Source: Gracilariopsis chorda | Lineage: Eukaryota; Rhodophyta; Florideophyceae; Gracilariales; Gracilariaceae | Length of the DNA stretch: 64,000 nucleotides | Reading direction: 5' to 3' | Assembly: GCA_003194525.1 (NCBI GenBank) | Contig: NBIV01000064.1 | Coordinates: 1-64,000 of the forward strand | In this document: piece after piece, positions 1-64,000 of the stretch | Position numbering within the stretch: position 1 is the stretch's first letter | How the letters are laid out: each line of letters begins with the position of its first letter | Notes under the pieces: model-generated | Told to the model about the DNA's origin: nothing | Database searches by the model: none | What the model saw: only the letters and a program-made list of their open reading frames with translations | Made by a program: the position numbers and the translations under genes

Positions 1-362
1 TTCGAATGGCCACTCACCGCAGAATTACGCGAGCAGGTGAATGTGCCCCTTGCTGCCTTCACCTCATCCGCGCGTTCAGGAGCGAAAAAAGACATCGACT
101 CGACTTTCATCTGAGAAAACAAGCCCTAATCCCGCTCCTCTACAGTGTACCGTTGGTGAGCATCCGAAAGCCAACAACAAAGCGCTTGAATCTTAATTCA
201 AAGAGTACTTGTTTTCGTTGTGTACAACTAAGGAAACACTATGGCTACGTCAAACTACGGTGTCGTTGCTGCCATTCAGCCAGCTTCGCTGAAATAGGTT
301 GATCAACCAGCTCTCATCAAGTTCGAAACTGCATTCGCCCATCTCGCACAAAGGTTGAAGAC
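1..362. other. Unassigned sequence at left edge
   Basis: No recognisable gene, repeat or RNA. A 98-codon open frame on the plus strand near the start has no family resemblance and looks like chance. It lies directly before a decayed retroelement gag and may be the 5' part of that element, but no LTR boundary is visible. Confidence 0.3.
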
Positions 363-1560
363 GTGAACACAGACCGTGATGAACATTCTAAGCTGTCGCT
401 CTCAACTGTCAAAGACTGCATCGAACCTGATGTACTACATGCTCTTTGCGAAATGGGGGATATTGAAGGCGCCTCAAACCTCGAAGAGGCCACCGCTGAG
501 AAGGTCCACACTTGGTTCGACAAAGCGCCAAGCTCTCACAAAAATGTCTCTCGGAACGGATTGACGCCGCTCTTCGCGCGGTAACTTTTAAGCCAAAAAC
601 ACCTGGCAGGTGGCGTTTAGAATTTCATTATTTCTGTGATCACCTCTCTTGAAGAGAACAAGGCTTCCGAGATCTTAAAGGATGCGGTCATGGCCAAACC
701 GTTTCTGGAAAGGCTCCTTAGCAAGTTTCAGCCCGACGTACTCCAAGAAAGAATCAAGATGATGCGTCGTGGATGGAAGAAAGAGTAACTAGCGAGCATC
801 AAACTCTTCAGGAACGAAGTCTCCAACGTTGCTCTGGAGCTTGCCGTAACGGAGACGGCAAAAGCCCGTGTACATCCACGTAAATCGAAGCACGCTCGTG
901 ACCGTACCGGGAAGAAGAATGAGCTTGCCCCTCTGGACAACTCGTCGCAGAGGAATACTCAGATCACCGTGGAGTTAAGCGCAAGGATTCGGAATGGACT
1001 CAGCCTTGTCTCAACGAAGACTGCGATGGATTCCATCGCCTTAAGGACTGGACTGCCCCATCACTCCTCTGGAGAAGAGGAAGGAACTTTTTCGAAAAGA
1101 ATTATGTGAATAAAAAGTCGAAGAAAGTTAAGTCCTTGAAGACTGAATTACAACAAAACATTGTAGCGCCAGACGGTGAGGAAAGTCATTCTAGGGTTCG
1201 CCTCGAGGACAACGTATTCGACACAGTCCTCGGTGACTCCTGCGCTGACTTTAGCGCAATCGACTCGAATACTTTCCACAAATCCTCGCGACAGTTCCCG
1301 ATCTTTCCTTAACCGATTTTCCCAAACCGCTTTTTCTCGAAGGTGCTTCCAAACCGGATGCCGCGGGGAACGTGACTGCTTCCCGCTCCGTAATTTTGAC
1401 CATCACAATGCGAGGTATTAACAAAACGGTGCCGCAGAGCGGATACGGCATCTGGTCTGGTCTCAAGCAGCCTGTTACGCGAAGCAAAGCTGTGTAGCTT
1501 CGTAGTCCCAAAGCCGCCAGGCTTTTACGAGCTGACAATAATTCGAACGTAGTCGAAGTG
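363..1560 (+). pseudogene. Decayed Gypsy-like gag/protease remnant (H)
   Basis: A broken plus-strand reading path. Its first part (363-584) reads as an acidic gag-like segment (residues such as EPDVLHALCEMG and TWFDKAP). After several stops and frameshifts, around 990-1,040, comes a Cys-x4-Cys-x4-His pattern (CLNEDCDGFH followed by RLKD), like the zinc knuckle of some Gypsy gags; the last Cys is lost, and Trp follows the Asp. Around 1,225-1,255 there is a protease-like segment, VLGDSCADFSAID, where the usual Asp-Ser-Gly has become Asp-Ser-Cys. No LTR, RT or integrase is attached. The knuckle-plus-protease order resembles element D in this window more than A, B or C. The retroelement assignment rests on these two short motifs, so it is moderate. 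Confidence 0.5.
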
Positions 1561-1589
1561 TCGGAAAGGTCGCGAAGGCGACCGACACA
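1558..1589. repeat. Two-part hairpin
   Basis: Inner stem GGTCGC/GCGACC around a GAAG tetraloop, flanked by an outer GTGTC/GACAC stem with a five-base asymmetric bulge. It lies just after the H remnant. No T-run follows, so a terminator role is not supported. Confidence 0.5.
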
Positions 1590-2419
1590 CAGACTATATG
1601 GTCGGCATCAGTAAAGGCAAGGCCTGCACTCGCAGAGAGGCAGAGCCTTAGTGCCCAGTGTCGTATTGCGTTGTTCCCCTCGTTAAGTGTAACTGCGCGT
1701 AAAGCTTAACAGGCCCGAAATATTACCAGGGGTTTTTTGGGGATGTTGCGCCGGGATCTGTGGAAAAGGTGTGATGCTAGCTGATTCTACGTTCTGAAAT
1801 CGCCAAAAGCAAAGACGGCAGAGACAGTGGGATACTGCCAATGCTTCTGGGAGGAAATATGCGGTACATGCAATCCGCCCTGTCGTGGTGGGCCCTTATC
1901 TGGTTTTATATAGATTTCGAGAAGCTAGTAGCAAAGAAAAGCAGAAACAGGCGAAACGAGCCAAAAGGATACGCAATCGGGTAACTCCCGCAGAAATTTA
2001 CCGCTGATCTACTGTGTTATGGAATATTTGCCCGTGATCGTAAACATCGTTTTCTGCAAGGCCATTGTAAGCAGTATTCATCGGCTATATTTAGGTTACA
2101 GAGAATTTGATCGATGTTCCGGGGCAGCGAGATTCTTTCTTGGTCAAGCACTGGCCACGGCCTTCGTTGCTTTCATGCGACATGGTAGCCCGTTCTTCTT
2201 CGAAGACTGTATTTAGGCCGCTTGACAAGATAAGACTTACGAGGTGGGGTTAGAATCTATCACGCTTTTGGAAGTAAACTAATAAAATACTTAACGCCAT
2301 CAAACTACCGTTGTACGTCTTCCGCAACAAACCCTACTCGCCGTGGTAGGAGTTAAAGCTTTTACCCTCTGTCTTTCTCTGGGATCAAAGGTAACTCCAA
2401 CCGTATCCAGACAAGGAGC
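1590..2419. other. Unassigned interval
   Basis: About 830 bp with only short open frames (for example a 65-codon frame at 2,019-2,216) that show no motif. It may continue the decayed H element, but no integrase or RT signature is visible. Confidence 0.3.
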
Positions 2420-2995
2420 AAAATTTGATGAGCACATGGCGCGTTGTGAACACGCGACCGGGAGGCGAGTTATCAATCACGGGCAATGTCACACGGGGCG
2501 CTACGTCCAAAAATGCGAATCGTTTGATTGGCTAAAAAAGTCGAATGTGCTCACGGCGCTTGAGTTCATTAAAAGAGCAACACATAATTTTTGCTCTTGC
2601 TCGAAGTCACCCTCACTTGCATTTGGAATGGGTACGGTAATCTTGTCGTTTCTCGACTCCAATAAAGCTAAAGCATCACCTCCCCTACCCAGCCAATTAA
2701 AAAATCTCTAACCCAAATTGCTCTAGCTGCTAACCAGCTGACATGGTTTCAATTATACTTGGAAGAAGCGAGCTTTTGTAATCCATTTCTTTGTCCTTTG
2801 TAATTTGAAATGAGTTTGAGTATACCGTTCCAAGAATAGCAGAACCGCTCCATTCTTGCTTATTGTCAGCTGCAAGTGGAGTGGGTCCAAAATTGCTCTA
2901 TGAATGCTGACAGAAATGTAGTTTCTAATTGAAAGCAAAGCTGACAGGGACATTCGTATCTGATTCCAATCCAGTTCTTTTTGCGCACGCATCAG

Positions 2996-3003
2996 TATAA
3001 ATA
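2996..3003 (+). promoter_or_regulatory. TATA box of unit R1
   Basis: TATAAATA about 135 bp upstream of the intron donor. The same octamer sits at the equivalent place in copy R2 (16,725-16,732), although surrounding bases differ, which supports a promoter function. Confidence 0.5.
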
Positions 3004-3138
3004 CCGGCCCGTACTACAAGCTTCGCATTCTATTCATGTTGCTTCATCAAATGAAACATCCTCATCCTTGTTTTAAAACCACCAAACTTCTTCGAAGTTC
3101 CTTTCAACGAATGAGAATTTTTCGATGAACCATTCCTG

Positions 3139-3205
3139 GTACGTAGGATTTGTCCTTTGATGTATGTATTGACGTGTTTCTAACATTTCGCTCTTCCGAT
3201 TCCAG
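3139..3205 (+). other. Putative 67 bp intron in R1
   Basis: Starts GTACGT and ends TTCCAG. Copy R2 has a 66 bp segment at the matching place, starting GTATGT and also ending TTCCAG. The ends are conserved while the interior is diverged, as expected for an intron. No transcript evidence is available here. Confidence 0.5.
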
Positions 3206-3216
3206 CTTTTGTTGCG

Positions 3217-3462
3217 TTGTCTATGGAGTTTGTGGGCTCCGGAAGATTTCCCTCTCTCCATAGTTACAAAAGGGCTGTCGGAAAAATGGGACGTATGGGT
3301 ACTGACAGCAAGCCCATCGGCAGCTGGAGAGAGGGATCCCGTCAGCTTTTGAATCGATTTCCGCGATTTCGAGCTGATCAGCGGGAAACTGCTGCCGATT
3401 GGGCTGGGAAATTTTCATCACACCACCTTCGGCTTAAGCTGGAGGTGTTTCTTTCTCTGTAA
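3217..3462 (+). CDS. Small conserved reading frame of unit R1 (unknown)
   Basis: The conserved part of the frame runs from about 3,250 to 3,410. It shares with copy R2 the blocks KRAVGK, TDSKPIGS, REGSRQL and AADWAG, with a 3-nt in-frame length difference and several synonymous codon changes (for example ACT/ACC and CAG/CAA). That suggests past coding selection. The first ATG in frame is at 3,223; a second, shared with R2, is at the MGTDSKP position. In the frame continuous with this exon, the upstream exon contains a stop, so the true start is unresolved. No family is recognised. It could be a short peptide gene or one exon of a truncated gene. Confidence 0.35.
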   Translation: MSMEFVGSGRFPSLHSYKRAVGKMGRMGTDSKPIGSWREGSRQLLNRFPRFRADQRETAADWAGKFSSHHLRLKLEVFLSL

Positions 3463-3550
3463 CACGCAAGCACAACACCTCTATACAATATGTGCTCCTT
3501 GCTGTACACTACTTCATGCACATACAATCAAGCCCCGCGGATCTTTTTTC

Positions 3551-6500
3551 TGTTTATAACATGTACCATAACCGAAACTCGTACTAGCTTAATCTTACTT
3601 GCTTGTAGGTCATGTAGCTGTAACTTTTCAAAGCCCTTCCTCGTATTGTTCCTATTCGTTAGTCATACTTTCAAACTATGCTTTTCATACCTGCATGTAT
3701 CCTGATACTTGCTTGTTTGCTTGACATATATTCACTCAAAAGCGCCACCGATGTTCTTCATGGCTATAAAATGAAACATGGCATTTGATTTCACGTTTTC
3801 TATCATAGTACATGCTTCAGCCTTGCTTTGTTGGTAGAATTTTTCACAAGATCATGTCTTGGAACTCAATTGTTTTCTTTGGGGTTTGACTGAAGTTGAG
3901 CATTCACAACGCACATTGTCCGTGTCAATTGTTTATCGGAAAACCATTCTTTGGGCCCAATCGCTAACAATTTGTGAAGTGATACAAAGACATGTGTAAG
4001 CTTTCATTAAACTATTTCTTTCAGACTGTATTTAGAACATGATCTTTATATTGTTTGATTGGGTGCAGGACCTGGAGAGGCAATGAGCGTACTTCAGAGA
4101 GCCCGTTTAGTAGAACAAAAATACTCTGACAACATGTTCTAACAAGGCCGTTGCTTGCGGGGTGCGCAGAGGCAAGTTAACAAAGCTTGACTTGCAGAAA
4201 GTGGAAGCAGCTCTGGGCCAGTAGAGGTGAGAAAAAACTCGTTCTGGTGATTGAGAAACTGAGCAGAATGCTTCTGCTTAGCAAAATACGGTTGCATTTC
4301 CGTCGGTGTTGATATCGCCACCGCCGGCGATACGCAGGCTGGGTTTGAAGTGATTCCGTTCATTCGCCAGAAAGAAATTGACTTTAACAAAACTACGCTT
4401 GCCTTCCTCTAGATCCAACGGATGGGTAATGCGTATAATCTTACTTTTTCGTTCCAAAACCAGCACACGTAGATACATTGTTTTTACGTCAAAACTCTTT
4501 GAAGGAATATTGCACGAGCTTTACATTACCTCAATTAAGAATAATTCCCTAGCTTGACTGGTAGAATCATCTTACAAGAACATAAGACGAGTAGAGCCGC
4601 GAGGGGAGCATAGGACATAAATGATACATATCAAGAATTTCACGGTCATATGCTTGTGCAGTTCCTCGAATGAATGATTCACTTCGACCAACGGACAATA
4701 ATCCGCAAAGATATGGTTACTTACGGTTCTTCCAGAACCTTCAAAAAGTTATCAAGTGCTATACCGCCATAATACTACGAGTATCCAAAAGGCAATGGGC
4801 GGTGGTCTGTCAGTTTAGCAAAACATCACAGTTTGCGAGAGCAAATGCAGACAAGCTATTACGCATATGTGCATGTGATTTCAAAAGAACAAGAAACAGA
4901 GACGGTAGTATGGTTTACCCTTGGTACACCAGAACAGCGTTTTCTCTGCCGCAGTACGGACCAAAAAAGCACTAAAAACCATAGAGAGGGAGTATCGGAT
5001 GGGACTTGAAGGGTTTGCTGACCGGGTGCACCGCTCTTGCGAAAAGGAAAGATTGGTGAAAGAGTATCATTTCAAGAAGAAAATAGACCATGGATAACCT
5101 GGAAACGGAGGCGCTTATGCAATGCGCTGAAGTGCACAGATCGGTTTCATATGCGGTAAGGTCAGTGATGCACCTTTTCCTTCATTGAAGAAAGGAAAAG
5201 CTTGGTCCATACTGGGTTAAGGGATCATCATGTTCATGGGCCCAAGCGAGCTCTACAAGTTAGGGCACACGATTTCCGTCGTGGAGTGTCGACCTTACGT
5301 CAAAGGCAATCCAAATTGATCAGCGATTGAATATAGTTCGGGAAAGTTAACTTTCAGATCAGAGGCGCGCTTCGACCGAGACCAACATAACCGTTATGAG
5401 TCGGGAATAGATACATAGCGCTCGCAGAAGCGGAGGATATGTACAAAGGATCCCGCAGATGCTTCTGGGTACGAAGTTGCACCACAATGTAAGAGAAGCT
5501 CCTCTGCGTCACTTTCAGGAAACCAAACCGGCAAGCGCAAGTGATGGGAAAAGGATGCTTTATCTACTCTGGAAAGTCATCGCAATACAGAGACAGAAGC
5601 TTTTTGCTACAAGTACACAAATCACATGTTTCAAAGCTAAGATAGAAAGATGCGGGCCGTTCATTAAAACCAGTCTCTGATAGTACTTCTACCCAGTTTC
5701 AAGCTCGCCGTTCTCTCCTGCGCCAAGGTCCATCTGCATCAAACCTTCCCTGCTCTGCTTCCAAATGTGATCACGTACACACCGAACTCTCCATCACAAA
5801 ACCACAGGCTTACTCTTCTTGATTTCGATAACGTCGCCGATCATCATTGGTGTGTACGGAAGCACGCACACGTGCTTCAACAATATTGAACTGTACAAGT
5901 GAGATAAAGTTATTTATCATTGCGGTAGACTATTTGAGTTGGAGTTTGGATTGGAAGCGGCCATGTCAAATTGGGTTTCAAATCGGGCGATTTCGGAGCG
6001 CGATTGTCCTGTGCTGGGTGCGTGAGCCTATCAAACACCCGCTGCGCAGGTGAGCTGTGTGACCCAAACGGTTTAACCGCGTTTCGATTCGACACTGCTA
6101 AGAGCGCCTTCCAGAACGCGTCTGCGCCGCACACGCTGTGGCGGACATGTCCGCCATGTCGCCCCCGTCGGCCACTGGCGTCTGAGACACCCGCCACCTC
6201 GTCGAAGCGCAACAGCGCCATCCGTGCTTCGTCGCATAGCATTCAAAGGATACTCTCGAGCGCAACATGGCCTCGACAAGCAATACAACCACCACATCAT
6301 CCTCCCAACAACAGCTTCTTCAAGCTATGCGCACCATTCCAAACTCAGGTCGATGCATATTGTCACCATGCGCGCCATAGTTTGCAGCGCTGCGATCTTC
6401 TTCTGAATGTTATTGACGACGAAGCGACGCTTTGGCGTCAAGCCATTCAAATGGCTGGCTTGCAATCTCAGGCCATTGATTCTACGTTTACGGATGCTTA

Positions 6501-8640
6501 GTGCTCTCATTGTGCATGATCTTGTGCGACAGCCTTCTGAAAAGACTCAGCTTGTTTCCCGGATCGATAGCTTGATTCACTAACTTGAACGCTACGCAGA
6601 TGTTTGCTCGTGTCTATGCTTGTGACATGTTTCACGTTATGATTGAGCTGCATGGAAACGACTCGCCGCACTACCTTCAATACCCGTCAGCATCTTCCCA
6701 AGTCCCTTTCGCGCACTTTGAAACATCTTCAGTTCGGCTCGTTCAACAATTCCACCTTGTGACACTGCTGTATCTTCCAGCCATGTCGTGCTGCATCCTC
6801 CTTGCCAGTTAGCTGCTTGTGCAACGTCAGCTATTCTATCAACTCATATGCTTGCGGCCTGACATGCCCTTGCGCTTGCGCCACACTGGCGTGCAACTTC
6901 GTGGTAATCTGTTCCCACAACCTTGCTTTCCGCCCGTGACGAACTGTCACACTACTCTTGCTTGTGCTCGGGAGAGCGGTTAAAGGGCTAATTGGTTACC
7001 TTTAGTAATAACGCAAACCTGGCGCAGCATCACTCATGATAGCTTACTTAATCACTGGATCTATGTTTTGTGTTTCAATTATCCAACAAACAAGACACAC
7101 CGAGGAAACGATTTGGCTCGGTCGACCATTCAGCTTTGCATTTGCACGCGTTTCAAAACTGTTTTCACTTCGTCTTACTACTTGCCTAGGTCGTTTCTTT
7201 CTATATGAGATCTGTTTGTCCGGGCTCATGCGAATCCTTGCGGTTTTGGTACGAACTTGCGCTCTCGATATCGTTCATACTGCTGCTCCCCGTAACCTTC
7301 CACCAAAGCGTGTACGTTTTGGCTTTCCTTTTCACGGTCAGTCCTTCAATAGAATATGGTTTCTGTGGCTTGACGAAGAGTTTTCAAGTTCGGTGAGCGC
7401 CTGTCATCACTGGTTTGGGTTCCATTCTTTCGTCTCTCAGAGTGAAGGGCGACCGTCTGCCTTTTCGATTACGTTCTTGCACTTGGCCCTTTGAAGTTTT
7501 GAGCGCCGGTGTATATACGTCCTTGTGGTTTTGGAGCAGTTCAGGCATCACAGCTTGAGGTATTCTGTCTCGTGCGCGCTAATACCCGATTCAGCGTTGG
7601 TGAATAGTTATTGGTGCTTAACTTTACCATTCTCTCAGATTTTTTGTTATCAAGATCCGGAATGTTGTTCAACTGGAGAATGCACCGACGAAATTGTTTA
7701 ATTAAGCGAAACCGTGCCACCTACTATCCGATGGGTATATCAAGACTTTCCCCTCTGAGAAAGGATGGATGCAATGTTGATCAATTCCGGCCATTTCCTC
7801 TTGTCTTTAGAAGGTAAGCGTCGACCAAACAACATGGTTTTTATTTGGCATGGAGGACGCTTTGGAGCCTTCGTATGCCTATTGGCTCTTCCTCGTTGTG
7901 GTTGGGAGTTGAGGCCATGTGACATCGGGGTCTGAAAATGTCTTTTCATCTTGAGGCAATGTGCTTGCTGTATGGAGTGAAATCGGGATTATCTACGAAG
8001 TAAACTTTCTCTCTAAAACCTTTCTTATTCATATACTTGAGAATGCGTTCCATGGTTTTGTGCAGTTAGTTCCTGACTAATTGCTTCATCTGTTCTTGAG
8101 GAGAGGGAGGAACGCAAACTTCTGTTTGGCTGGAAGGAGAGAAGCGAACGTCACGTCGAAGATTGGGTAAAAAAAAACCAAGTTGCAGCCGACTACCACA
8201 CGCGGAACGAATACAGTGAGATATATGACGCGCGCGAAGCTTTCTTCGATTCCCGACGTGTTCAACCCTCATCTCCCGAATGATGAGCTTACTTTTTGGG
8301 AACTATTTCACGGGGCATTAGTACTCTCAGAACTCTCCTCGGAAGCGTCGGAGAAAAAGAGAGCAATTAACGCACCGTTCTCGATTCATGACCAGCAAGA
8401 ACGTCCGGGATTCTCGTATGTTATCTCGCGCGGGTTATGATTACCGTTTGTTTTGCTCGTTTCTGCCGTTTTTTCTTCATATGTCATGCGTTTTCTATGC
8501 GGAGATTGACGTCGAAAGAGGAGATGAACTACCAATGGTGCCACTGACACATTCAGCACGAGAGAATGCACTTTTGTCAATATGTGTTGCGCTGAATTGT
8601 GCTATGATTTATCCAAGGTGAGCACTAAACCCTCTCCATT
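3551..8640. other. About 5 kb without a supported gene
   Basis: No protein family, LTR, tRNA or long repeat was recognised. Open frames such as 5,971-6,501 (176 codons) and 7,036-7,494 (152 codons) have no motif and low-complexity or biased composition. A possible broken gag-like N terminus (Ser/Thr/Gln-rich, ATG at 6,267) is followed by a frameshift into the end of the 5,971 frame. I treat it only as a possible retroelement scar. Confidence 0.3.
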
Positions 8641-8654
8641 CTGTCAGATTTGTG

Positions 8655-8662
8655 TATAAAAG
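8655..8662 (+). promoter_or_regulatory. TATA box upstream of the zinc-finger gene
   Basis: TATAAAAG, 407 bp upstream of the ATG at 9,062 and 249 bp upstream of an in-phase-possible ATG at 8,904. It is the only canonical TATA motif I noticed close upstream of the 840-residue gene, and is its likely core promoter. Confidence 0.4.
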
Positions 8663-9061
8663 CGGACTAGATACGACCCTTCCCCTTGAACTCAAAGGCA
8701 GTTCAGCAGTTGTGAAAGGGCAAGTGTTTTCCCCACGGAATCTCTCGAAACTAGTGACTGCATCTTCTCGTCAAAGTTGCATTTGTGTTGTCCCTAACAT
8801 ATTGCCCTTTCGCACCTGTCAAACTCGAGGAGGACTTTGGAATCATCGCAAACAAGAATCTTGCGTTCATTTTCTTTTTCATTTATACATTGGTTTACAT
8901 ATAATGAGCGGAGATCAACCACTTCGTCAACCTGCATGGGCACCGGGATTTCCGAACGTTATTCCCAGTGTTGGTACTCAAGGAAGACTACCCAGGCATG
9001 TTGGTAACCCGTTCTACACGCAGATCCCCCCTCCGTTACCGCTGGCATTCTAAGCACGCCG

Positions 9062-11584
9062 ATGAATGCGGTTACTCCTGCGGATCGCGTTCACCTACCT
9101 TTTAACGAAAGTCAGAGCTACGAAACCAGGCCGGAGCTGTTCGGACTAGGATGGGCTTCTGCAGGGCCGAGTCCGACAAAGGAAGCCGTCGTATTACCCG
9201 GCACAAGCGGTGTTCTGGATGGAGCTCAATTTGTTAGGGATGAGTCTGGTGCACTTCGAAAGCCAACAGCAAATGGCTTGGTGCAAAGATTTGACCAGGC
9301 GCAACAGAAGAATCTGGGATCATCGGCCGTTGCGCCGCAACAGAATTGCCCACCGCACATCTCCACCTCTGCGTTGAACGCGATGAGTGCTCTGGCACAT
9401 GGAGCATTTTCAATTGGGCCTCAGGACATTGGCGGATTATTGGGGATCGCTCAAGCCGCTCAAGACAACACTGTATTTAATACAGGTCCTGGCGTCCAAC
9501 GCTTGCCTGCCGTAGGCAATGTGAATGCCCCCGCCCTGGAATCTCTTGAAAACCCCGTTGGAAGCGCTGCCGGGAACATTAGGGCTGATCTGGTCGAAGG
9601 TGAGCCCATCGCTGCCGGAGGGATCGAGAGGGCTGCGACGCAAGGGGAAGATGTGCAACCCACTGCAGGTATTGGGTTTGAGGCGGCGCAAGCATGGGAA
9701 CATTTGCTGGCTGTCAACGCTGATGAAGTCGCGTTACAGAACCCGGGTGGTGCCGCCGGGCAGTACGACGCACCTTTGCCATATCAAGGGTTTGTGAATG
9801 CGGGAGGAGCCAAGGCGACCGTGGTCAACACTAGCGCACGTGAGGCAGGCGGCGTTCACTATGCTCACCAAGACATGCTGCACGATAACTTGCGAGTGGC
9901 TTTGGCTGAAGCAAACGTGTCGCGGCCCATGGTCATTGATGCTGGCGGGAAGGCGACCCCAGCCGAGGCCGGCGGGACGTGCCCCAGGCCACTAGGTATT
10001 GGAACATCGCCTACAGATCCAAACTCATCGGCAGTTGGCGGCTCCTCTCTTGCCGGCACGCCGAGCTCACAGGTGGAAGAGGGGCATGGGACACCGTCGA
10101 AAGGGCAGGCCGGGCCAAGTTCGAGCGCGAGGAAGGCGCGCAGGGTGGACGGTGGAATCTCGAAGGCCGGCGGGACTGGACGGCGCCAAGAAAAGCGGAA
10201 GCCAAGAACTTATTCGCAAGCCGTGCCAAGTCAGCACTGTCACATATGCTCCCGCCGGCCGACGACGAATGCTCCCCATATGGTGTGCGGCAATCTACTG
10301 CAAAGCCGGTGCCGGAAGACCATCTGCACAAAGTGCTTCGAGAGGTATAACTGGGACCTCGAAGGAGCTAGGAACGCAGAAGCTGGGACGTGGGTTTGCA
10401 CCCACTGTCGCGGAGAATGCCCAGCTCGAGCACAGTGCGTGATCTACAACAGGACGTCGGACCGGCGGCGCATGAAGCTGATCAACCATCGGAAGAAGAG
10501 GGGAGCTGGGAATGGTGGAGCAGAAGGTGGAAAGATGTTGCCGGTGGCGGGATCAGACCAAGGCCCGGATAATGGAGTTGTTGTTGGCAGCGCAGGGCCC
10601 GCACGCTTGGCGAGCCCCACTCCCGCTTTGTCTGTCGGCTCGACAGCGGTTGAGGCCACGGGCAGCGGGCATGTCGTGGCGGGTGGCAGCAGGAAGGCGG
10701 GAAGCTCCAAAAAACGAATTGGTGTGGACGCTGGGGGGTGGAACGGTAGTGTTGGGAAGAGCTTGGGGGCCGGGAAGAACGAAGGCAAGATACGCAAGGG
10801 CGGGCGGAAGGGCGGTAGCTCAAGCAAAGTGGTTCTGGCGCGAACCAGACAGGAATTCATTCGGCAGATGAAGATGCACAGTGGGGACCTGCAAGAAATG
10901 GTTCGACACGGTGGTGCGGTCCCCCAGCCATCTGACGAAGAAGGTGCAGCATTACCGCTTGGGGATAGTGGTGTTGATGGCGGCGCCGAGACAGAACGCG
11001 CAGAGAGGTCGCGGTTGGAAGAGCAGGTGCAGAATGGTGATGAAGCAGCGGAAGATGGGGTGGAAAGAAAGAGCCTAGGTGGTTTGGATGGCAGCGGCCT
11101 TGTGGCGGAAAAGTTTGATGGGGAAGCGGAAGCGGCCAAGGACGGAGTGCTGGAGGCTCTCGAGCGACTTGTTAGAGAGGCTGAAAGCGGTGAGGTTGGC
11201 CATGGCGGAGCTATAGGAGACTCGCTTGATATTTTGAGCGGGACCGGTGAGCCGGACAAGGATCTGTCGGCAATGGTGAGAAGCCTAGCTGGGGAGGGGG
11301 GCGATGGAGCGGATGATGGGTGGAATCTTGACAGGTGGTTGATCAATACCGCGCTGGCAGGAGCAGATGGTAGCGGGGAGCGCGGCGGGGATGGGGGTTT
11401 GGCGGAGGAGCAGACGCGGGCAGCTGGCGTTGCGGAGCACTACAACGTCGTTGGCGGCGGGGTGGAGGAGTGGTTCGGTGTCGGTGACGGACGCGAAACG
11501 GGCAACTGGGACGGCGTCGACGCCGAGGGCGTTGACCCCAATGACGTGGCCGCGCTGCTGCACTCGACAGATCCTTTGGTTTGA
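9062..11584 (+). CDS. zf-4CXXC_R1 (CDCA7-like) zinc-finger protein, 840 aa
   Basis: An intronless frame. Residues 1-350 are Ala/Gly/Pro-rich and probably disordered. A basic stretch (about 365-385) precedes a cysteine cluster at 393-459: C393xxC396, C409, C417, C422xxC425, C446xxC449, C453 and C459, with a WVCTHCRGEC core. This matches the zf-4CXXC_R1 zinc finger of CDCA7-type proteins, whose members act in the nucleus on chromatin and DNA methylation. A basic patch (RRRMKLINHRKKR) follows, then a Gly/Ser/Lys-rich linker and an acidic, Gly-rich C terminus from about 620. The specific function here is inference. The start is uncertain: another frame opens at ATG 8,904 (MSGDQPLRQPAW) and stops at 9,053, and one extra C in the six-C run near 9,026 would join it to this frame. 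GC-rich composition creates long spurious antisense frames here. Confidence 0.8.
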   Translation: MNAVTPADRVHLPFNESQSYETRPELFGLGWASAGPSPTKEAVVLPGTSGVLDGAQFVRDESGALRKPTANGLVQRFDQAQQKNLGSSAVAPQQNCPPHISTSALNAMSALAHGAFSIGPQDIGGLLGIAQAAQDNTVFNTGPGVQRLPAVGNVNAPALESLENPVGSAAGNIRADLVEGEPIAAGGIERAATQGEDVQPTAGIGFEAAQAWEHLLAVNADEVALQNPGGAAGQYDAPLPYQGFVNAGGAKATVVNTSAREAGGVHYAHQDMLHDNLRVALAEANVSRPMVIDAGGKATPAEAGGTCPRPLGIGTSPTDPNSSAVGGSSLAGTPSSQVEEGHGTPSKGQAGPSSSARKARRVDGGISKAGGTGRRQEKRKPRTYSQAVPSQHCHICSRRPTTNAPHMVCGNLLQSRCRKTICTKCFERYNWDLEGARNAEAGTWVCTHCRGECPARAQCVIYNRTSDRRRMKLINHRKKRGAGNGGAEGGKMLPVAGSDQGPDNGVVVGSAGPARLASPTPALSVGSTAVEATGSGHVVAGGSRKAGSSKKRIGVDAGGWNGSVGKSLGAGKNEGKIRKGGRKGGSSSKVVLARTRQEFIRQMKMHSGDLQEMVRHGGAVPQPSDEEGAALPLGDSGVDGGAETERAERSRLEEQVQNGDEAAEDGVERKSLGGLDGSGLVAEKFDGEAEAAKDGVLEALERLVREAESGEVGHGGAIGDSLDILSGTGEPDKDLSAMVRSLAGEGGDGADDGWNLDRWLINTALAGADGSGERGGDGGLAEEQTRAAGVAEHYNVVGGGVEEWFGVGDGRETGNWDGVDAEGVDPNDVAALLHSTDPLV

Positions 11585-12323
11585 TCGCTCGCGATGTGTC
11601 TTATCACATTTTCTTGTGAAGAATGTAAAGCTATTAGTTGTACCGCACGGTCACGTGGACAGCGTGATCAGCAGTTCGGACTGGCGGGGCGTGTTGCGAC
11701 GCCACAAGTGTCCTGACGCTGGTGGACGCTTTTCGTGCGTCTGCGAGATGCGCCGTGTGACGACTGAGCTAAAGGAAGTGCCACAGCCAGGACACCGAAG
11801 GGGCGGATACGGCTGTACTTATAGCGAGTTCCCACACGCCGCGATGAGCTGCGGCGTACCCTACGTTATACCCGGCTACAGCGGCGAGCACACCACAACC
11901 CGCGGCGCTGGCGTCTGAAATGCGAGCTGGTTCGCTGAAGAACAGACTGCCCATTTGACGATCTGTATAGATAGTGCACCGAACAAGTTGTCCTTTGACG
12001 ATAAAATCGATCCATGGCCAAGGTTACAGATGCGGAGGGAGAATCATCAGATACCTCAAAGGAATTACTCAGCGAAGTGAGGGGATGGGACACTTTGAGA
12101 ACTATTGAAGATACACCCAGTAGGTGTTGACCAAGTGGGTCGAACACAACACCTCACTTGAAACTGTTATTTAACTTGCTTTACATTGTTCATCAATAAG
12201 AAACATCTATGGCACACACCTTAGGAGAAGTCGTCTCTAAGGGAAACTGTCACAGCTCATAACAGAATGCAGTTGAGTTCCACTCTACCGAAAATCTGGG
12301 ATCTTCAAACAACGCCGCCACGC
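11585..12323. other. Intergenic region between convergent genes
   Basis: This holds the 3' flanks of the zinc-finger gene (+) and the spondin-domain gene (-), which converge. Nothing further is recognised; a 93-codon minus frame and a 61-codon minus frame lack motifs. Confidence 0.4.
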
Positions 12324-13001
12324 TCACTTGATTTTCTGGATCAAGAAGCGGCCCACAATACGGCCCTGGAATCGATCAGTCTCGTCTTCCACCAATGGCG
12401 CAATGTTCTTCTGCGGCTCTGTCGGCATGTCAAGCGAAGCGTCCACAGGGCTTGTGAACTCGCGTCCGTCGTCAGTGCCCGCGTCATACGCAATCATAGT
12501 TCCGGAGTCGCGAGTAATGAACTTTCCGTCGCGAACCATATTCCTGTTATTGATCTGCACAATCCAGTCAGGTGACGGGGCAATCATTCCTAACATCGTA
12601 ATGAACGGGTGCGCACAGTCAACCGTGTAAAACAGTGTGGTGGACTTTCCGGGCATCGTCGGTCCCTTGGCAGACGCCACGCTCCGTACTCCGCGACGCT
12701 GTCTGCGCAGGTTCTTGGCCAGAGCCACGAATCGTCCGTTCTGACCTGTCTCGGCGATCTGCTCCACTTGCGGAGAGGCGAAGCCGCGGATGGTCAAGAA
12801 GGAGATACGGTTGGAGTGAGAAGCACCAGCCAACGGGGAGAACACCAAGCCATTGTCCGGGATGAGCTTACCAAAGTTCGCCGGAGTCAACAAATTCCGA
12901 AACGTGACTTTGTAGATGGCTTTGCCTCTACAACGTCTTTCAGCTGCAACCGCTTGGAACAGAGCGAGGGAGAGCAAGAAGGCGGTTACTTGACGAATCA
13001 T
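12324..13001 (-). CDS. Secreted Spondin_N-domain protein, 225 aa
   Basis: Begins with a typical signal peptide (residues 1-20, hydrophobic core AFLLSLALFQAVAA, probable cleavage before ERRC), so it should be secreted. Residues 28 to about 205 form one Spondin_N domain. Visible hallmarks are FSPLAGASHS (54-63), the AS...IAETG block (75-86), MIAPSPDW (139-146) and YDAGTDDG (172-179), the last being an acidic loop characteristic of the fold. Family members are extracellular matrix or adhesion proteins (F-spondin, mindin) and stand-alone secreted proteins in microbes and algae. Here the protein is almost only the domain, with no thrombospondin repeats. It converges on the zinc-finger gene at 9,062. 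A role at the cell wall or surface is inference. Confidence 0.85.
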   Translation of the reverse strand: MIRQVTAFLLSLALFQAVAAERRCRGKAIYKVTFRNLLTPANFGKLIPDNGLVFSPLAGASHSNRISFLTIRGFASPQVEQIAETGQNGRFVALAKNLRRQRRGVRSVASAKGPTMPGKSTTLFYTVDCAHPFITMLGMIAPSPDWIVQINNRNMVRDGKFITRDSGTMIAYDAGTDDGREFTSPVDASLDMPTEPQKNIAPLVEDETDRFQGRIVGRFLIQKIK

Positions 13002-15140
13002 GATGAGAGTTGAGGTTTGGGGCGGAGTGTGCGAAGTGAATAGAGATCGGTGAGGGTATGTGTTTGAGTGGATGCTCGTATCATATCTCGCAAGTGGGGG
13101 GAGGTCATCTTGCGCTTAAGTAGCGTCGGCGGTGTTGGCGCCGAATGGGGAGAAGGACGCCCCGAAGATTCAGAAAGGGTTGCCGTGCTGGCGTTCGTTG
13201 CTCGCACTGGATGTGCATTCCGACGATTGCCTTTCTATGGACTATGAGTGCTGACATGCACAGCCACGCGACAACAGGGGACCACGGCGGGGTGAGGACC
13301 GCTTTGGCGATTTCTACCAAGAAATCGGTGAGGCGATGATCGTGTTCGCTGTACAACGTGTGCATGATTTCGCGCCTGTTCGCGCTGCCACGTATCCAAA
13401 GTTCTCTGAAAACATTAAAGGAGCGACGAAATGGCAGGTTGGGAGACGTGACATGTCCTCTTGTCGTGAAGCTAACAGAAAGGTTGTCCACAGTAAAGTA
13501 TTGAGGCAGGGGCCGGGCGCCCATGGGCTTTTGTGTACGCCGTAATGACGTTGAGGCCCATGGAGATCTTTAGAACCTCTGAGAAGAGAAATAATTCAGC
13601 GATCGTGTAAAATCTAGAGAAGAACATCACAGTTAAGCAGCCATGTTGACAAATATCGGTCATAAACCTGGGCCCTGGCGAGGTGCAGACGAAACTCATG
13701 ATATTGGGACACTGCATTTGGGGTGTTAGCCAATCCTTGCCAACCCTTGCTGCCCTCGTGCTTACGAGTGTGAACCATATTTTTGAACTTGACCAGAAAA
13801 ATCGGACTCCTGGGTCTGATGGAGTGGAAGGGTTCTCTAGTGCTGCCGTGCTTGGGCCATGAAGTTAACTACTGCTAGCAGTGCTAGCAATCCTAGGACC
13901 GCTAACGTTACCCACCAATCGGTGGCTGAACATGAGCGTACTGTGTAGCCTATCTAACGTGTAATGGTATCTGCGTAGAGTTAGCGGTAGACGGCTAACT
14001 CGTGTAGCCCAACTCCGCTTGGACAGTTTTGTTTGTGATTATCTGACTGGTGTTTGCGAATTGATGTTTCCATCATCGAAGAAAAACTGCTCTGTTCTTT
14101 CCGTGTAACGCGACACACAGATCTCTTTGTAGCACGACTTACTCGCTGCCTGATTATCAAGCCCCAGCTGGTCTTGAGGTTGTCACGTATGGCGATGACC
14201 TTTTTCTGAATAATACTCACTACATATCATTGCTGCAGCATGACGCGAAAGGGCTCTGACGCCGAATCAATAGTAAGGACATGGCCAGAAAAGCTGTTGG
14301 TGTATCTAGAGAGAGAGGGCTTCTTCTCAATGTAACCCCTACCGTAGTCTTGGAATTAGAGACGCGAGCTCATATAAACACACACACACACATGACGCGA
14401 AGAATTAGTACCATTCCCATCGCCATGAACCATGCTCTTCCCTACAACAACACACTACTGGTATACACCATTCGTCGATTCATTCCGGTCCAAGCTGCAC
14501 TCGTCTTCTCTCCGCATTGCTATCGCTTACATGGAGGCACACGACATTCTGTCTGCTGTTTCAAAGTCTCGAAAAAGCAGCCGTTCGCGTTAGGACAGAA
14601 ACAGGTGTCCAAATACTCTGCGTGTCCGGTTACGTACGTCCACGACAAATGCTACCAACGTGTCTTCAACCAGAAACGAGTCTGGAAGGCTGCCGGTCTG
14701 CAATAGTTCTGAACAGAAAGCGCGTTATCATAAGCCTACAATCAATTACCACCGGCACACCAACACACCGACCCACCGACACACCGACACACCGACACAC
14801 CGACACACCAACACACCGACACATGTGCATGCAGCATTTGCAGTTCGTTTGTATTCGCCTTGCAATCAGCATTTGGTTCGTTGTGCTGGTCCGCCCACAG
14901 TGAAAGAGAGAGACGGCTCAGTCATTGGACCAAGCGCACATTCCAGTGCAATGCCCTTCGACGCTCTGAATCCCCATCCACACTGCCACCAAACAAATCC
15001 CTGACGCCTCCATTTTCAGCAACCAGAACCATCCCAACTCGGGTGCACTGAATGTTATGCATCATACCTCGGGTGTTTACCGACACTTTGCTGTACAGCT
15101 GCATTATGTAACTGCCCTCTCCTGCCACCCAATTCTGCCT
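13002..15140. other. Interval without a supported gene
   Basis: This contains the 5' flank of the spondin-domain gene, in which I found no clear TATA box. At 13,871-13,882 there is a perfect 12 bp palindrome ACTGCTAGCAGT, and at 13,912-13,925 a CCACC/GGTGG hairpin. A short CA run (about 14,380-14,393) and a minisatellite (listed separately) are the only repeats. Frames at 13,105-13,524 (-) and 14,281-14,706 (+) show no family resemblance. Confidence 0.35.
14755..14823 (+). repeat. Octanucleotide minisatellite (CACCGACA)n
   Basis: Roughly eight imperfect tandem units of the 8-mer CACCGACA, with some units reading CACCAACA or CACCGACC. Because 8 is not a multiple of 3, all three frames read repetitive Thr/Pro/His/Asp peptides, so open frames across it are not evidence of coding. 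Confidence 0.85.
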
Positions 15141-15149
15141 CAGCACCAC

Positions 15150-15157
15150 TATAAAAG
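15150..15157 (+). promoter_or_regulatory. TATA box
   Basis: TATAAAAG lies 27 bp upstream of an ATG at 15,177. The short spacing fits a transcript with a very short leader, or a downstream ATG. Confidence 0.35.
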
Positions 15158-15176
15158 CCGCCGTTCGCAGCCCAAG

Positions 15177-15778
15177 ATGTCCACTCCTCCTCTTCCTCCC
15201 AGGGGAAAGCTGCATCCCTCTTCGGTGTATGTATGCAGGTTTGCTGTGCACCTAGTGGTAAGTTGCAATCGGTGTCCAGCTCCATCGCCAGCTGTGTTAT
15301 CACTTTCTTATCCTTCGTTCATCATTCTAACTATTGTGATTTTCTGTGCTTTGCGACGGTTCCAATTGCGTTCTGGGCTTTTGTTTTGGGTTGCACGCGG
15401 TAGTGGAGATGTCGTACGTGTGTTTGAGGACTCCACGCGCAACGCTTTTACACTGTCACTGGGGAGTAAGCGGCGATCGTCCATCTCCAGGTGGCAGGGC
15501 CGCCTCGGGCGCATAGGGACTGACGGGATTACTGACAGAATTCTGCAGAGGGTATTGATCAATACTGAAGGGATTTCACGTCAGTGCCCGGAGGCAGTTA
15601 CGAGGTTGGTGTGAGCATCCCCGGAGAGGCGGACACACCTGGCCCTGCCACGGCAGTCTACGGGTTGCCGGACGGGATACAAATAACTGCCATCGGGAGG
15701 GATATTAGTGTTTGCGATAGAGACGGAGGTTTTTTTAGCTGCATTCCTCCCGCGCTTATTGGGTTTAGTAAGGAATAG
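15177..15778 (+). CDS. Possible small spliced gene (unknown)
   Basis: A TATA box, then ATG at 15,177 (MSTPPLPPRGKLHPS), then a consensus splice donor GTAAGT at 15,258-15,263. The acceptor is not clear. Open frames follow as far as a stop at 15,612-15,614 in one frame, and another frame closes at 15,776-15,778. No domain is recognised. The segment lies just before duplicated unit R2, and a short downstream peptide (GRLGRIGTD) faintly recalls the GRMGTD of unit R1, too weak to claim homology. Treat as a hypothetical gene. Confidence 0.25.
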
Positions 15779-16724
15779 ACAAAACACCATTCCCGGAGCT
15801 TGTTTTTGCATAAGCTAATAGAGTGAAGTCTTTTAGAGTATCTTTGTTCTCGTTCTGCGACAAGGTCTTGCCATAAAAAGAGTTTTGAAAACCTTAACCT
15901 AGCGCGTAGAGGATGAGCGGTGTCAAGAAAAGAGCAAATGGCGCGTGGTGGGCATGCGAGCCAAGTCACCACCGATGTGTAACGGGGCACTACGTCAAAA
16001 TATTAGAATGCTTGACTGGCTAAACAAATCGAGTGTGCTCACGGCCCTTGAGTTCATTAAATGAGCAAGACATTTTATTGCTCCTGAAGTCAACCTTACT
16101 TCCACCTGGAATGGATAGGATTATCTGGCCTTTCATTCTCGACTCCAGTAAAGCAAAAGCATCATCTCTCCTCCCTGATCTATTAAAAAATCTCCCACTC
16201 GTGCTCCTACCCGGCTGACTGGGTTTAAATTAAACTGGGCGAAAGCGGGCTTTTGCACTCTAACTCTTGCCCGCTTTATTTTGAAACGAGTGGAGAATAC
16301 CGTTCCAAGGACCGCAGAACGGCTACATTCGTATCTGATTCCAATCCAGTTATGTTTGCGCAGGCATCAGTATCAATACCGGACCTTAGTACAAGCTCGG
16401 CATCCTCTTCATGCTTCCTATTCGAATTTACACCATCCATCAAACGTCTTCTACTGTGCTTTCAACCAAACGAGAACTGTACGAGCAACCCTTCCCGGCA
16501 AGTGGACTTGTTCCTTGGTATGTGATTTGACATTTGTCTAAATTTTCTTTCTACCATTCATTTTTGATTATTATCAGCCGTCTTCAAAGTGAGTCAAATC
16601 TTTGCTCAGTGGATGCTGAAACAAATGCAATTTCTAATTCGAAGCATGTCTGGAAGGTACATTCACGCAAAGGCATCTGATTCCAATCCAATTCCGGCTG
16701 TGTCCCCAATTCAAAACTCATCGT

Positions 16725-16732
16725 TATAAATA
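16725..16732 (+). promoter_or_regulatory. TATA box of unit R2
   Basis: TATAAATA at the position equivalent to 2,996-3,003 in R1. The tandem copy upstream has TATCAATA instead, and probably lost promoter activity. Confidence 0.45.
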
Positions 16733-16863
16733 CTGGCCCACCTTGAAAACAACGTACCCATTCTTTTGCGCTCCTCAAAAAGTACTCCACAAACCATGCT
16801 GAGAAACCGTCCACCTTCTACCTCCCTAGGAACTAACAGGGCTTGTTCGAGGAACCAATCTCG

Positions 16864-16929
16864 GTATGTGAGACTTGTTCCTTTGTTTATGTTTAAAAAG
16901 TTGCTGACATTTCTTTCTTCCGCTTCCAG
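16864..16929 (+). other. Putative 66 bp intron in R2
   Basis: Starts GTATGT and ends TTCCAG; it matches the 67 bp R1 intron in length and ends. A second intron-like segment, 16,518-16,577 (GTATGT...TATCAG), occupies the same place in the partial tandem copy. Confidence 0.5.
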
Positions 16930-16940
16930 CTCTTATTTTT

Positions 16941-17153
16941 GTGCTGTTGTCGGAGCTTGTGAGCTTCAGGCGTCCCCCTTCTCTCCATAGATACAAAAGG
17001 GCTGTCGGAAAAGAAGGGATTTCTATGAGTACCGACAGCAAGCCCATCGGCAGCAGGAGAGAGGGATCCCGTCAACTTGTGAATCGATTTTCGCGGTTTC
17101 GAGTTGATCAACGGGAAGTTGCTGCCGATTGGGCTGGGAATATTTCATTTTAG
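16941..17153 (+). CDS. Small conserved reading frame of unit R2 (unknown)
   Basis: Homologous to the frame at 3,217-3,462, with shared blocks KRAVGK, TDSKPIGS, REGSRQL, RFR and AADWAG. The stretch opens without an ATG; the first ATG in the conserved frame is at 17,026 (MSTDSKP), at the position of an ATG in R1 as well, giving a peptide of only about 42 residues. Sequence in the same phase across the spliced exon junction contains a stop, so translation from the upstream exon is not supported. No family recognised. Confidence 0.35.
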   Translation: MLLSELVSFRRPPSLHRYKRAVGKEGISMSTDSKPIGSRREGSRQLVNRFSRFRVDQREVAADWAGNISF

Positions 17154-17300
17154 AGAATCATCTTCGATTCAAGCCGAGTTGGTTCTCATTCTGCAATTAT
17201 AAGCGCAGCTGTATATTGTGAATATGGGATTCTTCTTGTACACTATTATATTGTTCTTAATGCACATACAATTATTCTACTCACGCTCCGCGGACTGTCT

Positions 17301-18022
17301 TTCTTGCTTACTGGTCATTTACATATACAAAACCTCTGAGCTTAATCTCATGTATTAGTTACAATGCTTGGAAACTGTCTCTATTTTTACGGGTTGAACT
17401 TGTTGCGTTTGCTATTTTTGATTTTGTTCTACCTTTTACCCATTGGAGACCTCATCAGACTTCTTCTTGTCTTGGAAACCTAACTCAAAAATGAATTTTA
17501 TGGTACTATTTCTGTGTCCGTTTTGTTCCTATGCGCTTCAGTGCCATTTGATTTAGCTCTTGGCCTTTTAAAATATTCTGTGTCTTGACTTTTTAAATCT
17601 AAACTCATAATTACGGATTGCTTTGACCTCCTGCCCAACGGTTCTGTACGCCGAACATCATTCATGGCCTCCAGTGCTGATACTGTTGTAACTTGGTTTA
17701 ATACCAACTTGTTTTCACAATACTTCTATAGTGACTGCAAGAATTGTTTCAGTGATTTAAAGAACGTAAATTTGTTCATTTATTTTATACGAATATATTT
17801 GGAAATATCTCGAGAACAATTGCTGAGTAGACTTTGTTCTAGGTCTTCGCTGTTGCTGTTTTCAAAAGAAGTGGTTTTTTGCCTTAAGCGTATATTGTGC
17901 CCAAAGACGACCAGAACTTGTCGTAGATCATTTTTTGTTCTTCGAGTGACAACGGTGACAACCAGGTTGGGCAACATTCAGTACCAAAAGGTAATGTTGA
18001 ACTCATTTAATACTTATGGCTC
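17301..18022. other. AT-rich flank before element A
   Basis: No recognisable gene. A 123-codon plus frame (17,664-18,035) runs into the LTR of element A and lacks motifs. The last five bases (18,023-18,027, ATATC) are the left target-site duplication of element A. Confidence 0.4.
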
Positions 18023-18027
18023 ATATC

Positions 18028-18228
18028 TGTTATAGAATTGTAGCATTACGACCATTTACATTTGAATTCAAACATATGCACGTGAATGTTTGAATCTGAT
18101 TCAAACATACACAAACGGTTGTTAGCAGTTGTATAAGAACCGAACCCTTAGAGGGTTCGAAGTTGAATCGGAGGTAGCCTCCAGCAAGTTCAGAAGTAAA
18201 AGTTTAGTAAGAGTGAGCTACTCTTACA
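18028..18228 (+). repeat. 5' LTR of element A
   Basis: 201 bp, starting TG and ending CA, nearly identical to 34,229-34,429. It contains the hairpin AACCC...GGGTT around 18,142-18,160. Confidence 0.93.
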
Positions 18229-18230
18229 TT

Positions 18231-18240
18231 TGGTAGCATC
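18231..18240 (+). promoter_or_regulatory. Primer binding site of element A
   Basis: TGGTAGCATC, 2 nt after the 5' LTR. TGG pairs with the CCA end of a tRNA, and TGGTAGC matches the 3' end of initiator Met tRNA in some eukaryotes (the Ty1/Ty3 type of primer). The same ten bases serve element C at 46,604-46,613. Confidence 0.6.
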
Positions 18241-18341
18241 TAAGGGTACGTCACAGGAACGAAAAGCAGTGTTTGAAGACGTTTTGAGAAATAGCTCCGT
18301 CAACCCGCAGCCAAGATCCGCAACAAGAATTTGCGAGTATA

Positions 18342-19301
18342 GTGATTGAGGCGTCAACGGTACTGCAGTTGCGTGAAGAATTGCAAAGTTTGCGAGACAC
18401 AGGTAACTCGCAGACCACCACAATCGGGAATCTACAGACTCAGTTACAGCAGAGCAGCCGACAGCCGCTCCTGGGAACTTCTAATATAATCATAGCACCA
18501 CCGGTTTCAAATTTCTCAGGCCAGGCTTCAGATTGGACCACAGAAAAAGTGATTAGCTTTTTCTTTTCAATTACGAAGTACGGAACGTTATGCAACTATT
18601 CGAAACAAAAAATGCTTGACTTAGCAGAGTGCTATTTTCAAGACAGAGCGGCTTCATGGATTTTGCGTCTGGAAAGGAAGAATATCAAACCGACAAGCCT
18701 GGAAGAACTCAAGAAAGCTATGCTTGAAGAGTTTTTGCCCGCAAAAGAGCAAGCTACAGCGCGGGTGAAGCTGATAGAGTTACGTTTGGAAGACAAAGAA
18801 TCCGTGGACGATCACATTGCTGAATTCAAAGACCTGGTTACGCCTTGTGGCACACAACGTAATAAAGCATACATATGCTTTTTTAGTAGTCTTTTGAAGA
18901 TGTATAAGGACAAATTTTCTGAACGATTTCCAACTTCGAAACCAAACGATCGTATGGGCAACGCTTATATGCAGCCAGCATATGAATACGCCAAGACCCT
19001 GGAGTTGCCTTTTAAGCTCGCAGACGAACAAACTAATTCTCATAAGGATCACGGGTCTAACAGAAACAGGAACAAAGTAGGAAAGAAAGGACAAAGCTCA
19101 AGTGCACCTAACGAAAAACGCAATACCTACAGGGACCCAAATACTATCAGCTGGGGTCCAATGAAGCGTGGGGAATTTGGCCTTTACAAGAAAAACGATC
19201 GATGCAGTAGATGTGGCACGAAAGGGTGGAGCGATCCTAACCATCCTTGCAGACAAGGCCAGACTAAAGAAAAGGAGTTCAAGCACTCAAAAAACGAGTG
19301 A
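18342..19301 (+). CDS. gag: Gag of element A
   Basis: Open frame of 319 codons; it opens near 18,288 and has no ATG at the 5' end, so the original start was probably lost (18,342 is a GTG). Residues about 60-230 have the look of a Retrotrans_gag capsid domain (helical, with WTTEKVISFFFSI, AASWILRLER and RLEDKESVDDHIAEF). The C-terminal part is basic, and near 19,202-19,252 it carries a Cys-x2-Cys...His...Cys cluster (RCSRCGTKGWSDPNHPC), an unusual zinc knuckle with a longer Cys-His spacing. Gag forms the particle shell and binds element RNA. The protease frame follows after 120 nt. Confidence 0.75.
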   Translation: MIEASTVLQLREELQSLRDTGNSQTTTIGNLQTQLQQSSRQPLLGTSNIIIAPPVSNFSGQASDWTTEKVISFFFSITKYGTLCNYSKQKMLDLAECYFQDRAASWILRLERKNIKPTSLEELKKAMLEEFLPAKEQATARVKLIELRLEDKESVDDHIAEFKDLVTPCGTQRNKAYICFFSSLLKMYKDKFSERFPTSKPNDRMGNAYMQPAYEYAKTLELPFKLADEQTNSHKDHGSNRNRNKVGKKGQSSSAPNEKRNTYRDPNTISWGPMKRGEFGLYKKNDRCSRCGTKGWSDPNHPCRQGQTKEKEFKHSKNE

Positions 19302-19420
19302 TGCCGCACAGATGTGCAGCTATAGAAGGCAATTTAGAAGAAAAGTTGCCTTACCTCTCTTCATCGAACCATGGGGAGGAAGATCCCTGGATTTATGATG
19401 CCTTACTTGCAGAGTAACCA

Positions 19421-19720
19421 GTGAAGACAGTGGTGGATTCCTACTCCTCTCATATTTTTATGTCAATTGCAGACGCAAAAGAAATTAATCTAGAAATGAA
19501 GAAAATCGACCATGTGGAGATTGAATTAGGAGATTCATCAAAGAAAAAAGTACTTGGAGAAGTACATGGCGTCTTAAACATCAATGGGTTCATAAGTAAC
19601 GAGATGATTCTTATCCTCAGTATGAACAAACATTTTGAGAGACCAGTGATCATACTAGGACGAACTTGGTTATGCGAACACAATCCAAAGATTGATTTGC
19701 AAAGCAATGAACTCAAAATA
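19421..19720 (+). pseudogene. Protease segment of element A, cut by element B
   Basis: Retropepsin-like fragment: a degenerate active site VVDSYSSHIF (Asp-Ser-Tyr in place of Asp-Ser/Thr-Gly) and the late VIILGRTWL block. The natural reading frame runs into the target-duplication bases AAATA at 19,716-19,720 and continues after element B at 31,127. Residues beyond 19,720 in this frame come from the LTR of B. Loss of the active-site Gly makes it unlikely to work. Confidence 0.7.
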
Positions 19721-20552
19721 TGTGGTGCAATGCCCCAAAGGGGAATAACACCGAAAGACGTTCAGGATCTTCCTCTCACGAGGTGAACCCAGTTGGGTAG
19801 AGCTCTCCCAGAGGTATCACGGCGAAGCCGGTCTGTAAGACCAGGAACACCTGTCGCGACTTGCGCAGGGAGGTGAAGGCGAAGAATCAGTATCCGCGTG
19901 AGCGGGGTGTGATCCTCAGTAGAGGTATGTTTCCACGTAAGTGGGAATGTGTGAGCCGGTGCACACAGGAGAGCCGCGGGTAGCGGGATGTACTACCCTG
20001 AAAGGGGGAAAAGAGAAGAGTGGAGGGAAAGGAGGAAGAGTGGGCGAGGGTGAGTCGCGAGAGCGACGAACAAATACGGCAATGCCGGTGGACAGGACTC
20101 CCTATACAGGGCGAAACACCAATGTGATTGGAACAATTATACTCCCAAGGATGGGCCTCTTTAGACGTGCAAGGGAGTTAGGTGTCCCGTGGTTCACGGC
20201 GTTTCCCTCCAAGGAGGAGTAGAGCACGCGCGCAAGCGGTAACAACTAGAGCCAATTCCCCAGGTTGGGGTCCCTTGTTGGACAAGTTTTACTGGTGCGA
20301 CCGCAGTGCGCCGTCGCACTAAGTACTAGCTTCCCAGAAATGGGTGTGAAAATAATAAATAAAAGCAACTAAAATACTCCACATTTCGTGGCAACATCCA
20401 CTACTGTGGCCAACCGCCAATTGACCCAAAACCGTCTCCCACGTGTCCATACCCACCATTGTGGGGCGTAGTTCATATACACACTACACAACCGATAATA
20501 TCGGGAAAACGATCAAGTACCAGGAATCCTTCCCTGAGGGCGTTGCACTTCA
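19721..20552 (-). repeat. 3' LTR of element B
   Basis: 832 bp, same length as 30,295-31,126. Rich in tiny hairpins, for example ACCCA/TGGGT (19,787-19,798), CCTCC/GGAGG (20,206-20,217) and GTCGC/GCGAC near 20,055. The adjacent AT-rich stretch around 20,340-20,380 is a candidate promoter or polyadenylation region, but no motif decides it. Confidence 0.95.
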
Positions 20553-20566
20553 TATCCCCCCCTAAA
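20553..20566 (-). promoter_or_regulatory. Polypurine tract of element B
   Basis: On the plus strand this reads TATCCCCCCC; on the element's own strand it is a run of seven G followed by ATA, directly before the 3' LTR. This is the expected plus-strand DNA priming site. Confidence 0.7.
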
Positions 20567-20607
20567 ACGGGAAAACGACCACCGACGCGGAGGATTCCCA
20601 GACGAAA

Positions 20608-22396
20608 ATGGGTGATAAAAGCGCGTGCTCTGTCTCCGGTTCTCCGGTAAATCCCTCTGCACCAGAGTCATGGAGCGCACAAACAACAACAACAGCCACC
20701 CTCGAAAAGGGAGAAATGAACAACAACAACAACATCAACAACCACAGCCAACCTCCGAGGCCTCTCGGGCGATACACCACCAGTTTCCGGTCAGTTCCTC
20801 TGCCTCAGGGCGATCGACATCCCGCACAACCGGGGAATATGGCTGCTGCAGTGGACCATCCCTTTGCACTACCACCTTCGGTGGGGTCCTCCGGAACCGC
20901 TCCGGCATTCAACTGGCCAACCTACAACACCCTGGTGGGGCTCAACCCGATGAATCGGAATCACGCGTCGCGCCTGCGCCTTGCCCAGGGGTTTCACCCG
21001 GTCGCTGTCCTCAATGAGGGATTGATCACCGCTTATGCGGATGGCTCAGACACCCTTCCGGTGGATCTGCCCAGAGCAGTCACCACATCGTGGGATTGGC
21101 GTCACCGGGTTGCGATTCTGCGTCACCACCTCCGAAAGAATTCGTGGGAGACCGTCGCTGCGGCGCAGACCGCGTTGACGCGCATGGCATACCAACGGCA
21201 GAGCCGGGCTCCATTGGATGTACCGGTCCCACCAGAGTTTGTCTTCGACGTTGGCCACTTCCGCACTCGCGGGGAGATTGGGTACGGCGAGAACCTGTCC
21301 CGCCTCGAGACCCTCGCTTGGAGGAATTTCCCTGCAGCGCGGCAAGAAGCCCTTTTGTTGGGAGCGACCGATTATTCGGGCGGAGTTCAGGTATCTTCCC
21401 CGGCAATACCTGTCCAACTTTCTCCAAAACTTCATCCGCTATGAGCGGCGTTGGCGATCCCGGTTCGGTTATTTCATCCCGTATCAGAACGTGGAGATAG
21501 AGCGGATTGCGCCGCCTCACTGACTGGGTCGGTATGTAGCACTCCCCGAGTGGTGGCGCTTCCATGAGGCCTGCCGGGGGTGCTACATAGAACTCCCGCC
21601 GGTACTTATTTACCTCGGTTCGCTGCTCATGCAGGATCCCCGGTCGGGGTTGTGGTCCGAAGTGGTTACAGAGTGCGCGGCCCGCGCTGCGGCTTATATC
21701 CTCAACGAGGCGTACGATCAGTTTCGTCTCTGGTTCCTTCCACCGCGTGTACAGGCAGCGATCCGCAATTTGGATCATCGAATCCCCCTTGGGGGCCGGG
21801 CCAACAATGAAGAAATCCTCCAATTACTTGGGTACATCGACAGCGTTAGCTGGAGTGAGGTCCCGCTGGAGCAAAGCGGTCGTCTGGATGGCGACAGCGG
21901 TAACACCGGTGGTCCGGGACTCGGTAGAAACACCGCCCTTGCGGGGGATTTTATCTACTTAGACCCCTGGGAGTTCCGGGCAATTTACTCCGAGGAGGCG
22001 CGCGAGCTTCGCGATGCGCCCCGGCATGTGCCGGACGACCACCCGGTGGCGTACGTCGATTCTGAAGACTACTACCGTGAATAAGGCAGGGAGGACCCAA
22101 TGGTCGATAACGAACCGGAAGAACCCGGGGAGATGGACGTAGAGGAAACCGGCGCTAGCGCGGAAGCTTTCCAAAAGGGGGTGTCTCCCGCCGAGCCGGC
22201 TGCTGACCCTTCAGCGGCAAGTGCTGGACCTTCTATCCCCAGCGGGGTGACGGCGAATGAAAACGAGATCATCGCACGTTTTCTCCGGGGTGCTGGTCTG
22301 AGCGCTGCCGAGGTATCGGGGGATGTCACCACTATGGCGGACGCGTTGGCCTACCGCCTCACTGGTGGTTACGCCCCGGGCGACGGCGAAGAGTGA
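20608..22396 (+). pseudogene. Antisense accessory ORF of element B (unknown protein)
   Basis: Plus-strand coding path opposite to gag-pol. Part 1 is 20,608-21,444 (278 codons) in one frame; a frameshift near 21,345-21,400 moves to a second frame that runs through a TGA (21,521-21,523) and a TAA (22,082-22,084) to 22,396. Read through, it would be nearly 600 residues: an Asn-rich N terminus (NNNNNINNHSQPP), a central region with Trp/Arg blocks (WDWRHRVA, GYFIPY, YLGSLLMQDPRSGLW) and an acidic C terminus (EPEEPGEMDVEE). No known domain is recognised. An old relative in element E (57,863-59,358, minus) conserves the protein, and its counterpart of the TGA region is open, so the breaks look specific to this copy. 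Antisense ORFs near the 3' LTR are known in some plant Gypsy elements; homology to those is not claimed. Confidence 0.75.
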
Positions 22397-22584
22397 GCCC
22401 CTTTTGTCCAGTTTCCAGGTGTTCCTTCCCTGGCTATGCCAGTTAGTGTAGTGTAGTATGGAGCTTGCTTCTCCACTAGGTAAACTTTCCCGTCTCGGAC
22501 GGTGATTTCCAATTATAATTCCCCGTCTTGGACGGACTTTCCCTTGCTATCCCTTTGTTATCGCCCTCCGCTCGCGCGGCAACG
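22397..22584. other. Spacer between antisense ORF and chromodomain end
   Basis: The antisense ORF and the sense polyprotein converge here with about 190 bp between their stops. The spacer contains the direct repeat CCGTCTcGGACGG / CCGTCTtGGACGG, each unit itself a small inverted repeat (around 22,490-22,502 and 22,523-22,535). Confidence 0.5.
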
Positions 22585-24414
22585 TTAGCCGACTTGGGCA
22601 TTAACCAGCGTGGCTGGGGCTGCAGTTCCCGTTTGACGGTGGTATCGCACGACCTGCGATCGTGGGAAGTGTTCAATTGGCTCCCATGTATCCCCATTGG
22701 GCTCATACCCGTACCAGCCGACACGGTATTGTAGAATACCATCCTGGTCCCAGCTGTGTCCGACAAGTCGGTCTACTACGAACTCTCGTTCGTAGACCTG
22801 CCGGCCGTGCCGGGTGGTGGTTGTATTTCCTTGTGAGGGTTGCCCGCGGTGCGGTATAATGTCCCTTAGCAGGGTGTTCGGTGATAACTCCGGCGTTGCC
22901 GTGCGATGTGGTAGCGGCCGCTGCTCGTGCGGGAGGATATCTCTCAAGAGGGTGTTTGGCGAAACGCTCTTCACCGCCAAGGTATTCCCCAAAGGGGCGT
23001 CGTTGTTCCCGTCACCACGGTAGGCCGTGCGAACCGCCAGTCGGTTGGGGACTTGAACTCCGCGAGTGCGGTCTTTTTCGCGAACCGCGAGCTTGCGGGG
23101 TCTTTGCTGCGTATGCGGGAACGGCGTTTGTGACATCCCCTGCAGGGTCCCGTGCGACACGGTGATTGGTAAGCGTTCCACCTCCCTGCCAGGTGCACGA
23201 GCACTCTGCACCATACGTTCCGGCGACGCCGTGGTGTCCCCGGCTACTGACGGATTGCCTGGGGCTAACTCCGGTACACCGGTATTTTGGTCAAAATTGC
23301 CCTTTGGGGGGTGCCGGGCAGGTGCAGATGACACCCTTTTCAGGAGCCTTGCCGCTAAGCGCGGTGCACCCTCTCCATGAGGAGGGCCAGCGTCCAGTAC
23401 GACCGGTTTCGAGCGTGCGATGGCGCGCGTTTTTCCCGAGTTCCTCAGTTCTTCGCCACAGCGTTGCGGACGTTGGTGCAAATTATTCCCCGGAGCGGGG
23501 GCTTCGATTCCGTCGACGACGGGACGCGTTTCCGGCGCTTGCGCGCCAGGGTCTGAAGCTTCGACTGCGGCTTGGCTGCCTTTTTCCCTGACAGGGGTGT
23601 GCGGTAGTTGCGCTTCAACCTCCCATGTAGCACGGTATAATTGCCGCTTTTGCGGGGCCTGCGCGTCTGGTTCTTGTTGCGCAGCACTGCCCGAGAACCG
23701 GGGATTAGTGTCATGTGACATACTCCGTGCTCCACGGTCAGTATTCCGTATGTTCCGTGTTTCTCGTTGCGACGGCGATAGCGTTTCTCGAAAACGAGTG
23801 TTCTCCTCCCCCTCCTCAGACGGAGCGGCGGGATAAGGGATAACATTCTCCGCCTGGCGGCTATAAATTCGCGCCAGGGGGGCGGGCGTGGAAGGGGCGG
23901 GCGCTGAGTTGCCCGAATTACCCAGCTGAGCCGGTGAATCCGACAGGGTCGGTAGGTCTGAGAGTTCCCGGCTGGGGTGTGGTAGTACCGTAGGCCTAGT
24001 ACTCCCGGATGATTCCGGTGTTGCAGAGTCCGTAGAAACGGGGTTGCCTGGATCCAGGACTACCTCTGACGAGGGAGGAGGGGCAAGGACAACACGATCA
24101 CGGGAAATCCATTCGTGCGTGTCGCCCATATCTACCACGACAGTGTCGGTGTTCACAGAGATGACCTTGAATGGTCCATCCGCCACAGGCGAGAGTTTAT
24201 GGCGCTTCTCCCGTTCCGGGTTGTAGTACTCCTTCCTGATGAAGACGTAGTTATTCGCCCGAATCAGGGACGGTTTCCCTCGCAAGCGAGCATCAAAATC
24301 CCGCTTGTAAGCGGCTCGAGCCCGTGCCATCGACTTCCGCGCAGCGGGGACCAGCTTGGAAAGCCATTGCTTCCATTGCTGCCGGTAGATACCCACTGAT
24401 GGGAAATCGTCCAA
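22585..24414 (-). CDS. pol: C-terminal pol of element B with chromodomain
   Basis: 609 codons, in the same frame as the upstream pol segments and separated from them by in-frame stops. Residues about 10-115 are the integrase C-terminal region (AYKRDFDARL, KEYYNPEREKRHKLSPVADGPFKV, the tether/GPY-like module). A long Pro/Ser/Arg-rich linker (about 120-535) follows. Residues about 541-591 form a chromodomain (YEREFVVDRLVG, LQYRVGWYGYEPNGDTWEP) with the typical aromatic residues. Chromodomains of Gypsy integrases direct insertion to marked chromatin. The very long linker between integrase and chromodomain is unusual. Confidence 0.9.
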   Translation of the reverse strand: MDDFPSVGIYRQQWKQWLSKLVPAARKSMARARAAYKRDFDARLRGKPSLIRANNYVFIRKEYYNPEREKRHKLSPVADGPFKVISVNTDTVVVDMGDTHEWISRDRVVLAPPPSSEVVLDPGNPVSTDSATPESSGSTRPTVLPHPSRELSDLPTLSDSPAQLGNSGNSAPAPSTPAPLARIYSRQAENVIPYPAAPSEEGEENTRFRETLSPSQRETRNIRNTDRGARSMSHDTNPRFSGSAAQQEPDAQAPQKRQLYRATWEVEAQLPHTPVREKGSQAAVEASDPGAQAPETRPVVDGIEAPAPGNNLHQRPQRCGEELRNSGKTRAIARSKPVVLDAGPPHGEGAPRLAARLLKRVSSAPARHPPKGNFDQNTGVPELAPGNPSVAGDTTASPERMVQSARAPGREVERLPITVSHGTLQGMSQTPFPHTQQRPRKLAVREKDRTRGVQVPNRLAVRTAYRGDGNNDAPLGNTLAVKSVSPNTLLRDILPHEQRPLPHRTATPELSPNTLLRDIIPHRGQPSQGNTTTTRHGRQVYEREFVVDRLVGHSWDQDGILQYRVGWYGYEPNGDTWEPIEHFPRSQVVRYHRQTGTAAPATLVNAQVG

Positions 24415-24420
24415 GGTAGC

Positions 24421-24762
24421 TTAGGGTTCCAGCGCCACAGGCGGGGGTGTTCTAGATAGAACCAACTCGAATGGCGAAACTCCGGTAGTCCGGTGTACCT
24501 GCGTGTTGTACGCGTAGGTTAACGCATTAGCGTACATGTCCCAGTTCTTTGGGTTGTCTGCGACGTAGGAACGTAACGCCGCGAGTAACGTCCGGTTAAA
24601 CCGTTCAACTTGCCCATTACACTGGGGGTGGTAGGTAGTCGTGAACAAGTTCTTGACATCCAGGATGCGACAAACATCCTGGAAGAACTTGCTCGCGAAC
24701 TGTTTCCCGTTATCGGAGAGCACCTCCACATGGGGACCGTAGACGAAAATGCAGTGCGGCAC
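24421..24762 (-). CDS. pol: Integrase core of element B, second part
   Basis: 113 codons in the same frame as the 1,075-residue segment and separated from it by a single in-frame TAG (24,769-24,771). It carries the second catalytic Asp (LSDNGKQF) and the catalytic Glu (NGQVERFNRTLL), so with the first Asp in the preceding segment the DDE triad is complete. A second in-frame stop (24,421-24,423) separates it from the chromodomain part. The two stops are most simply recent mutations. Confidence 0.9.
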   Translation of the reverse strand: MPHCIFVYGPHVEVLSDNGKQFASKFFQDVCRILDVKNLFTTTYHPQCNGQVERFNRTLLAALRSYVADNPKNWDMYANALTYAYNTQVHRTTGVSPFELVLSRTPPPVALEP

Positions 24763-24768
24763 CAGAGC

Positions 24769-27700
24769 CTAGGCCACCGTGAGAGCGGTTATCCTCCGAA
24801 GAGGGACGGTTCGTACCAGGTTAGAATAGTGGTCGGTAATGACAAGTAGAAACTTGTTTCCACGTTTCGTGGTGAGTAGTGGTCCGAGAATATCGATCTC
24901 GATAAACTGGAGCGGTGCCCTTGTGGGGAATAGTTTCATCTTCTTCGCATTTTTGCGGAGTTTCACGCGATTCTTCGCGCATTCGCTACAAAACCGCACG
25001 GTTGCGTAGCAATCCACCGCCATGGCGGGCCAATCTAAATCCCTTCGCAGGGTTAGGTAGAGTTTCCTCCCACCTGGGTGACCTCCAATGGGGGCATAGT
25101 GTGATAGATGTAACACCCGTGACTGCAGGGAATGAGGTATCACAATCTGTGGGCGGGCTTCGACCTTCCGTACGAGGTAGCCTTTGTCGTTTACCCCGAA
25201 AGGGAGATCTTCACCACCGTTGATACGGGCACGAACCCTCGTACAGAATGGGTCGCCGAATTGTTCTCGGACCATATCTTCCGGTGATACCGGTACAAAG
25301 TTTCCCGGTATCGGGTTCTCAGATTCTTCTCGCAATGCGAGTAGTTCGTCAAATTCCACATCCTCGTCCCAGTTTTCTGGCCCAGCCTCGACGGCACATT
25401 CCGGATTATCCGGATCCATGGCCATGAAACATGGGACTTCATCATCCTCCGTTGGGATTGCTTCCCCATTTGTGGGTAAACGCGACAGGGCGTTGGCTTG
25501 GGTGTTCTGCGCGCCCTTTTTATAAATGACTTGAAAGTCATATTCCGCGAGGCGGAGTCTCCAGCGCATGAGGCGTCCCGACAGGTCGGATATATTCATT
25601 AGCCACCTCAATGAGGAATGATCCGTGTACACGGTGAAGTGAACTCCCATAAGGTAGGGGCGCAGAGTGGTCATCGCCCATACGACGGCGAGGCACTCTT
25701 TCTCCGATACAGAGTAGTTCCGCTCATGAACATTGAGCGAGCGCGACCAATAACCAATTGGGTGTCGTTCCCCTTCGGGGCTGGTTTGAAAAAGAGCACA
25801 CCTGACTTGGTAGTTGCCGGAGTCCGTATGTACGGAGTATGGCAACCCAAGTTTTGGGAGATGTAGGATTGGTGCAGATGTGACAGCCTCCTTCAAGGAG
25901 TTAAAGGCTTCCGATTGCTCGGGCGTAAATGTTCCCAGTTTTGGGGGGTTCCCCTTTTGCAACAACGCGTTCAGAGGCGCCGCGGTATCCGAAAAATTCG
26001 GGGTAAACCGTCGATAGACGTCGACCAGCCCCAAAAAGAAGCGCAGTTTCGTTTGAGTACGTGGCCCTTTCGCCTTAACGAGGGATTTGACTCGAGTTTT
26101 CTCAATCGCTAACCGTCCAGGACGGATAATGTGACCCAGATACTTCACAGTATCTGTGAAAAACTCGCATTTCCTCAACTTGAGGTTAATTCCCGCATCG
26201 AGGAGTACGGTCAGCACGTCTCGGACGTGAGTGAGATGGTCGTCCAACGAGTTGTAAAAGATGATAATATCATCAAGATAGACCAGACACCTCCGCCACT
26301 TAAAGCGGTTGAGTAGAATATGTACTGCACGCTGAAAGGTGGCGGGGGAGTTGGTTAACCCAAATGGCATCCGCTTGAAGCGGTACGTTCCTGCGTGGCA
26401 GGTGAATGCGGTTTTGTCGCGATCCTCCTGTCTGACAGGTACTTGCCAATATCCCCAATTGGCATCGAGAACCGTGAACACGGTGGTGTCTCCGAGGGAT
26501 TCAATAAACTCTTTCATACGAGGGATAAGGTACGTGTCCCTAACAGTCACGGCATTGATCCGGCGGTAGTCGGCAAAGAACCTCCAGGTTCCGTCGGCCT
26601 TCAAATGCAGTACAACTGGGGATGCCCAGGGTGATTGAGCGGGCTCAATCTCACCTGCGCGGAGCATCTTGTCCACTTGGGACTGCTCCTCTTCCCGAGC
26701 TTTCGGACCTGCCCTGTAAGGGGGTTTTGCAACCGGTCGCGCACCGGGGAGTAAATCGATCGGGTTTTCCGTTGCATTAATCTCGCCAAGCGAGCCATCC
26801 CAAATTGTGGTGAATTCCCGTAAAATTGTACGGAGTTTGTCGCAATGTGACTCTGGCACGTCGCTGAAGCCCATCGCTTCAAGTGCCTTTTCCGGATCAA
26901 TCCGGTCGTTGCTCGATGGAGCATTGTCTTGTGGAACAGGTGTGGTTCGCAATTCCGAGTTACTCGGTATGTTCGACGCTGAAGTAGCGGTTTCCTCCCC
27001 CTCCTTAGACTTGATGTCTTCGGACGGCGAGGCGAACTCCTCATAAGGGGTGGTAACTCCGAGTACATCGGCGGCTGTCATCTTCGTTGGCAGCATTCCC
27101 ATAGTATGGGGGGTTACACTCCCAATTACTTGGTGTTTTATTAGATACTGGGGATGTTTGCCAAGGTTGGCAACCAATATCCGGAAAGGAACATCCGGGG
27201 AAATGGAGACAATTCCATTAGCCAGCGCCAGCTGAGACTTATCGTACAACGAAGCGAGGGGTTGTATAACTCGAAGACCGTGTTGACGGGAATTTACCTG
27301 CACCCAGACTTGGGACTCAGGCCGTATAGAAACCGAGGCAGCGACGTGGAGCTTGGTGTTCTCTCGGGACGCGGGCGGTGGTTCCTGCGCAGCAGGGAGC
27401 GGAACTTTTTTCCGAGAGGACCGCTTTAGCGGGCGGGGAACAATCGGAACCGACGATCCGTCGTCAAGTTCTACACGCTTGAGGCGGGGCCTGATTGCGT
27501 CGACAAATCTGTCGCAGTAATCACATCCCAGTATGACTGGTGCTGCCAATGAACGGCAAACGATGAATTCCAACTTCACCACAGAGGTACCAAGTCTCAC
27601 GACGAGGTCCATTGTGCCCACCATTTGTAACGGATTGTTGTTCGCATCCGAAATGTCGGGGACCGCGTCAGAGCGGATACGAGACCGCACAAGCGGGGGT

Positions 27701-27996
27701 AACAATGATTCCACAACAAAGTTGGGGCCTGCACCTGTATCCAGGACGGTGAGAAGCCTCACCATAACCTGGGGATCAAGGCCAAGGTCAGCATAGACCT
27801 TGTAATTGCGCTTGGCCAAGACCAAGACTCTACCCGGAATCCCGGGATTTTTACTGCGTATCCACGAGCGACGCAAAACACCGAGGTGCGTAGAGTCGGC
27901 GTCAGCGGTGTCTTTCCTCGAGAGGACTGTCACCAGGGAGCGAGACGAGGATGCCTCGGGCGCCAGCAGCCTCTTGTCTGAGGACGCCTCTCCCAA
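24769..27996 (-). CDS. pol: Pol of element B: protease, RT, RNase H, integrase N-term
   Basis: 1,075 codons. Protease active site LDTG at 85-88 with a VILGCDY block (154-160). Reverse transcriptase about 425-640: WASPVVLHLKADGTWRF, FGLTNSPATFQ and the catalytic YLDD (573-576). RNase H about 715-830: HTDSGNYQ, SEKECLAVVWA, YTDHSSLRWL. Integrase starts near 965 with the zinc motif H966, H973, C1003, C1006 and the first catalytic Asp, D1035. All key residues are intact, so this was functional recently. It makes and integrates element cDNA inside Gag particles. It begins 18 nt after the gag frame ends, in a different frame, so expression would need a frameshift or a separate start. Confidence 0.95.
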   Translation of the reverse strand: MGEASSDKRLLAPEASSSRSLVTVLSRKDTADADSTHLGVLRRSWIRSKNPGIPGRVLVLAKRNYKVYADLGLDPQVMVRLLTVLDTGAGPNFVVESLLPPLVRSRIRSDAVPDISDANNNPLQMVGTMDLVVRLGTSVVKLEFIVCRSLAAPVILGCDYCDRFVDAIRPRLKRVELDDGSSVPIVPRPLKRSSRKKVPLPAAQEPPPASRENTKLHVAASVSIRPESQVWVQVNSRQHGLRVIQPLASLYDKSQLALANGIVSISPDVPFRILVANLGKHPQYLIKHQVIGSVTPHTMGMLPTKMTAADVLGVTTPYEEFASPSEDIKSKEGEETATSASNIPSNSELRTTPVPQDNAPSSNDRIDPEKALEAMGFSDVPESHCDKLRTILREFTTIWDGSLGEINATENPIDLLPGARPVAKPPYRAGPKAREEEQSQVDKMLRAGEIEPAQSPWASPVVLHLKADGTWRFFADYRRINAVTVRDTYLIPRMKEFIESLGDTTVFTVLDANWGYWQVPVRQEDRDKTAFTCHAGTYRFKRMPFGLTNSPATFQRAVHILLNRFKWRRCLVYLDDIIIFYNSLDDHLTHVRDVLTVLLDAGINLKLRKCEFFTDTVKYLGHIIRPGRLAIEKTRVKSLVKAKGPRTQTKLRFFLGLVDVYRRFTPNFSDTAAPLNALLQKGNPPKLGTFTPEQSEAFNSLKEAVTSAPILHLPKLGLPYSVHTDSGNYQVRCALFQTSPEGERHPIGYWSRSLNVHERNYSVSEKECLAVVWAMTTLRPYLMGVHFTVYTDHSSLRWLMNISDLSGRLMRWRLRLAEYDFQVIYKKGAQNTQANALSRLPTNGEAIPTEDDEVPCFMAMDPDNPECAVEAGPENWDEDVEFDELLALREESENPIPGNFVPVSPEDMVREQFGDPFCTRVRARINGGEDLPFGVNDKGYLVRKVEARPQIVIPHSLQSRVLHLSHYAPIGGHPGGRKLYLTLRRDLDWPAMAVDCYATVRFCSECAKNRVKLRKNAKKMKLFPTRAPLQFIEIDILGPLLTTKRGNKFLLVITDHYSNLVRTVPLRRITALTVA

Positions 27997-28013
27997 AGCG
28001 GAGACTCCCTCAG

Positions 28014-30189
28014 TTAGTTTTCCGCCTTCGGCGGTGGGTTGGTTTCCTCAACAACGAGTGCTTCATCCCGTTGACGGGGGTTTCTATCCGCATAAGCGGG
28101 GGTTGCAACGGATGGTTGCGTTATCTCCCGAATCGGGGTGTATGAAGCTTGCTGCGCACGCGGGGTCTGTGGTAGGGCATGGGAAAAGTCCGTTTTAGCA
28201 CGGAGGTAGGAAGCCGTCAGGACGGAACGTTTCTCCTCTGGAGTGAGGGCCTCGTAGTTTGCCACCACCTTTGCCATATCCTTCAGTGAGCAGATACACT
28301 GAGGCGAGGTATGGCCATGGGCATAACAAAGGTGTCAAATGAGAGCCAACACCGCGATACGCGGATTATTATTCCGAGTATCGGAGAAGCGATCTGCAGG
28401 GCGGGTGTCAGTCCATCCAGGCCGTTGATAACGGTAATGACCGTTTGAAAACGGGAGTCGTTGGGGTTGGACCCGATAGTTACCACCGTATAGAACGGGA
28501 TCTTCTGTTCCCGTATCACGGGTCATCTCCGTCGTCGACTGCAAATCACTGGTCGGTATCGACACACCATCCCCCTGCACTAAATTCACGGTATCAAATC
28601 CCTGTTCAGGGTTCCCATCCGCAGTGAGCGGGAGTGAGGAAGCTTCGCTTTCCAGCAACAACGCCTTGGCGAATTTAGACCAATTGTTCGGAGTTCTTGC
28701 ACGAAGTGCATCCCCTTCTGCTCGAGCGTGTTGGAACAGCTCGAGATAGGTGATCCTCCGCTTGTCCTCCCGATAACGGGTAACTAAACTCCGGATTGCC
28801 GGGTCAAGACCATCGATGAACATGGTACTGCGCTCCCCAGCGGGGTATATGTTACCACATCTGTGGAAAGCCTTGTTAAAGCGCACCGAGTAATCGGTCT
28901 CGGTCTCTCCAGCACGCTGGCGTGTATCTCGCAAAGCGAGGATAGCCTGCTGAGTGGCGTTGTTTGTGGCTTAGGAGCGCAGAAGATACTGCACAGTCTC
29001 CGTCCAGCAAGTAACCCCTCCCTGGGAGGCACGAGAAGATCCTCTGACAGAGTTGTATTGGTCCTCCGCCACTCCCCGTAAGAAATAAGATAAAGCCAAA
29101 TAGGCTTGTCTCTCATTCATACCGAGGGTATCGGCCTCCGCTAGGAAGCGGGATAAGAAATCCAGTACTAGGACTGGGTCCGCTCCAGTAAAATACTGGT
29201 TGCGGAGCGAGAGCTGCATTCGATTAATGCATTCTCGCACCTTTCCCGTACCACGGGGCGTACGTCCAAGTGACGAATCTTCGAGCCGGTAGTACCGGTA
29301 TGATAAAAGATTCCGGTAATCCGGGTTGGTCGGTTTCAACTCCGGGAGACCGGCGTGTCTTCTCCCCTTCTGACGGGTTTGGATCACACCTTCAGTGGCC
29401 GATGACCGCTTCGAGCGGGAGGAGTAGCCTCGCTTCTCGTCCTCCGAGTCGGAGTCCGAGGAGCTCGAGCTAATTGAATGGTTTCGGGATGAGTCTGACG
29501 ATGTCGATGAATCGGTGTCCGAATATTTTTTGGTGGTGTTTCCGTCGATGACTGCGTTTCTTCTTTCCAACAAGCTGGTCGTTGTGCGATGCCTCGTTTA
29601 CTGGATCATCCGGGGATGGTTTGTCTATGAGAAAGAACTGCTCCAGCGTCTCCAGGCGGCCACCAATCCGATCAAATCGGGCTTCCACTCCTTCGATAAA
29701 GGTGGCAGGTTCTCCCAAACTCTCCAAAACGGAGTTGACGTCAGACCGTAAAATACGGAGTTCCTCGGCAACCTCCTTTACGGGGGTTGCAAAGACCACC
29801 TCTTGGAGGGATTTTAGTTCCCCTACAAGGGAGTCATGGGCGGTCCACAGAGCGCGGACCTGGGATTTCAGGGAAGTCCCCTGGGGTGTGTTATCGCTCG
29901 TTCCACGGGGGCTTAAAGCAGCGACAGCGGGAGCAGGCCGGGGTGCCTGGGGCACTGCGGCAACAGCCGGAGTCGATGCTGCATTCCCCTGCGGGGGTGA
30001 TAACGAGAGCAAAAGGAGGTTCCGGGGTTCCCGGTCGGGGGTATCATTCCGCAATGAAGCGGAGCCAGCACGGCTGGAACTTGTCCGTATAGGGATACGG
30101 GGTACGAACCGAAACTCGGAAGTGTCCGCGTTGTCGCGAGAGCGACTACGCGTAACCACTGGCTCCGCATCGAAGGGATTACTCGACAT
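28014..30189 (-). pseudogene. gag: Gag of element B (frameshifted, with stops)
   Basis: Starts at ATG 30,189 (MSSNPFDAEP), just inside the 5' LTR. The first part (to about 29,525) carries a Pro/Ala-rich region and a coiled-coil-like stretch. At a six-A run (29,525-29,530 on the plus strand) the frame must shift by +1 to continue into the Ser/Asp-rich part (SDTDSSTSSDSS), then the capsid-like region (PDPVLVLDFLSRFLAEAD-like, about 29,230-29,050; RQRAGETETDYSVRFNKAF, about 28,920). Stops interrupt at 28,971 and 28,335. After the second stop lies a compact zinc knuckle, CYAHGHTSPQC (about 28,330-28,300). The shift may be a one-base insertion in the A run or a programmed event. Confidence 0.8.
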
Positions 30190-30294
30190 GGGGAAATAAA
30201 GGTACGACGGGAAACGATCACGTAACTTCCGGTGAATGAAAGCAAACCTCGTTGGAGGGAAAACAAAAACCGATTCTAGGTCAGAAGACAACTT

Positions 30295-31126
30295 TGTGGT
30301 GCAATGCCCCAAATGGTAAAAACACCGAAAGACGTTCGGGATCTTCCTCTCACGAGGTGAACCCAGTTGGGTAGAGCTCTCCCAGAGGTGTCACGGCGAA
30401 GCCGGTTTGTAAGACCAGGGACACCTGTCTCGACTTGCGCAGGGAGTTGAAGGCGAAGAATCAGTATCCGCGTGAGCGGGGTGTGATCCTCAGTAGAGGT
30501 ATGTTTCCACGTAAGTGGGAATGTGTGAGCCGGTGCACACAGGAGGGCCGCGGGTAGCGGGATGTACTACCCTGAAAGGGGGAAAGCAGAAGAGTGAAGG
30601 GAAAGGAGGAAGAGTGGGCGAGGGTGAGTCGCGAGAGCGACGAACAAATACGGCAATGCCGGTGGACAGGACTCCCTATACAGGGCGAAACACCAATGTG
30701 ATTGGAACAATTATACTCCCAAGGATGGGCCTCTTTAGACGTGCAAGGGGGTTAGGTGTCCCGTGGTTCACGGCGTTTCCCTCCAAGGAGGAGTAGAGCA
30801 CGCGCGCAAGCGGTAAAAACTAGAGCCAATTCCCCAGGTTGGGGTCCCTTGTTGGGGAAGATTTACTGGTGCGACCGCAGTGTGCCGTCGCATTAAGTAC
30901 TAGCTTCCCAGAAATGGGTGTGAAAATAATCAATAAAGGCAACTAAAATACTCCACATTTTGTGGCAACATCCACTACTGTGGCCAACCGCCAATTGACC
31001 CAAACCCGTCTCCCACATGTACATACCCACCATTGTGGGGCATAGTTCATATACACACTACACAACCGATAATATCGGGAAAACGATCAAGTACCAGGAA
31101 TCCCTCCCTGAGGGCGTTGCACTTCA
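30295..31126 (-). repeat. 5' LTR of element B
   Basis: 832 bp partner of 19,721-20,552. The bases next to it inside the element (plus strand ...CAGAAGACAACTT) do not give a TGG-type primer site on the minus strand, so B may use a different priming mode from elements A and C. Confidence 0.95.
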
Positions 31127-31227
31127 AAATAAAGCGTAGTAATGGACCTATACCAACGATAGTTCCGAGAAAAGAACATTCTCAATCATCAAAAGATGTT
31201 TGTTTCAAAACGATATCGTGAAAGAAG

Positions 31228-34173
31228 ATGCCCAAAGAAGTCAAGAAGGAAGAATCTGGACTCTTTGCAGTGAAAGTGATAGAGAAGAAAGACTCCCCAG
31301 GCTCTCAACTAGAATTTGCTCCAGAATTTCGAGGTCTATTGACAGAGTTCAAGGATATTTTTAAGGAAGAGTTACCGGATGAGTTGCCGGATGAGTTGCC
31401 GGATGAGTTGCCTCTGCCACGTGGAATGGAATTTAAAATTAACTTCATACTGGGTGCACAACTTCCGGTTCGACCCGTCATTAAGCTCTCACCTCTTGAA
31501 TTACAGGAGCTACAGAAACAACTACAGAATTATCTATCCAAGGGACTGCTAAGGCCTTCCTCTTCACCTTACGGAGCTCCAGTGTTCTTCATTAGGACGA
31601 AGAACGGAGATCTCAGAATGGTGTGTGACTATATGGAGTTAAACAAGATAACGATCCCGCATGTAACCCCAATACCGCTTATCAATGAGACCATTGATCA
31701 GGTAGCCGGGGTAAATATCTTTTCACAGATCGATTTAATTTGGGGTTATCATCAGATGAAACTCAAGGAAGAAGAGTATCACAAAACCGCCATACGAACA
31801 AGGTCTGGATCTTTTGAATGGAGAGTCTTATGTTTTGGACTAACCAACGCACCAGCTGCATTCTCAAGACTACTGGCACATCTTCTCCAGGAGCTACATG
31901 CTAGATGTATGGTTCTCTACTTGGATGACATACTCATCTATAGTAATAAAAAATAGGAGCGCAGGCAGCATCTGCAACAGCTATTTAGAATATTGAGGAA
32001 ACACAAATTGTATGTCAGGCCCAGCAAGAGCAACTTTGGGGCAACAGACTTCAAATATTTGGGTTTCAAAATCAATGCAGAAGGAGTGCATACTCAAAGA
32101 AGACTTGTGAAAGCAGTAGAAGACACCGTTCCGACATCAGTGAAGGATGTGCAGAAATTTATTGGTCTTGCGAACTTCTACAGAAGATTTATCAAAGGAT
32201 TTGCACAAGTAGCACGGCCAATTACAGATATTCTCCTATCGAAGAATTTTCAGTGGAAAGAAGAACCGAAATCAGCGTCTGAAAATCTCAAATGACTAAC
32301 TACAGCGCCAGTCTTACGCCACCCTTCCTCAGAAGAACTTTTTGCGTTGACCACTGAGGCATCCAAATACGCCGTAGGAGCTACTTTGGAACAGAAAGGC
32401 CAACCAATTGGGTTTCTATCCCATCGTCTCTCCGAGATGGAAACAAGATGGGATACAGGAGACCAAGAATTATTGGCAGTAATGATCGCATTACGGGAAT
32501 GGGCGGTATATCTAAGAGATTGGCCATTCATCATACCCACGGATCATGAACCCATCAAATACTTGCAGACGAATTCAAAGCTCTCAAGGGGACAAATGAG
32601 GTGGCTTGACGAATTACAGTGCTACAAGTTCCAAGTGGAACACATCAAGAGCTCAAATAATGGATCAGCAGATGCGTTAAGCAGACTGTACGACAAGCAC
32701 CCAATGTTCAAAGCACTTCGTCTGAACGACAAAGACTTCTTGACAGCGATTCGGAACGGATACGAACAAGATGTGTGTACGAAGAGTTTATTATCAGTAC
32801 TTCGGGACGGAAAGCCACCGTCGAGCAAGAAGTTAGCAATGCATCTCTCTAACTATTCTTTCAGAGAAGGTTTGATTTATTGGAATTCGAAGGGCTCATC
32901 ATAACGTGTGGTACTTCCACAAGACGGTAACCTTGGACATGTAATTACGAACAAATTCCATTCACCTGGACGTTTTAGCTGCGAGAAGACATATTTACTC
33001 TGTAGCCGACATTTTTACTGGAAAAGAATGTATACAAATATCCAAGATTATGTCTGACGATGTCAAGATTGCCAATTTAACAAGGAATCAAGAACTATGA
33101 AAGTAGGAATGTTGCAGCTACATGAAGTACCAGAGTCGTGTTGGGACACGGTGTCAATGGAATGTGTTTCTGAGTTTCCTCTAAGCCGTTCAGAAAAAGA
33201 CTCAGTGCTTGTTGTGGTTGGAAACCTTTCGAAAAGAGCTATCTTCATACCTATGAAGAAGACCTTAACTGCCATGGAAGTGGTTCAGTTGCTACTTGAT
33301 CACATTTTTTCTAAGCATGGAGTGTTAAAGACTATCATTCTAGATAGAGACAAATTGTTCATATCACATTACTTCAAGGACATCACCAGGATGATGAATA
33401 TAGAACTGAACATGGCCTCCAAGGGACATCCACAGACAGATTGTCAGTCGAAAAATAAGATCCGGACACTATCATCTATGATTCGAAGCACTGTACAGAC
33501 GAATCCTTCAGGATGGGACACCATGCTAAGCGAACTAGAGTTTTATAACAACTCTACGCCCCACAAAAGCACAGGAATATCTCCCTTTGAGGTGGATATC
33601 GGTCGCATACCTGAGACAGAGCTTTCGAGAAAGATTTCGAAAACGCAAGCAGTCTGTCTGGCAGCAGTCGACTATTTAGAAAGATTTCAAGCGTTCTGTA
33701 GAATTGAAAAGGACAACTTGATTAATGCAATTGCACGACAGACGTTTTACGCAAACAGAAACCGAGGCCATGTGGAATTCAAAGTTGGTGATTTGGTGCA
33801 ATTGAAGGTCGATAGTACCAGTGCAGCTCAAAAATCGGGGCTTGCAAAGAAATGACAACCAAAGTTCATGGGACCATTTGCAGTGAAGCAAGTATTGGGT
33901 CCAGTAACTTACAAGATTGAGTTATCATCATCTATGAAAAAAGCTCAAAATGTTTTTCATGTTACACGATTACGGAAGTTTATTCGAAAAGATGGGGATC
34001 AGAATTCTCTTTATGTTTTCATTGATGCAGAAGGCACCGTAGAGCAAGAAGTTATTGCTATACTCGATTCACGAAGACATAATCGCAATAAGCAGTACTT
34101 AGTTCAATTTGAGACAGATGCCGAAGAAGAAGCCATCTGGATGAACAATAGTGAACTATCGAACTGTTCATAA
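31228..34173 (+). pseudogene. pol: Pol of element A: RT, RNase H, integrase
   Basis: One frame with in-frame stops at 31,954, 32,293, 32,902 and 33,853, plus one at 31,219 just before it. RT: YGAPVFFIRTKNGDLRMV, FGLTNAPAAF and YLDD near 31,917. RNase H: TTEASKYAVGA, TDHEPIKYLQ, SADALSRLY. Integrase: a degraded His/Cys module, then VVVGNLSK (Asp to Gly) and LDRDKLF, with GHPQTDCQSKNK where the catalytic Glu has become Lys. A degenerate chromodomain-like end (EQEVIAILDSRR...YLVQFE) closes it. A 12-nt unit coding PDEL is repeated in tandem near 31,375-31,412. RT motifs are intact but integrase residues are lost, so the copy is dead. Confidence 0.9.
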
Positions 34174-34228
34174 CTCATTAGGAGTTTTGAAAACTTGTCG
34201 AGGGCGACAAGTTCTAAAGGAGGGTGAA

Positions 34229-34429
34229 TATCATAGAATTGTAGCATTACGACCATTCAATTTTGAATTCAAACATATGGACGTGAATGTTTGAATCTGA
34301 TTCAAATATACACGAACGGTTGTTAGCAGTTGTATAAGAACCGAACCCTTAGAGGGTTCGAAGTAGAATCGGAGGTAGCCTCCAGCAAGTTCAGAAGTAA
34401 AAGTTTGGTAAGAGTGAGCTACTCTTACA
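34229..34429 (+). repeat. 3' LTR of element A
   Basis: 201 bp. It begins TATCATAG where the 5' LTR has TGTTATAG, so the terminal TG has mutated to TA. It ends CA, followed by target duplication ATATC (34,430-34,434). Confidence 0.93.
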
Positions 34430-34839
34430 ATATCACTCAACAAACAGTAAAGAAAGCTCCCCCCAAATTCTTTCAATATGAAAAGGTTTTTCTTTGAAAA
34501 GAAGAATTTTCTCATATTTTTGAATGCTCTTTTGAGGTTTGACGGTCTTCCGAGTCTTAACATGCGTTTAATTGGTGTGCCACTGCGGTCTGGGTCTGAC
34601 GTTTTTTTCGCGTAGTATTTTTGTATGCGCAGTCAGCAAGAAGATTTGGTTTGCGTTTTGAAAGTCCTGGGTGTTACAAACGCTCGGAGAATGTATTTAT
34701 TGCATGGATTCCGAACTAAGATGTTGTAGAGCTGTAAGGAAAGTCATTGTCCTGAGTGCTGCGCAGCATAGATCCACTGAAATGTCGACAGATAAGACGC
34801 ATCGTATATACATCTCATCCGCCGACATGTCACACGACC

Positions 34840-35361
34840 TACGAACCATCCTGGATTATTTTATAGATATTGGACTAATTGATGGCCTACATCGATAAAT
34901 TACTTCTTTGTATAAGACATTTGCTTTTGACTACTTAAATGGCTCTCTGATTGTCCTCAAAAAGCGTAATGGTTGTCGGTAGTACTTGATTTAAATCTTT
35001 GAGAAGAATACGTAGCCAGACCATTCTGTTTTGTTTTTCTTAAATGAAAGCTTTTATTTCGCTTTACATGTAAAAAGCGCCACTACCTTCTATTTGGCCG
35101 TAGTCCTATGTATTTTAGCGTCTTTGATTGAAGTAGAATGCCTGAGTAGAACTTTTGATCTCATGCATTCCCTTCATCTGCATCGGAATAGGTGATCCGA
35201 TTGATGTGTGATCTGAATTTGTAGATTATTTCTAGGTCCGGACTGTGAAATAGGTATCCTCGTGGGTATTTGTGAACAAAGAGAAGTCTTTGGTACCTGG
35301 TCCACAATTTTTGGTAGAGTTTTTTAACCGCCGAGGTTACGGTTTCAGAATCGTTCAGCAC
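34840..35361 (-). pseudogene. Ty1/Copia RNase H remnant
   Basis: Minus-strand remnant with three diagnostic pieces in the right order: YSDADEGNA (35,161-35,361 frame), then WLRILLKDLNQVL and TITLFEDNQRAI (about 35,023-34,941), then HIDVGHQLVQYL (about 34,895-34,860). These match the C-terminal RNase H of Copia polyproteins (YSDADWAG, W-L--LL--L, -DNQ-A, KHID--YH). Frames change between pieces and no LTR is visible. It is the only Copia-type trace in the window; everything else recognised is Gypsy. Confidence 0.65.
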
Positions 35362-36250
35362 CGCTGAAGCACATCATGGACGATAACAATAAGCCGCTCA
35401 CCAGTTTTGGTAAGAAGGGTCCACAGTAGAGCCATTGTTTGGTATTATCTCAATTTGCTGTGTGCAAAAAGCCACCTGCACCATTTACCTTGAGTTGCAG
35501 ATTTTGCTATTCGTTTATGCATTCATTTGGTCCCACGACCGATCTGTGGAAACGTTTAGCGGATTCTTGATACCAATGGTCTGACAGCCATTAAAAAGAT
35601 ACCTGCAAAGAACAGTTTCCTCTCCGGCAGCGTAAATATTTCCAAACAAAAACCTTGTTCTCAAGAAGCTTCAAGGAATTTATAAGATCTCTATTTTTGT
35701 TGATTTTTAAGCCACAATATTTGTTGTGATCCTTTAAATGGTGATTACAAGGTTTAAACGTTATTGCCCTTTTCAAAGAAATATGAACTTCCATGACCAA
35801 ATGTCGCGGTTCTCGTGGAACCCGAAAACCTTTTACAGGCTTTGATCACTAGCTCTAACTCCACTTTTCAGTGATTTGTTAACATTCATATCACTGACTC
35901 CGTTTTACCAAAGCCCTGGGCAAACTTCCTCATGAAAGTTTCAGAGCCTGACGTTCCCCAGATATTCTAGCCAAAGAAAAGGGAAAATCAGAATTTTGTC
36001 TCACATTCGGCCGAAAAAACTCCAACACCCACTGAAGAAAAACAAAAGAGCTTGAGAAGATCTAAAGGCTCCAGAAAAGGTTGCAGCTCCAAACATGAAA
36101 ACTTCCTCTTAGTGAGCTAGACGCACTAAATTTATGGCGTATGAAGAGGCCACATTGTTGAAAATTAGGGTACATGCTTCATAATTCTGCACACGTGCTT
36201 AGAGGTCAATTTTGAGAGATAAAAATCACCAGGTGCAGCATTTACTCGCT
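35362..36250. other. Unassigned AT-rich interval
   Basis: Probably further decayed retroelement sequence. A 69-codon minus frame at 35,591-35,800 shows no decisive motif. Confidence 0.3.
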
Positions 36251-36279
36251 CCACGATATCTTTTTTATACTCCAGTAGC

Positions 36280-36700
36280 GCTATAAGGCAGGAAACGTGG
36301 CCCAGGAAGAAAAACAATCTGAAGTAGAAAGATTACTACAAACCGGCGTTATAGAACCGTACGGAAAAGTTCAGACTCTGCTGTTCGTTTTATGTTTCAC
36401 TTTCCATTGATTATGGCATTTTATATCAATTACTGCAAGCGTAATGCGGTCACCGTCAGGGAACTCTAACTTTTCCCGCGTATGGATGAATGTGTCTGTA
36501 GTGGATGGAACTCATCCACTTCGGGACAAAGAGATGGTACCTACAATGGAAAGGAATAGCAACCCTTTTTAGCGAGCCTCTAGACTGAGCTGTTCCCCGT
36601 TTGCAAAACTGCTCTAAGAGCGCTCATCACAGCTTTCTAAATAAATCGGAGGCATCAAAATCCGGATAGTTTTACTGTTCTCTCTTTGCTAGCAACCGAC
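36280..36700 (+). pseudogene. Decayed Gypsy RT fragment (I)
   Basis: Reads as YKAGNVAQEEKQSEVERLL, then TGVIEPYG and, after a frameshift, NYCKRNAVTVRE and LFPRMDECV. These align to the RT of element B (YRAGPKAREEEQSQVDKML, AGEIEP, RRINAVTVRD, LIPRMKEF). It is a separate insertion from E, because E carries its own copy of the same RT region. The fragment ends at solo LTR G. Confidence 0.65.
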
Positions 36701-36848
36701 CAGCTCACAGTGATGATTGCGAATCGTTGGAGAATTTGATACGTGTATGGCTCAACTGGACATAGTTGTTTGCCATAACGTAATAGCACCAGTTATTCTT
36801 AGTTTTGACGTCTGTCATCGCATTGTAGAATTAATGTGCCTGTCTGCG

Positions 36849-37893
36849 TAAACCGTGGAAACAAAAGACGTACCTGCTGTACTTATTGTTTGTAAATTGC
36901 TCAAGCGTGCTACACAGAAACGTATACCAGTATCGCCTGCTCAAGAAGTTTAGAACGCGGGTGTAGTACAAAACCCGAAGGTTGGGTATCACACTCAAGG
37001 TGTCCGGGGGCTCGCTCCATGTGGAAGCAGACCCAGCGGCAGATCTCCCTGCATACCTGTAGTACGGGCGTAACTCCGTAGGCATATCGGAATGAACACG
37101 GAGGTGGATAACGAAAGGTGAACTGGAGCCAGAAGGACGGTAAACCCAGAGACCGGTGTGCCACGCGATGTAGCGTTTTACAATATACCCGATGAATGCA
37201 GCCTTCTGAAGACGGGAACAAATCCCCCGGCGGGTCGTGCTGAAAGCGGGAAAGGACCCGACGAAGGATACAAATGCACGAGATGTAGCGAAAAAATTAC
37301 CCAATACAGGGGCGATACCAGTAACACACATTAGATAAATGCCACTTGACAATTATAACACATAGTATTTGTAGGTTTACCGAGCGTAATTGGGCAAACC
37401 GAATGTGGTGACCTTCCGCGAGGAATAGTGCACAGCCCAACGACGTCAAACCACAGAGCCAGATACCTAAGGTCAAATTGAACGGTTATGAATGACCAAA
37501 GTCTCGGCTCAACTTTACGTGGTGCTCGCCACGACAAAGTCAGGCGCATCTAAGTAGGTACACTACTATAATAAACTATAATAATTAACTACAATATTTC
37601 ACACCTCCTCAAGTCTATACAAGTGGCGAGGCACGTTTTAGGCACCCTGAGGGGTCAAACCAAGTAAAACATACCACTACAGCATGGTGCTGTCGCACAC
37701 GCGCACATGGGTCCACTCATCCTGCAATCCAATCTGGATTCCTACCTTCTTAGGTGAAACTTCACACCGTAAACCATCCCATTGGCATCACCTCGTACTT
37801 TTCCTACTCATATACGGTAGAGCCGTCATGGTAACCGCGTGGCACTCCTATGTGTAGCATCATCGCTATTTCTACGCATTTTGCGTTGCACCA
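36849..37893 (-). mobile_element. Solo LTR G, related to the LTR of element B
   Basis: About 1,045 bp with collinear but diverged similarity to the B LTR (plus-strand reading). Shared blocks include TACAGGGGCGATACCAG versus TACAGGGCGAAACACCAA, the CAATTATAACA block, the AGAGCCA block, and GCGTTGCAC near the end. It shows the same small-hairpin style. Candidate target duplication CTGCG lies at 36,844-36,848 and 37,894-37,898. It ends CA but begins TA. No internal region is attached, so it is a solo LTR in the same orientation as B. Confidence 0.65.
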
Positions 37894-37943
37894 CTGCGGG
37901 TGTCGTTTCTATGAAGTCTCGTATTGCTCATTTAGTTTCCATA

Positions 37944-38136
37944 TGTAGGCAGACGTGCCGTGAGCTGTTTCGTACGGTCCGTAACGCTGGTGTCAAGCAA
38001 GGACATCAGCCGCCGTCGCCGGCCGCCGCCGTAGAGCGTAGGTAGATAAGACGGTAGAAGGTAAAGCCTAACATTCATCGACTATCGAACACCTCCGAGC
38101 CCGTTCAGGCCGCTTCCCAGACCGCAACGGACTACA
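37944..38136 (+). repeat. 5' LTR of element D
   Basis: 193 bp, TGTAGGCAGAC...CGGACTACA, pairing with 43,029-43,221. It includes a CCGCCGTCGCCGG-type GC-rich core near 38,008-38,030. Confidence 0.93.
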
Positions 38137-38242
38137 GTGATCACTACGGTTTGTTTACCCTTTCACGGTCAATCCCGTTAGATTATTCGATCACCGATCG
38201 CCCCGCCGTACCCGGACACGCTAACCGCTTCCGGACAGGACG

Positions 38243-39658
38243 ATGTCGGGATCCGAGACATCAGGCGTCACGATGCAACGTGCGTCATTCGTGGCCACAT
38301 GGGTTAATCACCCGCAATTAGTCCGCACCGATCCGGAATCAATTTGCATCTTCCTTCGGCTCTACGACCAGTATGAGCGCGACGTCACTGCCCGAGCGGC
38401 ACAACTTACCGTCACGGGCGCGAGCACCACTGAGGCCGTCCGACCGGTTAGTCTCAAGTTTTGCGTAGACCCAGAGTATCTGGAGTCAGCGATAGCACTG
38501 AACCTCATTAAGGACGCCCAGTCCTATGAGACACTTTCCGATTTGGTGCTACGGACCTACCTCGAGACCAAAGCGGAAGATTCCAAAGAGTCATTGAGTC
38601 TCGAGACAATTGATGACATTGTTGACCGGGAACTACGGATGGACATGGCAAACAAGAATTCCCGTTCCCGGATGCAGACGCTATTTGTGGCGTATCACAA
38701 ACTACTCCGGCGACACGGACTGTCCTGGATCCTACAAGAGAACCGAAAAGTGGCCGTTGGTCACGTCCTGTCCGCTATCTGGCCCAAGAGGTTGCACGAT
38801 CGGTTGGAATCTGATCTGCAATTTTCCGCAACCGAATGCCGGAAAGACTTTGACAAGTTCATGAAGCATGCCATCAGGCTTTCAGAAGCCTTTCAGATGT
38901 TAGACACTGTTCCGAAGCACGGAAAGCCTAAGGCGCACAAGAATAGAGACGGACACAATCGCGGAGGTGGCAGAGACAAGTCACCCCCCAAATCCGGATC
39001 CGGATCCCGTTCGGACAATATATCTGGAAAGAGATCCAGCAGGAAGAGAGGCAGCCTTCCGGACTGCCCACATGCTCTTCGTGCCGAAAACGGTGAACAG
39101 CACCTTATCAGGGACTGCCCGAAAGCCTCGCCGGAAGAGAAGTCCAAAATGCTCGACGACCTTAGGGCGAGCCAAAACCGAGACGGTCCATCAAGATCTA
39201 CCTGCGGCCAGAAGAGTATTTCGGACTCCTCGCGCTCACAGCCGAAATCCGGTGGCACCGTGTGTCGCATGGCCACGGAGGACATTTCCGATCCGGCAGA
39301 CGCAGAAGCCCCTTCCTGTCCAATTACGGTATCCGATGGGGTAACATCGCTGGAAACCTCCGGCCGATGTGATGACGGTAGCGAAGACAGCATCGTCTCA
39401 CCCAAGCTGGCAGAAGGTGCGGTCATCCGAGGAATCGGTCGTATGACGGCCATCAACACCGTCCGACAACGGGTTGCGCTCAAGTCTGGAGCAGAAGCGC
39501 AATCCTTCTCCTTTTCCAGGTCCTGGACCTGCCCGAGAACGGTAATGCATCTGGCGTCAGGACAGTTGGCACTTGCGAACGTCACATTTCTAGTTGCCGA
39601 CGAGGACCTCGCGTGTGAACCGTTAATCATCGGACTACCGGTTCTTCAACATTTATAG
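38243..39658 (+). CDS. gag: Gag-protease of element D
   Basis: 471 codons from ATG 38,243 (MSGSETSGVTMQRASF). Residues 1-230 are a helical gag core (LVRTDPESICIFLRLYDQYE). A basic, Ser/Gly-rich stretch follows, then an atypical knuckle, CPHALRAENGEQHLIRDC (about 275-292). The C-terminal third is a retropepsin-like region: LKSGAEAQSF occupies the active-site position, with Lys where the catalytic Asp should be, and it ends EPLIIGLPVLQHL. The frame then meets TAG (39,656-39,658) and reopens in phase (VDTRTLLENN), so the stop is either a mutation or a read-through site. Confidence 0.8.
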   Translation: MSGSETSGVTMQRASFVATWVNHPQLVRTDPESICIFLRLYDQYERDVTARAAQLTVTGASTTEAVRPVSLKFCVDPEYLESAIALNLIKDAQSYETLSDLVLRTYLETKAEDSKESLSLETIDDIVDRELRMDMANKNSRSRMQTLFVAYHKLLRRHGLSWILQENRKVAVGHVLSAIWPKRLHDRLESDLQFSATECRKDFDKFMKHAIRLSEAFQMLDTVPKHGKPKAHKNRDGHNRGGGRDKSPPKSGSGSRSDNISGKRSSRKRGSLPDCPHALRAENGEQHLIRDCPKASPEEKSKMLDDLRASQNRDGPSRSTCGQKSISDSSRSQPKSGGTVCRMATEDISDPADAEAPSCPITVSDGVTSLETSGRCDDGSEDSIVSPKLAEGAVIRGIGRMTAINTVRQRVALKSGAEAQSFSFSRSWTCPRTVMHLASGQLALANVTFLVADEDLACEPLIIGLPVLQHL

Positions 39659-41524
39659 GTGGACACCCGCACACTGTTGGAGAACAACCGAGCGATACTC
39701 GATGGATCCGACTGTTCGCATATCGGGAACCTGACAACCGGAGACCGAGGCGGAACTGTCAGTCGCATGATGATAGCGCGATTCAACCGCATACAGACCA
39801 CCGAAGACGCTCCCGATAGTGGCCCACAACAAATTACCGACCGGCCACGCGTTAACTACAACACCGCTCGAACGGAAGAAGAACCGTTCCCGGACGCTTC
39901 CCTGCTCGATCCGATCGACGCGGATCAGCACGCCGACATAGGAACATGCGTCGAAGTTAAGAAGAAGACAGCAACGGACAATGGACTACCCACCGAATAC
40001 CGGAAAACCATTTCTGACATCGTGGACGAACACGTCGACGTGTTTCGTACTGCTTTTTCCGCAGGACCACCGGCGCAAATCCGACCCCTAACGGTGGAAC
40101 TGGCTTCCAATTCCGCACTGGTCAAGGTCCGCCTGCGGAACTATTAAAGCGACCAGCGCGAATTTTTCAAGAAATTCGTCACATCTCTCGTCCGTAGCGG
40201 CATGGCGTATGCCAATCCCACAACCCCCTGGGCATGTGCACCCCTATTCGTACCGAAACCGGGTCTCGAAGTCCGATATCGGTTCACTGTTGATCTCCGA
40301 CCTGTCAACAAGTTCACGGTGAAACACCAATTTCCCATGCCCAACCTGGAGCACGAGCTGACTCGATTGTCCGAATCACGGTACTATGCAACTTACGACC
40401 TATCGCACTGCTATTGGCAGCTCGAACTGGATGAGGCTTCACAAGCCCTCCGGTCCTTCATCACACCGGACGGCGTTTATTCTCCAACCCGTGTGATGCA
40501 CGGCACGACTAACACCGTCACTCAACTGCAGTCCGCACTCTCGGAAATTTTACCGACTGGTCTCACGTCGCACTTCCTACACTGGCTGGACGACATTTTG
40601 CTGCACGACCCTACCATTGCCAGACTAATTCAATCTATCCGTCAACTCCTCGGTTTATGTGTTCGTAAGAACATCAAGCTGCACCCCGCCAAGTGCATTC
40701 TATTTGCCACCACGCTGCGGTGGTGTGGCCTACTCTTTTCCGCAGACGGTATTCGTTACGGTCCGCGTCGGCTAGAAGGCCTACTCAAAATGGAACCACC
40801 GCAAACCGGGGCCAACTTGCAACAATTTATCTGCGCGCTGCAATGGATCAAGAATAGAATCCCCGACTTTGCTGCTCTCGTTGTACCGTTACACGGATTC
40901 ATGGAGAAAATCTATTCTCGAGCCGGTAAACGTACCAAGCAGTCCGTATCACGGTACAAAATTTCCGCTTTCGGATGGGGCAAGGCCGAACAAGACGCCT
41001 TCGAGGCATGTAAGGCCGCCCTCGCCAAACAGGTCACTCTGTCTCACCGCGACGAGACAAAGCGCCTCTGCGTCTATACCGACGGGTCCAATACGGTCTG
41101 GTGCGGCATCCTTACTCAAGTTCCCCCGAAGGACCTTTCCAAACCGCATTCTGTACAGGCCCACGAACCGCTGGCCTTTCTGTCCGGACGGTTTTCGACC
41201 ACGCAGTACGGTTGATCTACACTCGAGAAGGAAGCGTACGCCGTACTGGCATCCCTCGACCGGATTCACTGGCTTGCTGCCACACCGTCCGGTTTTGATC
41301 TATACACGGACCATAACAACCTCATCTTTCTGTTTGATCCGTTATTAGGCGTCCCGGACTTATCGCAGACATCAATGCGCAAAGTTCTTCGCTGGGCCGT
41401 ACGGTTAAGCATGTACAACTACACATGCTTCCACATCCGCGGAACGGACAACGTATGGGGTGATCTACTAGGCCGTTGGTCCGCGCCCAGCATGGTTCGC
41501 AGACTCATCCGTATTCTGTAACTC
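39659..41524 (+). pseudogene. pol: RT and RNase H of element D
   Basis: Same frame as gag, with in-frame stops at 40,145 and 41,213. A linker (39,659-40,147) ends in an RT-proximal PPAQIRPLTVEL. RT (40,202 onward): MAYANPTTPWACAPLFVPK, VDLRPVNKFTV, YDLSHCYWQLEL and HWLDDILLH, the catalytic box with Trp in place of the usual Tyr (about 40,580-40,606). RNase H: YTDGSNTVW, LEKEAYAVLASLDR, YTDHNNLIFL and HIRGTDNVWGDLL. Trp-x-Asp-Asp boxes and a CHROMO-type tail recall Gypsy groups of oomycetes and algae, a family impression only. Confidence 0.85.
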
Positions 41525-42367
41525 CCGTTCTCATCTGCATAGGACTTCGAGTGGCCAACTGTAACGGCCCTCGTTACAACGCAAGAAGAAGCCGCACCGG
41601 ACCGACCGGCCAACCTAAACCGCGTGGACGGCATATAGAGAAATCCCAACAATGCCATTTGGGTCCCGGACTCCGCATCGGACTTGCAACTTCGCCTGTG
41701 CATCATCGCACATACTGGTCCGAGTGGACACCGTGGTCGGGCGTCGACCGAAACGGTCTTACGGAAGTACTACTTCTGGTCAACCATGACCTCCGACATT
41801 CGGTCCTTCGTGCGCGCTTGTATCCATTGTCTATCGACGACTGGAGGGGGAAAGGTACCGTGCCCATTCGGACCTGCCGTACACGGAACGAAGCTTAACG
41901 ACCTCCTACAGTTCGATTATTTCGAGATCAGACCGAGCCGGGCAGGAGAGAAGTACATGCTCCTCCTCCGCGATGACCACTCTGACTACAAGTGGATGTT
42001 TGCGTTCTCAGATACAGGGGCGGAGAATGCAGCAATGGGCATCATAGACTGGTTTGCCGCCTTCGGTGTACCGACCGGTCTCATGTCCGATGGACCTACA
42101 CACTTCCGAAACGAAACGGTACGCCTCACCCCCATAGGACTGAATACAGCAAATCACTTCACGCTGCCCTACTCTCCGTGGAGTAACGGTGCCGTCGAAC
42201 GGTTGGGCAGAGAGATTCTCAGAGGTTTCCGATCCGTCGTTTCGGAGTTACGGATGGACCTGAAGGAATGGCCCGACCTGCTACCTCTGGTTCAGAGCGT
42301 CCTCAACAGTGCACTGTCTCCGTCACGCAGAAATATCGCGCCAGACACGGCCCTCATGGTTATGTAA
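41525..42367 (+). pseudogene. pol: Integrase of element D
   Basis: The zinc module (HTGPSGHRGR...ACIHC) appears at about 41,700-41,835. The catalytic core has all three acidic residues: FDYFEI (Asp), MSDGPTHF (Asp) and NGAVERLGRE (Glu), in a clean stretch from 41,684 to the stop at 42,365. The segment from 41,525 to 41,683 has stops. The active-site integrity contrasts with the lost protease Asp. Confidence 0.85.
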
Positions 42368-42475
42368 CCCACTCCGCCTATCGGTACATTTCTAAGGACG
42401 GAAACGGCCAAGCCGATTACCATTTCCGAAGCGGAGCGCGAGCGCACCATAAACATTCATGCACTCAAGCAACGT

Positions 42476-43018
42476 GTGGCTGAGTTGCATCCGTTCGTCC
42501 GGGAATCGGTACAGAAGAACCAGGAACGATCCCGCCTCGCCGCATCTGCAGGCACACTACCGAATTTTACGGAAAGAGATTTTTTCCTAGTCGCCCACGA
42601 AGACTTCTTTGCAGGAGAAAAGCTTTGCCTCCGTTGGCACGGACCGAGACGGATCGTTAAGGGGCAAAGCGCCTACGTCTACCAAGTCGAAGATCTCCGT
42701 AATGGTGCTTTGGAAGACATACACGGCAGCCGTCTGAAGTTCTTCCGAGATTCGGATATGGATTCCCGCGTCATTCTGTCACATGCCCTGTCGTCCGAGA
42801 CCGGCATGCCTGTCGCAAGGCTAATGCGACTGGAAGAAACCGACGGTGGACAGCTGAAGGTTGTAGTTCGCTGGAAAGGACTACCGCATTCGGAGGACAC
42901 GCTGGAGCCGCTCACCCGCGTCTAGGAAGACGTACCGCAGATGCTTCTACGTCTCCGTCAGCGCAAGAACACGCCAAAACCGTTAGCGGACAAAGCACGC
43001 CACATGATTGCGCTCTGA
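42476..43018 (+). CDS. pol: Integrase C terminus and chromodomain of element D
   Basis: Same frame as the integrase. The first half is the tether region (ERDFFLVAHEDF, LRWHGPRRIV, YQVEDL...HGSRLKFF). Then comes a chromodomain-like block: VARLMRLEETDGGQLKVVVR, WKGLPHSEDTLEPLTRV, a TAG at 42,923-42,925, and EDVPQMLLRLRQRKN. The expected Thr-Trp-Glu-Pro has become Thr-Leu-Glu-Pro. The polypurine tract begins just after the final stop. Confidence 0.8.
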
Positions 43019-43028
43019 AAGAGGGGAG

Positions 43029-43221
43029 TGTAGGCAGACGCGCCGTGAGCTGTTTTTTACGGTCCATAACGCTGGTGTCCAGCAAGGACACCAGCCGCCG
43101 TCGCTGGCCGCCGCCGTAGAGCGTAGGTAGATGAGCCGGTAGATGGTAAAGCCTAACAGGCATCGAATATCGAATACCTCCCAACCCGTTCCGGCCGCTT
43201 CCCAGACCGCAACGGACTACA
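43029..43221 (+). repeat. 3' LTR of element D
   Basis: 193 bp partner of 37,944-38,136, followed directly by target duplication CCATA. Confidence 0.93.
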
Positions 43222-43226
43222 CCATA

Positions 43227-44249
43227 CCACCGGAGTTTCCCGTATCATTCATAATTCTTTCGAAGCAGAGTGGATGCCATTTGATTTGGTTCAACCACTT
43301 CTGTAGTGAATTGACCAGTATCAACTCGCATTTGCAAACGAATTCTTTGTTTCAATCAACTCTGATGCTTTCTTTGAAGGTTCTGGTTGCCAATGTTGAA
43401 AAACGCACTCGGTTGTTCGGCAGAAACCAAGTTCTAGGTTTGGATCTCCCAAAGACGCTGACAATCGTGCCAGAAAGCATTTCAGTGGCTGCTGGCCTTC
43501 TGTAGTGTTAAAATCCTAGATAGAAGAAGGCAAACGAGGGTGGTCGTGGTTTTCCTTTCTTGATAGGGTAGCGCAGTGACAAAACCACCGGTGATGAGTA
43601 CAAGATCAGGTTGTAAATCCAGGACTCACTTCACGACTAGCATACAGGTAGCACAGTGGCGTAGAAGCAAATGCGACACACAGAGCGATAGTGATGCTGA
43701 CGTGTAGGTTACTCAGACAAAATGTGAGCTACGGGTCACCGATAAGCAGTACAAAAGCCTTTCATGTAAAAAAAACATTAAAACGACCAGAACAGACAAG
43801 ACAAGACAAATGAGAGTCTTTATAAATGTGTTTGTCAGCACCATGATGTGCATGACTAGTATTACAAAAGTGTACGACTTTCCGATGGAGGTTATTGTGA
43901 AAAATGAATTCCTGATTCAGAGCCGAACTCTTGGTTGGGCGAGACTTATTGATAGGGATTACGCGGGCCCACTTACCTAAACAGGCTGCCGCCCGTCGTC
44001 CTTTTACTAGAATAAATATTTAGAAAAATAAATAAATAACTCAATATAAAAATAAGGGCGACAGTATCCCAAGAAAGGGTTGCCAGCAGCCTTATATGTG
44101 CGTCATCAGTACTCCTACTAGCAGTGTCCAATTATAATGAATTACAATTGTGCCAAACCCAACCCATTGCGAAATGACTGCTCATGTACATATGTAGCGT
44201 CACCACTCAGTACGGGGTATGTAGGAATAGGATATTCCTACAAGTACCG
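43227..44249. other. Unassigned interval between D and E
   Basis: No gene recognised. A 120-codon plus frame runs out of the D LTR to 43,505 without motifs. There is an A/T-rich run with AAATA repeats at about 44,008-44,055. Confidence 0.35.
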
Positions 44250-44326
44250 CGAATGGCCTTGCTCTACATCTTGGAATAGGACACCTCAGCGAAGGGGACG
44301 AGAACTCCATAAACGCTGAGCGTAAT

Positions 44327-45949
44327 TTGCATCCCGACTGTGAAGCAGAACGAACTACGGAAACCCATGCGCTACCACCTGTTTCAGAACAGGCAAATCC
44401 TATAGAAAAACTCGAAAAGCACGACGTGGATCATGTCCCCGACTCTCACCTTGAGAAGCTAAGGGATATGCTTTGTGAGTTCACGCCCATGTTGGAGTGT
44501 TCTCTTGGAACAATATTCGTAACGGAGCATCATATTCATTTGCTACCGAACACTCGGCCATGTGCACAACTTCCCTATCGGACTGTACCAAAAGCACATA
44601 AAAAGATAAACTCTCAATTTGAGGAAACCTTACGGCCTGGCGTCACTGAACCCACTCACTCACCCTAGGCTTCGCCAGTCGTCTTCGTTCTGAAATTTTA
44701 TGAATCCTGGAGATTTTGTATCCACTGCTGACGACTTAACACAGTTACCGTCAGAGATGGTTACACAATCACGAGCATGGACAAGTACATCGAATCTCTT
44801 GGGAGTGCTACGTTGTTCAACGCTAATGACGCCATTTGTGGTCATTGGCAATTCCTTATCTGAAAGGAGGACCGCGACAAAACCGCGTTTGTTTGTCTTC
44901 AAGGACTATATAGTTTCAAATGAATGCTCTCGGGGTTAACCAATGCACCTGCTACATTTCAAGTTGCCATAGAAATTCTATTGGCTAGGTTCAATTGGAC
45001 AGGCTGCGTGATGTATCTCGAAGATATAATGGTGTTCCCCAACAACTTCGATGATTACATAATAATGGGAGGAACGTCATGCGCGTGCTGCGTAATGCAG
45101 ATATTACGCTCAAACTCAAGACGTGCAAATTCTGTATCGATTTTGTGAAATATCTTGTACATATAATCTGCCCTGGACAGCTCTCGATAGGCGAGGTAAG
45201 AGTTAAGTCGCTGAAGAACCCGGAACATCCAACTACGTAAAAGGAACTCCGATGACCTCTCGGACTTGATAACGTATATCTTCGGTTTGTCCCGAATTTT
45301 GCGGAGCTTGCGACAGCTTTGAACGCCCTCCTAAATAAGAGACAACCAGTTAAGCTGGAAAATTTTGGCAACGCAGAAGCGTCTGCTTTTACAGCTCTCA
45401 TGAACACTGTGACGTCTCCACCAATATTGCCACGACCAAGTCTTGGTTTACCCTATGAAGTAGATACTGACTTCAGTAATAAAAAGGTTTGTTGTGCGCT
45501 ATTTCAAGTGATCGAAAACCGTGGACAATACCCAATCGGATATTGGTCTTGGGACTTGAACGTGTGCAAAGGTAACTACTTGGTTAAGGAAAAAGAGTGG
45601 CTCGCCATGGTATGGACGCTTGCCACCCTTAGACCATATCTTATGGGAACTAATTTTTAGATACATACGGATCACTCCTGCCTCCGTTGTCTCAGAGAGA
45701 TGGCCGAACCGTCGGGATTCCTCAAATGTTTGCACCTCTGACGTTCAGAATTTGGCTTCGAAGTGCTTTTAAAAAAATGGAGCGCTTAACGTGCAAGCTG
45801 ACGAACTAACCCACCTGGGAACCACTGCAGAAGCAACATTTGTCGATGATCTCGAGATACCGTAGTCTGTGGTAAAGAAATATGAACAGAATACAAAGGA
45901 TTGTTCAGACGACATCTGTGACGATTTTCTCGCTTCTGGGATTTGGGTG
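44327..45949 (+). pseudogene. RT and RNase H of element E
   Basis: Opens with DHVPDSHLEKLRDMLCEF, matching DVPESHCDKLRTILREF before the RT of B. RT follows with LPYRTVPKAHKK, then frameshifts, LTNAPATFQVAIEILLARF and YLED (45,014-45,025), where the second position of the catalytic Asp pair has become Glu-Asp. RNase H: VDTDFSNKKVCCALFQ, VKEKEWLAMVWTLATLRPYL. The end (DDLEIP...DDFLASGI) matches the RNase H-integrase linker of B, where the insertion of C and F begins. Confidence 0.8.
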
Positions 45950-46602
45950 TGTTAGAATTAGTTATCATTTACCTTTCTTTGAATAGCGTTGGCTCTAGCA
46001 TCAGTTGTAATGTGCACAAACCAGCTAGTTTTATTCTAGTCGATCTCCTGAAGAGATCAGTTACCCATTCGTCATGTCAAACTGGCCTCAAAGCCGAGTT
46101 GACATCTTCGAGGCACCCTGTCAATATGACATGACAACATGTTCATGAAACAGATGTCTTAGTTGACCACGTGGACATATTGGCTCTAAAGTACACGTTG
46201 CATACTATTCATAACGTTGACAGACAGTTCACACGGTACAGCAGGGATCTAACGGTCATGGAAGAATCCCAAGGGAGTCGTGCCAAGTCATCACTGGCAG
46301 CCTGGGTCCATGCCAGATAATCAAAGACCACGTCTGATGACAAGTGATAAGCATTGATGAAATTTTTCAAGTCTCCAAACGCCTAGATCCGGCACTGAAC
46401 CCCGATAAACCAGTCGCGTACGGAGACCAGCACGAACACCAAGCATCATACCGTTTACCTCGGAAGAATTCTCATCGACTAGTGCCACTAATAGAACTAG
46501 ACTAGAAACTCTAATTTAACTCCGATGGATGATCCGAACTTCTAACTCGGATATCACCATCGACTTCCAACCATTTCAACCACTGAAAATCTGTTCCTAA
46601 CA
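45950..46602 (+). repeat. 5' LTR of element C
   Basis: 653 bp, similar throughout to 52,872-53,526. The terminal six bases TGTTAG and CTAACA are perfect inverted repeats. Confidence 0.94.
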
Positions 46603-46603
46603 T

Positions 46604-46613
46604 TGGTAGCATC
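46604..46613 (+). promoter_or_regulatory. Primer binding site of element C
   Basis: TGGTAGCATC, identical to the ten bases in element A. The two elements are otherwise unlike, which supports a common tRNA primer. Confidence 0.65.
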
Positions 46614-47875
46614 GCAAATATGTATTGCGCTTACCTGAAACTGGTAACCATCCAGCCTTGGTGGATTTTGCTACACAAAACTCCCCAAGTTTGGATGAGC
46701 CACAGAGATCCAGATCATACTGATTGTTGATTTCTGACAAATTGTATGTGTCTAGTGAGCCCAATACCCCGATCCAGGTTACCGCCGTCCTCGCCGTAGG
46801 TGTACACCGACATATCCTCCGAACCACTGTGAACACCGCCGCTGCCGGCACCCGTGAGCTTCGCCGACCCTGGAACCCCCGTAGCTCACCGCAGCTTCTC
46901 CTTCGAACCCCGTACGCCTTCACCCGAACCAGTCAACAACCACGTTTCGCTTGAACCCCGGACGCCTCGTAGTTCACCACCATCCCCACAGCCCATGGAC
47001 ATAGCCCCAGAAGCCTCAGACGAACGTCAACCAATTTCAATTGTGGACAAACCTACAGTAGTCCAAACAGTCGGGGAACGTATTCGTCAAGCATACGGCT
47101 CCGCTAATCAGAACAGCAGACGTGTCCTGTCGATCAGTGACGCCGGAAACATCAACCTCTACTGTTTGGCAAACGATCGTATTCGTCGCTAGAGAAAGCG
47201 TACACTTCGCCACCGGCTTGGTACACCTAGGTGTGACGACTGCAATTTCCGCTTCAACAGCCGCGTACAACATGAGGAACACCTCCATGGAACCAAACAT
47301 AAAAATAAGGTGTTGTCAAAAAACGTCATCACCTGGTTGTTTTATTTGCCTTATACCGTCGTTCAACAACTCGAAGCATTACGAGCACCACTGCAGAAGT
47401 AACAAGCATTGTCTGAGTAAAGAAAAGAAACAAAGGCGTTAACAGAATCACTTCAATAGCCGTTTTTACCCCGGTAAAAACAGTTCAGCAAAAAATAAAA
47501 ACTGGTCGTTCTACCCTTCAAGCTACCGTTTGTCGCTGTGTTCAACCTCCCACTGCGCCAAGTTTACCGAGCTATATCATGGGAGAAGTAGCCGTACAGT
47601 TCTTACTATCTTCCCAATCTCTTGACCCCTGGTAACCTCAGCTGAAGGAACTCTACTTTAGCCACTCCAACACGCTTCCACGTTCTTCCAGCGAGGGGAT
47701 TCGAACTCCAGAACTCGAACTTCTGATTGAATGCTTGAAACCACTCTATCACATCTTAATGTTTTCTTCTGGCAGAATTCCGAAAAAATCCGCATTATAA
47801 TTAACCAGACCCAAATTTTTGGCCAGAAATTCCGATCCATTTGGCAAGGTTTCTTGTTTCACTTGATTCTGCGCA
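46614..47875. other. Long leader of element C
   Basis: About 1.26 kb between primer site and gag. It includes a Pro/Ser-rich plus-strand frame (46,854-47,192) with repeated EPRTPSP-like units (EPRTPSPEP, EPRTPRSSPPSP), which may be a remnant of an N-terminal gag extension. A tRNA-like T-arm at about 47,690-47,710 is discussed under rejected items. Confidence 0.4.
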
Positions 47876-48760
47876 ATGTCGAGCACTCCGAGCAATACAG
47901 CACCCTCACCAAATCGCCACAGAAACCACATTATCCAACATCTTGGACGAGCGCAGGAAGATACACGTGGTAGAATGGAAAGACTGGAAAGAGAAGCCCA
48001 ACAGAAGATCTCATCGCTCGAGTCCGCTCTCACCCTTCTCCTGAGTCCTAGAGGCGAATTGTCTTCCCCCTAAAAGATCAATAAACCCTCTGTGTTTACT
48101 GGAAAGCAGAACATTGATAGTTGGATCACACATGTCCGGAACTATCTGGAAGGAACCTCAGACGGCAAAGCATTCCCGATAGCGCTCTGCTATATTGGTG
48201 GAGCAGTTCACGAGTGGTACCTCGGCCAACTGAAAATTGGAACAGACTTCACCACACTTGAATAGCTATTTGACAGTCTGGAGACCCGCCTCAGAATAGT
48301 GAACAAGGAAAACTTGCTGGTGATAAACTGAGCAAGTGGAAACAAGTGAAGGACTTCCAGCAGTACAATGAGGATTTTCTGCAGATCATACTGGATATTC
48401 CCAATATCAATATGGAAGAACAGGTAGACAAATACAAAAGAGGACTGAAGAGCTTTATTTGGAAAGGGCTTTGTACCAAGGAATACAACTCTGTCACAGA
48501 CGCGATGAAAGATGCGGAAAGAGTCGAGTCAGCGAACAAAAGAGGGGGTTCCAGTATATTTGGCAGACTAACGGGCGACCACCGGCATAAAAATGGACCC
48601 GTACCAATAGAAGTTGGAAACCTGAAGTTATAGAAGCTTACCGCAGAAGCCATAGAACACTGCCACAAGAACAGACTTTGTTTTCGTTGCAGAGGACCAG
48701 GGCACAAAGCAAACGACCCGCGCTGCCCAAAATACTCGCAGTAGAACTGACTCACATGTC
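47876..48760 (+). pseudogene. gag: Gag of element C
   Basis: Starts at ATG 47,876 (MSSTPSNTAPSPNRHRN) with a short coiled coil (RMERLEREAQQKISSLESAL), a stop at 48,071, then the capsid core (FTGKQNIDSWITHVRNYLEG, GGAVHEWY), a frameshift near 48,330, QYNEDFLQIILDIPN and a zinc knuckle CFRCRGPGHKANDPRC (48,680-48,727). The HEWY and KxF...W patterns are typical of Retrotrans_gag. At least three disruptions make it nonfunctional. Confidence 0.8.
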
Positions 48761-48929
48761 CTCAGTTACAGTTGGAACCGCCTCACCCACAGAAACAACC
48801 AAGATCCCTACGACTTATATCAAGGTCGAAGAACGCACGGAACACCCGAGGGCAAATAACAAATTAGACCACAAGAAATACAGACTTTTAAAGTCAAAAC
48901 TTGCATTACCATTTTAAACCCCAGCCCCA

Positions 48930-49270
48930 GGACTGTTACCTGCGCAAGTACGCGTAGACGGAAAAATCTGTAAAGTGTTCTTTGATAACGGATCCCAAAT
49001 CATCTACCTTTCAAAGTCTTTCGTTAAACGCGTGGGCATTCCAACAGTCAAAACGAACTACCAAGCAGAGATGGCGACTGGATCAACTACCATTCTAGAG
49101 AGAGACTGATAAAGATGGTGTCACACTGGAAATAAGACACCTCAAAGAGAAGAGACGGTTTGCCATCTGCCCATTGTACGGATATGACGCAATCCTTGGG
49201 AAAAACTGGCTTCACCAGTACAACCCCGATATCAACCACCGAACCAACGTCATATCATTTTCCCACGAAA
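48930..49270 (+). pseudogene. Protease of element C
   Basis: Retropepsin-like: VRVDGKICKVFFDNGSQIIY with active-site triplet Asp-Asn-Gly (48,984-48,992) instead of Asp-Ser/Thr-Gly, then a frameshift, and YGYDAILGKNWLHQYNPDI, the usual late -ILG--WL block. The Asn substitution is probably inactivating. Confidence 0.75.
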
Positions 49271-49434
49271 ATTAACAAGTTGTCATTAACGATACGTGGA
49301 AACGAAGGAACAACATCACAACAATCAACACTATCAAGATATGCATACAGAAGAAGTTACCAGTATTTGCGGTTCTTGTATGCACAAAAAATGAAGCAGA
49401 AAATACAGAGGTACAAACCTCCAACCTAAGGTCA

Positions 49435-50937
49435 TTGTTAGGTGAATTTGAAGATGTATTTCCAGACCAACTCCCAAAATCACTACCCCCGAAGCGAGAA
49501 CAAGACCTTCATATTGACCCACTGCCAGTCTCTACGCCAATCAAGAAAGCAGTATATCGAATTTCAGATAAACAACTTACAGAACTACGTAAGCAGCTCG
49601 ATGAACTACTTCAACAGAGTTACATCCGACCAATTTCAAGCCCTTGGGGTGCACCTGTACTATTGGTCGCCAAGAAAGATGGAGAATTGAGAGTATGCAT
49701 TGACTAAAGAGGATTAAACAAACTAACTGTGAAGAATAGCTACCCCATACCCCGGGTTGTTGACATATTGGACCAGCTAAGTGGCGCTAGAATAATTTCA
49801 AAAATAGATCTTCGTTCAGGGTATCATCAAATAAGACCTTCCTAACAGTCAATCCTGAGAACAGCCTTCCGTAAAAGATACGGTCACTTTGAGTTCCTCG
49901 TACTTCCTTTTGTTCTTACCAATGCACCAACTTCAGTTATGAGCCTGAGGGATACGGTACTAAGAGAATACATACACGTGTCCGTCTTAGTATATGTAGA
50001 TGACATTCTTATCTATAGTAAGAACAATGAAGAGCGTTTGAAGCATCTCAGATGTGTACTCAACACACTTCGTGAGCACAAGCTTTATGGGATGTTTTCA
50101 AAGTGTGAATTCATGAAGCAGCAGAAAGTTGAGTATCTCGGATGCATTGTGAGTGCAGAAGGCATATCTTTCGAAGCGCACAAGGTTGATGCAATCTTGA
50201 ATTGGAGTACACCTAAAACCAAGACTGACGTCCATGCTTTCCTGGGATTAGTAAACTACTACCAAAGGTTTATCAAGAACTGTTCCAAAATATCGAACCT
50301 TTTGACCAAACTATGCGGAAAATCTGAATTTTAATGGAAACAAGAACAAGCTGAAAGTTTTGATTCCTTGAAGAAAGCTATCACGAGAACCCCAGTAATA
50401 AGGCACTTCGACCCAAAATTACGCATCATCGTGACTACCGACGCTTCTCAATATTCCCTTGTAGCCGTTATGGAACAGGTTTAAAACTATGTTAAACGAC
50501 CTGCAACATTTTCATCAAGAACATTAAAAGCCGCCGAACAACGTTACGCAGACCACGAAAGAGAACTCTTCGGAGTAATAGACACGTTGAGGACATGGAG
50601 AGTGTACTTTCGTGGCCAAAAATTTACAATTTACTCTGATCATTACCCTTTGAAGTATCTAGAATCTCAATCGAACCTGTCTCAAAGACAGATACGCTGG
50701 CTGGAAAGAATTGTTGAGTTTGACTTTTGTTTTCAACCGATCAAAGAGAAGTCTGACTTTGTCGCAGATGCTCTTTCAATATACGCAAAACACGCTGAGA
50801 ACCCTGAAGTAATTAACCGGTCACTATTTCAGAAAGCAATTCTCAGAACCTTCAAAGTCAATGGTATATCCCAGCTTGGTGAAGTACCCAAAAAGGATAC
50901 GCGCGCATTCATCAACGGATATATGAACGACAAGTAA
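49435..50937 (+). pseudogene. pol: RT and RNase H of element C
   Basis: [56 protein letters not shown] and YVDD (49,993-50,004). RNase H: VTTDASQYSLVAVM, ERELFGVIDTLRTWRVYF, YSDHYPLKYL and ADALSIYAK. In-frame stops occur at about 49,705, 49,842, 50,332 and 50,482, and no large deletion is evident. The catalytic YVDD and D-E-D residues of RNase H are present. Confidence 0.88.
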
Positions 50938-52368
50938 TTCAGAAACCTATACAAATCTCTGCAGGGCCAATTCTACAAACAAAACGGATTTTTGTATAGG
51001 GAAGGACGACTCTGCGTACCAAAAGGAGAAGTAATACTAAAGATTCTACAAGACTACCAAGATCAACTTATGTCAGCTCATCTAGCATTCAAGAAAAAAT
51101 ATGAAAAGATTCGGACACTGTACTACTGGAAATAGTTACGCCAAACGATTAAGGAATACGTCTATTCATGTCTGAAGTGTCAAGGAACGAAATCAGGAAC
51201 CAAGAAAACCCAGGGTCAACTACAACCACTAACTCCTCCGAGAAAGAAGTGGGCCCAAATTACAATGGAATTCATCACACCGCTTCCCAAAACGAAACAT
51301 GGGAATAGTGCATTGTACGTAGTAGTAGACCACCTATCCAAGTTTATCAGAAGTATCCCAACAACATCAGATGTCACTGCAGTCCAGACTACAGAAATAT
51401 ATTTGAAACACGTATAAAGACATCATGGCATCTCCGAAGTAATTATCTCTGACAAGGCCAAGATTTTTATGAGCGACGTTTGGAAAGAACTATTCCGTCT
51501 CGTCGGTACTAAGATAAGGGCATCAACAGCATATTACCAACAGAAAGTTGGTCAAACAGACGTACTGAACAAAAAAATTGAAGAAATGATTAGAGCATAC
51601 GTCAAACTTGAGCAATATAATTAGGATGAACACCTCATAGAGTTCGAAGTCGCTTACAACTCGTCAGAGAACTCAACCACAAAGTTTACACCCCTCTTCT
51701 TAACAAATTTAGACCACCCAAGAGTACTACTGCTCGGTACCATCATTTCAGAAAATGATGCAGCTCTGAAGTTCATAGAAACCATGAAGCAAGCAACCAT
51801 TGAAGCAAGCAACCATTGAAGCAAGCACACAGAATGAAAAACAGAACCGTTACTCCAAGTCATACACCGATTAGAATCGGTTCACCTGCACATTACGAGT
51901 GGGACAGAAAGTCATGTTGTCCACAAAAAAAGTCAATGCGGACCACATGGGAAAGAAGCCCAAGCTACGAATCCGATACTGGGGACCGTTCAGGGTAAGA
52001 GAAAAACTGGTCCAGTAACATTTCGTCTAGACTTGAGTCATACAATGAAGTCAAAATTCATGATGTATTCCACGCTATTGTTCTCAAACCTTACCGAGAA
52101 GACAAATCAATTCGTCCCGAGCCAGATCATCCCACTCCTGTAACATTGAAGGATGGGACAGAAGAATATCAAGTAGAATGTATTGTCAACCACAGAAGAC
52201 GGGCCAGACGATTTGAATTTCTTGTCAAATAGCTTGGATACCCAAGTCATGAGAATAATTGGATGAAAGAAAGAGACTTCACGAACTGTGAAACACTTCT
52301 CCAGCAGTATAATAAGACGAACGAATTCATACGAGAAGGAGCTAAGCATCCCCGTCTCAAGAAACCTT
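50938..52368 (+). pseudogene. pol: Integrase and chromodomain of element C
   Basis: Zinc module about 51,060-51,185 (HLAFKKKYEK...CLKC). Catalytic core: ITMEFITPLP (first Asp changed to Glu), IISDKAKIF (Asp kept) and GQTDVLNKK (Glu changed to Asp). Then LRIRYWGPF-like tether pieces after a frameshift, and a chromodomain at about 52,158-52,320: EYQVECIVNHRRR, FEFLVK, a stop, LGYPSHENNWMKERD. Two of three catalytic acids are swapped, so integration activity is unlikely. Confidence 0.85.
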
Positions 52369-52822
52369 GAAGATGAATCAGAGCACCAAGTTCGAAGACG
52401 CGAGAGAGTTTCACAACAATATCAAACTCGGCGAAAGATCGTTATACCACTGGATGGGTGAAAGCACTGACATTGAAGGAATCAGGCTACGTCTTTGCTG
52501 CGGAGCCTGTCATACCTCGTTCTCATTCGCCCAACACCGTGGACCCTTCTACACCGACGAGACCGACATACTGCTGCACCGACTCTTCTTCAACTATGAT
52601 GGTTGAATTCTGACGATTTTGCACGATACGTTCGAAATGCATATCGTGTACTATATGGTCGCGCGTTATGGACAACTCACGGGTGAACAAAATTTTACGG
52701 AGAAACTTGGTGAAATCCTGAACCACTTCGAGGATGAAGGTCAAGTCCCATTCACCTTGGAACCTGAAACTCAGCACGACCTGTTCCCTGCTCCCCCTAA
52801 ATCAGGGTTTGCGCCAGTCTAA
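52367..52822 (+). pseudogene. Extra ORF of element C downstream of pol (unknown)
   Basis: ATG 52,373 or the slightly upstream frame opening begins MNQSTKFEDAREFHNN, overlapping the end of pol in a different frame. It runs about 150 codons with one in-frame TGA (52,604-52,606) and ends 50 bp before the 3' LTR. Composition is protein-like: LYHWMGESTDIEGIRLRLCC, GACHTSFSF, LHDTFEMHIVYYMVARYGQL and an acidic C-terminal part. There is no envelope-like signal or membrane segment and no known domain is recognised. It lies in sense, unlike the antisense ORF of B and E. Confidence 0.5.
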
Positions 52823-52871
52823 GAATATCTTCGTCACGAGTCGGGTCGACTCTACTTTTAGGGGAGAGTGA

Positions 52872-53526
52872 TGTTAGAATTAGTTATTATTCACCTTTCT
52901 TTGAATAGCGTTGGCTCTAGCATCAGTTGTAATGTGCACAAACCAGCTAGTTTTATTCTAGTCGATCTCCTGAAGAGATCAGTTACCCATTCGTCATGTC
53001 AAACTGGCCTCAAAGCCGAGTTGACATCTTCGAGGCACCCTGTCAATATGACATGACAACATTTTCATGACACAGATGTCTTGGTTGACCACGTGGACAT
53101 ATTGGCTCTAAAGTACACGTTGCATACTATTCATAACGTTGACAGACAGTTCACACGGTACAGCAGGGATCTAACGGTCATGGAAGAATCCCAAGGGAGT
53201 CGTGCCAAGTCATCACTGGCAGCCTGGGTCCATGCAACATCATCGAAGACCACGTCTGATGACAAGTGATAAGCATTGATGAAATTTTTCAAGTCTCCAA
53301 ACGACTACATCTAGCACTGAACCCCGGTAAACCAGTCGCGTACGGAGACCAGCGCGAACACCAAGCATCATACCGTTTAACTCGAACGAATTCTCATCGA
53401 CTAGTGGCACTAATAGAACTAGACTAGAAACTCTATATTAACTCCGATGGACGTTCCAAACTTCTAACTCGGATCATCACCATCGACTTCCAACCAATTC
53501 AACCACTGCACCTCGGGTTGCTAACA
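52872..53526 (+). repeat. 3' LTR of element C
   Basis: 655 bp partner of 45,950-46,602, followed by GGGAG (imperfect target duplication). Confidence 0.94.
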
Positions 53527-54430
53527 GGGAGCCCCCAAACGAAGGCTCTTTTAGGCCTATTACTCCGAAAGAGTTGATTAGCTAACAACAATGCTGTGGA
53601 GCAATATGGCTACCCGGGAGATCCTCCCAAGTTTTTTGCGGCCTTGCTCTCTTACGATGTAGGCTCGGTGACAAGGCCCTCCATACCACATGGTGTTCGG
53701 GTGAAAAACCTAGGTGACTTCCGGCTATACTGACGGAGGTGTTACCGAGATATGATTACCAGTGGTTCGAATTAATGCAAAGGTCTGTTTACGCGGTGCT
53801 CAGGCACACGGAGAATCCATAGGGGAAAGGAGAAAAGAGAGAAAGGAACCAAGGAAAAAGTTACAACCCGGCTGGTCGTGCGCAAAGCAGAAAAAGACCC
53901 AACGGTGAGGGTTTTGCTTACTCAGCCATCAATGAAAAACTCAACACTGAGTCGAAAGACTATCTGTTCCCACAATAAGAAATTAACAAAACGTTAATAA
54001 CAGTTGATAATGTGCGAACCCACAGGGTAAGGCAGATCAGTGGTTCTGGTTGATAATGTGTGGGTGATTATAACGAAACCGAACGTGGTGAAACCCCAGC
54101 AGGACTTGGTCACTTTGCACAGGCGATAAACTCAGAGCCAAGTCCCAGCTTGTCTTTATTTTAGGGTGAAACGGCAAGGTTGCTCTCCCTTAAGTACTAT
54201 TGGGTCACAATAAACTAAGAATACTACTACTGTAGTGTGGCACACTTGTGGTCCACACTTTGGTGTCACTGAGCGGCACGTTCTGCAACGGCGCAACACG
54301 ATACGTGAATTATGCCAGCCGTGAATAATGTTCGTACACTTACCATGCGTCCATCTATTCCAGATATCACAAAAATCACCCACGAAGGGTCCAAAAACAC
54401 CAAATAAAATTCGTATCGAACTTCATCCAA
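53527..54430 (-). mobile_element. Solo LTR F, related to the LTR of element B
   Basis: Diverged but collinear with the B LTR in plus-strand reading. Matches include the TA..AC.CCGAAAGA block near the start, GCGATAAACTCAGAGCCAAG versus GCGGTAACAACTAGAGCCAA, AAGTACTA, and the TACT...TGTGG block. Its first few bases probably lie left of element C (about 45,942-45,949), so C inserted close to the F terminus. It separates the RNase H-linker of E from the integrase of E. No target duplication for F could be fixed because E is so decayed. Confidence 0.6.
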
Positions 54431-54449
54431 AAGTTTCAAGGGTCGACTG

Positions 54450-55900
54450 ATGCCTGAGTTGAACTGATGCCACGTCTGTACCGAATAATTCATAATCCAC
54501 CTTGCCTAGACGGTATGCGCATTGGCATTGGTCTACAAATGTGACCCGCTATGTACGCAAATTCTCGCCACAATGTAGGATATGACTTACCGTCTTCGAT
54601 AAATGAACAGGGATAACTTTTCAGGCTGGTAACTTCTTCCTAACCGATTGTGGTATCCCACTTCTTACAGAGACATGTTCTCGAACGTTCTCACTATGTG
54701 AAACTGGGAGCACACCCAGGGGGGTTGGAAGCTATATCTGACTCTCCGCAGATGTTTGTATTAGCCCGTCATGTCGCTGGGCTGTTATTCAGCTTGCCGT
54801 TCTTTTACGGAATGCGCTAAGAACAATGGGAACCTACCGAAATAATATAAGTATATAACGCTGTTCTAAGCTCGCGCACCGCTGAAATTAGTGGCCATCA
54901 ATATACTCCGCGAGATGATTCGGACAACCTGAGGAAACCGATATATCCTGGTAATAACCAATTGGTTTCCTAAACTCGTACGGACGGTGATGCTTCAAAT
55001 TGTTACCGCCGCAGTGGTGGCACCAGCCTTTTCCACGCACTGAGTGTTCGTTTACGGTCCACCCGTCGATTTACTATCCGAAAATGGTCCCTAGTTTACG
55101 TCAAAGTTCTTCCAGGAAGTGTGCTGTATTTTAGATATTCGAATTATGTTCGTCACTAAATATCACCCGCAGGGTTGTTGACAACTGAAGCGATCCAATT
55201 CTACGCTACTAAACGCATTAGGAGTCTCTGTTGCACATCACCCCAAGTATTGGGAGAAGTATACCGATGCAGTTACGTATGCCTACAATACCCAGGTGCA
55301 TGGGCTTACGACACTCTCACCTTTTGATTTGATTCTGTCGTGAATCCCACCCCTGGTGGCAAGTGAGGCTCAACCGATATCAAAAGCGTACCTTTTAACG
55401 TGATTAAACAAGAACAGCCGGAGGGAATGGTTAAAGAGCATAGTATCGGTTGCGCAGAAAGCTGTGGGCAAAGCTCAACTCGCATACAAGTGTAATTTCG
55501 ACGGCAAGCTCTGCCAACCTCTACCGCAGGTTAACCCAAATTACTTCGCTTTCCGTCGTCAGGAGTACTATAATCCTAAAAAGTAAAAGCGTTGTATGCT
55601 TTCTATAATAGTGGATGGACCCTTTTGCGTGGTTTCTAATGCCAACGACATAGTTGTCTTGGACATTCAATACAATCACAACCGGGTTTCAAGCAAACGT
55701 GTTACTCTATCGTCTCCCTCTCATCCAACGTTTGGCACCGGAAATACCTGTGACGGTAGCCTGGAATCAGAAGACCCACTCGCGTTTCATTTTCCATCGC
55801 GCCAGGCGATTCTACAGCATCCGGATTTTGGTTTATCGGATTTGCCGTAGAAAACGGATCTCATTCTTTAAGGCAAGTCCCCGGATACCCTGGTGCGTAC
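54450..55900 (+). pseudogene. Integrase and tether of element E
   Basis: Recovered in pieces that align with B: CDPLCTQILATM, PIVVSHFLQ, SHYVKLGAHPGG (zinc module start), KLVRTVMLQIVTA, VFVYGPPVDLLSENG (the catalytic SDN of B has become SEN), FTSKFFQEVCCILD, TLLNALGVSVAHHPKYWE, VTYAYNTQVHG and the tether AYKCNFDGKL...QEYYNPKK. Frameshifts and stops between them show long decay. It resumes right after solo LTR F. Confidence 0.8.
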
Positions 55901-57862
55901 CTCTCAAGTTAACCTCCCACCCAACCTAATCACCCCCATGTTTTAGCCTAAAGAGGGTAGGGGAGTTGCAATGGCTGTCGATTTACCGGCGTCCCCAGGA
56001 AAGATTCTTCTTGAACAACAAAATGCTTATAAAAAAGTGCAAGATTTGGAACTGGAACACCGCACGAAACATGAGAGCCCCGCTACGGAAAGCTGTCGAA
56101 GGGCGAACACAGCTGTACCAGTGCCTGCCTTTGTCGCTAGCCGGCTGGAAACAGGGCTTCGCAATAGCAGTACCACGCAAAGGGTTGCTTCTCGGAATAA
56201 TGGCGAGCCACGCCCGCTGTCAAGCGACCCTGAATTGGGTTACCTGGATGAGGACGACGAACTTGATTGGCTGTGCACCACAAATTGATGAGTGTAGTCC
56301 TTGATTGGTGGGAAGAGCGACACTTTCGTGGAATTCTTGAAGATGTAGAACGATGAGACATCCACCACGGCGTGCGGGATGTTGACGCCTACGTGCCTCA
56401 CACAACGCAGAGCCGGTATATGCATGTGGAAGTAACACGCTTACAGCGTCGCGTAGTACTAAGATTCACAAATAACGAAAATCGTACCCATGTACAAGAC
56501 AATCCATTGCACCTACAGGGAAGGGTTTTCTTGAAGTGGTACGGAAACTGTGTGTACATCTGGCGGCGACAGTCATCTAGTCAGGATACAGTTAGCAAGA
56601 AACGTATCCAGTCGACCCCCCTCTAAGCGCAAGGAGTGCGGCACACGAGCATCTTCGTCACAATGTGGTCTTGACTCTGTCAGGAACTACCCGAATCTCA
56701 AATGCTACCACTCGTCAGTTACTTACTCTTGGAGGCTCACGTGAGAACGTATTACTCAGGACGAGAGTGCGCGAGTCCTATCTTTTCATACCCTCAATGA
56801 TACAATACTACTCTTATAACGGAAGTTTTTGTTCGGCCGATTCGACAGACGCGCGGAAAGTAAATTTAAGGTCCCTGGCGACCCAGGGGCGGAATACCCT
56901 CGCTGAAGGTTGCAAAAGAGTCTCTGGCTACCCCGTGAGGGTCCTCTAGTACGGAAAGCCGTCATGGGAGACGATAAATCGGACACTAATTCCGGAGAAC
57001 TCGTAATCGATCACATCGTGCGTCACTAATATGTACCACAAGCGGTGGTTTATTTCCAAACCCGTTGATATGGACACACTCCGCAAGGGGACACGATATA
57101 ACCCATCGGGCACCTGCCTAGTTTAGAGGTCTTTTGATACCACCGAAAGAATTGGACAACCACACAAGTAACGTTGGATAACGTCCAAGGTAGGGTGGAC
57201 CCATACCCGTTCCGCGAAGGGTAATACGTGACCGCAAAGCGGAGACGCTAGAAGAAAAGAAGAAGAAGAAGAAGCTCATGGATGGAACAAGAAGTTGATG
57301 AAATGTACTACTTAGGAGATTACCAGATTAACTTTTATACCAGATTAACGGTTTAAAGAAGAGCATTCATGATGATGAAGAACACTATGACATGGAGAAT
57401 GCAGAAGAACCATGAAGAAAGAAGTACGAAGAACCACAAGTTTGCTTTACTCCAGAGGCTATCGCATGATCTGTCACTGAAAAATGATGGTCAGAATGCT
57501 GAGTACAAGTTATTCCAAAAAAGAGCTTGCAACAGAATGGCTGGTTGACTGAAATTACTTCGCCGTGGCTGGGGCCAGGAGTTGTCCAACATCTATCATG
57601 TCCAGAGGTACCGGGATTTCAACTTTTTGGAATTTGTAACGGAACGCGATGACGTGAGCGTCACAAACGAAGGCGGTACGTTTCTTAGAGGTTACAGTTC
57701 ACTCAACTTAGTTACTAAGCCCTACCCCATGGTAGTGCCCGATTGGATGGACGCCCGAGCGTTGCTCAGGTCAACCGAATCCATTATCGGTCCATGGTAA
57801 ACGTTTTCACTCTAGTTGGCCTCATCACCCATTATCGGATAATCGAAGTCCATCAATGGCTC
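55901..57862. other. Decayed linker region of element E
   Basis: Position equivalent to the linker-chromodomain of B. A short frame at 55,971-56,288 is linker-like. A possible chromodomain scar (LQGRVFLKWYGN...YIW) at about 56,515-56,565 is weak. Small hairpins are common (for example CCCCGTGAGGG near 56,932), and a GAA run lies at about 57,250-57,273. A 72-codon plus frame at 57,582-57,800 is unrecognised. Confidence 0.4.
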
Positions 57863-59358
57863 TTAATAGTCACAAAACATGAATCCTGTCGGATGAGTGG
57901 CTGAAATGGTCCGCGAAAAAACTGCTTTGGTCGAATGCGTCAGCACGGGACACTGTAGCACACCCACCTGCGGGTCGTAATAAGCGAAGTCCCTAGCAGC
58001 TGGATGCAGGCGTATTTGAGACTTGTCATAAGATTTTCTTGGACCTTGAAGACGGTGTTCCCACAAAGTGGTATCCCAGTTGACCTCGTCAATCACATCC
58101 AAGATGCATAAGACCTCATCCATAATGTCTTGGCATCCCCATGAGATTACCAGGTCGAGCTGTTTGATTATATTCCGAACTTGGACGGTATGAACCGGAG
58201 ACGGTAGTTTTCATACGCTTCCATGAGAAGGAAGACCGGTGCGCAGGCAGCTCACTCTGCGGCATTGAGTGGCCAGAAACCAAATTTTGGATCATCAATG
58301 AGGAAGGAACTTATATAAGTCTGACAGGGAGGCAATTCCAGGAAAAACCCCTTGGGTATCTCAATCTGAAGCAGCCAGGGTGGTAAAGCTGCGATTAGAC
58401 CCTTGAAAGGTTGCAGGAGATAATTTTCGGTTCCGAAATAAGTGTACGGAATAAGATACCCGTGTCGGGAACCCGTCTTGCGCTCAAACCGAATCCTTTC
58501 GGAGAACGCCGCTTGCCTATCGGAACCTCAGAAGAGCCTATACTCTGCAGGGATGATTTGTCTCGCTCAACAAAGCATATTGGGATCAATGGTTACCTGC
58601 ATCAGGGTTTCAAAGTGAGCCATGTCCAATTGGGCCAAATTGACCTCATAGGATACTACACCATAGGTCCGATACTTCGAGAGGTCAAAATCGCATTTGC
58701 TGGGAATCATGTGCTGACTCGGAGTGCACATGAGCTGTTTATTGGCGAGTCACTTCATTTCTTCTCGGGCTCTATCCACGTTCTCTCCACGGCGCGGATC
58801 TATGTTTAGGAGGTTAGGATCCTACGCAATGCGTCTTCTCCAATCACCGGAAGTGATCGAATCCCGTAGAGGCCCACCGAAGAGAACGCCGTCGTGTGCA
58901 TATAATTGGTCCAGTGGTAGGTTGAAAACCTCAGGCGGGTGAAACCAAGGCGTTTGCGCATAAATCGACGGATTTTGTAACGGATCCTCTGCTTTCAAGG
59001 TTACCCTGTGGACAACCCATAGTCGGTTGATGACAACCAGAGTCCCCAGAGCGAATTACAACGCGCGAAAGGGTACTACAACGGTTACAAGAGCGCAATC
59101 TTGAGACAATGGTGCCATAGGGAACCGGCTCATTCCAGAAGACGAAGGAGCAATCCTCCCAGACTGCGAATCACACGCTCCGGGATTGTGCTGGTTGTGA
59201 TTGTTGAAGTTAAGTGGTGGAGACGAAGTATCGGGTTCGATATTGTAGGTGCTCATCAGTCGCCTTATGCTTCGAACTAGATGAAGGTCGGTATCACTGA
59301 AGAAGAACTGGATTTTGTTTACCATTTTTTGCCTGCCAGTCATTCGCTCTCCGTGCAA
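57863..59358 (-). pseudogene. Antisense accessory protein of element E (homolog of B ORF)
   Basis: Minus-strand remnants align in order with the plus-strand ORF of B. They are: an Asn-rich N-terminal part (NFNNHNQHNPG, about 59,200), WFHPPEVFN and DSITSGDWRRRIA (about 58,945-58,825), FDLSKYRTYGVVSYEVNLAQ (about 58,690-58,635), IRFERKTGSRHGYLIPY (about 58,497-58,449), ELPPCQTYISSFLIDDPKFGFW (two adjoining pieces, about 58,340-58,279), MEAYENYRLRFIP (about 58,230-58,190) and DIMDEVLCILDVIDEVNW (about 58,123-58,070). Shared residues differ from B mostly at third codon positions. Frameshifts and stops are present. Confidence 0.75.
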
Positions 59359-59370
59359 TGTTTCTTGGCC

Positions 59371-61948
59371 TAAGAAGCGGGGTGTCTAGAGCAATGAGAA
59401 TACCCATATCTGCTAGGCTAGGTGGATCATTCATGATTCGTTACCGACGTGGCATCGGTTAAACTCAAGTATGAGCGAACCCGCGGGACGTTTGGGTGAA
59501 ATTCGATATGAATTTATTTTGTATTTTTAGAACCGTTATGGGTGCTTTATATGATATCTAGAATAGTTGGACGCATGGTAAGCCTACGAGCAATATTCAA
59601 TGCTGGCATGATTCACAAGTGTCATGTAGCACCGTGGCCGGCCGTGCGCTGAGTGACACAAAAGAAAAGGCTACAGGTGCTGCACAGCACTGTAATTGTA
59701 TTCTTACTTTTACCATGACCCAATAGTACATAAGGAAGGACGGCGCTGCCGTTTCACTCTGAAGTAAAGGGAAGCTGTAACTAGGCTATGAGGTTATCGC
59801 CTGCACGAAGTGACAAACTCCTCTCGGGGTCTCATTGCGTTCAGTTTCGTTATAGTCACCTACAAAGTCTCAACCAGAACCTCTGGTCTGTCTAACGTTG
59901 GGTTCCCCAATTTCAACTATTATTATCGTTTTGATTACCTTTTTACTGTTGGAACAGAAAGGTCGTTCGAACGTAGTCTTGCGTTTTGTCGTGGTCACTG
60001 AATAAGAAACACTATCACCGTGGGGTTTCTTTCAGCTTTGCTCACGACCCATTGTTGTTCATCTTTTTTCCTTGGTTTCTTTCCCTCTTTTCACCTTTTC
60101 ACATTGGCTTCTTCGTGAGCCAAAACAACGCTTACAAGAACCTCCGCAATAACCCGACTCGCTGTTAATCCGATTCCCGGTAAAATCTCGGTCATTATAG
60201 TGGGAATGCAACTGCGTTTTACACCAAAACACCGTATAGTATGGATGGCACTGTTGCTGAGCTCAGCTCGTAATATAGAAAGGCTTTGAACACCTTGAGA
60301 GTATTTCCAATCCATGGGTTTTACTCCATAACAAAAGGAATCAAGACAATGAAGCTCAGAGGCGAATCAGGCTGTTTATGCAAGCCCAAAAGTTGAAAAC
60401 GGCTTTCGTTCATGAATGAAGGTATCCGTAGAAACTACACCCTCTTCAATTCCACGCAGCTGTTCTTGCAATAGAGTTGACTACGACATTAGACCTAACC
60501 TTTTTCCGCATGCTGATAATTTCCAACTTATTGGTGACAATATGATCCTTTCAGAAAGGTCGTTGTTCATCATGTTTTTTGTTTCTGTAATGCCATGGAT
60601 ACCCAGCTCTTTTCGTAGCACATGAGTTGAATGTTCCCCTCCCGCAAATACCTTCCATATGTAACCCTGGTCATGGAACTTTCCGTACCAGTCTCAACTT
60701 AGGACAGTAGTAAAAAAGCCTAGCCAAGATGTTTCTTGGTGATGCTGTTGGACGACGAGTACCTTTCGTCCGACCCGCAGTCACAAGCAGATCTTAAAGA
60801 CAGTACCACCACGGCTTCATCGATCTTCTGTTAAGCAGAGAAAAGAGTCACTAAAAGTCCATTCAGGAGCAAAAAAGCAAAATTGGAAGGAAATATAAGC
60901 CTGCAAATCGGCTACAAAACCAACTAAGTACCCAAACACGATGATTTTCAAGCTTTTTGATCTTTATCTCCTTAAAACGCAACTGGTGGTTGCAGAAATG
61001 GGAGATGCAAAAATGTAGACGTGCAAATGACTACTAGAGGTTTCTAAATCGTTTTATTGAAAATATTAGACTTGACGATATAGCACTTCGGTACGATCGG
61101 CAATAGCCGGATACAACGCCAATCAATCGTGCCTAGACTTTCAAACGGAGCAGAAAAGCAATAAAAAGTATCTCTTTCTACGAGCGGCTTGTCTAACAAG
61201 GGTAACGAGAAGCGCTAGAGCCTGTGTACCAACGGTATTGAGCCTCACGTAGGAAGGAAAAGGAAAAGGGATAACAAGCCGAAACGTGGGCTTTAAGACA
61301 ATAACATACGGTAAGAGTTTGCAAAGAAGAAAATTCAAAGTGAGAAACAGAAATAACAACAATAATTAACATTGTTAGTGCGGGCTTGCGTTTTAAGTTA
61401 ATCAAGAAGGGTCAATAGCCGTATGCCACACGAAAGCTCTAAACAATTTGGTTGTGATCGCGTGTGGGCGAGCTTAAGTAGAGCCAAAGCCGGTTTCCTT
61501 TACTTCCCGACGGCGGCCGTGAGGGCGTTGCTTAAGTGGAATCACTACTAGACATTAGTCTAGGAAACTAACTAAATAACTAAACAACTATTCCGGCACA
61601 CACGCCCGGTCAAGCTCTACATATGTTTGACATTCCGGCTCAGGAGATCATCTGCATAAACGGTTGCTCACTTGACACGTATTTTAGAATGTCTAGCTTC
61701 CCAACGGAGCCAACGATCATACGTATATGACTTCCCATTTCGGTAACCTGCATTATTCGGGCTATCCCTCACGTTGCATCCAGGACCTCTGACTCATGCA
61801 TTTGAGTCACATCCGATCGTTCGGTACTACCTCCATATAAGCCGAGTCCTTCCCTCACGCTTGACGGTCCATTGCACTACAGAGTAACATAGAAAACGAC
61901 CCCAATTTATTACGCACGAGCTAACAAGACATTTCTGTCCTACATGAA
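59371..61948. other. Unassigned interval
   Basis: No LTR of E, no protein family and no RNA gene recognised over 2.6 kb. At 61,547-61,562 there is a CTAGAC/GTCTAG hairpin with an ATTA loop. Short frames (for example 59,810-60,001 and 61,141-61,362) have no motif. Confidence 0.35.
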
Positions 61949-62575
61949 GTGTTTACCAGAAGCTTCGAACGATATGGTTCGAAAAAGAATTGGCAAAGTA
62001 TATCGAGAAAGAATTTTGAACAAAATGACGCCCTTGGGCACCGGCTGGAAATGTCTTACTTTCTAGCCTTTCCTTGGTTCAGTTGCCCATGTTTGAGAAA
62101 CAGTTTATGTCTATCTCTGCGAACTGTTTCTGGCTTGCAGAAGCTCGTCCGGCCCCAGCACGTGCTCTTTCTCACACAGAAGCTCATGTTACACTTTGTG
62201 GAGTTCTTTCGGAGTAAAGGATTTTTTATTGCGACAGTTGCTGTCTGTTTACAGTGGTGTACATATATGAGAGCATCAGCATTATTGGCTCTACGTTGTA
62301 AGTACATCGCATTTCCGGATGGGTTTAGAGTGGAACATGTTGAGAAGCCGATCGCCACAAACACCATCAAAAGTTCTAAGATAGGGCCGAAACAGTTTAC
62401 TCCCATTCGTAACCGAGACGTGATATCGTTGCGTCGAACTTCTCTTGAGCGAAAAAGTCTCCAATCCTCTCAACGGGGTTTCGATTTATCCTACCAGAAA
62501 GACATTGCTTTGGCCAATGTTGGTCAGGACAGGAAAGCTGGAGCGGGCAGTCGCACTACGGAGGCGTGCGAGTGA
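61949..62575 (+). pseudogene. Tyrosine-recombinase-like fragment
   Basis: 208-codon frame whose middle resembles the catalytic domain of tyrosine recombinases: a helix pair (FLTQKLMLHFVEFF), then ATVAVCLQWCTYMRASALLA followed by LRCKYI (the box with the first catalytic Arg and -ALLALR-), then a beta region and a Lys-containing strand (NTIKSSKIGPKQFTPIRN). The His-x-x-Arg and Tyr boxes are not clear, and the frame ends early. In algae such domains come mainly from DIRS-like or Crypton elements. No RT or flanking repeats of a DIRS element are seen, so assignment to a family is open. Confidence 0.45.
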
Positions 62576-62628
62576 ACGCGAGGCGAGGGAACAGGCACAA
62601 GACCTCAGAAGTTCGTCTGGGGATGCAT

Positions 62629-62658
62629 CCGGTTTCGGTTTCTTCATACCGAAACCGG
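62629..62658. repeat. 11 bp perfect-stem hairpin
   Basis: CCGGTTTCGGT / ACCGAAACCGG with the 8-nt loop TTCTTCAT. A TCTGCC/GGCAGA hairpin (about 62,667-62,685) and an ACGGGT/ACCCGT pair (about 62,733-62,756) follow closely. It lies just after the recombinase-like frame. Confidence 0.8.
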
Positions 62659-62759
62659 GTATTTATTCTGCCTCCTTCGGGCAGATCTCAAACAGGAAAC
62701 TACCTCGTTTGAATTGACGTCACCCACGGTCTACGGGTAACAGCTCTCAAACCCGTGGT

Positions 62760-64000
62760 GCAGGTCTAACTACGATAACCTGCTACCTACGCAACCTGCT
62801 TACCTACAATTCAGCCGCATATGCGTCTCACGAATGATGCGCAATCAACAGCCAAAGATTCTGCATCCTTTCTATATCTCGATTAAACCCAATATGTGAC
62901 TCACCGTGCACGAATCGAAGGAGTGCTCTCTGATTTTCTGAATGGAGGAACTGCGGAGACTATAGCATTGACGTGAAGATAGAACTCTTTCACTTTGATG
63001 ACAGCGTTACTTGACCAATGGAAGGATGAAGTTACTCCACATGAAAAAAAGCCGTATTCTTCATTCAGAGCCGATATTTATGCCACTATTGTCCCATCAC
63101 TCATGATCAGTTGTGATCTATGCGACAAAAGCCGTGATAGAAACTAGAACCGCCAGAATATTATGTAATGTTCTGTTCACGACACAGAACGTCGCACTTG
63201 GGCACGAGCAACCGCTGCCCATAAGCATCAGATCATACATCACGTACAGTAACAGTACTGAATGACTACTTGCTAGTTTTCTCTTTCGATTGGGAAAAAC
63301 ATTGTCGGCAAAGAGTCGCATTACCGAAACATTGGCTTGCATACCTTTCTGGATCAGTAAAATCCCTACACCTTCATTCGTCTCTGGCAGCGAGCGGCAG
63401 CGGAATAAAGATCTAAATCTTCTTTGTATGCTGAGGCCACATTCACGTGGGCGGGACTTTTTCATGTTTTGGAGAACCGTGGGGACAGGATGCCAAGTTG
63501 GGGCGTGGCCGGTAGTTAGTAGCGCCATGGAAGTATGCGCTCTTCTTATAGTCATCGTGTCTAGCAGTGTCTTCAAAACTTCGCTTATTAGCTCTGCGCT
63601 TGTGAGGTTGGTGTACCTTTTTTGTTACAACTTGTCGTGTTAACTAACTGTAGATCAAAGACTACACAACTCTTGAAAGTCGATATCTTTTTGGGAAAGT
63701 GGCTGGGAGTACCTTTGCAAAGCCGTCTTTCTGCTTGGACATGAGGGTTTGTGCAGTCGCCTTCTTCCACCTCAGACATCTAGATCTGAAGAAAGAGGTG
63801 TAAAATCCATCAAGCCACGTCATGATACGAAGGCATGCATGCTAGTATTGGGGCGTGTCGCTTCCTACTCCATCCCACGGTGATATTAGCTCGTTCACGA
63901 CCACATGATTTGCCACGGACTACTCGACTTGCATGAGACCCACTTCCCGTTCAACAAAGCTCTCTTTACGCCTAGATGAGTACACAGGCACTCCAGCAGA
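62760..64000. other. Unassigned right edge
   Basis: No recognisable gene. Overlapping frames of 117 (+, 63,290-63,643) and 152 (-, 63,118-63,576) codons have no motif and probably reflect chance. Confidence 0.3.

Follow-up and report, generated by a model that had tools for sequence, protein, structure and literature searches.

Introduction

Antisense genes located behind pol are known in retrotransposons of plants and in one fungal element, Boty (PMC7264820). For the plant antisense ORFs (aORFs), regulatory roles have been proposed, while the available text of PMC7264820 and PMC11963269 calls their function unknown; for Grande, transcription from its own antisense promoter has been reported. 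In the plant elements Grande, RIRE2 and Retand the antisense ORF lies between pol and the 3′ LTR, and we found the same arrangement in red-algal elements. The DNA analysed here is a stretch of 64,000 nucleotides from Gracilariopsis chorda (hereafter the window), in which a sequence-only reading had reported an ORF opposite the gag-pol of one retrotransposon (element B) and had likened it to antisense ORFs of plant Gypsy elements. The comparison was apt, as the place and orientation are those of the class described as aORF-3R.

Structure of element B and its antisense ORF

Element B belongs to the Ty3/Gypsy chromoviruses; its gag-pol is encoded on the minus strand, and its LTRs have TG...CA ends (Table 1). 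Its aORF occupies positions 20608-22396 of the plus strand between the chromodomain and the 3′ LTR, with the ATG 56 nt internal to the LTR and the other end roughly 190 bp away from the stop codon of pol. An antisense coding region is thus present as claimed, but in B it runs through two frames and is not the single plus-strand ORF that had been described, this copy being disrupted by one frameshift and two stops. Intact genomic copies of the B-type aORF encode about 595 aa: among 20 copies fetched for their long open frames in a genome search with the B protein, 19 contained a single ORF of 593-613 aa, and the remaining copy had an ORF of 559 aa. The gag-region ORFs gave no Pfam match above the cut-off.

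Table 1. Coordinates of features of elements B and E in the window
Feature	Position	Strand	Remarks
Element B aORF, residues 1-250, in frame	20608..21357	+
Element B aORF, residues 246-595 and stop codon, shifted frame, decayed	21344..22396	+	stops at 21521 and 22082
Element B 3′ LTR (relative to gag-pol)	19721..20552	-	832 bp, 28 differences from the other LTR
Element B 5′ LTR	30295..31126	-	pair of 19721..20552
Element B target-site duplication AAATA	left 19716..19720, right 31127-31131	.
Element B polypurine tract adjoining the 3′ LTR	20556..20566	-	C-run on the + strand, from sequence
Element B pol: RT, RNase H, integrase zinc-binding domain	24772..27996	-	PF00078, PF17917, PF17921
Element B pol end: integrase C-terminal region and chromodomain	22588..24414	-	Chromo at about 22663-22782, PF00385, E 1e-8
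Element B gag region, three overlapping or adjacent ORFs	28338..30312	-	gag by position only
Element E aORF relic	57869..59001	-	5 stops in 374 aligned codons
Element E integrase and chromodomain remains	54563..57188	+	convergent with the E aORF relic
Element E further pol pieces	44291-45777	+

Several further observations concern element B and other parts of the window. In the pol of these elements, several hundred residues separate the integrase part from the chromodomain (22588-24414 in the window). Element B is seemingly nested in an older LTR element with 197-bp direct repeats at 18032-18228 and 34233-34429 (96%), which shows a gag-like ORF (identified by eye) at 18342-19301 (+) and pol similarity at 31267-32820 (+), one on either side of B. 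At 37944-43221, ORFs lie between 193-bp repeats (91%), with weak pol similarity at 40157-41476; a 471-aa ORF there, at 38243, had no Pfam match.

Copies, families and taxonomic distribution

The B-protein search of the 91.3-Mb assembly (1,081 contigs) scored at least 139 places out of 1,554 candidates, so the aORF is present in many copies. The matched region, about 250 residues long, was free of stops in 119 of the 139, which are top matches from a ranking that favours intact copies. Searches with the related proteins P0003, P0006, P0005 and P0007 revealed further families, many with long stop-free frames, and at least six further element families of this genome carry aORF relatives. Between families, aORF proteins share 30-62% identity (eight representatives of seven families, selected for being intact).

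The aORF was convergent with pol at every locus that allowed a decision. Among 65 of the scored B-type aORF places, 19 had a scored pol end no more than 2 kb away, convergent in all 19, and the gap between aORF and pol end was 195-210 bp in the 13 places with exact match ends. A chromodomain was located downstream of, and convergent with, the aORF in 34 of 42 loci (L029-L070). Six of the remaining eight belong to the P3 family (L029-L034) and had too little flank; two of these showed a chromodomain on the far side only, taken to be that of a neighbouring element, and one P3 copy, after extension, had a convergent pol end about 1.5 kb on. The other two (L035 and L059) are short loci. The LTR pair was mapped for B, and the other families were placed by the downstream pol end and, in some, also by a polypurine-tract-like sequence before the ATG. 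Specifically, families B, P3, P7 and P5 have a run of at least five C that begins 44-55 nt ahead of the antisense ATG; F38 had an interrupted pyrimidine run at that place (by eye), and no such C-run preceded the ATG in L042, L053 and L049. In several families a pyrimidine stretch with AG after it, close to the edge of the LTR, suggested a splice acceptor; this candidate was dropped because the polypurine tract itself forces such a stretch.

Protein distances of the aORF and the chromodomain agreed (Mantel r 0.81 for eight representatives of seven families; 2 of about 8,064 sampled permutations as high), which argues for long co-inheritance, though the chromodomain is short. The aORF has diverged together with pol. 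This joint divergence bears on the idea that the elements carry a captured host gene, as might be suspected from the four annotated G. chorda proteins that match the aORF (P0003, P0007, P0008 and P0018). Protein searches gave no host family, however, and a convergent chromodomain stands beside the place of P0007 and also beside a sister copy of P0003, so we regard capture of a host gene as very unlikely. P0003 is BWQ96_03215 of Gracilariopsis chorda, with a genome match of 100% over residues 1-491. The NCBI gene models P0003 and P0007 (L029, L072) call the aORFs 'hypothetical protein' and omit stretches of element sequence, possibly as modelled introns.

In protein searches that scored about 8,000 candidates each, the aORF relatives with a named source were all from Gracilariaceae, namely G. 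chorda, Gracilaria domingensis (P0004) and, with seven proteins, Agarophyton chilense; the rest were from the 'ena' and 'lgn' sets. In a tree of 24 proteins, whose deepest split is weakly supported, the G. chorda members fell into two groups, one that also includes G. domingensis and a second placed next to A. chilense. Given vertical inheritance, the split between the aORF families is therefore probably older than that between these genera.

The relic in element E

The sequence-only reading had proposed that a decayed element, E, carries the antisense protein of B on its minus strand. Our data bear this out, with pol on the plus strand, the relic on the minus strand and a homologous stretch of about 57,869-59,001. 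The relic matched its nearest family, L057, with E = 2.9e-61 and 39% identity, and family B with about 1e-36; chance likeness to the aORF proteins is excluded. Since the relic is nearest to L057, B and E are only distantly related, and the blocks common to both are therefore what selection left. In the antisense frame, pN was 0.40 and pS 0.77 against L057, and 0.44 and 0.83 against B, pS being saturated in both comparisons; omega was low in the mirror sense frame as well, at 0.30-0.37, and that frame contained 26-27 stop codons.

Two repeat structures accompany element E. An LTR element with 655-bp repeats (95%) at 45950-53526, showing pol similarity at 49408-51360 (+), seemingly lies inside E and splits its pol. 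Around the 3′ part of E lie two copies, inverted to each other, of a sequence of about 920 bp with 74% identity, at 53617-54535 and 59387-60308.

Selection on the antisense frame

We estimated dN/dS by Nei-Gojobori counts for 14 pairs, six between and eight within families. In the antisense frame, omega for the six between-family pairs was 0.17, 0.18, 0.24, 0.25, 0.29 and 0.30, with dS at 1.0-3.6 and hence partly saturated; sense frames 1 and 3, like the remaining two forward frames, gave 0.92-2.23. Sense frame 2 was also low, at 0.37-0.50, but it is the mirror of the coding frame and contained 32-49 stop codons in these pairs. Representatives of six families, selected for an intact antisense ORF, had 6-31 stops in each other frame. 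The aORF thus encodes a protein under purifying selection, which is strong between families, in agreement with the earlier claim of selection on the antisense protein.

Within families the signal was weaker. The eight within-family pairs ranged from 0.27 to 0.79, and pooled omega was 0.35 for B (20 copies), 0.62 for the L049 family (7) and 0.82 for the L057 family (5), as expected if many differences in young families arose after insertion. The codon argument first offered, that B and E differ mainly at third positions, is partly circular, because residues picked as identical must differ mostly there; its conclusion is nevertheless upheld by the pN/pS values, which are free of that conditioning. 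The codon data also weigh against the ORF being incidental and the antisense RNA alone mattering through double-stranded RNA regulation. Antisense transcripts of plant elements may act in this way (PMC7264820), but with the between-family constraint lying in the protein frame we consider such a role extremely unlikely here.

Features of the encoded protein

The earlier statement that no domain can be recognised stands. Pfam searches, run at E up to 1 for the L011-derived B protein and up to 0.1 for 25 homologs, and also with C-terminal pieces, gave nothing better than E 0.029, and Transposase_28 (PF04195) matched neither the B protein nor the 25 homologs at these thresholds. PHROG gave no match for four aORF proteins, the PDB sequence search no match and IMG/VR no relative. 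The weak Pfam hints were E3_binding (best E 0.029, 2 of 25 members) and Ish1 (0.092, 1 of 25), with a best E of 0.12 for seven C-terminal pieces; given such weak hints, we do not claim a SAP/LEM-like domain in the C-terminal helix pair.

AlphaFold reached a pLDDT of 37.5 with an alignment of eight proteins and 72 with one of 25 headed by P0012. The P0012 model is predicted mostly at 85-97 over residues 21-390 (blocks 60-97), and this folded core is followed by a disordered stretch and then by a helical C-terminal part of lower confidence. Foldseek with this model found nothing convincing in PDB (two matches, best E 5.7) or BFVD (six, best E 2.3), which does not in itself prove a new fold.

A protein of about 600 aa with a modelled folded core, located between integrase and the 3′ LTR, could be a structural particle protein, either env-like or a second capsid, in the position of env but on the opposite strand. 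Transmembrane segments are commonly called at a 19-residue hydropathy mean of 1.6, and two of ten proteins exceeded it (L049, 1.85; L042, 1.65), whereas the other eight peaked at 0.93-1.52. Antisense placement would uncouple the dosage from that of gag-pol, an env-like aORF requires sense orientation, and PDB and BFVD offered no structural match; we therefore rate a particle protein as quite improbable. Net charge in the central fifth was positive in eight of the ten proteins, while overall pI was 5.1-6.7 and the modelled P0012 has a net negative central fifth.

Shortage of lysine

Intact aORF copies contain 0-10 lysines as against about 50-65 arginines. The 20 B copies have 0-5 lysines, 13 of them none after residue 60, and their lysine-free runs span 285-577 residues. 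In 17 other intact copies, lysine numbered 2-10 and arginine 52-65, with lysine-free runs that reached 467 and 510 in the pair of P3 copies and ranged over 133-293 in the remaining 15. Control ORFs had lysine/arginine counts of 53/86 (pol), 18/63 (integrase-chromodomain part), 12/27, 7/23 and 4/23 (gag region) and 30/53, 26/39 and 18/21 (three others), with longest lysine-free runs of 71-172. Long lysine-free stretches thus characterise B and P3 and are less marked elsewhere, and outside B, P3 and F38 the runs (133-224) are not far from the controls. Among database relatives, P0017 has 1 lysine and 53 arginines, and P0006 is the least depleted (20 and 73). Across families the protein has been kept lysine-poor and arginine-rich.

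Base composition accounts for part of the shortage, since codon-position frequencies predict 10-15 lysines where 4-8 were observed (six representatives). Of the 206 private changes in B copies, 10 were to lysine, compared with 21 of 2,740 residues at columns variable between families. The resulting ratio of 0.16 was the lowest of the 20 residues (Fisher p 2.7e-5; cysteine next, 0.27), in a test that treats residues that are not independent and covers the aORF only, without a pol yardstick. We read this pattern as lysines arising by mutation and rarely being kept, which would amount to long-term selection against lysine. The E relic has 13 lysines versus 4 in its intact relative and 24 arginines versus 46 (374 aligned positions), a shift that CpG decay of arginine codons would push the same way.

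Scarcity of lysine across families and species also suits a lysine-poor adaptor within the ubiquitin system that would steer a host ubiquitin ligase to a silencing or restriction factor, like some retroviral accessory proteins, and lysine deserts are described as prevalent in ubiquitin-proteasome components (available text of PMC10169902). Yet no ubiquitin-system domain appeared among the Pfam matches of 25 members (E up to 0.1) and no fold match in PDB or BFVD, and we hold such an adaptor to be unlikely.

Proposed role

The best explanation is an antisense accessory gene of a group of red-algal Ty3/Gypsy chromoviruses, situated between the 3′ LTR and the chromodomain of pol. From the sequence we infer its transcription and function: the mRNA would start at an antisense promoter located within the 3′ LTR or next to it, and the product would be a trans-acting regulatory protein active in the host cell. 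The part in RNA handling or host silencing that the sequence-only reading suggested is likewise a conjecture. To judge by composition, the protein most likely binds nucleic acid through its arginine-rich core. The shortage of lysine, by analogy with lysine-desert proteins (PMC10169902), may allow escape from ubiquitin-dependent turnover, such that low antisense expression would still yield lasting protein. We consider this account as a whole, an accessory antisense gene for a putative nucleic-acid-binding, lysine-poor regulator that escapes turnover, somewhat probable. A more far-reaching version, in which a new-fold antisense protein made lysine-poor by selection acts on or survives the host ubiquitin system while countering silencing, as an independent Vif- or HBZ-like strategy in red algae, is offered as a doubtful proposition. 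In either case, lysine shortage provides a testable handle on mechanism, and because one protein family occurs across several lineages of red-algal elements in well over 100 copies, the selection acting on this protein is open to direct measurement.

Comparison with known systems

As had been suspected, this appears to be a previously undescribed accessory family: Pfam, PHROG and PDB gave no match, and a search of open-licence PMC literature showed no description of such an ORF in retrotransposons of red algae. We regard it as a new protein family within a known architecture, the antisense ORF between pol and 3′ LTR; within the searched literature the family, its host group and its lysine shortage appear undescribed.

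The deltaretroviral genes HBZ and APH-2 are also antisense genes near the 3′ LTR, and in HTLV, in the text available, the antisense promoter lies in the 3′ LTR; the likeness is one of description, with no such relative among the aORF protein matches. Long lysine-free stretches are shared with the lysine-desert proteins San1, Slx5, UBQLN1, BAG6 and RAD23A (PMC10169902). Known lysine deserts, as described there, are prevalent in disordered proteins, whereas the lysine-poor part of the aORF includes a predicted folded core, and no ubiquitin-system domain was found in the aORF proteins in the Pfam searches.

The closest parallel is aORF-3R as described in PMC7264820, which agrees in place, orientation, presence in many copies and lack of clear relatives among known proteins. 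The Transposase_28 domain (PF04195) of the Retand type is not matched by the red-algal aORF, and the other plant and Boty proteins are likened to it by architecture only. The red-algal elements end pol with a chromodomain, whereas Retand belongs to a non-chromovirus lineage (PMC11963269, available text). The red-algal host and the lysine-poor protein set this aORF apart from the plant and Boty systems.
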